A stretch of 33,931 nt of DNA. It comes from Deltaproteobacteria bacterium. GTDB lineage: Bacteria > Myxococcota_A > Polyangia > Polyangiales > JADJMO01. The stretch covers positions 1 to 33,931 of the forward strand of contig JALHOE010000085.1 of the NCBI GenBank assembly GCA_022843175.1, in the 5' to 3' direction. A model generated the notes under the pieces. That model saw nothing but the letters and a program-made list of their open reading frames with translations. It was not told the origin of the DNA and did no database searches. Position numbers and translations under genes: made by a program. This document shows, piece after piece, positions 1 through 33,931 of the stretch; the first letter of the stretch is position 1, and the number at the start of each line of letters is the position of its first letter.

Positions 1-2
1 CG

Positions 3-1583
3 CCGCCGGGCCTGCCGCTCGCGACCGCGGGGCAGGGCGGCTTCACGCCGCCGCCGAGCGCGCCGCTCGTCGCCGCGCCGCTCCCCGTCCTCGATCCCAA
101 CGCGCGCTATGCGACCACCTATCGCCCGGGCGGCGCCGCGCTCGCCGCGTTCGACGCGGCGCTGTCGCGCGGAGCGTTGCCCGCGACGACGAAGGACCTC
201 GTCGGCGACTTCGCCGCGCGCTACGCGCCCACGCTCGATCCGCCCGCCACCGGCGCGATGGCCTTCGCGGTCGATCTCGAGCGTTCGGCGGTCGGCCCCA
301 ACGGCGGCCCGGTCCACCTGCGCATCGCGATGAAGGGCAGCGAGATCGCGCCGCTCCGCGCGCCGCTGTCGGTGCACGTCGTGCTCGACGTGAGCGGCTC
401 GATGGCCGGAGCGTCGATCGAGCACGCGCGCAAGGCGGCCGAGGCGCTGGTCATGAAGCTCGACCCCGGCGATCACTTCTCGCTCGTCACGTTCTCCGGC
501 GACGCGAAGGTGCTCATCGCGTCCGGCGCGATCGGACCGCGCCGCGCCAAGGTGGTCGACGCGATCCGCGCGATCGTGACCGAGGGCGGCACCAACATCT
601 CGGCCGGCCTCGACCTCGGCTACGCGCAGGCGCAGAGCGTCGGGCCGGAGGGCGCCGTGAAGATCGTGATGCTCCTCTCCGATGGTCACGCCAACGGCGG
701 CGACACCGACCCCAAGTCGCTCGCGCGGCGGAGCAGCAAGGCGTTCCAGGAGAGCGTGCAGACGAGCACCTTCGGCATCGGCACCGACTTCGACGGCGCG
801 CTGCTCTCGTCCATCGCCGATCAGGGGGCCGGCGCGTACTACTACCTCGCGGAGCCGACGCAGATCGCACCCGCGCTCGCCAAGGAGCTCGACGCGCGGC
901 TCGTCCCGGTCGCCCAGGCGCTCGAGGTGCGGGTGCGCCTCCGCCCCGGCATCAACGCGACCAAGGTCTACGGCTCGCACGCCCTCGATGGCGAGGCCGC
1001 CGCGCTGATCCGCGATCAGGAGGTCGCCGTCGACAACCAGGTCAAGAAGAAGGACGGCATCGCCGCCGATCGCAAGGACGACGCCGTGGGCGGGATGCGC
1101 TTCTTCATCCCCGCGTTCGCCCGCGGCGATCGGCACGCGATGCTCCTCACCCTCGAGCTGCCCAAGGGCACCACCGAGAAGTCGATCGCGAGCGTCGAGA
1201 TCAAGTTCAAGGACCGCCTGCTCAAGAAGAACGTGACGCAGGAGCTCCCGGTCAAGATGACCTGGTCGCTCACCGACGCGGACAGCGCCAAGACCATCAA
1301 CCCGAGCGTGCAGACGACGGTGCAGGCGTTCGCCGCCGGCGACGCGATCTGGCGCGCGGCCGAGCTGATCGAGCGCGGCGATCGCGTGGGCGCCCGCACC
1401 ATGCTGGTCGAGCGCGCGACGCTGCTGCGCAAGGCGAAGGACGCGCTCGGCGATCCGAAGCTCGGCGAGGACGCGGCGCGCCTCGACAAGCTCGCGGACG
1501 CGGTGTTCGGCCCCTCGCAGGTCTCCGACAACCTCGTGCTCGCGGTGCTCCTCCGCGGCTCGGGCTCGGGGTACCTCCGATGA
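3..1583 (+). CDS. von Willebrand factor A domain protein, 5' end outside the window
   Basis: The reading frame is open from the first full codon at position 3, so the gene begins upstream of the window; at least 526 residues lie inside. A TTG at 177 could serve as a start, but the same frame continues before it with family-like sequence (Tyr-Ala-Thr-Thr-Tyr-Arg-Pro-Gly-Gly near 108-134), so truncation is more likely. A complete metal-ion-dependent adhesion site is visible: DVSGSM at 387-404, the Thr of GGTN at about 591 and the Asp of LLSDG at 681. The layout resembles YfbK-like von Willebrand A proteins, in which a surface or periplasmic domain binds a protein partner through a divalent metal. 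The C-terminal part is helical. The stop overlaps the start of the next gene (ATGA at 1580-1583), so the two are probably translated together. The partner is unknown. Confidence 0.85.
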   Translation, partial: PPGLPLATAGQGGFTPPPSAPLVAAPLPVLDPNARYATTYRPGGAALAAFDAALSRGALPATTKDLVGDFAARYAPTLDPPATGAMAFAVDLERSAVGPNGGPVHLRIAMKGSEIAPLRAPLSVHVVLDVSGSMAGASIEHARKAAEALVMKLDPGDHFSLVTFSGDAKVLIASGAIGPRRAKVVDAIRAIVTEGGTNISAGLDLGYAQAQSVGPEGAVKIVMLLSDGHANGGDTDPKSLARRSSKAFQESVQTSTFGIGTDFDGALLSSIADQGAGAYYYLAEPTQIAPALAKELDARLVPVAQALEVRVRLRPGINATKVYGSHALDGEAAALIRDQEVAVDNQVKKKDGIAADRKDDAVGGMRFFIPAFARGDRHAMLLTLELPKGTTEKSIASVEIKFKDRLLKKNVTQELPVKMTWSLTDADSAKTINPSVQTTVQAFAAGDAIWRAAELIERGDRVGARTMLVERATLLRKAKDALGDPKLGEDAARLDKLADAVFGPSQVSDNLVLAVLLRGSGSGYLR

Positions 1584-2425
1584 GCGCGCTCCTTCCGCAG
1601 CTCCTCGTCGCGACCGCGCTGGCGATCGAGCCGGGAGGGAGCGTGACGGTCGCCGGCGCCGTCGAGTCGACGTACGACGGCGCGCGGATCGACGCCGCTC
1701 AGATGTTCGATCCCGCGGCCGGTGGCCTGCGCGTCGTCGAGCGCAACGACGGGCGGGTGACGATGGTCCCCGCCGGCGTCGGTCCGATGTGTGCGGCGCT
1801 CGGCCTCTCGTCGCCGTGCCTCGTTCCGCGGCTCACCGAGCAAGCGCACGCGCGGCTCCTCTCGGTCGACGCGTTCCGCGCGACGCTGCGCGGCGGCTAC
1901 GACGTCTCGATCGCGGCGCCGCCCGCGCCTCCGTCGAGCGCGCCGGTGGTGTTTCGCGTGCTCTCGCTGCTCGCGATCACCGGGGCGCTCGCCGCGCTCA
2001 TGTTCGCGCTCCTGTCGCGTCGCGCGGCGACCCCCCTCGGGAAGGTCCAGGCTGCGGCGCGGAGCGCGCGTCGCTCGGTCTCCGGCGATCCGACGCTGGC
2101 GACCGTGCGCGAGGAGATCGACCGCCTCGTCGAGCACGCGGTCGAGGTCGATCGCATCCGCAAGGGGTGTGAGACCGCGCTCGCCCGGGTGCGTTCGGTG
2201 AGCGATCGCTTGGCCGTCGAGCGCGACGAGGAGGCGCGCCTCGCGCTCGATCTCTCCCGGGCCCGCGCGCGTCTCACCGAGATCGCGGCCGCCCTGCGCC
2301 TCGTCCCGCTCCGCGTGCGCGAGGCAGTCCGCTTCGGGCGGAGCCCGATCGACGCCATCGTCTCCGAGCTCACCCTCCGCGACCGCGCCCTCTCCGAGCT
2401 CGAGTCGACGGGGCCGAGCGCGTAG
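1580..2425 (+). CDS. membrane-anchored coiled-coil protein of unknown function
   Basis: This is a 281-residue protein of no family I recognise. Residues 1-17 look like a signal peptide (hydrophobic, Ala-rich). Residues 18-120 would be an exported domain with two cysteines (71 and 80). Residues 123-146 form one clear membrane segment, followed by Arg residues on the cytoplasmic side. Residues about 150-280 are charged and helical, with long runs of Arg, Glu, Leu and Ala typical of a coiled coil. The start overlaps the stop of the von Willebrand A gene, so the two proteins are probably made in similar amounts and may interact, with the adhesion domain on the exported side. That link is inferred from gene order only. 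Confidence 0.7.
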   Translation: MSALLPQLLVATALAIEPGGSVTVAGAVESTYDGARIDAAQMFDPAAGGLRVVERNDGRVTMVPAGVGPMCAALGLSSPCLVPRLTEQAHARLLSVDAFRATLRGGYDVSIAAPPAPPSSAPVVFRVLSLLAITGALAALMFALLSRRAATPLGKVQAAARSARRSVSGDPTLATVREEIDRLVEHAVEVDRIRKGCETALARVRSVSDRLAVERDEEARLALDLSRARARLTEIAAALRLVPLRVREAVRFGRSPIDAIVSELTLRDRALSELESTGPSA

Positions 2426-2435
2426 GCGCGGCGAT

Positions 2436-2843
2436 CTACAGAGCCCCGCGGATCAGCGCGGCGATCTGCGCGCGCGCCTCGTCGCTCTCGTAGGCGTGCC
2501 GCGGCCAGAAGAACCCCTTCAGCCCGTCGCCCTTCGTGCGCGGCACCACGTGCACGTGCAGGTGGGGCACGCTCTGGCTGACGCGGTTGTTCATCGCGAC
2601 GAAGCTGCCCTGCGCGCCGAGCCCCTTCTCGACCGCGAGCGCGATCCGCCGCGCGAGACCGAACAGCGACGGGATGAGCTCCACCGGCAGCTCGCCGAGC
2701 GTGACGTGGTGCGCGCGCGGGACGACGAGCACGTGCCCCGGGAACAGCGGGCGGACGTCGAGGAAGGCGATGGCCTCGGGGATCTCGGCGATCACTTCGG
2801 CGGGCGACTCGCCGCGGGCGATGGAGCAGAAAACACACGCCAT
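2436..2843 (-). CDS. HIT family nucleotide hydrolase or transferase
   Basis: This 135-residue protein is a full-length histidine-triad protein. The N-terminus carries the CxxC zinc-type motif (C3, C6), and the catalytic HxHxH signature, HLHVHVVPR, lies in the C-terminal half. Proteins of this family cleave phosphoramidate or phosphoanhydride bonds on nucleotides such as AMP-lysine and Ap4A. The middle His of the triad is the nucleophile. The length matches Hint-type and Fhit-like bacterial members. It is transcribed opposite to its neighbours and lies 48 bases from the radical SAM start, so the two share a short divergent promoter region. The exact substrate cannot be told from sequence. Confidence 0.93.
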   Translation of the reverse strand: MACVFCSIARGESPAEVIAEIPEAIAFLDVRPLFPGHVLVVPRAHHVTLGELPVELIPSLFGLARRIALAVEKGLGAQGSFVAMNNRVSQSVPHLHVHVVPRTKGDGLKGFFWPRHAYESDEARAQIAALIRGAL

Positions 2844-2891
2844 TCGGCCATCCTATTGCGCCCGGAGGGAGCGGAGCTATACATCTGTTCA

Positions 2892-3926
2892 GTGAAGTCG
2901 CTGCCGATCGCCAACCCGGTCAACCGCTTCGAGTCGACGACGATCGACTGGGAGGGCGCGGCGCCCCCGGCCCACCTCGAAATCTTCGAGGAGCACAGCC
3001 GCTCGATCCTCAGCGAGGTCACCTCGCCGGACGTCCCCATGAAGTGGTCGCTCAATCCCTACCGCGGCTGCGTGCACGCCTGCGCGTATTGCTACGCGCG
3101 CCCGTCGCATCAGTACCTGGGCTTCGGAGCGGGCACCGACTTCGATCGCAAGATCGTCGTCAAGGTCGACGCGCCCGAGCTGCTCGCCGAGGTGTTCGCC
3201 AAGCGCTCGTGGCGCGGCGAGTCGATCACGTTCTCCGGCAACACCGACTGCTATCAGCCGCTCGAGGGCCAATACCGCCTCACGCGCCGCTGCCTCGAGG
3301 TGTGCCTCGAGCACCGCAATCCGGTGCACGTCATCACCAAGGCAGCCCTCGTCCGGCGCGACGTCGAGCTGCTCGCGGCCCTCGCCCGCGAGGCCCGCTG
3401 CGGCGTCACCCTCAGCATCCCCTACGCCGACGACGAGACGGGCCGCGCCGTCGAGCCCTATGCGAGCAGCGTGAGCGCGCGCTTCGAGACGATTCGCGTG
3501 CTCTCGAGCGCCGGCATCCCCACGAGCGTCAACATCGCGCCGCTCATCCCCGGCCTCACCGACGCGCACGTCCCGGCGATCCTCGAGCGCGCGCGCGAGG
3601 CGGGGGCGCGCGGCGCCGCGATCATGCCGGTTCGCCTCGCGGCCGAGGTCCTGCCGGTGTTCCTCGAGCGCATGGCCAAAGCGTTCCCCACCCGCTTCGA
3701 GAAGATCAAGAGCGCGATCGGGCAGATCCGCAACGGCGGGCTCAACGAGTCGGCGTTCGGCAAGCGCATGGTCGGCGAGGGCCCGCGCTGGCTCGCCGTC
3801 CAGGCGCTGTTCGACGCGCATTGCCGGCGTCTCGGGCTCAACATCCACGACGCCGAGGGCGATTCCTCCGAGGGCGAGCCCGGGACCTTCCGCAGACCCT
3901 CCGCACAACGGGATCTCTTCCAGTAA
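2892..3926 (+). CDS. PA0069-family (SplB-like) radical SAM protein
   Basis: This 344-residue radical SAM protein belongs to the PA0069/Rv2578c group within the SplB-like cluster. The iron-sulfur motif is visible about 60 residues in: GCVHACAYCYARP, giving CxxxCxYC. It is followed by the group's FSGNTDCYQPLE segment and the C-terminal NESAFGKRM stretch. The function of this group is not established; similarity to spore photoproduct lyase suggests nucleic-acid or small-molecule radical chemistry. I chose the GTG at 2892 because the frame upstream runs antisense through the HIT gene and family-like sequence begins just after the GTG. A purine-rich stretch lies about 15-25 bases upstream. The next gene starts 11 bases after the stop, so it may be co-transcribed with the QatC-like genes. 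The family is common in core genomes, so membership in that system is uncertain. Confidence 0.9.
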   Translation: MKSLPIANPVNRFESTTIDWEGAAPPAHLEIFEEHSRSILSEVTSPDVPMKWSLNPYRGCVHACAYCYARPSHQYLGFGAGTDFDRKIVVKVDAPELLAEVFAKRSWRGESITFSGNTDCYQPLEGQYRLTRRCLEVCLEHRNPVHVITKAALVRRDVELLAALAREARCGVTLSIPYADDETGRAVEPYASSVSARFETIRVLSSAGIPTSVNIAPLIPGLTDAHVPAILERAREAGARGAAIMPVRLAAEVLPVFLERMAKAFPTRFEKIKSAIGQIRNGGLNESAFGKRMVGEGPRWLAVQALFDAHCRRLGLNIHDAEGDSSEGEPGTFRRPSAQRDLFQ

Positions 3927-3937
3927 CCTGCTCGGCC

Positions 3938-4450
3938 ATGCCGCTCCCCCTCAGCGAAGGCCCGCGCGCGATCGTCGCGCGGGCGGCGCCGATCGACGGC
4001 ACCGACCCCACGCTGCGCCGCGCAGCAGAGCTGATGGCCGCGGTCGCTCGCGAGGGCGATTTGCGGCGCGCGTGCCGGCGCATTCGGCTGTCGATGCACG
4101 TCGCGCGCGACGCCTCGACGATCGCCACCGTCGCCGCCGTCGCCGCCGCCCTCGACGCCGAGTGCGACGACCGCGCGCGCACGGCCATGACCGACGCGGC
4201 CATCCGCTCCGTCGTCGAGGCCCTCCTCGACAAGAGCGGCGTCCCCGGGTTCCTCGCGCGCGTCGCGGAGCGGTCCATCCTCCAGGAGCTCGGGCACGCG
4301 CCGCTCGAGCTGTTCGGCTCCGTCGCGGCCCACGCCGAGTTCCGCGCCGAGCTCGCGGCGCAGATTCGCGCGTGCTGCACGTCGATCGGCGCGGGTACGC
4401 CCGACGAGATGTTCGGAGCCCTCAACGAGGCGCTGCGGAGGTCCGCGTGA
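3938..4450 (+). CDS. 170-residue helical protein in the qatB-like position
   Basis: I do not recognise this protein. It is 170 residues, Ala- and Arg-rich and predicted mainly helical, with no signal peptide, membrane segment or known catalytic motif. Its last 70 residues form amphipathic helices ending in a Glu-Met-Phe-Gly-Ala turn. It starts 11 bases after the radical SAM stop. Its own stop overlaps the GTG of the QatC-like fusion (GTGA at 4447-4450), which implies tight translational coupling and a likely physical partnership. In Qat defence loci a protein of unknown function, QatB, sits directly before QatC. This gene holds that place but is shorter and starts Met-Pro rather than Met-Gly, so homology to QatB is not shown. 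The ATG at 3938 is the first sensible start; no strong ribosome-binding site is seen. Confidence 0.75.
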   Translation: MPLPLSEGPRAIVARAAPIDGTDPTLRRAAELMAAVAREGDLRRACRRIRLSMHVARDASTIATVAAVAAALDAECDDRARTAMTDAAIRSVVEALLDKSGVPGFLARVAERSILQELGHAPLELFGSVAAHAEFRAELAAQIRACCTSIGAGTPDEMFGALNEALRRSA

Positions 4451-6804
4451 GCGAGGAGCATCTGGTGCTGTGTGGAGGCGCGCGCGGCGCCTCGCGTGCG
4501 GCCACCGTCCTGCGCCTCGCGCCCCCGCGCAAGAACGTCGGGCTCCACCTCGCCGGCCTCGATCCGCGCGCGCCGATCCCGCCCGCCTTCCTCGACCTCA
4601 TCGAGCTCGCCGCCTACGTCGAGGCCGCCGACGTGACCGTCCGCGGGGAGCGGCGCCGGTTCCGCGTGGTGATGCCGTTCCGCGAGCCCGAGCTGTTCAG
4701 CGATCCGGCGGTGTTCGTTCCGCTCCAGCGCACGTTGGCCGCGCTCTCCGGCGACGAATACCGGTTCGAGGCCCGGCCGCGCACCACCCGCGACCGCGCG
4801 CCGTTCGCGGCGGAGGACGTGCGGCCGCTCCCCGACGGCAAGCTCGACGTCGTGCCCTTCTCGGGCGGGCTCGACTCCTTCGCCGGTGCGCTCCGTCTCG
4901 TGCGCGACAAGCGCAACGTCGTCCTCGTCGCCCACCGCACCACGCCGCGGATCGAGCCCTTCGTGCGCAAGCTCGTCGAGCACCTCGGGTCCCTCGGCGG
5001 GGAGCGGGTCTCGTTCGTTCCCCTGTGGCACGAGCGCGAGGGCCGCGGCGCGCCGCGCGCGCGTGGGTTCCTGTGGACGGCGGTCGCCGGCGCGATCGCC
5101 GCCACCGCGCCGCGCTCGGCGGTGCGCTTCTTCGAGAACGGCGTGGTGAGCATCGGCCTCCCGCTCTCTGCGGCGGGGCACTCGCTGCCCGTCGCGCGCT
5201 CCGCGCACCCGCGGGTGCTCGCTGGCTACCAGCGGCTGTTCGGCGCGCTCGCCGCCCGCGCCATTCCCGTCGACAACGGGTTCCTCTTCACCACCAAGGC
5301 CGAGGTCGTGCGCAGCGCCGATGGCCCGATGCTCGCCGCCACCGTCAGCTGCACCAAGCGCCCGGCGCGTCCCTTCACCCACTGCGGCATCTGCGCGCAG
5401 TGCATCGACCGCCGTTTCGCGACCCTCGCCGCGGGCACCGTCCACGACCCGGCGAGCCTCTACGCCGTCGATCTCTTCACGGGCGACCGTCCGCCCGGCG
5501 AGCCGCGCGCGATCGTCGAGGCCTACCTCCGCGCCGCGGGAGAGATCTCCCGCGCCAGCGATCACGAGCTCTTCGCCCAGTATGGCGAGCTTGCCCGCGT
5601 GCTCGGCCACGTGCCCGGCGGCGTCGACGAAGCCGCCACCAAGCTCGTCGATCTACACCGCCGCCACGCCGCCGAGGTCGAGGCCGTGGTCGACGCGGGC
5701 ATCCGCGAGCACGCCACCGCGCTGCGCCGCGGGTCGTTGCCGGGAGGCTCGTTGCTCGTGCTCGCGCTGCCGCCGCCGCCGCCGGGCAGCGAGCGAGAGT
5801 CGAGCCCGGCATCGGTCCGCGCACGACCGGCACCTCCGGGGCTCGTGCGTGTCCTTCACCTCTCCGATCTGCACTTCTCCAAGCGGCGCGCGTGGGACCA
5901 GGACCCGGTGCTCGCGGCGCTCGCGCGGGACGTGGCGGCGCTCGCGAGCGAGGGACACAAGCCGGATCTGGTGGCGATCACCGGCGACGTCGCCGACCGC
6001 GGCACGCCCGACGAATATGCGCTCGCCACCCGCTTCCTCCGCGAGCACCTCCTGCCGGCGAGCGGCGTGGGCGTCGACCGGCTGCTCCTGGTGCCCGGAA
6101 ACCACGACGTCGACCGCAGCGTGGTCAAGCGCGTGGCGCAGGCCGCGCAGACCGATCTCCTGCGCTCCGAGAGCCAGGACGCGATCGCGGCGATCCTGTC
6201 CGACCCGTCCGAGCGCGCGCCGCTCCTTCGCCGTCACGATGCCTGGCTCGCGTTCGTCGCGTCGCTCGGTGCCCCGCACGACGAGCTGCCCTGGTGGTCG
6301 CGCACGCTCCACGTCGGCGCCATGGACGTGCACGTCGCCGGGCTGTGCTCGTCGTGGGCCGCGTGGTGCGACGAGGACAAGGGGCGGCTGCTCCTCGGCC
6401 GCGCACAGCTGCACCAGGTGCTGTCCGGCGCCGAGCGCGCGCATCTCAGCATCGCGCTCGTCCACCACCCGTGGGACTACCTCGCGGACTTCGACGCCGC
6501 CGAGGCGCGCGAGGCGATCCATCGCCGCTGCGACTTGCTCCTCCGAGGCCACCTGCACAAGGGCGAGGGCGCCGCGCGCATTCGCCCCGACGGCGGTTCG
6601 CTCGAGCTCGCTGCGGGCGCGTCGTGGGGCGGCAGCCAACACCTCCACGGCTATCACCTCATCGAGCTCGACCCTTCCGCGGGCACCGCGCGGGTCTTCC
6701 TTCGCACGTGGGACGGTCACGACTGGATCGCCGACCGCAACGCGTACCGCGGCGCCGCGCCGGAGGGCGTCGCGACGTTCCCGTTGCGCGCGCGGCGCGC
6801 GTAA
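4447..6804 (+). CDS. QatC/QueC-like PP-loop domain fused to calcineurin-like metallophosphoesterase
   Basis: This 785-residue protein has two enzyme domains. Residues about 1-340 resemble QatC of the Qat anti-phage system more than housekeeping QueC. There is an N-terminal domain of about 130 residues, then the ATP-binding PP-loop SGGLDS at 139-144, an FFENG motif, an RSAHP segment, an FTTKAE segment, and a zinc site C302, C313, C316, C319. QueC adenylates carboxy-deazaguanine and converts it to preQ0; what QatC-type enzymes modify is less clear. Residues about 341-465 are a helical and Pro-rich linker. Residues about 466-785 are a full metallophosphoesterase: D474-L-H476, GD with D514, GNHD at 551-554, H673 and GHLH at 701-704. 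All metal ligands are present, so phosphodiesterase or nuclease activity is plausible. The GTG start overlaps the upstream stop. Qat systems normally use a separate TatD nuclease; here the fused domain may replace it (inference). Confidence 0.88.
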   Translation: MSEEHLVLCGGARGASRAATVLRLAPPRKNVGLHLAGLDPRAPIPPAFLDLIELAAYVEAADVTVRGERRRFRVVMPFREPELFSDPAVFVPLQRTLAALSGDEYRFEARPRTTRDRAPFAAEDVRPLPDGKLDVVPFSGGLDSFAGALRLVRDKRNVVLVAHRTTPRIEPFVRKLVEHLGSLGGERVSFVPLWHEREGRGAPRARGFLWTAVAGAIAATAPRSAVRFFENGVVSIGLPLSAAGHSLPVARSAHPRVLAGYQRLFGALAARAIPVDNGFLFTTKAEVVRSADGPMLAATVSCTKRPARPFTHCGICAQCIDRRFATLAAGTVHDPASLYAVDLFTGDRPPGEPRAIVEAYLRAAGEISRASDHELFAQYGELARVLGHVPGGVDEAATKLVDLHRRHAAEVEAVVDAGIREHATALRRGSLPGGSLLVLALPPPPPGSERESSPASVRARPAPPGLVRVLHLSDLHFSKRRAWDQDPVLAALARDVAALASEGHKPDLVAITGDVADRGTPDEYALATRFLREHLLPASGVGVDRLLLVPGNHDVDRSVVKRVAQAAQTDLLRSESQDAIAAILSDPSERAPLLRRHDAWLAFVASLGAPHDELPWWSRTLHVGAMDVHVAGLCSSWAAWCDEDKGRLLLGRAQLHQVLSGAERAHLSIALVHHPWDYLADFDAAEAREAIHRRCDLLLRGHLHKGEGAARIRPDGGSLELAAGASWGGSQHLHGYHLIELDPSAGTARVFLRTWDGHDWIADRNAYRGAAPEGVATFPLRARRA

Positions 6805-6828
6805 GGGCTGCTGCTCGAAGCACTCACC

Positions 6829-6850
6829 GCGGGCGCTTGATTTGGCCCGC
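6829..6850 (+). terminator. possible hairpin after the QatC-like fusion gene
   Basis: A six-base perfect inverted repeat (GCGGGC at 6829-6834 and GCCCGC at 6845-6850) encloses a ten-base loop, 24 bases after the stop of the fusion gene. No T-run follows, so it is at best a weak terminator or the end of the operon transcript. Confidence 0.3.
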
Positions 6851-6863
6851 CACGTAGACCCGT

Positions 6864-6875
6864 CGCAACGTTGCG
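6864..6875. promoter_or_regulatory. 12-base perfect palindrome upstream of lipoprotein gene
   Basis: The sequence CGCAACGTTGCG reads the same on both strands. It lies 29 bases before the chosen start of the lipoprotein at 6905, in a 100-base gap where a promoter is expected. It could be an operator for a dimeric regulator. No -35 or -10 element is convincing in this GC-rich DNA. Confidence 0.35.
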
Positions 6876-6904
6876 CGATGTCTCCGCGTGTTACCCTTGC
6901 GACC

Positions 6905-7954
6905 ATGCTTGTACGCTCCTTGCTGCTCTCCGCGCTCGCGGCCCTCGGTTGCTCGTCGAGCGAGTTCAAGGTCAGCGTCAACGAGGATTCGGCCACCGAC
7001 CCGGACACCGGCACCACCACGGCCGACAGCGACGTCGACAGCGGCAGCGTCGTCGAGGACGCGCCCGTCGAGGCCCCGCCGCCCGGCCCGTGCGAGGCCG
7101 AGGACGGCAAGACCAAGTACTGCCTCACCGTGAACGCGCTCGGCACCCACCCCGCCTACGGCACGGGCGACGCGACCGAGCTGGGGATCGACGGCAAGGG
7201 CAAGCTCTACGTACTCCTCTACGACAAGAGCCCGGGCGTCGGCGTCCTTCCGGTCAAGACGATCGTCTACCCCACGGGCGACACGCCGCTCGCGGTCGAC
7301 GAGGGCTTCCCGGCGAAGATCGTCGGCCAGCTCGACACGCCGGGGAGCTACTACGCGGTCGCCTTCTTCGCCGACAGCGACAAGATGCGCGGGACGGGCA
7401 GCGACGGTGTGCTCCCCGGCGACTTCGTCACCATGCCGAAGCTGTCCGGCATGGAGTACGTGTACCCGAAGCTCAGCTTCGTTCAGGGCAAGGTGCTCAC
7501 CTCGGTGCTCGAGGTCCGCCCGCTCCGGCGCCTGACGGTCACGTTCACCGCGAAGACCACCCTCAAGTCGTACGGCCCCTCGGTGCACGGCGACGGCCCG
7601 GTCATGTTCGGCCTCACCGACGCCTCGGAGATCAACTCCTCGACCGGCTGGCTGCACCTCGAGACGCGGGGCTGCGTCGACCTCGCGATCGACAGCACCA
7701 CCTCGGTGCCCGGGCAGGTGAGCTTCCCGGTGGCCGTCGAGGGCAAGCACAACGCGTTCGCCGTGGTGTTCGACTACAGCACCAACAAGCCGGAGTTTCC
7801 CGGCCAGGGCAGCCTGATCAGCCCGCAGAGCGGCACGCTGCCCTCCGTGACGATCGACCCCGCCAAGTGGACCTCGTTCGGATCGGTGGAGATGACGAGC
7901 CTCGCGATCGGCCCGGTAACCGGCGGCACCCCCGACCCTCTCACGTGTCCGTGA
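6905..7954 (+). CDS. lipoprotein of unknown function
   Basis: This 349-residue protein begins with a short lipoprotein signal (Met-Leu-Val-Arg, hydrophobic stretch, then LGC with Cys16). An acidic, Thr/Ser/Asp-rich spacer typical of myxobacterial lipoproteins follows, to about residue 60. The rest is predicted beta-rich, with several Gly-Tyr-Gly and Val-x-Val strands and a few cysteines that could pair in the periplasm. I recognise no catalytic motif. An in-frame ATG at 6878 would add nine residues before the signal; the later ATG gives a standard lipoprotein leader. Its 3' end overlaps the end of aat on the other strand by 14 bases. It is probably attached to the outer or inner membrane. Confidence 0.8.
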   Translation: MLVRSLLLSALAALGCSSSEFKVSVNEDSATDPDTGTTTADSDVDSGSVVEDAPVEAPPPGPCEAEDGKTKYCLTVNALGTHPAYGTGDATELGIDGKGKLYVLLYDKSPGVGVLPVKTIVYPTGDTPLAVDEGFPAKIVGQLDTPGSYYAVAFFADSDKMRGTGSDGVLPGDFVTMPKLSGMEYVYPKLSFVQGKVLTSVLEVRPLRRLTVTFTAKTTLKSYGPSVHGDGPVMFGLTDASEINSSTGWLHLETRGCVDLAIDSTTSVPGQVSFPVAVEGKHNAFAVVFDYSTNKPEFPGQGSLISPQSGTLPSVTIDPAKWTSFGSVEMTSLAIGPVTGGTPDPLTCP

Positions 7955-8630
7955 GCTTCGCGGAGCACGTCAGCGCACGCTCGAGCCGATCGAGATAGGC
8001 GCCGCGCCGAATCTCGGTGCACCCGAGCGACAGCAGGTGATCGTTCATCACCTGCACGTCGAACAGGACGAAGCCGCCGGCCCGCAGCTGCTCGACGAGG
8101 GAGGCGAACGCGATCTTCGACGCGTCGGTCCGGCGATGAAACATGGACTCGCCGGCGAAGAGCCCGCCGATCGCGACCCCGTAGATCCCCCCGACCAGCG
8201 CGTCGCTCTCCCAGACCTCGACGCTGTGGGCCCAGCCCAGGCGATGGAGCGCCGCGTACCCCTCGACCATCTCCGGGGTGATCCACGTGCCGTCGGGGCG
8301 GGTCTCGCCACACGCGCGCATCGTCTCCTCGAACGCGGTGTCGAGGGTGACGCGGTAGGGGTGTCGCCGCAGCGTCCGGCGCAGGCTCCGCGACCAGTGG
8401 GGCTCTTCCTCCAGCGGGAAGATCGCGCGCGGATCGGGGCTGCACCACGGTACGAGCGATCGCGACTGCGGCCACGGGAAGATCCCCTTGCGATACGCCG
8501 CGAGCAGAGTGCCCGGCGAGAAATCCACGCCCACCGCGAGGATCTCACGGCGGCCCGCGCGTCGCGGCTCGGGAAAGGTCACCCGGGTCGGCGGCGGCTC
8601 GATTGGAGGATAGGGAGGCACTTCCACCAT
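7941..8630 (-). CDS. aat: leucyl/phenylalanyl-tRNA--protein transferase
   Basis: The 229-residue product transfers Leu or Phe from charged tRNA to the N-terminus of proteins that begin with Arg or Lys. This marks them for ClpS and ClpAP degradation (the bacterial N-degron pathway, cytoplasm). Family signatures are visible in order: YRKGIFPW, the SPDPRAIFPL segment, GTWITPEMVEGY, GGIYGVAIGGLFAGESMF and the DASKIA helix near residue 170. The length agrees with the family (about 230). The ATG at 8630 gives a Pro-rich N-terminus of about 25 residues before the conserved part; internal starts are possible. Its start lies only 20 bases from the divergent start of the cysteine-repeat gene, so one or both promoters must lie inside coding sequence. 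Confidence 0.96.
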   Translation of the reverse strand: MVEVPPYPPIEPPPTRVTFPEPRRAGRREILAVGVDFSPGTLLAAYRKGIFPWPQSRSLVPWCSPDPRAIFPLEEEPHWSRSLRRTLRRHPYRVTLDTAFEETMRACGETRPDGTWITPEMVEGYAALHRLGWAHSVEVWESDALVGGIYGVAIGGLFAGESMFHRRTDASKIAFASLVEQLRAGGFVLFDVQVMNDHLLSLGCTEIRRGAYLDRLERALTCSAKLTDT

Positions 8631-8650
8631 TTACGGTACACTCTTCTCCA

Positions 8651-10414
8651 ATGGTTCGACGTTGGGTTGCCGCGGCTGCTCTTATTCTTGTGTCGTTCGG
8701 CGCCGTGCATATGGCGTGTCTCGACAGCGCCGGCTTGGCGGTCGACGTCGACGCAGCGGTCGACGCGGTGACCGACGTCTCCGGCGAGAGCGGCGCTGGT
8801 TGCGCCGGCGGCGGCACCAAGTGCGGCGACATCTGCGTCGACACCTCGCGCAACCCGGGCCACTGCGGCACCTGCGGCAACAAGTGCGCCGATGGTGAGC
8901 TGTGCTCGTTCGGCGAGTGCAACGGCTTCTGCAAGGGCGGCACGATCGAGTGCAACAAACTCTGCGTCGACACCGCGGTCGATCCCCTCAACTGCGGCTC
9001 GTGCGGCAACAAGTGTCCGGACGGCGAGTTCTGCTCGGCGGGCAAGTGCGGCGTGTCGTGCGGCGGCGGCACCAAGCTGTGCGGCACCAGCTGCGTCGAC
9101 ACCACGAAGGACTCGGGCCACTGCGGCGTCTGCGGAAACGCCTGCTCCGGCGGTCAGGTCTGCGTCAGCGGCACGTGTCAGGTCTCGTGCGGCCCCGGCA
9201 CCGTCAAGTGCGGCACCACCTGCGTCGATACCAGCAGCAACCCGATCCACTGCGGCGGGTGTAGCAAGCCATGCCCGACGGGGCAGGTCTGCAGCGCCGG
9301 CCTCTGCCAGCTCAGCTGTTCGGGCGGCACCACCAAGTGCGGCTCCACCTGCGTCGACATCGCGACCAACCCGGCGCACTGCGGCGGCTGCGCCAAGCCT
9401 TGCGCCGCGGGCCTCGTGTGCTCGGGCGGCTTCTGCAACCTGTCGTGCTCGGGTGGCACCACGCGCTGCGGCTCGCTGTGCGTGAACCTCGCCAAGGATC
9501 CGACGAACTGCGGCGGCTGCGGCATCACGTGTACGGCCGGCCAGGTGTGCACGGCCACCGGTTGCCAGCTCACCTGCGCGGGCGGCACCACCAAGTGCGG
9601 CGCGGCGTGCGTCGACACCACGCGCGATCCGGCCAACTGCGGCGGCTGCGGGGTCGCCTGTCCGAGCGGCCAGGTCTGCAGCGGCAGCACGTGCTCGCTC
9701 GTGTGCAGCGGCGGCGCCACCAAATGCGGCACGCTCTGCGTCGACACCAAGACCGACCCGGCCAACTGCGGCATGTGCGCCAAGGCCTGCGCCGCGGGCG
9801 AGACCTGCGCGGCGAGCGCGTGCTCGCTGATGTGCAGCGGCGGCGCCACCAAGTGCGGCTCCGCATGCGTCGACACCAAGACCGACCCGGCCAACTGCGG
9901 CATGTGCGGCAAGGTCTGCGCCGCGGGCGAGACCTGCAGCGCCGGCGCGTGCGCGCTCGTCTGCCCCCCGGGCACGACCAAGTGCGGCACCTCGTGCGTC
10001 GACACGACCAGCAACCCCGCCGCCTGCGGCGCGACCTGCACGCCGTGCGCACCCGGTCAGAGCTGCGTTGGGGGCGTGTGCTCGCTGGTCTGCGCCGGCG
10101 GCACCACCCCGTGCGGCTCTGCGTGCGTCGACATCAACAACGACCCGAACAACTGCAACGGCTGCACGCTCAAGTGCACGGCGCCCACCAACGCGCTCCC
10201 GGTGTGCAGCGCCAAGGCCTGCACCTTCGCGTGCATCGCGGGCTACGCGGACTGCAACGCCAGCGCGACCGACGGCTGCGAGGTCAACCTCCGCAACGAC
10301 GCCAACCACTGCGGCGTCTGCGGCAACAAGTGCACCGGCATGGACGTGTGCAACGCGGGCGTCTGCGGCCCGGCCCCGGTCGTCGACGCCGGCAGCGACG
10401 CCGACGGCGGCTGA
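8651..10414 (+). CDS. secreted cysteine-rich tandem-repeat protein (MXAN_6577-like)
   Basis: This 587-residue exported protein has a hydrophobic leader at residues 4-19 and a Cys at 23. The residues before that Cys (His-Met-Ala) do not fit a good lipobox, so cleavage may be by ordinary signal peptidase. After a short Asp/Val-rich linker it is built of about 12 units of about 42 residues, with the consensus CxGGTxKCG-xxCVDTxxDPxNCGxCGxxC-xxGxxCxxGxC, each with eight or so cysteines. This matches the cysteine-rich proteins common in myxobacteria and is distantly like plant Stig1 repeats. The last unit is more divergent (ADCNASATDGCEVN). The cysteines probably form disulfides, giving a stiff rod on the surface or in the matrix. 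Molecular function is unknown. It is sometimes misnamed tryptophan synthase in databases; nothing supports that. Confidence 0.85.
   Translation: MVRRWVAAAALILVSFGAVHMACLDSAGLAVDVDAAVDAVTDVSGESGAGCAGGGTKCGDICVDTSRNPGHCGTCGNKCADGELCSFGECNGFCKGGTIECNKLCVDTAVDPLNCGSCGNKCPDGEFCSAGKCGVSCGGGTKLCGTSCVDTTKDSGHCGVCGNACSGGQVCVSGTCQVSCGPGTVKCGTTCVDTSSNPIHCGGCSKPCPTGQVCSAGLCQLSCSGGTTKCGSTCVDIATNPAHCGGCAKPCAAGLVCSGGFCNLSCSGGTTRCGSLCVNLAKDPTNCGGCGITCTAGQVCTATGCQLTCAGGTTKCGAACVDTTRDPANCGGCGVACPSGQVCSGSTCSLVCSGGATKCGTLCVDTKTDPANCGMCAKACAAGETCAASACSLMCSGGATKCGSACVDTKTDPANCGMCGKVCAAGETCSAGACALVCPPGTTKCGTSCVDTTSNPAACGATCTPCAPGQSCVGGVCSLVCAGGTTPCGSACVDINNDPNNCNGCTLKCTAPTNALPVCSAKACTFACIAGYADCNASATDGCEVNLRNDANHCGVCGNKCTGMDVCNAGVCGPAPVVDAGSDADGG
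9702..9959 (+). repeat. near-identical 129-base tandem duplication inside the cysteine-repeat gene
   Basis: The units at 9702-9830 and 9831-9959 are nearly the same at the DNA level, including a long identical central block that encodes CVDTKTDPANCGMC. Other repeats in the gene have drifted much further. This suggests recent duplication by unequal recombination or slippage and implies that repeat number can change. Confidence 0.8.
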
Positions 10415-10415
10415 C

Positions 10416-11374
10416 CTACTGCGCGGCGGGCTTGGGCGGCGTGGACCTCGCGCGGGGCGGGGGCGGCGTGTCCTTCCCCGGCTCCTTCTGCTGCTCGTCG
10501 ATCTCGAGGTCGGACTTGCCGCGCTTCTTGGCGCGCGCGAGCGCCGCAGCGGCCCGCTCCATCACGTCGCCGCCGCTCTCGCCGGACGGTGGGATCCACA
10601 CCGCGGCGCCGATCGTCACCGACACGTCGCGCTTCTCGCCGACCTCGATGGGCTTGCTCGACACCGCCTCGGCCATGCGTTGCGCGACGACCCGCGCGCC
10701 GTGCGCATCGGCGCCGGGGATGAGCAGGGCGAACTCATCGCTCTGAAAACGCGCCAGCAGATCGTACTCGCGTCGGCCCTCGCGGAGCCGGTCGGCGATC
10801 TGCTCGAGCACCTCGTCGCCGCGGGGATCCCGAACTCGGTGTTGATCGCCGAGAAGTCGTCGACGTCGATGCGCAGCACCGCGTAGCTGTCCCAGGCGCG
10901 CGCGGCGCGTCCGTGCTCGCGATCGAGCTCCTCGCCGAAGCGGCGGCGGTTGGGCAGCTGGGTGAGCGCGTCGATCGCGGTGATCTGCTCGAGGCGCTGG
11001 AGGAGCTGCGACGAGCGGCGTTCGGCCGAGCGCTCGCGGGTGATGTCGCGGGCGATCCCGATGAAGCCGCCGGCGACGGGGATGACGCGGAAGCGCACCA
11101 CTCGGAACATCGGGCGCTTGAGCTCGAGCTCGGCGATCTCGCCCTCGTGCTCGTGCGCCTGCTTGACGAGCGCGACGAACGCCTCCGGCTCCTCGCACGC
11201 CGACGCGAGGAGCTCGAGCACGTCGGCCTCGGGGCCGTCGTGCAACGCCGCGCGCTCGACGCCGAAGATCTCGCCGATGCGGCGGCCAACCAGCGCGCAC
11301 TTGCGGTCTTTGTTGAAGAGGATGAAGCCCTCGTCCGCACCCTCGAACACTGCGCTCAGGGTCTCCTCGTGCAT
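10416..11374 (-). pseudogene. PAS-GGDEF protein gene with a one-base frameshift and degenerate active site
   Basis: Read on the minus strand from the ATG at 11374, the frame encodes a PAS-like sensor domain (about residues 1-115) and the start of a GGDEF domain, including ITAIDALTQLPNRRRF and DVDDFSAINTEFG. Near 10817-10824 the frame breaks. One extra base there would restore FGIPAGDEVLEQIADRL, and the other frame then runs to a stop at 10416. Diguanylate cyclases make cyclic di-GMP from two GTP. Here the GGDEF signature is QSDEF (10731-10745), so activity is doubtful even without the frameshift. The product-binding RxxD site is intact (REYD, 10761-10772) at the usual five-residue spacing, as in domains that only sense cyclic di-GMP. 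The gene starts 12 bases after recQ and is probably co-transcribed with it. The frameshift could be a sequencing error. Confidence 0.8.
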
Positions 11375-11386
11375 GAGGAGAAAGTA

Positions 11387-13297
11387 TCAGACTCGCGCGT
11401 CGAGGTGACGGCGCACCACGTCGAGGAACCCGTCGCCGTAGGTTTCCACACGATATGGGCCCATGCCGGGCACCGCGAGCAGGGCGTCCTCGGAGCGGGG
11501 CTTTTGCTCGGCGATCGCGAGGAGCGTGGCGTCGGGGGCGATGACGTAGGCCGGGACGCGCCGGTCGCGGGCGACCTCGCCGCGATGGAGGCGGAGCGCC
11601 TCGTACAACCCGGGGTCGGAGCTCGTCCGGGGGGTGGCCTTCGACTTGCGCTCCCGACGCTCGCGCTTCGGCGTGGGCTCGCTCGGGAGGCGCAGGCGGA
11701 CCGCGCCGTCGCCCTTCATGATCTTCCATCCGGGCTCGGTGACGAAGGGCACCGGATGCTCGGTGGGTGTCAGATCGACCCACCCGGCGGCGAGCAACGC
11801 GCGGAGCAACGCGACGATCCATGCCTGCGAGCGGTGGGAGAGGAGCCCGAACGTGGACAGCTGATCGAAGCCGAACTTCTCGGTGCGCGCGGTGCGGTCG
11901 CCCCGCAGCATGTCGGCGACGGCGACCATGCCCGCCCGCTGCTTCGCGCGCGCGACGCCGGCGAGCGCCTTGCGCACCTCGATCGCGACGTCCTCGGAGG
12001 CTTCCTCGAGGTCTCCCTCGTCGTCGAGCGCTTCGCACACGTCGCAGTGGCCGCAGCCGCCGAGGATCTCGCGCTCGTCGCCGAAGTAACGAAGGATGAA
12101 GTCGTGGCGGCACGTCCGCGCGTCGAGATAGCGGAGCAGCTCGCGAAACAAGCCCCACGCGCGCGCCGCGGCCTCGGGCGGCGCCGGGCCGTCGATGCTC
12201 GACTCGCACAGGCGCCGGCGGAGCTGCACGTCGCTCGAGCTGCACAAGAGGACGCCGTGCGCGTCGTTGCCGTCGCGGCCGGCGCGCCCGACCTCCTGGT
12301 AGTAGGCCTCGAGCGACGCCGGGGGCTGGGCGTGCACGACCACGCGCACGTCCGCGCGATCGATGCCCATGCCGAAGGCGTTGGTGGCCGCGACGACCGC
12401 GAGCTCCCCGTCTGCGAAGCGCGCGTTGACCCGGGCGCGAACCGACGAGTCGAGCCCCGCGTGGTAGGCCGCGGCGTTGAAGCCTGCTTTGATCAGATCG
12501 GCCGCCATCTGCTCGGTGCCGCGGCGGGTCGCGCAGTAGACGATCGCGGTCCCGGTCGGCGCGCGCGCCGAGCCGAGCGCCTGCTCGAGCGCCTTCATCA
12601 CCTTGGTGCGCGCCTCCTTCGGTCCGTCGACCGAGAAGGCCTCGAGGTGCAGGTTCGGGCGCGCGAACCCGCGGAGCACCTCGTGCGCGCCGTCGAGGTT
12701 GAGCCGCTTGCGGATCTCCTCGCGCACGCGCGGCGTGGCCGTGGCGGTGCAGGCGAGGACCCGCTCCGGCTTCAGGCGCGCGAGCACCTCGCCGATGCGC
12801 AGGTAGTCCGGCCGGAAGTCGTGGCCCCAGTGCGAGATGCAGTGCGCCTCGTCGATGGCGACCATGCTCACCTCGCAGCTGGCGAGGAACTCGAGGAACC
12901 ACTCCGAGGCGAGCCGCTCCGGCGCGCAGTACAGGAGCTTGAGTCGGCCCTCGTGGGCGTCGCGGATGCGCGCGCGTCGCTCGTCCGGGCCGAGGGTCGA
13001 CGCGAGGAACGCCGCGGGGATGCCCCGCGCGTTGAGCGCTCGGACCTGGTCCTCCATGAGCGCGATCAGCGGCGAGATCACCAGGGTGACCCCGGGCAGA
13101 ACCGCGGCCGGGAGCTGATACGTGAGCGACTTACCGCCGCCGGTCGGGGCGACGACCAGGACGCGACGAGGCCCCTCGAGCAGCGCGTCGATCGCTTCGC
13201 GCTGCCAGGGGCGGAAGGCGGGGAGCTGAAAGCGCGTCCGGAGGACTTCGTCGAGGTCGGTCGTCACGAGCGGGAGAATTGGCTGTAGCACGAGCAT
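11387..13297 (-). CDS. recQ: ATP-dependent DNA helicase RecQ
   Basis: This 636-residue 3'-to-5' DNA helicase acts in recombination and fork repair. Visible motifs in order: PTGGGKS (Walker A) near 51, DEAHCISHWGHDFRPDY near 149, TATATP, and the second RecA lobe with FGMGIDRADVR and YYQEVGRAGRDG. After that comes the RecQ zinc site CRHDFILRYFGDE followed by CGHCDVC, a winged-helix region, and a C-terminal HRDC domain (about 560-636). I chose the ATG at 13297, after which conserved sequence starts within 20 residues. A longer open frame upstream is low-complexity Arg/Ser sequence antisense to the next gene and is not believable. A 100-base gap separates it from the divergent metallophosphoesterase. 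A PAS-GGDEF gene follows 12 bases downstream. Confidence 0.95.
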   Translation of the reverse strand: MLVLQPILPLVTTDLDEVLRTRFQLPAFRPWQREAIDALLEGPRRVLVVAPTGGGKSLTYQLPAAVLPGVTLVISPLIALMEDQVRALNARGIPAAFLASTLGPDERRARIRDAHEGRLKLLYCAPERLASEWFLEFLASCEVSMVAIDEAHCISHWGHDFRPDYLRIGEVLARLKPERVLACTATATPRVREEIRKRLNLDGAHEVLRGFARPNLHLEAFSVDGPKEARTKVMKALEQALGSARAPTGTAIVYCATRRGTEQMAADLIKAGFNAAAYHAGLDSSVRARVNARFADGELAVVAATNAFGMGIDRADVRVVVHAQPPASLEAYYQEVGRAGRDGNDAHGVLLCSSSDVQLRRRLCESSIDGPAPPEAAARAWGLFRELLRYLDARTCRHDFILRYFGDEREILGGCGHCDVCEALDDEGDLEEASEDVAIEVRKALAGVARAKQRAGMVAVADMLRGDRTARTEKFGFDQLSTFGLLSHRSQAWIVALLRALLAAGWVDLTPTEHPVPFVTEPGWKIMKGDGAVRLRLPSEPTPKRERRERKSKATPRTSSDPGLYEALRLHRGEVARDRRVPAYVIAPDATLLAIAEQKPRSEDALLAVPGMGPYRVETYGDGFLDVVRRHLDARV

Positions 13298-13397
13298 GCC
13301 GGGGCTCGATCCGGCGCGCGCTCCGGTTGCGTACGCCGCCCAATCCGCCCGTCGCGCGAGCGAACTCCCCGAAGCGTGCACCGAGCGCGCGTTGCCC

Positions 13398-14486
13398 ATG
13401 CCGCCGCCGCGTGCTTCCTTCGATCGCGTGAGGCGCCTGCTGATCTTCGCGCTCTTGTTCTCGTGCTTGCGGGTCGCGTCTCCTCGCGTCGAGCGCGACC
13501 GCGCGGTCGGGCTCGCGGCGGAGCGGGGGGTGTCGGTCGAGGTGCGGGGGGGCCTCGGCGCCGTGCGCGCGCTCGACGCAGACACGCTGCGCATCTGGGC
13601 CAACGCGCCGGCGCTTCACCTCACCGTCTCGGCGAGCCCGCGTCCGTTCACGATCCGGGTCGACAACGTCCTCCCCACAACCCGCTCCGCGCCGGTCGCC
13701 GGGCGGCCGCTCGCGCGCCCGACCTCGTTCGAGATCCGCGTCCGCCCCGAGGACTTTACCGGGGGCCGCCTCGAGCTCGACGTGGGCGACCTCGAGCCCG
13801 AGAGCACGCCGTTCCGGTTCCTCATGTATGCCGACGTCCAAGAGGCGATCGATCGCGTGCAGGACGTGTATCGACGCATGCGCGAGGCCGGCGGCCGCTT
13901 CGCGATCTGCGCGGGCGACCAGACCACGCATGGCGGTCGCGACGAGCTGGAGCGCTTCGAGCTCGAGCTGCAGACGCTGGACATGCCGGTCTACATGACG
14001 CTCGGCAACCACGAGCTCGGTCGACCGGAGGTCCCCTACCACGACTACTTCGGTCGCGGCTCCTCGTCGTTCTTGTTCCATGGGGCGCGCTTCACGCTGC
14101 TCGACTCCGCGAGCGCGACGCTCGACCCCGAGGTGTACGACTGGCTCGACGAGTGGCTGCTCGCGGGACGCGAGGGCCTGCACATCGTGTCGATGCACAT
14201 CCCGCCGCTCGATCCGGTCGGCGTGCGCAGCGGCTCGTTCGCGAGCCGCAACGAGGCCAACAAGCTCCTCGCGAAGCTCGCCGCCGGGCGCGTCGACCTC
14301 ACGCTCTACGGTCACGTCCACTCGTACTACGCGTTCAGCAACGCGGAGATCCCCGCGTTCATCGCGGGCGGCGGTGGCGCGATCCCCGAGCGGATGGACG
14401 GCGTGGGCCGGCACTTCCTCGCCGTCGACGTCGACCCGCGCGCTCAGTCGCACGTCACGACGCTCGTCCGCGTCGACGGCGAATAA
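13398..14486 (+). CDS. exported metallophosphoesterase with an altered first motif
   Basis: This 362-residue protein has an N-terminal signal-like segment (about residues 11-27), an Ig-like beta region (about 45-130), and a calcineurin-type phosphoesterase domain from about 138. Motifs seen: D146-V-Q148 in place of the usual DxH, AGDQ with D174, GNHE at 203-206, MHIPP and YGHVH. All metal ligands except the first histidine are present. Such enzymes cleave phosphomonoesters or diesters with two metals; acid-phosphatase-like and CpdA-like members are close in layout. The His-to-Gln change may alter the metal or weaken activity. The ATG at 13398 fits a leader; a GTG at 13428 would give a shorter one starting at the Arg-Arg-Leu-Leu stretch. 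It reads away from recQ. Substrate unknown. Confidence 0.85.
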   Translation: MPPPRASFDRVRRLLIFALLFSCLRVASPRVERDRAVGLAAERGVSVEVRGGLGAVRALDADTLRIWANAPALHLTVSASPRPFTIRVDNVLPTTRSAPVAGRPLARPTSFEIRVRPEDFTGGRLELDVGDLEPESTPFRFLMYADVQEAIDRVQDVYRRMREAGGRFAICAGDQTTHGGRDELERFELELQTLDMPVYMTLGNHELGRPEVPYHDYFGRGSSSFLFHGARFTLLDSASATLDPEVYDWLDEWLLAGREGLHIVSMHIPPLDPVGVRSGSFASRNEANKLLAKLAAGRVDLTLYGHVHSYYAFSNAEIPAFIAGGGGAIPERMDGVGRHFLAVDVDPRAQSHVTTLVRVDGE

Positions 14487-14601
14487 AACGCCCGGCGTTC
14501 GCCTGCTCGCGCGGCCTTTCGCCGCGTCGACCCGAGCGCCCCGGACGGCGCGCAATTTCCCGCTGTAGACGGCCAGTTGTCGCCGGCGTTTCATACGACG
14601 A

Positions 14602-15024
14602 ATGGAGGGGGCGGGGGCTTCTACATTGCGTTGGAGCGATCGCTCGGCGTTGGTCCTCGTCCGTGACGACGACCTGCGCGAGACGATCGCGACCCTGGTC
14701 GGCGAGCTGAGCTGCTTCGTCGTCGCGACCGCGGCCGATCTGGCCGAAGCGCGGCGCATTATCGCGAGCACGCCCCCGTCCGTGATCATCGTCGCGCCGA
14801 GGTGGCTCGACGCCGACGTCGCCGCGCTCCTTCGCGAGCTGCCGGGCGACGATCCGGCGATCGTCGTGATCGCCGCGAGCGACCGCGCGCCGCTGCACGA
14901 GAACGCGATCGTCGTCACGGCGCCGTTCGACGTCGAGGCCCTGCTCGCCGCGATCGAGGACGCCCTCTCCAGCGCCCGCACCTCGCGGACGCGGATCGCC
15001 GTGGCCCAGCCGCCCGGGGGCTGA
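14602..15024 (+). CDS. receiver-like protein without the phospho-acceptor aspartate
   Basis: This 140-residue protein has the strand and helix pattern of a response-regulator receiver domain: an opening strand ALVLV followed by an acidic Asp-Asp-Asp cluster, and a third strand VIIVAPRWLD. Where the phosphorylated Asp should stand the sequence has Ala-Pro. Near the end, TAPFD replaces the conserved Lys-Pro. It has no output domain. It would therefore be an unphosphorylated (pseudo) receiver acting by protein contact, if it is expressed. The ATG at 14602 leads into a Gly-rich stretch. A TTG at 14626, eight bases after a GGGGG run, is an alternative start closer to the domain edge. It stands between the metallophosphoesterase and dCMP deaminase genes, with no link that I can infer. 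Confidence 0.65.
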   Translation: MEGAGASTLRWSDRSALVLVRDDDLRETIATLVGELSCFVVATAADLAEARRIIASTPPSVIIVAPRWLDADVAALLRELPGDDPAIVVIAASDRAPLHENAIVVTAPFDVEALLAAIEDALSSARTSRTRIAVAQPPGG

Positions 15025-15064
15025 CCTCTACCCCCCCGCGAGCGGGCTTGATACGACCGGCGCC

Positions 15065-15514
15065 ATGAGCGCACCCGAAGCAGCGCACGCGCCCCGCGCG
15101 AGCTGGGACGAATACTTCATGAACATCGCGCGCGAGGTCGCCACCCGCGCGACGTGCAATCGCAAGCACGTGGGCGCGGTGATCGTGCGCGAACGAAGCA
15201 TCCTCGCGACCGGCTACAACGGCTCGATCGCCGGGCTGCCCCACTGTGACGAGGAGGGGCACTTGATGGAAGACGGCCACTGCGTCCGCACCATCCACGC
15301 CGAGGCCAACGCAGTGATTCAGGCCGCGCGCAACGGCGTGCGCATCGACGGCGCGATGATCTACGTAACCGCGTCGCCCTGTTTCGGTTGCTTCAAGCTT
15401 CTCGCCAACGCCGGCATCAAGCGGATCGTGTACGGCGAGTTCTACCGCGACCAACGCAGCATCGAGTTCGCACAGCGCCTCGGGATCGAGCTGATCGAGG
15501 GCCGCGCGCAGTAG
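15065..15514 (+). CDS. dCMP deaminase family protein
   Basis: This 149-residue zinc deaminase probably converts dCMP to dUMP for thymidylate synthesis. Catalytic site: HAE at 78-80 with the proton-shuttling Glu80, and PCFGC with Cys106 and Cys109 as zinc ligands. The GYNGS segment at 50-54 and the HC at 60-61, with further Cys31, His72 and Cys73, match the second zinc site seen in dCMP deaminases of the ComEB type. The length is normal. The stop is 22 bases from the convergent end of the small lipoprotein gene. Substrate is assigned by family only; a tRNA or riboflavin role is less likely given the second zinc site. Confidence 0.92.
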   Translation: MSAPEAAHAPRASWDEYFMNIAREVATRATCNRKHVGAVIVRERSILATGYNGSIAGLPHCDEEGHLMEDGHCVRTIHAEANAVIQAARNGVRIDGAMIYVTASPCFGCFKLLANAGIKRIVYGEFYRDQRSIEFAQRLGIELIEGRAQ

Positions 15515-15536
15515 GGCTCCCGTGAGATGAAGCTCC

Positions 15537-16070
15537 TCAGTTCGCTGCGATCACCTTGACCGGCGCAGCCGCGTCGTCGGGCACCCGTGCTTCGGCGATG
15601 GCGGCGCGCAGCAGCGGCGCGGCCTCGGCGCCGGTCACTCGACTCGCGCGGAACAAGCCGCGGCACTGGGGCGTGGTCGCCGGGATCGGGAGCTTCATGC
15701 GGAGGAAGGCCTCGGCGCGAAACATGATGGTCACCTCGCCGCAGCGTGATTTGGAGCCGGGGCCGATCGAGGCGTCGAGCGAGACGAGCGACGCGCGAGC
15801 CAGATCGAGGCGGCCGTCGATGCGCGGCCAGCGTGCGAGGAGCTGCTCGCCGCCGCGGACCTCGTGCAGCCATCGCTCGAGAACGACGGGGGCCTCGCGC
15901 GCAGGGGCTCCCGCGACGGCGCCGATGACCTCGGCGAGCGAACCGGTGGGGAGCGCCGCGAGCTGCACCTTCGTCTCGTGATCGTGGCCGTCGGGATCGG
16001 TGGCCCCGTCTGCCTCGCCACAACCGGTGGCGAGACAACAAAGGACTACCCCGAGCACGGACCTGCGCAT
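15537..16070 (-). CDS. small lipoprotein of unknown function
   Basis: This 177-residue protein starts with a clear lipoprotein signal: Met-Arg-Arg, a hydrophobic core, then LATGC at about residues 14-18. An Asp/His-rich stretch follows, then a domain with two cysteines in the contexts KSRCGEV and TPQCRGL, which may form a disulfide. I do not recognise the family. The frame extends 15 codons further upstream, but the ATG at 16070 gives the standard leader. It follows the aminotransferase gene by 66 bases on the same strand. Confidence 0.75.
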   Translation of the reverse strand: MRRSVLGVVLCCLATGCGEADGATDPDGHDHETKVQLAALPTGSLAEVIGAVAGAPAREAPVVLERWLHEVRGGEQLLARWPRIDGRLDLARASLVSLDASIGPGSKSRCGEVTIMFRAEAFLRMKLPIPATTPQCRGLFRASRVTGAEAAPLLRAAIAEARVPDDAAAPVKVIAAN

Positions 16071-16136
16071 TGCGAGGCCCAGGGGGGCGAGAAACATACC
16101 GCGCGGGACGAGCACAAAAGACTCGTCGCGACCACG

Positions 16137-17366
16137 CTACCGCAGAGCCGCGACGAGCTCGTCCACCAGGCGGGGCACGTCGCGCTCGGCGACCGAGCAG
16201 AGCGCGACGCGGAGACCGTCGCCCTGCGGGACGACGAAGACGCCTCGCTCTCGCAGCGCCGCCGCCGCGCGCGCGACGTCGCGGCCGGGCGGCACGACGA
16301 CCGTGGTGAAGAAGCCGCCGTCGTAGCGCGGGTAGCGGAGGCCCTTTCCCTTGGCTGCGGCGTTGAACGCGCGCACGCGGCCGTCGAGGAGCGCCTTGAG
16401 CCCGTCGCGCTCCTGGTCGACGCGCGCGCGGAGCGGCGCGTCCGCCAACAGGCGGGTGACGGCGAGCATGCCGAGGTGGTTGCAGTTGGACCACGTGCCG
16501 CGACAGGAGAACGTGAGCGCGTCGAACGTGCGTTTGCGACGGGCGGCGTCTGGATCCACGAACACCAGCGCGCCGACCCGCGCCCCGTACTCGGTGAACG
16601 ACTTGGACGCCGACCACGCGAACGCGAGCCCGGCCCTGCCCGCGAGCGGCTCGAGGTGAGCGAGGAAGGCGCGCGGATCGCCCTGTCCATAAAGCCAATA
16701 TGCAACGTCGACGAGGAGGGTGGTGGGCACCCGCGCCGCGACCGCGGCCACGCTCTCGCGCACGGCCTGCCACTCGGCGGGGCGCATCGAGTAGCCGGTC
16801 GGGTTCTGGCAGGGGTCGTTGAGGAAGACGAGGACGCGGCCCTGCTGCTCCGCCTGCTTGCGGATCGCGGCGTCGAAGGCGGCGACGTCGAGCTGCCCCT
16901 CGTCTCCGTTCCACTGGAACATCGAGAAGGTGTCGACCTTGCGGTCGTTCTCGTCGGCGATCGTCTTGTAGGGACCCCAGTAGAACGACGACGTGAGCAG
17001 CGCCTGGCCCGGCTCGAGGTAGTTGGTGACCGCGTGGCGTAGCGCGCCGGTGCCGCCGGGGGTGGCGACCGCGACCGCGTGCTCGGCGAGCGCGCTGCCC
17101 CCGAGGAGATCGGCGATGACCGCCTGCAGAAAGTCCTTGGAGCCCGCGAGCGGCGCGTAGCCGGCCGCGCGCGCGGGCGAGACCTCGCGCACCGCTTCGA
17201 TGACCGCGGGGAGCACCGCGAGCTTGCCGTCGTCGTCGAGCAGCGCGCCGACGGTCGCGTTGATGACCGCCTCACCCTTGTCGCGTCTCGCCGTCGCTTC
17301 GGCGTTGAGCGCAAAGATCGGGTCGTCGGCCGGCCGGGCGGTGCGGGTCGGGATGAGGAACTCCAT
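16137..17366 (-). CDS. PLP-dependent aminotransferase, class I/II
   Basis: This 409-residue fold-type I aminotransferase would exchange amino groups between an amino acid and a 2-oxo acid in the cytoplasm. Visible features: the cofactor Lys255 in SASKSF, DPCQNPTGY around Asn188 (contacts the pyridine ring), DVAYW with Asp220 and Tyr223, and a C-terminal GLRVALCSV segment supplying the carboxylate-binding Arg. The PGGTGALR motif near 103-110 resembles tyrosine or aromatic aminotransferase-like members that start with a short arm. The substrate cannot be fixed from sequence; aromatic or aspartate is most likely. The ATG at 17366 is chosen because sequence before it is low-complexity. It diverges from the phosphatase-like gene, with 46 bases between the starts. 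Confidence 0.92.
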   Translation of the reverse strand: MEFLIPTRTARPADDPIFALNAEATARRDKGEAVINATVGALLDDDGKLAVLPAVIEAVREVSPARAAGYAPLAGSKDFLQAVIADLLGGSALAEHAVAVATPGGTGALRHAVTNYLEPGQALLTSSFYWGPYKTIADENDRKVDTFSMFQWNGDEGQLDVAAFDAAIRKQAEQQGRVLVFLNDPCQNPTGYSMRPAEWQAVRESVAAVAARVPTTLLVDVAYWLYGQGDPRAFLAHLEPLAGRAGLAFAWSASKSFTEYGARVGALVFVDPDAARRKRTFDALTFSCRGTWSNCNHLGMLAVTRLLADAPLRARVDQERDGLKALLDGRVRAFNAAAKGKGLRYPRYDGGFFTTVVVPPGRDVARAAAALRERGVFVVPQGDGLRVALCSVAERDVPRLVDELVAALR

Positions 17367-17412
17367 CGCCGTCGTGATGGCGCGTCCCGGGCCGGGCGGG
17401 AAGAGACACGCT

Positions 17413-18225
17413 ATGCTGCGCCCCACCGTGCCGACCCGCCGTGAGCTCCTCGACCGCGCCGAAGCGCGCCTGCGCGCGCGGGGAGGCGAAGAGGGCGCGG
17501 TCGAGGCCTCGCGGTGCTTCCTCCGCGCGATGATGGTCGGCATCGAGGACACCTCCGTCGTCCCCGACGAGCTCGTCGCGCGGGTCAGTGAGTTCCTCAA
17601 GATCGAGGTCTCCGAGCTGGTGTCCAACCCCGCGCTCCGGCGCGCCACCACGCGCCCGCCGGCGAGTGATTTCCCGCTCCAGAGTCCGCCCGGCGAGCGC
17701 CGACGTCGGGTGCTGTTCCTCGGCCGGAGCGACGCCGCCCGGCTCCCGATGATCGACGCGGTCGCGCGCACCACGCTCGCCGACGACGCCGACGTACGCG
17801 CCGCCTCGCTCACGCCCGCGCCGCACGACCCGCGCACGCTCCGCGTGCTGCGCCACGCGGGCTACCCGACCGAGACGCTCGTCCCGCGAACGGTGACCGT
17901 CGACGACCTGTCGTGGGCCGATCTCGTCGTCACCGTCGGGGGCGAGCGGACCGACTGGGAGAAGCTCATCCCCCGCACCACACCGCACCAGCACGAGCTG
18001 GTCGACGATCCGGTCGCCCTCGCGCGCGCCGTGGCCGAGGGCGACGAGCACGAGCCCTTCCGCGCCGTCCTCCGCGCGATCGAGCGCACGGTCGCGGCGC
18101 TGCGCCCGCCCCGCTCCTCGCGGATTCCCGCGGCGCCGGCGGCACCCGCGCTGCGCCCGAGCTGGTCTCGCCTCCCCGCGGTCGAAGAAGCGCCACCGAG
18201 CCCCAAGGGAAAGGCGCGCGCCTAG
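17413..18225 (+). CDS. low-molecular-weight phosphatase-like protein lacking the catalytic cysteine
   Basis: This 270-residue protein has a helical N-terminal part (about 1-90), then a domain that follows the pattern of low-molecular-weight tyrosine phosphatases and ArsC arsenate reductases: VLFLGRSDAARLPM at 100-113. In active members this loop reads VLFxC-x-x-N-x-x-R-S; here the Cys is Gly104, the Asn is Asp107 and only Arg110 remains. A later Asp-Pro (in HELVDDPVAL) could correspond to the general-acid loop. The tail is Pro/Ala-rich. Phosphatase or reductase chemistry is therefore unlikely; binding of a phosphorylated partner is possible (inference). It diverges from the aminotransferase gene. 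The ATG at 17413 is the first start in the gap. Confidence 0.65.
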   Translation: MLRPTVPTRRELLDRAEARLRARGGEEGAVEASRCFLRAMMVGIEDTSVVPDELVARVSEFLKIEVSELVSNPALRRATTRPPASDFPLQSPPGERRRRVLFLGRSDAARLPMIDAVARTTLADDADVRAASLTPAPHDPRTLRVLRHAGYPTETLVPRTVTVDDLSWADLVVTVGGERTDWEKLIPRTTPHQHELVDDPVALARAVAEGDEHEPFRAVLRAIERTVAALRPPRSSRIPAAPAAPALRPSWSRLPAVEEAPPSPKGKARA

Positions 18226-18248
18226 CGCCGCCCAACGGGTCCGAGCGC

Positions 18249-20153
18249 CTACTTCTTCGACTCGAGCTCTTCCCAGCGGGTCATCAGCTTCGACGCGGCG
18301 GCGCGTGCCTGCTCGAGCGCGCGGGTGAGCTCGGGGACCTCGGCGGCGCGCGCTGCGTAGAGCGACGGATCGGCGAGCGCGGCCTCGAGGCGCTTCACCT
18401 CGGTCTCGGCGGCGTCGATCTTCTCGAGCATGCCCTCGAGCTCGCGCTCCTCGGCCCAGCTGAGCGCCTTCTTCTTGGTGGCCGCGGGCTTGGGCGGCGC
18501 GGGGACCGACGCGCGCTCGACGGGCGCTGGCTCGCTCACGCGCAGCTCCGCTTTGTGCGCGACGTAGTCCGACCAACCGCCCCCGTGCTTCTCGACGTGC
18601 GCCGGCATGCCGCGCTCGAACGCGAGCACGCTCGTGGCGACGCGGTCGAGGAACGCGCGGTCGTGGGTGACCACGATCGCGCAGCCCGGCCACTCGAGCA
18701 GCATCTCCTCGAGCGCGGAGAGCGTGGGGAGATCGAGGTCGTTGGTCGGCTCGTCGAACAGGAGCAGGTTGGCGCCGCTCTTGAGCATCTTCGCGAGGGC
18801 GACCCGGGCGCGCTCCCCACCGGAGAGCGAGCCGACCTTCTGCCGTTGCTTGCCGGCGTCGAAGAGGAACCGCTCGAGGTAGGTGCGGAGATCCATCGTC
18901 TCCTTGCCGATCGTCACCGACGGAGCGCCGCCCTCTCCGCGCACGTCGTCGAAGATCGACTTGTCGTCGTCGAGCCCGGCGCGCGCTTGGTCGAGGTAGG
19001 CGACCTTGGTGTTCTTGCCGATGATCACCTCGCCCGCGAGCGGCTTCTCCGTGCCGAGGAGCACCCGGAGCATCGTGGTCTTGCCGATGCCGTTGGGGCC
19101 GACCACGCCGATTCGCTCGCCGGCGAGCACGAAGAGATCGAACGCCTCGGTGAGCGCACGCCCGTTGATACCGACGACCAGCGAGCGTAGCTCGACGATC
19201 GTCTTGCCGAGCGCCGTGGCCGACGCCGCCAGCTCCACCCGGCCGCCGCGCCCGACGTTGGCCGGCGTCTCGGCCTCGAGCGCCTCGGCGCGCTGGATGC
19301 GAGCCTTCTGCTTGGTGGTGCGCGCCTTCGGCCCCCGCGACAGCCACTCGCGCTCGCGGCGCAGGATATTCTGGCGATTGCGCTCGGAGCGCTCCTCGTG
19401 GGCGAGCTGCTCGTCCTTCTTCTCGAGGTAGGCGCTGTAGCTGCCGTCGTAGGACTGGAGCCGTCCGCGATCGAGCTCGACGATCCGCGTGACCACGGCC
19501 TCGAGGAAGTAGCGGTCGTGGGTGACGAGGATGACCGCGCCGGGCAGCGAGCGGAGGTGGTCCTCGAGCCACATCGCGGTCTCGGCGTCCAAGTGGTTGG
19601 TGGGCTCGTCGAGGATCGCAACGTCGGGTCGTTGCACGAGCAGCCGGGCGAGCGCGATCCGCCGGCGCTCTCCGCCGCTGCGCGGGCCGACGGCGCGATC
19701 GAGGTCCTCGACGCCGAGCCGCTGCAGCATGTCCTCGACGACGTGCCCGCGCTCCCAGCCGCCGAGGTGCTCGACCGCCTCGTCGAGCTCGGCCTGCTCG
19801 GCGAGGAGCGCGTCGGAGGGGTGCTCGGCGATCGCGACGCTGACCTCGTGATGGCGCGCGACCGCGCGACGCCAGGCAGTGAGGCCCTCTTCGACCACTG
19901 CGCGCGCGGTGGCCGCCGGATCGAGCTCGGGCTCCTGCGCGAGGTAGGCGATCGACAGCCCGCGACGGAGCGCGATGGTGCCCTCGTCGGCGTGCTCGGC
20001 GCCGGCGAGGATCTTCGCCAGCGTGGACTTGCCCGTGCCGTTGGCGCCGATCAGCCCGACCTTCTCGCCGCGGGCGAGCGAGAACGACGCGTCGTCGAGG
20101 ACGACCTGGGGACCGAACGACTTCTTGAGGTGGAGCGCGCTGAGGGCGGGCAC
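18249..20153 (-). CDS. uup: ABC-F family ATPase, Uup type
   Basis: This 634-residue soluble ATPase has two ABC cassettes and no membrane segment. First cassette: Walker A GANGTGKST near 36-44, signature SGGERRR, Walker B AILDEPTNHLD. A linker rich in Arg/Glu follows. Second cassette: GPNGIGKTT, LSGGERARVALAK, LLFDEPTNDLD. The C-terminus (last 70 residues) is a charged coiled coil, typical of Uup. ABC-F proteins act on the ribosome; Uup is linked to ribosome function and transposon excision stability. The frame opens with a GTG at 20177, but the GTG at 20153 is preferred: an AAAGGGGG ribosome-binding site stands seven bases before it, and the conserved part begins at once. The gene ends 23 bases from the convergent phosphatase-like gene. 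Confidence 0.93.
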   Translation of the reverse strand: MPALSALHLKKSFGPQVVLDDASFSLARGEKVGLIGANGTGKSTLAKILAGAEHADEGTIALRRGLSIAYLAQEPELDPAATARAVVEEGLTAWRRAVARHHEVSVAIAEHPSDALLAEQAELDEAVEHLGGWERGHVVEDMLQRLGVEDLDRAVGPRSGGERRRIALARLLVQRPDVAILDEPTNHLDAETAMWLEDHLRSLPGAVILVTHDRYFLEAVVTRIVELDRGRLQSYDGSYSAYLEKKDEQLAHEERSERNRQNILRREREWLSRGPKARTTKQKARIQRAEALEAETPANVGRGGRVELAASATALGKTIVELRSLVVGINGRALTEAFDLFVLAGERIGVVGPNGIGKTTMLRVLLGTEKPLAGEVIIGKNTKVAYLDQARAGLDDDKSIFDDVRGEGGAPSVTIGKETMDLRTYLERFLFDAGKQRQKVGSLSGGERARVALAKMLKSGANLLLFDEPTNDLDLPTLSALEEMLLEWPGCAIVVTHDRAFLDRVATSVLAFERGMPAHVEKHGGGWSDYVAHKAELRVSEPAPVERASVPAPPKPAATKKKALSWAEERELEGMLEKIDAAETEVKRLEAALADPSLYAARAAEVPELTRALEQARAAASKLMTRWEELESKK

Positions 20154-20160
20154 GGGGGCA

Positions 20161-20168
20161 CCCCCTTT
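20161..20168 (-). promoter_or_regulatory. ribosome-binding site that favours the GTG at 20153
   Basis: On the minus strand AAAGGGGG stands seven bases before the GTG at 20153. The upstream GTG at 20177 has no comparable site. This supports the shorter Uup-type protein. Confidence 0.6.
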
Positions 20169-20180
20169 AGCATGCACCGG

Positions 20181-21317
20181 TCAATCGAGCAGTGCCGCCA
20201 TGAACCGCACGAGACGAATCTCGTCGAGCTTGCTCTCCTCCTTGCCCATCTCGGCGTGGCCGATCTTGCTCGAGACGAGCAGGTGGACCTGGCCGCGGGC
20301 TTCGCGCGCCGAGAAGCGCGACTCCGACGGTGGGACCACGTCGTCGTGCGCGCCGTGGAGGAGGAACACCGGCACCTTGATGTCACCCATCCGTCCGGCG
20401 GGGGACGCGGCGTTCATGGTGGGCGCCATCGACGGCAGCTCGCGGAGGACGATCGCCGCGAGCGCGAACCGATCGCGGTGCGCGATGCGATGGAAGACCG
20501 CGCGGCCCTCGGGGGACATCGAGAGCGCTGCGCTCTCGGCGGCCGCATAGGTCTCGCGGAGGAACGCGCGCACCGCCGCGCGCAGGTGCGGCACGTCGGC
20601 CGCGGACACGAACCGCTCGGGCGTGTTGTACACGAGCACCGCGAGGCCGTAGTCGTGCGCCTTCCAATCGATCTCGCCGTCGGGCGTGTCGATCCGGTCG
20701 GTGACGAAGTACTTGGCGACGCGCGCCATGTCGTGATGGCCGCCGATCGACGCGACGTACGCGAGGTCCTCGGCGAGCGCGGCCTCGGACGCCACGCGGA
20801 GCGCGAGGCCGCCGGCGAAGCTGACGCCGAGGAGACCGACGCCGCCCCCACGAACGTGGGGATCGCGCGCGAGCCAACGTACCGAGACGCGCAGCGCGTC
20901 GAGGTTCCCCTCGTCGTCGACGCGGTAGTCCGCGAGCGGACCGAGCTCGGGGGTGAGCACCGTGATGCCTGCGCGCGCGAACCCGCGTGCCAGCGCGACG
21001 AGCCGCGGCTCGTCGATCCCGAGCCAGTGCACGCCGTGCGCGAGCACGAGGCCGCGCGGCGGAGCGAAGCTCGACACCGGTCGGTAGATGCGTGCGCGGA
21101 TCGACGGCGCCTTGTTGGAGGTGACCTCCGCGGGCAGCTCGAGGGTCTCGATCGCGACCTCGGACGTGACGAGCCGGGCCCACGAGGGCTCGGCGCCCGA
21201 GAGCCCGAGCAGCAGCGAGACCGCCCGTGCGTGCCGCTCGACCGGCGCCGCGATCGCCGTCAGGAGCGCGAACAACACCGCGAGGACCGCGAGCCGCGCG
21301 CGCCCCGGCGGGGCCAT
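20181..21317 (-). CDS. membrane-anchored or exported alpha/beta hydrolase
   Basis: This 378-residue protein has an N-terminal hydrophobic stretch (about 8-24) that can anchor or export it, then an alpha/beta-hydrolase fold. The nucleophile Ser166 lies in GVSFAGG, the acid in HGAHDDVVP and the His in KIGHAEMG. The oxyanion HG motif is HGVHWLG near 94-100. The layout resembles dienelactone hydrolase or dipeptidyl-peptidase-like esterases. Substrate unknown. The frame extends to 21395, but the ATG at 21317 gives the cleanest leader. It ends 27 bases before the uup start on the same strand, so the two may be co-transcribed. Confidence 0.85.
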   Translation of the reverse strand: MAPPGRARLAVLAVLFALLTAIAAPVERHARAVSLLLGLSGAEPSWARLVTSEVAIETLELPAEVTSNKAPSIRARIYRPVSSFAPPRGLVLAHGVHWLGIDEPRLVALARGFARAGITVLTPELGPLADYRVDDEGNLDALRVSVRWLARDPHVRGGGVGLLGVSFAGGLALRVASEAALAEDLAYVASIGGHHDMARVAKYFVTDRIDTPDGEIDWKAHDYGLAVLVYNTPERFVSAADVPHLRAAVRAFLRETYAAAESAALSMSPEGRAVFHRIAHRDRFALAAIVLRELPSMAPTMNAASPAGRMGDIKVPVFLLHGAHDDVVPPSESRFSAREARGQVHLLVSSKIGHAEMGKEESKLDEIRLVRFMAALLD

Positions 21318-21398
21318 GAACGACGGCCGCGATGAGCGAAGAATCGCCCAACCGAGGCTCGAACGGCGCGGGATGGGGGTCACGGAAGAGGCCACGAC

Positions 21399-21428
21399 GG
21401 GAACGCCGAATTTGGCGCTGGTGTTCCC
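21399..21428. promoter_or_regulatory. composite inverted repeat between two divergent hydrolase genes
   Basis: GGGAAC at 21399-21404 and GTTCCC at 21423-21428 form the outer arms. CGCC at 21404-21407 and CGCC's complement GGCG at 21414-21417 form inner arms around an AT-rich centre. The element lies in the 149-base gap between divergent starts, where an operator serving both genes would be expected. Confidence 0.3.
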
Positions 21429-21466
21429 GACCGCAAGGCCTACATGGGCTGCTAAGCTCCCGGCCC

Positions 21467-22366
21467 ATGGAATCGCGCGATTCGATGACCTCGCGGGGCC
21501 GCACCTCTCGCATTTCGATCGAGCCCTATTCGTACGAAGAGGGCTCGATCAGCGAGCGCGCGGGCGGCGGGCCAACGTTGTCCTACCAGCTCTCGATGCC
21601 GCCGCAGCCGAAGGCGGCCGTGCTGCTCTGCCATGGCTACGGCGAGCACGGCGGTCGCTATCGCCGCGTCGTCCAGCGCTGGGCGGGCAAGGGCCTCGCG
21701 TGCGGCGTCCTCGACCTGCGCGGGCACGGCTGGTCGGCGGGTAGGCGTGGCCACTGCGAGCGCTTCACCGACTACCACGACGACCTCGACGACCTGCTCG
21801 CCGTCCTTCGCGACCACGTGCACGACGTCCCCCTGTTCGGGTTCGGCCACAGCTTCGGCGGGCTGGTCCTCACCACCCACGCGCTCTCGCGGCCGAGCAC
21901 CTATCGCGGGCTCGTGCTGTCGTCGCCGTTCTTCGGCCTCTCCGGCCACGTGCCCGCCGCCAAGAAGGCGCTCGGCGAGGTGGCGTCACGCATCTATCCG
22001 ACGCTCGCGGTCCCGACCGGCCTCACTGGGGCCGACGTCACCCACGACGAGACCATCGCTCGCCTCTACGACCACGATCCGCTCGTGAACAAAGACGCGA
22101 CGGCGCGGTGGTACACCGAGACCACCGCCGCTCAGAAGGACCTCCTCGCGCGCGCCGCGCAGTTGAAGCTGCCGGTCCTGCTCGTCGCCGCGGGCGCCGA
22201 CCGCGTGGTGTCCACCCCCGCGGCCCGCGCTGTGTTCGATCGATTCTCGTCCGCCGACAAGACCTTCGACGAGCGCGTCGGCCTCTATCACGAGATCCTC
22301 AACGAGCCGGATGTGTGGACCGAGATCGCCGATCAAATGGCCGATTGGGTGCTCGCTCATCTCTGA
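21467..22366 (+). CDS. monoacylglycerol lipase-like alpha/beta hydrolase
   Basis: This 299-residue cytoplasmic-type hydrolase is of the monoglyceride lipase or lysophospholipase group. The family's HGYGEHGGRY oxyanion motif is at 56-65, LRGHGWSAGRRG follows, and the nucleophile Ser129 is in GHSFGG. The acid lies in AAGADRVV and the His in the GLYHEILNE segment. It probably cleaves mono-acyl lipids. The N-terminal 15 residues are Ser/Arg-rich and may be shorter if translation begins at the ATG at 21485. Sequence upstream of 21467 is not family-like. It is divergent from the preceding hydrolase and convergent with the next one. Confidence 0.92.
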   Translation: MESRDSMTSRGRTSRISIEPYSYEEGSISERAGGGPTLSYQLSMPPQPKAAVLLCHGYGEHGGRYRRVVQRWAGKGLACGVLDLRGHGWSAGRRGHCERFTDYHDDLDDLLAVLRDHVHDVPLFGFGHSFGGLVLTTHALSRPSTYRGLVLSSPFFGLSGHVPAAKKALGEVASRIYPTLAVPTGLTGADVTHDETIARLYDHDPLVNKDATARWYTETTAAQKDLLARAAQLKLPVLLVAAGADRVVSTPAARAVFDRFSSADKTFDERVGLYHEILNEPDVWTEIADQMADWVLAHL

Positions 22367-22432
22367 GCGCTCATGTGGCAACATGCCTCATTGGCAGGGT
22401 GTCGCGCGCTGCGAAACTGAGCGTGCGGTCTC

Positions 22433-22467
22433 CGACGGCGGCGTTCCTCCCCTGGGTGTCGCCGTCG
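22433..22467. terminator. possible hairpin between convergent hydrolase genes
   Basis: CGACGGCG at 22433-22440 and CGCCGTCG at 22460-22467 pair perfectly across a 19-base loop in the 138-base convergent gap. There is no T-run on either strand, so termination is uncertain. A smaller dyad, CATGT and ACATG around GGCA, lies at 22372-22385. Confidence 0.3.
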
Positions 22468-22504
22468 TGAGCCCGCAATCTCGCTGCGGCGCGATGCGCG
22501 TGCC

Positions 22505-23302
22505 CTAGCCCCAGCCGGCCGCGCGGAGGAACCGCTCGACGCGCTCGTGGGTCTGCTCGGGGCGCTCGATCTGCGGGGCGTGGCCGATGCCCTCGAACAC
22601 CTCGAGCTCGCCGCGTGGGAGCAGCGGCGCGGCGGCGCGCGCGAAGCGGACCGGCACGATTTGATCGTTCTCGCCGTAGACCAGCAGGGTGGGCGACACG
22701 ATCTTCGGCAGCAGCGGCAGGATCGTCGCGTCGCGCACGCGGCGCGCGGTGCCGAGGAGGCCGAGCTTCCACTTGCGGTCGGAGAGTCGTGCCTGGATCT
22801 GCGGGAGCTCGTCCTCGAAGTACGAGTCCTCGGCGAACACCGTGCGGAGGATCATCCGAACGACGTCCTCCTCGAGCTTCTTGACGAGCCTACGCACGGC
22901 GGAGCCCTGAAACAGGCTGTAGCCCTCGCGCTGTTCACCGAGCCCGGACGAACCGAGGAGGACGAGCGCGGGCACGCGTGAGGGCTGGGCGTGCGCGAAC
23001 GTGGTCGCGACCTGACCGCCGAGCGAGTTGCCGATCACCGCTGCGCGGTCGAGGCGCGCATGATCGAAGAAGCGTGCGAGGTCATCGGCCCAGTCCTGCA
23101 CCGAGTTGCCGCCGCGCGCGTGGGTGGTGGGGGAGTCGAACTCGGGGAAGCCCACCTCCCACACTCGATGCGTGCGCGTGAGCAGTGGCATGAAGCGCGA
23201 CCACGAATGGAAGAGCCCGCCGAGTCCGTGCGCGAGGACGAGGTCCGGGCCCTCGCCCTCGACCTTGTAGGTCACGTCCGTCCCGGTGATCGCCTCACGC
23301 AT
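22505..23302 (-). CDS. alpha/beta hydrolase of the esterase/hydrolytic dioxygen-free type
   Basis: This 265-residue alpha/beta hydrolase has the oxyanion motif AHGLGG at 24-29, nucleophile Ser93 in GNSLGG, the acid in YGENDQIVP and the His in GIGHAPQIE. The layout is that of the large proline-iminopeptidase, MhpC or bromoperoxidase-like group, so the substrate may be a small ester or a C-C bond in a ring-cleavage product; sequence alone does not decide. There is no signal peptide. It lies 29 bases after the M16 operon's last gene starts to end on the same strand (that gene's stop is at 23332, upstream in transcription), so it could be the third gene of that operon. Confidence 0.9.
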   Translation of the reverse strand: MREAITGTDVTYKVEGEGPDLVLAHGLGGLFHSWSRFMPLLTRTHRVWEVGFPEFDSPTTHARGGNSVQDWADDLARFFDHARLDRAAVIGNSLGGQVATTFAHAQPSRVPALVLLGSSGLGEQREGYSLFQGSAVRRLVKKLEEDVVRMILRTVFAEDSYFEDELPQIQARLSDRKWKLGLLGTARRVRDATILPLLPKIVSPTLLVYGENDQIVPVRFARAAAPLLPRGELEVFEGIGHAPQIERPEQTHERVERFLRAAGWG

Positions 23303-23331
23303 CGTTCACCGAAAGCATGCAGCCCGCGCGC

Positions 23332-24900
23332 TCACTTGGCTATCGGTACCTCGAGCGAGGCGCTCGGATCGGCAGTGAGCGTCTCGACGGTCGCGAAGCC
23401 CTTTTCGGGATCGACCACCCGAACCTTGCCAAAACGGCGCAGCGGCTGGGCGAGCGACGGGTCTCCGGCGACGGCGATGACGATGTTGTCGAGGCTCAGC
23501 GTCTGGGTCGCGATCGCACGGACGCGGTCGAGCGACGCGTCGCGCAGCGCGGCGCGGTAGGTCGAGACGTACTCGTAGACGTCCTTGCCCGGCAGCCCGA
23601 ACGTGATCTGGTCGGCCGCGAGTCCACCGACGGCGCCGATCGTCTCGAGGCGGAACAGGAACCCGGTCTCGATGCTCGTCTTGGCGATCGCGAGCTCGCC
23701 CGCGTCGATCGGCTTGGACTTGGAGATCCACTCCAGGTGCTCGAGGAGCGCAGTGACCGACTTGGGGGCGAGCGCGGTCTGCGTGCCTGCGTACAGCGCG
23801 ACGACCGAGCTCCCCGACGAAAGCTCCCGCATCGAGGCGCTGGTCGAGTAGGCGAGCGAGCGCTTCTCGCGGACGTCGACGAAGAGCCGCGAGGCCATGC
23901 CGCCGCCGAGCGCGTGCACCGCGAGGGCCAGCTCGGGCCACCGCGCGTCGGTGCGAGGGATCGAGCGTGCGCCGACGAGGATGTCGGCCTGCTTCGAGCC
24001 AGGGCGCTTGGCGAAGACCACGCGCGGCGGCTCGGTGCCCTTCGGGTCCTCCACCGCCGCCGCGTCGGCCTTGGTGTTGGGCACCGAGACGTGCTTGGTC
24101 ACCGCGGCGCGGAGCGCGCTCTCGTCGATGTCGCCGGCGACGATGACGGTGGTGCGGGGCGCGACGTACGTCTTCTGGTAGAACGCGCGCGCGTCGGCGA
24201 GCGTGATCGCCTCGAGCGACTCGACCGTCGCGTCCACGAGGCCGTAGGGGTGGCTCGGTCCGAACAGCTCGTTGTAGAGCGCGCCGCGCGCGACCCACGA
24301 GCCGCTGCCCTTCTGCGACTGCTTCACGCGATCGAGCTCGCGGGCCTTGAGCTTCTTGAACTCGCCGGCGTCGAAGCGCGGCTTGCTCACGACGGCGCCG
24401 AGGACCTCCAGCGCGGCGTCGAGCTTGTCCTTGGTGACCGCGAGGCCGAACACGACGCGGTCGGGGCCGACCTCGACGCTGAGGTCGCTGCCGAGCGCGT
24501 CGACCCGGTCGGCGAGCTCGCGCGGCGCGAACCGGCCGGCGCCGCCCTCTTTGAGCAGCTCGGCCACGAGGTTGGCGAGGCCGGCGCGCTTCTCGAGGGG
24601 CGTGGTGGCCGCGGCCGCCGCGTTGCCGGCGCGGACGACGATTCGGCAGTGCACGACCGGGATCGCCGGCGAGGCGATCGCGATGACGCGCACGTCCTTC
24701 ACCTTGCTCTCGGTGACCGTGGCCGGCTTGAGCGGCTTCGGCTCGCCGGGCGGCGGCACGTCGGCCATCGACGGCGCGGCAGCCGTCTTCGGTGCGGGCG
24801 TGGGCACCGGCGCGACGGGGATCGGGGTCGCCGGGATGGTCGCCGTGCTGCCGCCGCACCCGAGAACCAGAGCCGCGAGCGTGAGCGAACGGTGGTTCAT
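23332..24900 (-). CDS. M16 family lipoprotein, non-catalytic partner
   Basis: This 522-residue protein starts with a lipoprotein leader (LVLGC, Cys15) and a Pro/Ala-rich linker to about residue 55. Two M16 (insulinase or processing-peptidase) domains follow. The zinc motif HxxEH is absent: the matching helix reads TPLEKRAGLANLVAELL. The second half retains the RLFVDVREKRSLAYS motif that binds substrate in the partner subunit. Two-gene M16 peptidases need one catalytic and one such partner. It begins on the last base of the upstream catalytic gene (TGATG overlap at 24900), so translation is coupled. The lipid anchor places the complex in the periplasm or at the outer membrane. Confidence 0.93.
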   Translation of the reverse strand: MNHRSLTLAALVLGCGGSTATIPATPIPVAPVPTPAPKTAAAPSMADVPPPGEPKPLKPATVTESKVKDVRVIAIASPAIPVVHCRIVVRAGNAAAAATTPLEKRAGLANLVAELLKEGGAGRFAPRELADRVDALGSDLSVEVGPDRVVFGLAVTKDKLDAALEVLGAVVSKPRFDAGEFKKLKARELDRVKQSQKGSGSWVARGALYNELFGPSHPYGLVDATVESLEAITLADARAFYQKTYVAPRTTVIVAGDIDESALRAAVTKHVSVPNTKADAAAVEDPKGTEPPRVVFAKRPGSKQADILVGARSIPRTDARWPELALAVHALGGGMASRLFVDVREKRSLAYSTSASMRELSSGSSVVALYAGTQTALAPKSVTALLEHLEWISKSKPIDAGELAIAKTSIETGFLFRLETIGAVGGLAADQITFGLPGKDVYEYVSTYRAALRDASLDRVRAIATQTLSLDNIVIAVAGDPSLAQPLRRFGKVRVVDPEKGFATVETLTADPSASLEVPIAK

Positions 24901-26309
24901 CACTTCCCCTCCTTCTTCGCCGCCGGCATCACCCGCACGTGCGCGAGCTTCTCGCGCACGAGGTACTTCGCCACGGCTGCTTTCACGTCGGCGGCGGTGA
25001 TCTCGAGGTATCGATCGGGCTCGGTCTTCAGCGCGCCGGCGTCGCCGTGGTGGCCCTCGAACTTGGCGAGCGCCATCGCGCGCGACAGGTTGGCCTGGAG
25101 CCCGAAGAGAAACGCGTGCTCGACCTTGGCGCGGGCCTTCTTGAGCTCGGCGTCGGTGGGACCCTTCTTCGCGAGGTCGTCGAGCTCGAGCCACACCGCC
25201 TTCTCGGCGTCCTCGAACTTCGCCTTGTCGGCGAGCTGCACGTTGATCACGAACGCGTCCGGGCCGCGGTGGTCCTCGGTGCTCGCCTCGGCGTCCTGCG
25301 CGAGCGCGAGGTCTTTCACGAGCTTCTGCTTGAAGCGCGCGCTGTCGCCGCCGCTCAGCACCGCGGCCGCGATCTCGAGCGCGTAGTGCTCCTTGGTGTG
25401 GTCGGGCGGGATCGACCACGCGAGCATGGTGGCGCCGGTGCGCGCGTTGGGGTCCATCACCGGCTCGGGGCCCGTGGGCGTCGCGCGGCCCGCGAACGGC
25501 GGCAGCTCCTTGATCGGCGCGGGGATCTTCGCGACGCCGTCGAAGTACTTGTGAATGAGCGCCTTCGCCTGCGCGGTGTCGATGTCGCCGGCGACGACGA
25601 GGACCGCGTTGTTCGGGCCGTACCACCGCTTGTGGAACGACTGCACCCACTCGATCTTCGCGGCGTCGAGCTCCTGCATCGACCCGATCGCCGGGTGCGA
25701 ATAGGGGTGATAGCCCTCGTAGACGAGCTCCATCAGGCGGAAGTAGCCCTTGATGTACGGCGCGTTGTCGACGCGCATCCGGTACTCCTCCTGCACGACC
25801 TTGCGCTGGTTCTCGAACGCCTCCTGGTCGATGTGCAGCGACTTCATGCGGTCGGCCTCGAGGTAGAGCGTCACCGCGAGCTCGCTCGACGGCATCAGCT
25901 CGAAGTACCGGGTCCAGTCCTCGCTGGTCGACGCGTTCAACTTGCCGCCGCGGCCCTCGACGATCTTGTCGTGCATGCCGCGCGGAACCCCGGCGCTCCC
26001 CTCGAACATCATGTGCTCGAACAGGTGCGCGAAGCCGCCCTCGCCGGGTTTCTCGTTGCGCGAGCCGACGTCGTACCAGACGACGACCGCGAGCGTCGGC
26101 GAGGTGGGCTCCGGGTTGAGGACGACGCGGAGGCCGTTGTCGAGCGTGAACCGCTCGATAGCGAGCTTTGGCCGAAGTGGTTGAACCTGCGCGGCGGCCC
26201 TGTCCACGGCCGCGGTCTTGGCGGGCGCCGGCGCCGGTTTCTGAGCGCTGGAGACGGAAGACAAAACCAACCCGGCAACAGCTAGCGATGAGCCGACGCG
26301 CAGACGCAT
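24900..26309 (-). CDS. M16 family zinc peptidase, catalytic subunit
   Basis: This 469-residue peptidase is exported through a signal peptide (residues 1-22) with no lipobox. The inverted zinc motif HLFEH is at 95-99, and Glu175 is the third ligand in QEEYRMR, 76 residues later, which is the family spacing. The second M16 domain follows from about 250. These enzymes cut peptides inside a closed chamber formed with their partner, here the downstream lipoprotein. The two genes overlap by one base. The promoter should lie in the 266-base gap shared with the GIDE-domain gene. Confidence 0.94.
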   Translation of the reverse strand: MRLRVGSSLAVAGLVLSSVSSAQKPAPAPAKTAAVDRAAAQVQPLRPKLAIERFTLDNGLRVVLNPEPTSPTLAVVVWYDVGSRNEKPGEGGFAHLFEHMMFEGSAGVPRGMHDKIVEGRGGKLNASTSEDWTRYFELMPSSELAVTLYLEADRMKSLHIDQEAFENQRKVVQEEYRMRVDNAPYIKGYFRLMELVYEGYHPYSHPAIGSMQELDAAKIEWVQSFHKRWYGPNNAVLVVAGDIDTAQAKALIHKYFDGVAKIPAPIKELPPFAGRATPTGPEPVMDPNARTGATMLAWSIPPDHTKEHYALEIAAAVLSGGDSARFKQKLVKDLALAQDAEASTEDHRGPDAFVINVQLADKAKFEDAEKAVWLELDDLAKKGPTDAELKKARAKVEHAFLFGLQANLSRAMALAKFEGHHGDAGALKTEPDRYLEITAADVKAAVAKYLVREKLAHVRVMPAAKKEGK

Positions 26310-26539
26310 GGGGCTCCTCGGTACTCCGCGCGCGACGCGGCGAAAAGCGTCTCGGCGCAGACGAGTACGGTTGAATACACTCCGCTACCGCCCCGTCTGA
26401 AGGCGTTTTCCCAATCTTCCCGTAGAGCTCGGTCCGTAACGGCCTGCCGACGGAATGGACGCAGGTCTCGCTGGCGCGTGAGCCCAGTTGGTGGTTTTCT
26501 TCCGCGCGCTCCGCATGGGGTGCGGCGCAGTTTCAAACG

Positions 26540-26557
26540 CGAACCGAGAGCGGTTCG
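26540..26557. promoter_or_regulatory. 7-base inverted repeat just before the GIDE-domain gene
   Basis: CGAACCG at 26540-26546 and CGGTTCG at 26551-26557 enclose AGAG. The element ends nine bases before the ribosome-binding site GGAGG (26566-26570) of the next gene. It could be an operator or a 5' leader hairpin. In the rest of the 266-base gap (26310-26539) I see no other clear element. Confidence 0.4.
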
Positions 26558-26575
26558 TTCTGTTCGGAGGCGGTG

Positions 26576-27808
26576 ATGCAGTATCTCGGTTTTTTCCTGC
26601 TGGCCCTCGCAATCGGCGGCCTCATTTTTGGTCTGCTGCAGCGTTCGAAGATGAAGAAGATCCTCGCGGCTCCGTTCAGGAAGACGGGCGAGATCGCGTC
26701 GAACCCGCAGGCCGGCGACGCCAAGGGAACCGTTAGCACCGAGGGCGCCATCCAGGTTCAGCAGCCCCTCATCGCTCCCTGCTCCGGCAAGCCCTGTCTC
26801 TATTACGAGATCAAGGTCGAGCGTATGTGGGAGAAGACGGTCGCGACCGAGAACGGCACCAAGACCGAGAAGGGCACCAGCACCGTCGCCACGTCGGAGC
26901 AGGGCTCGCAGTTCCAGGTCAACGACGGCTCGGGCCCGGTGGCCGTGGACGCGCGCGAGAAGGTCGACACCGACCTCACCAAGTCGTTCGAGCAGGCGCA
27001 GAACGTCAGCTACGGCGACCTCGTGTTCGGCCAGTACTCCGTCCACGTCCCGTACTCGGGCGGCGAGGAGCACACGACCGGCGTCCGCGCCATCGAGAAG
27101 ATCCTCCCCGCCGAGGGCAACGTCTTCGTGATGGGCAAGCTCGCGGGCGGCGCGATCACCAAGCAGGACGGCATGCTCGGCAAGCTGCTCATCTCGACCA
27201 AGGGTCGTGACAAGCTGGTCGGCTCCACCAAGCGCAACTCGATCCTCGGCTTCGTCGCCGGCGGCGTCCTGTTCGCGGGCGGCATTCCGATGTCGATCTT
27301 CGGCGAGGCGCCCAAGAGCGCCTGCGACAACATGGAGAACGCCCTCAAGGAGGGTGTCTGCAGCGGTCGCGTCAACGACAACGCCGGCTCCACCCACGAG
27401 TGGAAGGTCACCAAAGAGGGCGCCTACAAGCTGACCGTCACCGCGACGGGCACCAACGCCAACATGAAGCTCTGGCCGAAGGTGCTCATCACCAAGGACG
27501 GCAAGGAAGTCGCCGACGACGGCTCCGAGGGCGGCGAGGGCGCGAAGGTCATCGCGCACTTCGAGAAGGGCACCTACAAGATCAAGATCGCGGACGTCTC
27601 CGCGTCGCACGTCGGCAAGCTCAAGGGCGGCGCCGGCTACACCCTCGACATCAAGCAGGCCTCGGACTCCGAGGCGAAGGCCGTCTCGCCCAAGAAGGAC
27701 GAGGAAGAGACGAAGAAGGACGAGGAGAAGAAGGACGAGGAGAAGCCCGCCGAGGAGCCCAAGCCCGCCGCCAAGGCGCCGGCGAAGGCCCCCGCGAAGA
27801 AGAAGTAA
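26576..27808 (+). CDS. membrane protein with a GIDE domain and a C-terminal beta domain
   Basis: This 410-residue protein has membrane segments at about 3-22 and 222-241. Between them, at about 50-205, lies a GIDE-type domain: a start Gly-Thr-Val, then LIAPCSGKPCLYYEIKVE, a long FQVNDGSGPVAVDA strand pair and a GVRAIEKIL-(x)-VFVMGKL segment. GIDE domains are best known from the mitochondrial E3 ligase MUL1/MAPL, but bacterial versions without a RING finger occur; no RING is present here. Residues about 255-358 look like a beta-sandwich of the prepeptidase C-terminal (PPC) type. The tail is Lys/Glu/Pro/Ala-rich. A GGAGG site five bases before the ATG at 26576 decides the start over the GTG at 26573. 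Function unknown; in bacteria probably membrane stress or assembly (inference). Confidence 0.85.
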   Translation: MQYLGFFLLALAIGGLIFGLLQRSKMKKILAAPFRKTGEIASNPQAGDAKGTVSTEGAIQVQQPLIAPCSGKPCLYYEIKVERMWEKTVATENGTKTEKGTSTVATSEQGSQFQVNDGSGPVAVDAREKVDTDLTKSFEQAQNVSYGDLVFGQYSVHVPYSGGEEHTTGVRAIEKILPAEGNVFVMGKLAGGAITKQDGMLGKLLISTKGRDKLVGSTKRNSILGFVAGGVLFAGGIPMSIFGEAPKSACDNMENALKEGVCSGRVNDNAGSTHEWKVTKEGAYKLTVTATGTNANMKLWPKVLITKDGKEVADDGSEGGEGAKVIAHFEKGTYKIKIADVSASHVGKLKGGAGYTLDIKQASDSEAKAVSPKKDEEETKKDEEKKDEEKPAEEPKPAAKAPAKAPAKKK

Positions 27809-27831
27809 GCGCTTCTTCGTTTCTCTCGACG

Positions 27832-27867
27832 TAGCCGCGGGCTCACCCCCGCGGCTATGTTGTTTTT
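27832..27867 (+). terminator. intrinsic terminator after the GIDE-domain gene
   Basis: A perfect ten-base stem (TAGCCGCGGG at 27832-27841 with CCCGCGGCTA at 27848-27857) has a six-base loop and is followed by TGTTGTTTTTG. This is the clearest rho-independent terminator in the window. It also shields the small lipoprotein gene that begins at 27871. Confidence 0.85.
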
Positions 27868-27870
27868 GTC

Positions 27871-28110
27871 ATGCGTTCGGTCCTGCTCTGGCTGGTGCTC
27901 GCCGCCTGCCACAACCCGCGGCCGCTCGAGTGCCAGCGGCTCAAGCAGTGCTGTTCGGCGGCGCAGGGCAGCAGCGCGGACTCCGAGGCCGTTCGCGCGG
28001 CGTGCATGCGCAAGGACGACAGCGACGCGACGCAGTGCAAGCAATACCTCGAGCAGGTTCGCGCCGAGGTGCCGGGAATGTCCGACCGCGACGAGTGCAA
28101 GCTCCCGTGA
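27871..28110 (+). CDS. small six-cysteine lipoprotein, plus-strand copy
   Basis: This 79-residue protein has a short leader and a lipobox-like LAAC (Cys13). The mature part has cysteines spaced C-x5-CC-x16-C-x10-C-x19-C, ending two or three residues after the last Cys. The convergent neighbour at 28114-28371 has the same pattern with nearly identical gaps, so the two are paralogues. The domain is probably a disulfide-rich periplasmic module; its function is unknown. It starts three bases after the terminator of the upstream gene, which leaves little room for a promoter of its own; it may rely on read-through or on a promoter inside the terminator region. Confidence 0.7.
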   Translation: MRSVLLWLVLAACHNPRPLECQRLKQCCSAAQGSSADSEAVRAACMRKDDSDATQCKQYLEQVRAEVPGMSDRDECKLP

Positions 28111-28113
28111 GCG

Positions 28114-28371
28114 CTACTTGCACTGGGTGGGCAGGTTCTTTGCCGGCGTGAACTTGGCGATGTCGGCGATCGTCTCGACGCAGCCCTCGTCGAGCTCTGG
28201 GTTGTGGTGGCAGAGGATCTCGTGCTCCTTCGGCAGCCCGTTCTCCACAACCTTGAGCGCCGTGCAGCAGGCGCGCATCTTCTCGCAGTTCGGCTTGGCG
28301 TTGGCCCGGGCACACCCGGCGTGAGGGACGAGTGAGAGACCGAACAGGAGCGTCAGCAAAGCGAACCGCAT
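28114..28371 (-). CDS. small six-cysteine lipoprotein, minus-strand copy
   Basis: This 85-residue protein has a hydrophobic leader ending in HAGC (Cys20), which fits a lipobox only loosely. The mature part has cysteines spaced C-x5-CC-x17-C-x9-C-x19-C and ends one residue later. This is the same arrangement as the protein encoded tail-to-tail at 27871-28110, including the shared start C-x-x-(Leu/Met)-(Lys/Arg)-x-C-C. Stops are three bases apart. Family unknown; a secreted or membrane-tethered disulfide module is likely. Confidence 0.72.
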   Translation of the reverse strand: MRFALLTLLFGLSLVPHAGCARANAKPNCEKMRACCTALKVVENGLPKEHEILCHHNPELDEGCVETIADIAKFTPAKNLPTQCK

Positions 28372-28422
28372 GCATAGTCGATGACGCGGAGCCGCTGTGC
28401 ATCGCGCGACTCGAGCACGCGG

Positions 28423-28827
28423 CTAGCGTCCGGAGCCGCTCGGCGCGGGCGCGATGGACGTGGTCGCGCCCATCTGCGAGAGGGCGACGTAGCCGAACGC
28501 GAGCGCGACCAGGAGCGCGACCGAGGTGACGAGCAGCGGCCAGGGGGAGGGGCCCTTGGGGTCCTTGCTGGAGTAGAAGCGGCCGCGGGAGCGCAGGTGG
28601 AGCCGCCGCTGGACGCCGGGGAGCAGGTCGGGCTCGTCCGAGGCGACGCCCGCCTGCACGGCCTTCTTGAGCCCACCGCCGAGCGCAGCCTCGACCACTC
28701 GACAGCGTTCGCAGCTCTCGACGTGCGCCTCGACGCGCGCGGCCTCGTCACCCGACAGCTCGCCGTCGCGCAGAGCGTCGAGCAAGCCGATCGCCTCCTC
28801 GTGGGGAAGCGGCGCTTCTCCGTTCAT
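28423..28827 (-). CDS. zinc-finger (zf-HC2) anti-sigma factor
   Basis: This 134-residue protein has an N-terminal anti-sigma zinc finger with the HxxxCxxC motif (HVESCERC near 34-41) and a single membrane segment (about 95-115) with a short exported tail. Such proteins hold an ECF sigma factor at the inner membrane and release it on a signal. The start overlaps the sigma gene stop (ATGA at 28824-28827), the usual arrangement for a cognate pair. The tail of about 20 residues is Ser/Pro-rich and carries no clear sensor domain, so the signal may reach the zinc finger or another membrane partner. Confidence 0.9.
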   Translation of the reverse strand: MNGEAPLPHEEAIGLLDALRDGELSGDEAARVEAHVESCERCRVVEAALGGGLKKAVQAGVASDEPDLLPGVQRRLHLRSRGRFYSSKDPKGPSPWPLLVTSVALLVALAFGYVALSQMGATTSIAPAPSGSGR

Positions 28828-29507
28828 CCGCCGTCTCCTTCGTCGCGAACGCGACGTCCATCCTTGCCGACCGCCACCTTGCCGCCGACCCGCTCGCCGA
28901 GCTTCTCCTCGACGTAGAGGCGAACCTGCGCGCGCGCGCGGTGGATCCGCGACTTGACGGTGCCGGGCGGAAGCGCGGTGATCTCGGCGATCTGGTCGTA
29001 GCTCATGTCCTCGACCTCGCGGAGCAGGAGGCACTCGCGGAACGAGTCCTCGAGCTCGGCGATGGCGGCTTGCACGATCCGCTCGACCTGCATGCCCTCG
29101 ACGAGCTGGTCGGGCCGAGCCACGTCTCCCGCGGTGCCCTTGGTGGCCTGCCCGAGCGGCACCCGCTCGCCGAGCTCGTGGGCGTCCTCGTTGGCCGAGC
29201 CCTGGCCCGCGTGCCGGCGCGAGAGGTAGAGCGCGCGGTTCTTCGAGAGGTTGACCGCGATCCGAAAGATCCAGGTCGAGAGGCGCGAGTCGCCGCGGAA
29301 CTGATCGATCGCGCGAAAGACCTGCACGAAGACCTCCTGCGAGACGTCCTGGGCCTCGGCGGGGGTGCCGAGCATGCGCACGACGAGCGCATACACGCGC
29401 CGCTCGTAGGCGCGCACGAGCGAATCGAACGCGCGCTCGTCCCGCGCCCGCAGACGCGCGAGGAACGCTGGCTCCTCGAAAGGTGAAGCGCTGTCCGCGT
29501 CCGACAT
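28824..29507 (-). CDS. ECF RNA polymerase sigma factor
   Basis: This 227-residue sigma factor has region 2 (DSLVRAYERRVYALVVRM, then DVSQEVFVQVF and TWIFRIAVNL) and region 4 (FRECLLLREVEDMSYDQIAEITALPPGTVKSRIHRAR). It recruits polymerase to a small stress or envelope regulon. The ATG at 29507 is preferred to earlier in-frame starts because conserved sequence begins about 20 residues later and the upstream frame is low-complexity. The next gene is its likely anti-sigma factor, with overlapping stop and start. A possible ECF-type promoter and a long palindrome lie upstream (29546-29642). The C-terminal tail is longer than usual, with a Lys/Gly/Arg-rich end. Confidence 0.93.
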   Translation of the reverse strand: MSDADSASPFEEPAFLARLRARDERAFDSLVRAYERRVYALVVRMLGTPAEAQDVSQEVFVQVFRAIDQFRGDSRLSTWIFRIAVNLSKNRALYLSRRHAGQGSANEDAHELGERVPLGQATKGTAGDVARPDQLVEGMQVERIVQAAIAELEDSFRECLLLREVEDMSYDQIAEITALPPGTVKSRIHRARAQVRLYVEEKLGERVGGKVAVGKDGRRVRDEGDGG

Positions 29508-29545
29508 TCCGGCGCCCCGAGCGTACGCGAGGGACAGCCGGTACC

Positions 29546-29570
29546 GACACGTTTCCTTCGCCCGAGTTCC
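29546..29570 (-). promoter_or_regulatory. possible ECF-type promoter of the sigma factor operon
   Basis: On the minus strand GGAAC (29570-29566) and GTC (29548-29546) are separated by 17 bases, similar to known ECF promoters (GGAAC, then a short -10 with GTC or similar). It ends 38 bases before the sigma start, so it may be the self-regulated promoter. In GC-rich DNA such short motifs can arise by chance. Confidence 0.35.
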
Positions 29571-29618
29571 CCGAAAGAACGCAGGTTCCAGCCGAATTGC
29601 GATGCTGTTCGGAGACCG

Positions 29619-29642
29619 GGCGGCGGCAGTACTGCCGCCGCC
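29619..29642. promoter_or_regulatory. 24-base perfect palindrome upstream of the ECF sigma gene
   Basis: The element is symmetric about the GTAC centre at 29629-29632. The left arm is GGCGGCGGCAGT (29619-29630) and the right arm is its exact complement (29631-29642). It lies 62 bases after the mnmA stop and 111 bases before the sigma start. It could be an operator for a dimeric regulator or the stem of an mnmA terminator with a four-base loop. No T-run follows it on the minus strand, which argues somewhat for an operator. Confidence 0.5.
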
Positions 29643-29703
29643 GGGGCGCCCAACCGCGCCGAGCCCGCCACTCAACCGGCTGCCCTGTGCAGGCCGAACG
29701 GCT

Positions 29704-30795
29704 CTACATGGCCGTGGCGATGGGGCCGCCAGCGATGACGCGATCGCCGTCGTAGAGGACGCAGATCTGGCCGGGGGTGACGGCGCGCGCGGGCGTATCG
29801 AACCAGATCTCGGCGCCGCGCTCGCGCGGGGTGACCGTGGCCGCGGAGCCCTCGTGGCGGTAGCGGATGCGCGCGGTGACGCGGCGTTCGCTCGGCGCCT
29901 CGAGCCACGCGACGGAGGAGAGCCGCGCGCCGCGCGCTTCGACGTCGGCCACTCGCCCGAGCTGCACCCGCGCCTCGGCCGGATCGATCGAAGCGACGAA
30001 CGCCGGATGCCCCATCGCGACGCCGAGGCCGCGGCGCTGGCCGATGGTGAAGCGGTGGATGCCGTCGTGCTGGCCGACCACGCGGCCGTCGGCGTCGACG
30101 ATCGGTCCCGGCCGGATGCGCTCGCGCGCGCGCCGCTCGACGAAGCCTGCGTGGTCCCCGGCGGTGAAGCAGAGGTCCTCGCTGTCGGGCTTGTCGGCCA
30201 CGGGCAGCCCGCGTTCGCGCGCGATGGCGCGCACGGCGGGTTTGGTCAGCGGGCCGAGCGGGGTCACGAGCATCGAGAGGGCGTGGGCACCGATGCCGTG
30301 GAGGAAGTAGCTCTGATCCTTCTTGCGATCGACGCCGCGAAGCAGCGCCGGCGCGCCGTCGATCGCCCCCGCGCGCGCGTAGTGACCGGTCGCGAAGCCC
30401 ACTGCGCCGAGCTTGCGCGCGAGGCCGACGAACGCGCCGATCTTGACCTCGCGGTTGCACGCCACGCACGGCGAGGGCGTCTCGCCCTCGAGGTACGACT
30501 CGACGAACGGCGAGACCACCTCCGCTTCGAAGGCTTCGCGACGGTCGAACGTGAAGAACGGGATCCCGATCGCTGCGGCCGTGCGGCGCGCGTCGGCGAT
30601 GTCCTCGGGCGCGCAACAGCGCGAGGGCGAGGGATCGCCGTCGCCGTATTCCCACAGGTGAAGGGTGACGCCGACGACGTCGAACCCGCGGTCGCGGAGG
30701 AGCAGCGCAGCGACGGCGGAGTCCACCCCTCCGCTCAGGCCGACGAGGACCCGAGCGCCGGCAGGGAAGAGCTCCTCGCGCGCGATCAGCTGCAC
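29704..30795 (-). CDS. mnmA: tRNA-specific 2-thiouridylase MnmA
   Basis: This 363-residue enzyme adds sulfur to U34 of tRNAs for Lys, Glu and Gln. Signatures: PP-loop SGGVDS at 21-26, the RCCAPED segment, catalytic Cys110 in SPCVACN and Cys209 in DLCF, HYAR, and the GQRRGLG motif in the C-terminal tRNA-binding part. Length and order match MnmA. The sulfur would come from a cysteine desulfurase encoded elsewhere. The stop is followed by a 196-base gap that holds the palindrome and the sigma promoter, so mnmA is probably not co-transcribed with the sigma gene. Confidence 0.97.
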   Translation of the reverse strand: MQLIAREELFPAGARVLVGLSGGVDSAVAALLLRDRGFDVVGVTLHLWEYGDGDPSPSRCCAPEDIADARRTAAAIGIPFFTFDRREAFEAEVVSPFVESYLEGETPSPCVACNREVKIGAFVGLARKLGAVGFATGHYARAGAIDGAPALLRGVDRKKDQSYFLHGIGAHALSMLVTPLGPLTKPAVRAIARERGLPVADKPDSEDLCFTAGDHAGFVERRARERIRPGPIVDADGRVVGQHDGIHRFTIGQRRGLGVAMGHPAFVASIDPAEARVQLGRVADVEARGARLSSVAWLEAPSERRVTARIRYRHEGSAATVTPRERGAEIWFDTPARAVTPGQICVLYDGDRVIAGGPIATAM

Positions 30796-30844
30796 GCGCT
30801 GTCTTTGCTCGCTGCCGCGGTCGGAAGCAAGCGCGGCGCTCGAA

Positions 30845-31408
30845 TCAGTCGTCCGTCGCGGGCTTCTTCTTCTTCGGCTTGGGCGATTCGTCGTCCTCGG
30901 CCGCCTTCTTCTTCTTGGGCGCGGCCTCTTCGTCGTCCTTCTTCTTGGGCGGCGCGGCCTCTTCGTCGTCCTTGGCGGTCGTGGTGGTGACCTTCTTGAC
31001 CGGCTTGGTGCCCGGCGCCTCCTCCATGGGAAGCACGTCGCCGGACCAGACCACCTGGTTGAGCTCGCCGAGCTTGTCGTCGACGAGGCTCTTCTCGTTC
31101 GCAGCGAGCGCGCCCGGGTGCTCGCGCTCGATCTGCGCGGCGACCGCGAGCCAGTGGCGCGCGTCGGCCTTGAAGCCGATGCGGTAGTCGGTCATGCCGC
31201 GAAGGTAGGCGTAGCGCGCGCGGTCCTTCACGCCGAACGACGTCCAGTCGCCCTCGAGCGCCCGGAGCGTGGCGAGCGACTTCTCGTGCTCGTCGCGCGT
31301 GAAGTGGTCTTCGGCGCGCCCGAGCTCCTGCTCGTAGGTGGCGCAGCCCGCGCCGAGGAGGGCGAGGCAGGGGAGCAACAGCGCAAGGGAGGAGCGGATG
31401 CCCGGCAT
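30845..31408 (-). CDS. lipoprotein with TPR-like helices and an acidic-basic repeat tail
   Basis: This 187-residue protein has a lipoprotein leader (LLGAGC, Cys near 22). Residues about 23-115 are helical in TPR-like fashion (paired helices with Ala, Leu, Tyr and Arg positions). A charged tail from about 130 repeats blocks such as DDEEAAPPKKK and DDEEAAPKKKK, then Pro/Lys. The TPR-like part may bind a protein, while the tail is probably disordered. I do not recognise the family. The frame opens 20 codons earlier, but the ATG at 31408 gives the normal leader. It starts 49 bases after mnmA's start on the same strand, so it could lead a transcript into mnmA. Confidence 0.7.
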   Translation of the reverse strand: MPGIRSSLALLLPCLALLGAGCATYEQELGRAEDHFTRDEHEKSLATLRALEGDWTSFGVKDRARYAYLRGMTDYRIGFKADARHWLAVAAQIEREHPGALAANEKSLVDDKLGELNQVVWSGDVLPMEEAPGTKPVKKVTTTTAKDDEEAAPPKKKDDEEAAPKKKKAAEDDESPKPKKKKPATDD

Positions 31409-31442
31409 CGCGTCCGAGACTATCTCACGGCGTGCTTCGGTG

Positions 31443-31988
31443 TCACGGCTCCGAGGGCACGAGCTCAATCGGATCGCTCGGCGCAGTCGACAGCTGGCCG
31501 TCGCTCACGAAGAACATCAGGCGAGGGAAGGGCTGCCCGTCCATGCGCATGGCGACGGCGATCGCCCCGCCCGGCTCGGTTTTGAAGGTGGCCGTGTCGA
31601 GCGTGGTTGTGGTGACTGTATTGATCCGCAGGCTCTGCGCGTCTTGCTGCACGACCGCGGAGGCCGGCGTGGACGCGATCTCGCTGACGCCGTGGGTGCC
31701 CACGGCGATCTCGAAGCGACAGGCGTGGGAGCGCGACACGTTGGTGTCGCACGTCCACTCGAGCTTCCACTTGCCGCCAGCCGAATACGTGATGAACAGG
31801 CCCACGCCCTGACCCGGCGACGCGTGCAGCGTGCGGTTGGTGTCGATCGACACGCGCGGGGGCGGCGACGACGGCGTGGGCGTGGCGGGAGTGTTGTTGT
31901 TGGTGCGAGTGCTGGTCGTCGAGTCGTACCAGCAGCCGGCGATCGACAACGCGAACGCCGCCACGAGCGAAGCCTGGAACCAACGCAT
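31443..31988 (-). CDS. lipoprotein of unknown function
   Basis: This 181-residue protein starts Met-Arg-Trp-Phe with a hydrophobic core and the lipobox IAGC (Cys19). A linker rich in Thr, Asn, Pro and Ser follows to about residue 45. The mature domain is beta-rich, with two cysteines in the contexts WTCDTN and HACRFE that are likely disulfide-bonded. No family recognised. It begins eight bases after the stop of the DUF6600-like gene on the same strand, so the two are almost certainly co-transcribed and may act at the same membrane site. Confidence 0.75.
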   Translation of the reverse strand: MRWFQASLVAAFALSIAGCWYDSTTSTRTNNNTPATPTPSSPPPRVSIDTNRTLHASPGQGVGLFITYSAGGKWKLEWTCDTNVSRSHACRFEIAVGTHGVSEIASTPASAVVQQDAQSLRINTVTTTTLDTATFKTEPGGAIAVAMRMDGQPFPRLMFFVSDGQLSTAPSDPIELVPSEP

Positions 31989-31996
31989 GTTGTGCC

Positions 31997-33532
31997 TCAC
32001 TTGCCGATCGGGGCCATCTTGATGCCGCCGCCACCACCACCGGGCTTCGGTCCGCTGAAGCCGCCGCCGCCGCCGCCGAACGACGGACCGCCGCCGCCGA
32101 ACGAGGGGCCGGGCGAGTAGGGCTTGGGCGCCGGCGAGAACCCGCCGCCACCGTAGCCGCCGCCACCGCCACCGCCGAACCCGCCGCCGCCGAACGACGG
32201 GGGAGGCGAGTAGGGCTTGGGTGCGGGCGAGAAGCCGCCGCCACCGAAGCCACCGCCGTAGTTGGAGGGCGGGGGCGAGTAGGGCTTGGGCGCGGGCGAG
32301 AAGCCCCCACCGCCGTAGCCGCCGCCATAGGAGGGCGGGGGCGAGTAGGAGGGGGGCGGCTTGTACGCGGGCGGCGGGTTGAAGGGCTTGGGCCCGCCGT
32401 TGGGCGCCGGCGAGTACGCCGACGGCGGCGCGTAGGCCGTGGGCGGGCCGTACGGCTTGGGCGAGTAGGGGTTCACGCCGTTCCACTTCGGAGCGGTGAC
32501 GGCCGGCGCGTTGGGGCCGTAGCCGCCGCCGGGGAGCGTGACCGTTTTCCCGCCGGCGGTGGGCGCGGGGACATAGCCGGGCTTTCCGGCGTAGCTGGGC
32601 GGCGGGAGGTTGCTGCCCTTGGCCCCCGGCGCCGCGCCGCCGAACTTGGCGTTGGGCGAGGGCATCGTGCCGTCGCTCGGGTGGGGCGCGAGCTTGGACT
32701 GCGGCGCGGGCGTCCACGCGATGTTCTCGGGCTTGCCCTTGGCCGGCTCGGGGATCGTGGCCTTGGCGATGTCGCTCGGCGGAATGGCCGCGACCTTCGG
32801 ATCGGGACCGACGAACGGGGTGGCGCCGACCACGGGCGTGGCCGGCGGCGTGTAGGGCTGCGTGCCGGCGACGAGGCCCGGCGCCGCCGACGGCCCGACG
32901 ATGACGGCCGAGGGATTGGGATGGAAGAACGAGCCCGACGGCGCGAAGACGTAGGGGACCGGGCGCAGATCGATCCACACGGCCGAGCCGCCCCGCCAGC
33001 AGTAGCGCGGATACGCCGGGCCCCAGCCCATGTAGCCGCTGCCGTACCGCCAATCGACCCAGGCCGGCGAGTACCGCGCGCCGGGGATCCAGACCCATCC
33101 GCGGTTGTCGATCCAGACCCAGCGACCGTAGTGGAACGTGGCCCAGCCCCAGGCGTAGTCGCTGTTCCAGTAGTAGCCCTGGGAGGTGTAGCTCCAGTGG
33201 CCGTTGGTGAGGTACGGCGAGAAGCCGGTGCCGACCACCGCCGGATCGGGGTACCAGACGGTGCCGTAGTACGGGTCCTCGTACCAGGTGCCGTAGGGCG
33301 CGAGGGCCGGCCGGAAGGTGACGAGCGCCGACGGGTCGTTGTCGTCTGCCGCGTAGTAGTCGACGGCGGGCGCGGGCGTGGCCGTGGCGGTGCTCACGCC
33401 GGGGGCCGGGTATTCCTCCCAGGCGTGGCGTGGCATCTCGGGCTCGCGGTCCCAATCGCTCGTGCAGGCAACGAGCGACGGCGCGGTGAGCGACAGTAGC
33501 GCGAGCAGGCGGGCGGTTGAGAGGGCGGCCAC
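31997..33532 (-). CDS. DUF6600-like lipoprotein with a long Gly/Pro-rich tail
   Basis: This 511-residue exported protein has a lipoprotein leader (SLVAC, Cys about 23). The mature N-terminal half carries the repeating aromatic pattern of DUF6600 or YXWGXW proteins: APYGTWYEDPYYGTVWYP, YAWGWATFHYGRWVW, RGWVWIPGARYSPAWVDW and YMGWGPAYP. Such proteins are secreted or cell-surface and poorly understood. From about residue 300 it turns into Pro-, Gly- and Ser-rich sequence with repeats of the type GGGFSPAPKPYSPPPS, ending in GGGGGIKMAPIGK. I chose the GTG at 33532, preceded by AAGGG, because it gives a proper leader; the frame runs open to 33694. It diverges from a membrane protein gene, 176 bases away. 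Confidence 0.75.
   Translation of the reverse strand: MAALSTARLLALLSLTAPSLVACTSDWDREPEMPRHAWEEYPAPGVSTATATPAPAVDYYAADDNDPSALVTFRPALAPYGTWYEDPYYGTVWYPDPAVVGTGFSPYLTNGHWSYTSQGYYWNSDYAWGWATFHYGRWVWIDNRGWVWIPGARYSPAWVDWRYGSGYMGWGPAYPRYCWRGGSAVWIDLRPVPYVFAPSGSFFHPNPSAVIVGPSAAPGLVAGTQPYTPPATPVVGATPFVGPDPKVAAIPPSDIAKATIPEPAKGKPENIAWTPAPQSKLAPHPSDGTMPSPNAKFGGAAPGAKGSNLPPPSYAGKPGYVPAPTAGGKTVTLPGGGYGPNAPAVTAPKWNGVNPYSPKPYGPPTAYAPPSAYSPAPNGGPKPFNPPPAYKPPPSYSPPPSYGGGYGGGGFSPAPKPYSPPPSNYGGGFGGGGFSPAPKPYSPPPSFGGGGFGGGGGGGYGGGGFSPAPKPYSPGPSFGGGGPSFGGGGGGFSGPKPGGGGGGIKMAPIGK
32111..32350 (-). repeat. tandem Gly/Pro-coding repeats in the DUF6600-like gene
   Basis: Three copies of a unit encoding GGGFSPAPKPYSPPPS or a close variant begin near 32111, 32204 and 32271, separated by Gly-rich stretches. 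The DNA copies share GAGTAGGGCTTGGG and differ elsewhere. Such repeats are prone to slippage, so the tail length may vary. Confidence 0.7.
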
Positions 33533-33574
33533 GGTACCCTTCAGCGTAGCAAGCGCCGCACCTACGGTCCCGCC

Positions 33575-33597
33575 CCGGAAACTCTGGGGATTTCCGG
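33575..33597. promoter_or_regulatory. 7-base inverted repeat between divergent genes
   Basis: CCGGAAA at 33575-33581 and TTTCCGG at 33591-33597 flank a nine-base centre in the 176-base gap between the DUF6600-like gene and the next gene on the plus strand. It could be an operator for either. Nothing else is clear in this gap. Confidence 0.35.
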
Positions 33598-33708
33598 CTT
33601 CCGGCCCGCTCCGGTCACGGTAGGGTGCGACAAAACGCGCGAACCGGTTGCGTGTGCCGCACCGCCGGATGTTTCGGGTCCTCGGCGCGCCCATGGTAGG
33701 GACGAGCC

Positions 33709-33931
33709 GTGGCGCGGAGTCGTTCCGAACGCGATGGCCTCACGGTGCTGCGACCCGATCCGGCGCGCGACCAGCCGCGCTGGCCGGTGCTCGGTGGCAT
33801 CGCCGTCGTCGCGCTCTCGGTCGGCATTCTCTGGCCGCGCGCGTGCGGCCTGAAGTTCGGCGTCGACGCCGCCGAGGAGCCGGCGCCGAGCGTCGCGGCC
33901 ACCAGCGAGCCGCCGCCGAACGAGCCGCCGG
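33709..33931 (+). CDS. membrane protein, 3' end outside the window
   Basis: The frame opens with a GTG at 33709, preceded by a GGGA site about eight bases upstream, and is still open at the window end (74 residues seen). A short charged start is followed by one hydrophobic segment (about residues 27-43), then an Asp/Glu/Pro/Ala-rich exported linker that continues past the edge. A single-pass membrane protein with an exported or periplasmic body is likely; the family cannot be told from this fragment. Confidence 0.6.
   Translation, partial: MARSRSERDGLTVLRPDPARDQPRWPVLGGIAVVALSVGILWPRACGLKFGVDAAEEPAPSVAATSEPPPNEPP

Follow-up and report, generated by a model that had tools for sequence, protein, structure and literature searches.

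Two small genes at positions 27871 to 28371, here named A and B, very probably encode two minimal and divergent representatives of an extracytoplasmic domain family, so far undescribed, that is spread through the Myxococcota. The skeleton of the family consists of six conserved cysteines, C-x5-CC followed by three single Cys residues, located at the C-terminus of membrane-tethered proteins or close to it. Its three longer gaps are x9 to x29, x9 to x16, and mostly x19 to x23, with a last gap of x12 in outliers (G278 and a second G003 gene).

The gene pair and its conservation

The window, meaning the whole 33,931-nucleotide stretch of DNA that was analysed, is an entire contig of a 9.75 Mb genome (G000). 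Genes A and B and their neighbours are located as follows.

24900 to 26309, minus strand: M16 peptidase, divergent from the GIDE gene (Pfam E 1e-31)
26573 to 27808, plus strand: GIDE (PF12483) protein located upstream of A, two TM helices predicted (Pfam E 1.2e-15; hydropathy)
27827 to 27862, plus strand: terminator-like hairpin and T-run between GIDE and A (consensus match only)
27871 to 28110, plus strand: gene A, 79 aa; signal sequence of 12 residues and lipobox VLAAC preceding the six-cysteine domain
28111 to 28113, no strand: gap of 3 bases separating the A and B stop codons (from sequence)
28114 to 28371, minus strand: gene B, 85 aa; signal sequence and PHAGC, a non-canonical lipobox-like motif, preceding the six-cysteine domain
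28423 to 28827, minus strand: zf-HC2 anti-sigma factor, one TM helix predicted (Pfam E 3.7e-10; hydropathy)
28824 to 29510, minus strand: ECF sigma factor (Pfam Sigma70_r2 E 5.9e-17, r4_2 E 2.8e-16)
29704 to 30795, minus strand: MnmA, adjoining the ECF sigma gene (Pfam E 6.8e-65)

An earlier, sequence-only reading of this DNA had described a common pattern, C-x5-CC-x16/17-C-x9/10-C-x19-C, in two proteins that are encoded on opposite strands with stops three bases apart and that end right after the last Cys. The two open reading frames agree with each of these points: A is arranged as C-x5-CC-x16-C-x10-C-x19-C with 3 residues beyond the last Cys, and B as C-x5-CC-x17-C-x9-C-x19-C with 1 residue beyond it. 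RNA folding at the A/B junction was unremarkable (z -0.18).

A second genome of genus g1 (G001, contig C166) also has the pair, again tail to tail, with the stops about 60 bases apart. Between the two genomes, mature A is 51% identical with a pairwise dN/dS of about 0.48, mature B is 83% identical with a pairwise dN/dS of about 0.15, and GIDE has a dN/dS of 0.51. Judged from these sequence comparisons, constraint is stronger on B than on A. With the pair and its order kept in a second genome, and with these dN/dS values, A and B look like real genes. Orthologues of A were found in three genomes of family f1 (G001, G002, and G004); for B an orthologue was found in G001 only, and the G002 and G004 matches did not include it.

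A domain family detected by profile searches

Profiles were grown from A and B and enlarged stepwise to give A8 (10 rows), A13 (14 rows), A14 (25 rows), and A15 (35 rows). The early profile search matched 5 of 183 genomes of the order at E ≤ 0.01, including a doubtful one (G017, E 0.008, with an internal stop). Profile A8 led to four lipoproteins of family f28, the count of 29 at this stage (E ≤ 0.05) containing weak matches, and a scan of the loci around GIDE relatives showed that in four f6 genomes the GIDE proteins terminate in this six-Cys skeleton. Profile A13 extended the family to 18 f28 genomes and to G003, G482, G341, and G040; its count of 32 (E ≤ 0.02) also contains weak matches, among them those of G203 and G227, and the four that were inspected (L158 to L161) lack the motif. 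With A14, 24 of the 183 order genomes were matched at E ≤ 0.01, 23 of which had the skeleton (G013 did not), and eight of the matched genomes belong to f3, each giving two or three matches.

The search of myxobacterial genomes that the earlier reading had proposed produced relatives: A15 matched at least 40 of the 377 genomes of the phylum at E ≤ 0.001, distributed over eight families (f1, f3, f5, f6, f16, f26, f28, and f30). The A15 counts are lower bounds because only the best 16 candidates per genome were scored when more existed, and the same scope applies to the 337 genomes for which no A15 match was obtained. Each of the 40 matched genomes carries at least one skeleton-bearing sequence. 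Sixteen of them have no row in A15, and all six of the new genomes among those 16 (G009, G476, G231, G278, G249, and G280) possess the skeleton. A profile of B alone, run against the 183 order genomes, recovered genus g1 plus one short weak match and nothing else, and no B relative was confirmed in the named genome collection.

Shuffle tests of the cysteine skeleton

A and B were shuffled with their cysteines fixed, and the shuffles were scored against the profiles. Against a 29-member profile lacking A and B, A scored 27.2 bits, a value reached by none of 2000 shuffles (best 24.8), and B scored 20.7 bits, reached by 1 of 2000 (best 20.9). The G001 copies scored 22.9 (A) and 20.3 bits (B) against this profile, with 0 of 2000 shuffles as good for each. 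The f28 profile gave 22.0 bits for A (0 of 500 shuffles as good) and 10.5 for B (4 of 500), and a profile from A orthologues alone gave B a score that was reached by 34 of 500 shuffles. With the f6 profile neither protein was recognised: 149 of 500 shuffles did as well as the 2.3 bits of A, and 434 of 500 did as well as B. An open reading frame without the motif, L158, obtained 19 to 21 bits with four of the smaller profiles, which is above B. Because the cysteine-fixed shuffles come close, much of the score represents the cysteine skeleton, with a small surplus beyond it; similarity beyond the cysteines is present with the 29-member profile and is weaker or absent with the smaller ones. The test is partly circular rather than wholly independent, as the members were found with profiles containing A and B. 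The link of A and B to the f6 GIDE tails rests on the larger profile. Direct hhalign comparisons of A and B to these tails were unconvincing (P 0.053 to 0.058, probability about 1%).

These results bear on the alternative that A and B are small exported proteins of unrelated origin whose shared cysteine spacing is convergent. Their pairwise similarity beyond the cysteines is weak, the shuffles score nearly as high as the real sequences, and a less strict DNA pattern covering the last five cysteines occurs at 105 places in the genome, a number that is uninformative alone (reversed control, 444). The real sequences nevertheless beat the shuffles, the 35-row alignment contains six invariant Cys columns, and profile searches of the window's own genome gave only A and B among the best 16 to 33 candidates scored. 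We consider convergence very improbable. Chance sharing of the spacing, which the earlier reading had named as grounds for rejecting kinship, is likewise at variance with the profile relatives and the shuffle results.

Predicted tether and fold

The domain usually ends the protein, with 1 to 12 residues after the last Cys in 31 sequences compared and 1 to 6 in a second set of members except L188 (95 residues); G009 also has a longer tail. Two kinds of tether are predicted: a lipobox, either directly before the domain (A and f28) or with a linker (G003, G482, and some f3 members), and a TM helix plus a Pro/Ala/Gly-rich linker (f6 GIDE, f3 zinc ribbon, f5 multi-TM, and G114). The order is Zn_Ribbon_1, TM, linker, and domain in the f3 fusions, and multi-TM, linker, and domain in the f5 fusions.

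Lipoboxes were assigned with a PS00013-type pattern, by pattern match rather than by a trained predictor. The pattern fits A in G000 (VLAAC) and G001 as well as 17 of 17 f28 members tested, and fails in two of four A orthologues (G002 and G004; LGADC) and in B (PHAGC in G000, PGTGC in the G001 orthologue). By this pattern the earlier description of both proteins as lipoproteins holds for A and is doubtful for B, whose PHAGC is non-canonical.

AlphaFold2 models of A contain three helices at residues 7-21, 27-34, and 41-54 (pLDDT 82, 4 alignment rows), and those of B contain three short helices at 10-22, 29-34, and 49-55 (pLDDT 60.8, which is low confidence, 2 rows). Disagreement between structure models had been expected to count against relatedness; compared by helix position, each model has three helices in roughly corresponding places, those of B at low confidence. 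We infer Sec export, three disulfides, and a three-helix head that lies near the membrane outside the cytoplasm.

Comparison with databases and named systems

The six-cysteine domain is real and seems to be undescribed in the libraries and literature searched. Both A and B were below every cut-off of Pfam and NCBIfam, in keeping with the earlier reader's statement that the domain was not known to it. The best Pfam E value for 14 aligned members was 0.016. Among ten longer relatives, only an N-terminal Zn ribbon passed in Pfam, in two of them, and none matched NCBIfam at E ≤ 0.05. Sequence searches of the PDB gave 0 matches for B alone and a best E of 0.74 for the profile. Structural comparisons gave generic matches only, with a best E of 3.4 in Foldseek and a best Z of 4.8 in VIA-align (protein A B-domain); these weak results do not show a new fold. 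The literature search, which mostly did not reach subscription papers, returned no description of this six-cysteine domain.

The copper storage protein CSP1 (8r4l_A), which contains cysteines, is small and helical like A and B and aligned over 67 residues (VIA-align Z 3.6, rmsd 3.2), but its Z is no better than those of unrelated three-helix proteins (top Z 4.8) and the identity is 6%. GIDE proteins (PF12483) are linked to the domain in that four f6 members carry it C-terminally and A lies near a GIDE gene in three f1 genomes; PF12483, however, covers residues 88-250 of the L092 protein and does not include the six-Cys part, which is terminal.

Among named C-terminal elements of Myxococcota, the closest is MYXO-CTERM, whose architecture is different. 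Like the family studied here, MYXO-CTERM is C-terminal, bears cysteine, and occurs in envelope proteins of this phylum, the substrates of myxosortase; it consists of a short Cys motif with a TM helix and then an Arg-rich tail behind it, and it is cleaved (PMC11980579). In the family studied here, the six cysteines form a domain that usually ends the protein, and the tether is N-terminal to the domain. With 3 and 1 residues beyond the last Cys, A and B lack the MYXO-CTERM signature.

Origin of the pair and the f1 loci

The sequence-only reading had called the two genes paralogous and had interpreted them as an inverted duplication of a small gene. The first term applies in the wide sense of one domain family, as a profile lacking A and B detects both above cysteine-fixed shuffles; the second is not supported. 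If B had arisen from A by local tail-to-tail duplication and then diverged, the adjacency of the genes on opposite strands would be explained, and the duplication is also favoured by a last spacing of x19 that occurs only in A and B orthologues among 31 sequences compared (x21 to x23 in the other 25) and by the finding of B nowhere else in f1. Against this, A and B are only 14 to 22% identical, depending on the alignment, BLASTP aligns them with E = 0.013 over 16 residues, and hhalign gives P = 0.00068 yet a probability of 27% over 20 columns. Inverted repeats shared by A and B are short (≤20 nt at 75%). In a tree of 43 domains and 70 columns, poorly resolved with few columns and 21 of 40 inner branches open, the A group (100/99) and the B group (100/100) form separate branches that do not join, and B is placed among f28 rows with weak support. 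The pair also joins two gene blocks that are non-adjacent in G002 and G004. We regard a local duplication as unlikely.

The arrangement points to a seam of two blocks that were joined in genus g1, because in G002 and G004 A is followed by different genes, a separate contig carries the ECF block, and B was not found (the G004 contig ends soon after the sigma gene). On the B side, MnmA adjoins the ECF sigma gene in all five f1 genomes, G000 to G004, as read from translations, and in the window B is 51 bases downstream of the TM zf-HC2 anti-sigma gene on the same strand, with the ECF sigma gene further upstream. On the A side, the order is GIDE, A in G000 and G002 and GIDE, MFS, A in G001; M16-like genes, read by eye, lie beside GIDE-A in G002 and adjoin A in G004. 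The 62 bases from GIDE to A are filled by the terminator-like hairpin, and 801 bases contain 3 such sites compared to 0.6 expected from shuffles. Weaker hairpins are also present 3' of GIDE in G001 and G002. Because these hairpins follow GIDE in 3 of 3 f1 loci with GIDE and A, co-transcription of the two genes is doubtful.

The T-run of the hairpin at 27827-27862 ends a few bases before the ATG of A and leaves little space for a promoter or ribosome site. The genome of the window also encodes a second GIDE protein (L101, G000:C236:603-1823) that is 73% identical to that at 26573-27808; the available flank on C236 contained no six-Cys gene.

Possible function

The recurrent neighbours or fusion partners of the domain are membrane signalling proteins: GIDE, the ECF/anti-sigma proteins (for B), and, in 10 of 12 f28 loci, a receptor kinase that has a PhnD-type domain. 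A role as an outer part or partner is suggested by the fusions and neighbours. Taken as a whole, we think it somewhat probable that A and B represent an undescribed C-terminal extracytoplasmic domain that works on the outer side of a membrane signalling protein, as part of it or as its partner. The six-Cys protein would be exported, oxidised, and held at the membrane with its helical head facing outside, and this head would serve a membrane signalling protein either as its outer portion or as a separate partner on the outside. In the fused form the head would end GIDE, zinc-ribbon, or multi-TM proteins, and in the free form it would act in trans on the product of a neighbouring gene. B would act on the TM anti-sigma factor encoded just upstream, and A perhaps on GIDE. 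The role of outer partner, considered by itself, has rather less than an even chance, and the pairing of B with the anti-sigma factor and that of A with GIDE are each distinctly doubtful.

A competing explanation is a free-standing structural or metal/thiol-binding exported protein with incidental signalling neighbours. The neighbours do vary between families, terminator-like sites occur 3' of GIDE, and G004 (87% complete) retains A with no GIDE found; the f28 loci, however, keep the kinase (10 of 12) and an FHA-GAF-HD protein (11 of 12) adjoining, and the domain is fused to GIDE, Zn ribbon, and multi-TM proteins. This explanation is possible, though we would not expect it to hold. Far less credible, indeed extremely improbable, is a ribosomally made, enzyme-modified peptide precursor of the MNIO/DUF692 type. 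A and B are small, exported, and Cys-containing, and a lipidated MNIO product exists (PMC12636315), but an MNIO domain was not found among the neighbours scanned with Pfam, CPACGMG-type motifs are absent from A and B, and the domain also ends large membrane proteins.

Returning to the signalling role, the domain may tentatively be a phylum-specific extracytoplasmic sensing or docking module that is plugged, fused or as a lipoprotein, into otherwise unrelated membrane signalling proteins such as GIDE, zinc-ribbon proteins, the PhnD-type receptor kinase, and the ECF anti-sigma factor; if so, A and B would feed two different pathways from adjacent genes. The family supplies a profile for Myxococcota envelope proteins that are left blank by domain libraries and, for bacterial GIDE proteins and the PhnD-type receptor kinase, a candidate partner that faces outward. 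Specific interaction tests are enabled by the fusions and conserved neighbourhoods.

Loci in other families

In f3 and f5 the neighbours vary between loci, and with a crude gene caller, no common neighbour was seen for G482, G003, G040, or the f3 lipoprotein loci. In three f3 loci (L219, L221, and L226) the Zn-ribbon-TM-six-Cys gene lies between respiratory complex I-like genes, identified by eye, and a small conserved protein, one copy of which was scanned and had no Pfam match at E ≤ 0.001.

The f28 neighbours were grouped by BLAST clusters, with Pfam run on one representative per cluster. The six-Cys lipoprotein gene is divergent from the kinase gene in the 10 loci noted above, and an APH-like gene is present in 8 of 12. 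All 11 kinases of the f28 loci have a C-terminal Phosphonate-bd (PhnD-type) domain, one of them truncated. The kinase at 3064-5280 (minus strand) of L164 consists of a Ser/Thr kinase, one predicted TM helix, and a C-terminal PhnD-type phosphonate-binding domain; it and the ten further f28 kinases are possible receptor kinases with a substrate-binding-protein sensor. In a single-contig f28 genome (L165, G308:C1:1081500-1100500), the block of receptor kinase, six-Cys lipoprotein, and APH-like genes occurs twice, inverted and about 7 kb apart, at 2964-6181 and 12945-16610, with one kinase copy truncated in the Phosphonate-bd domain.
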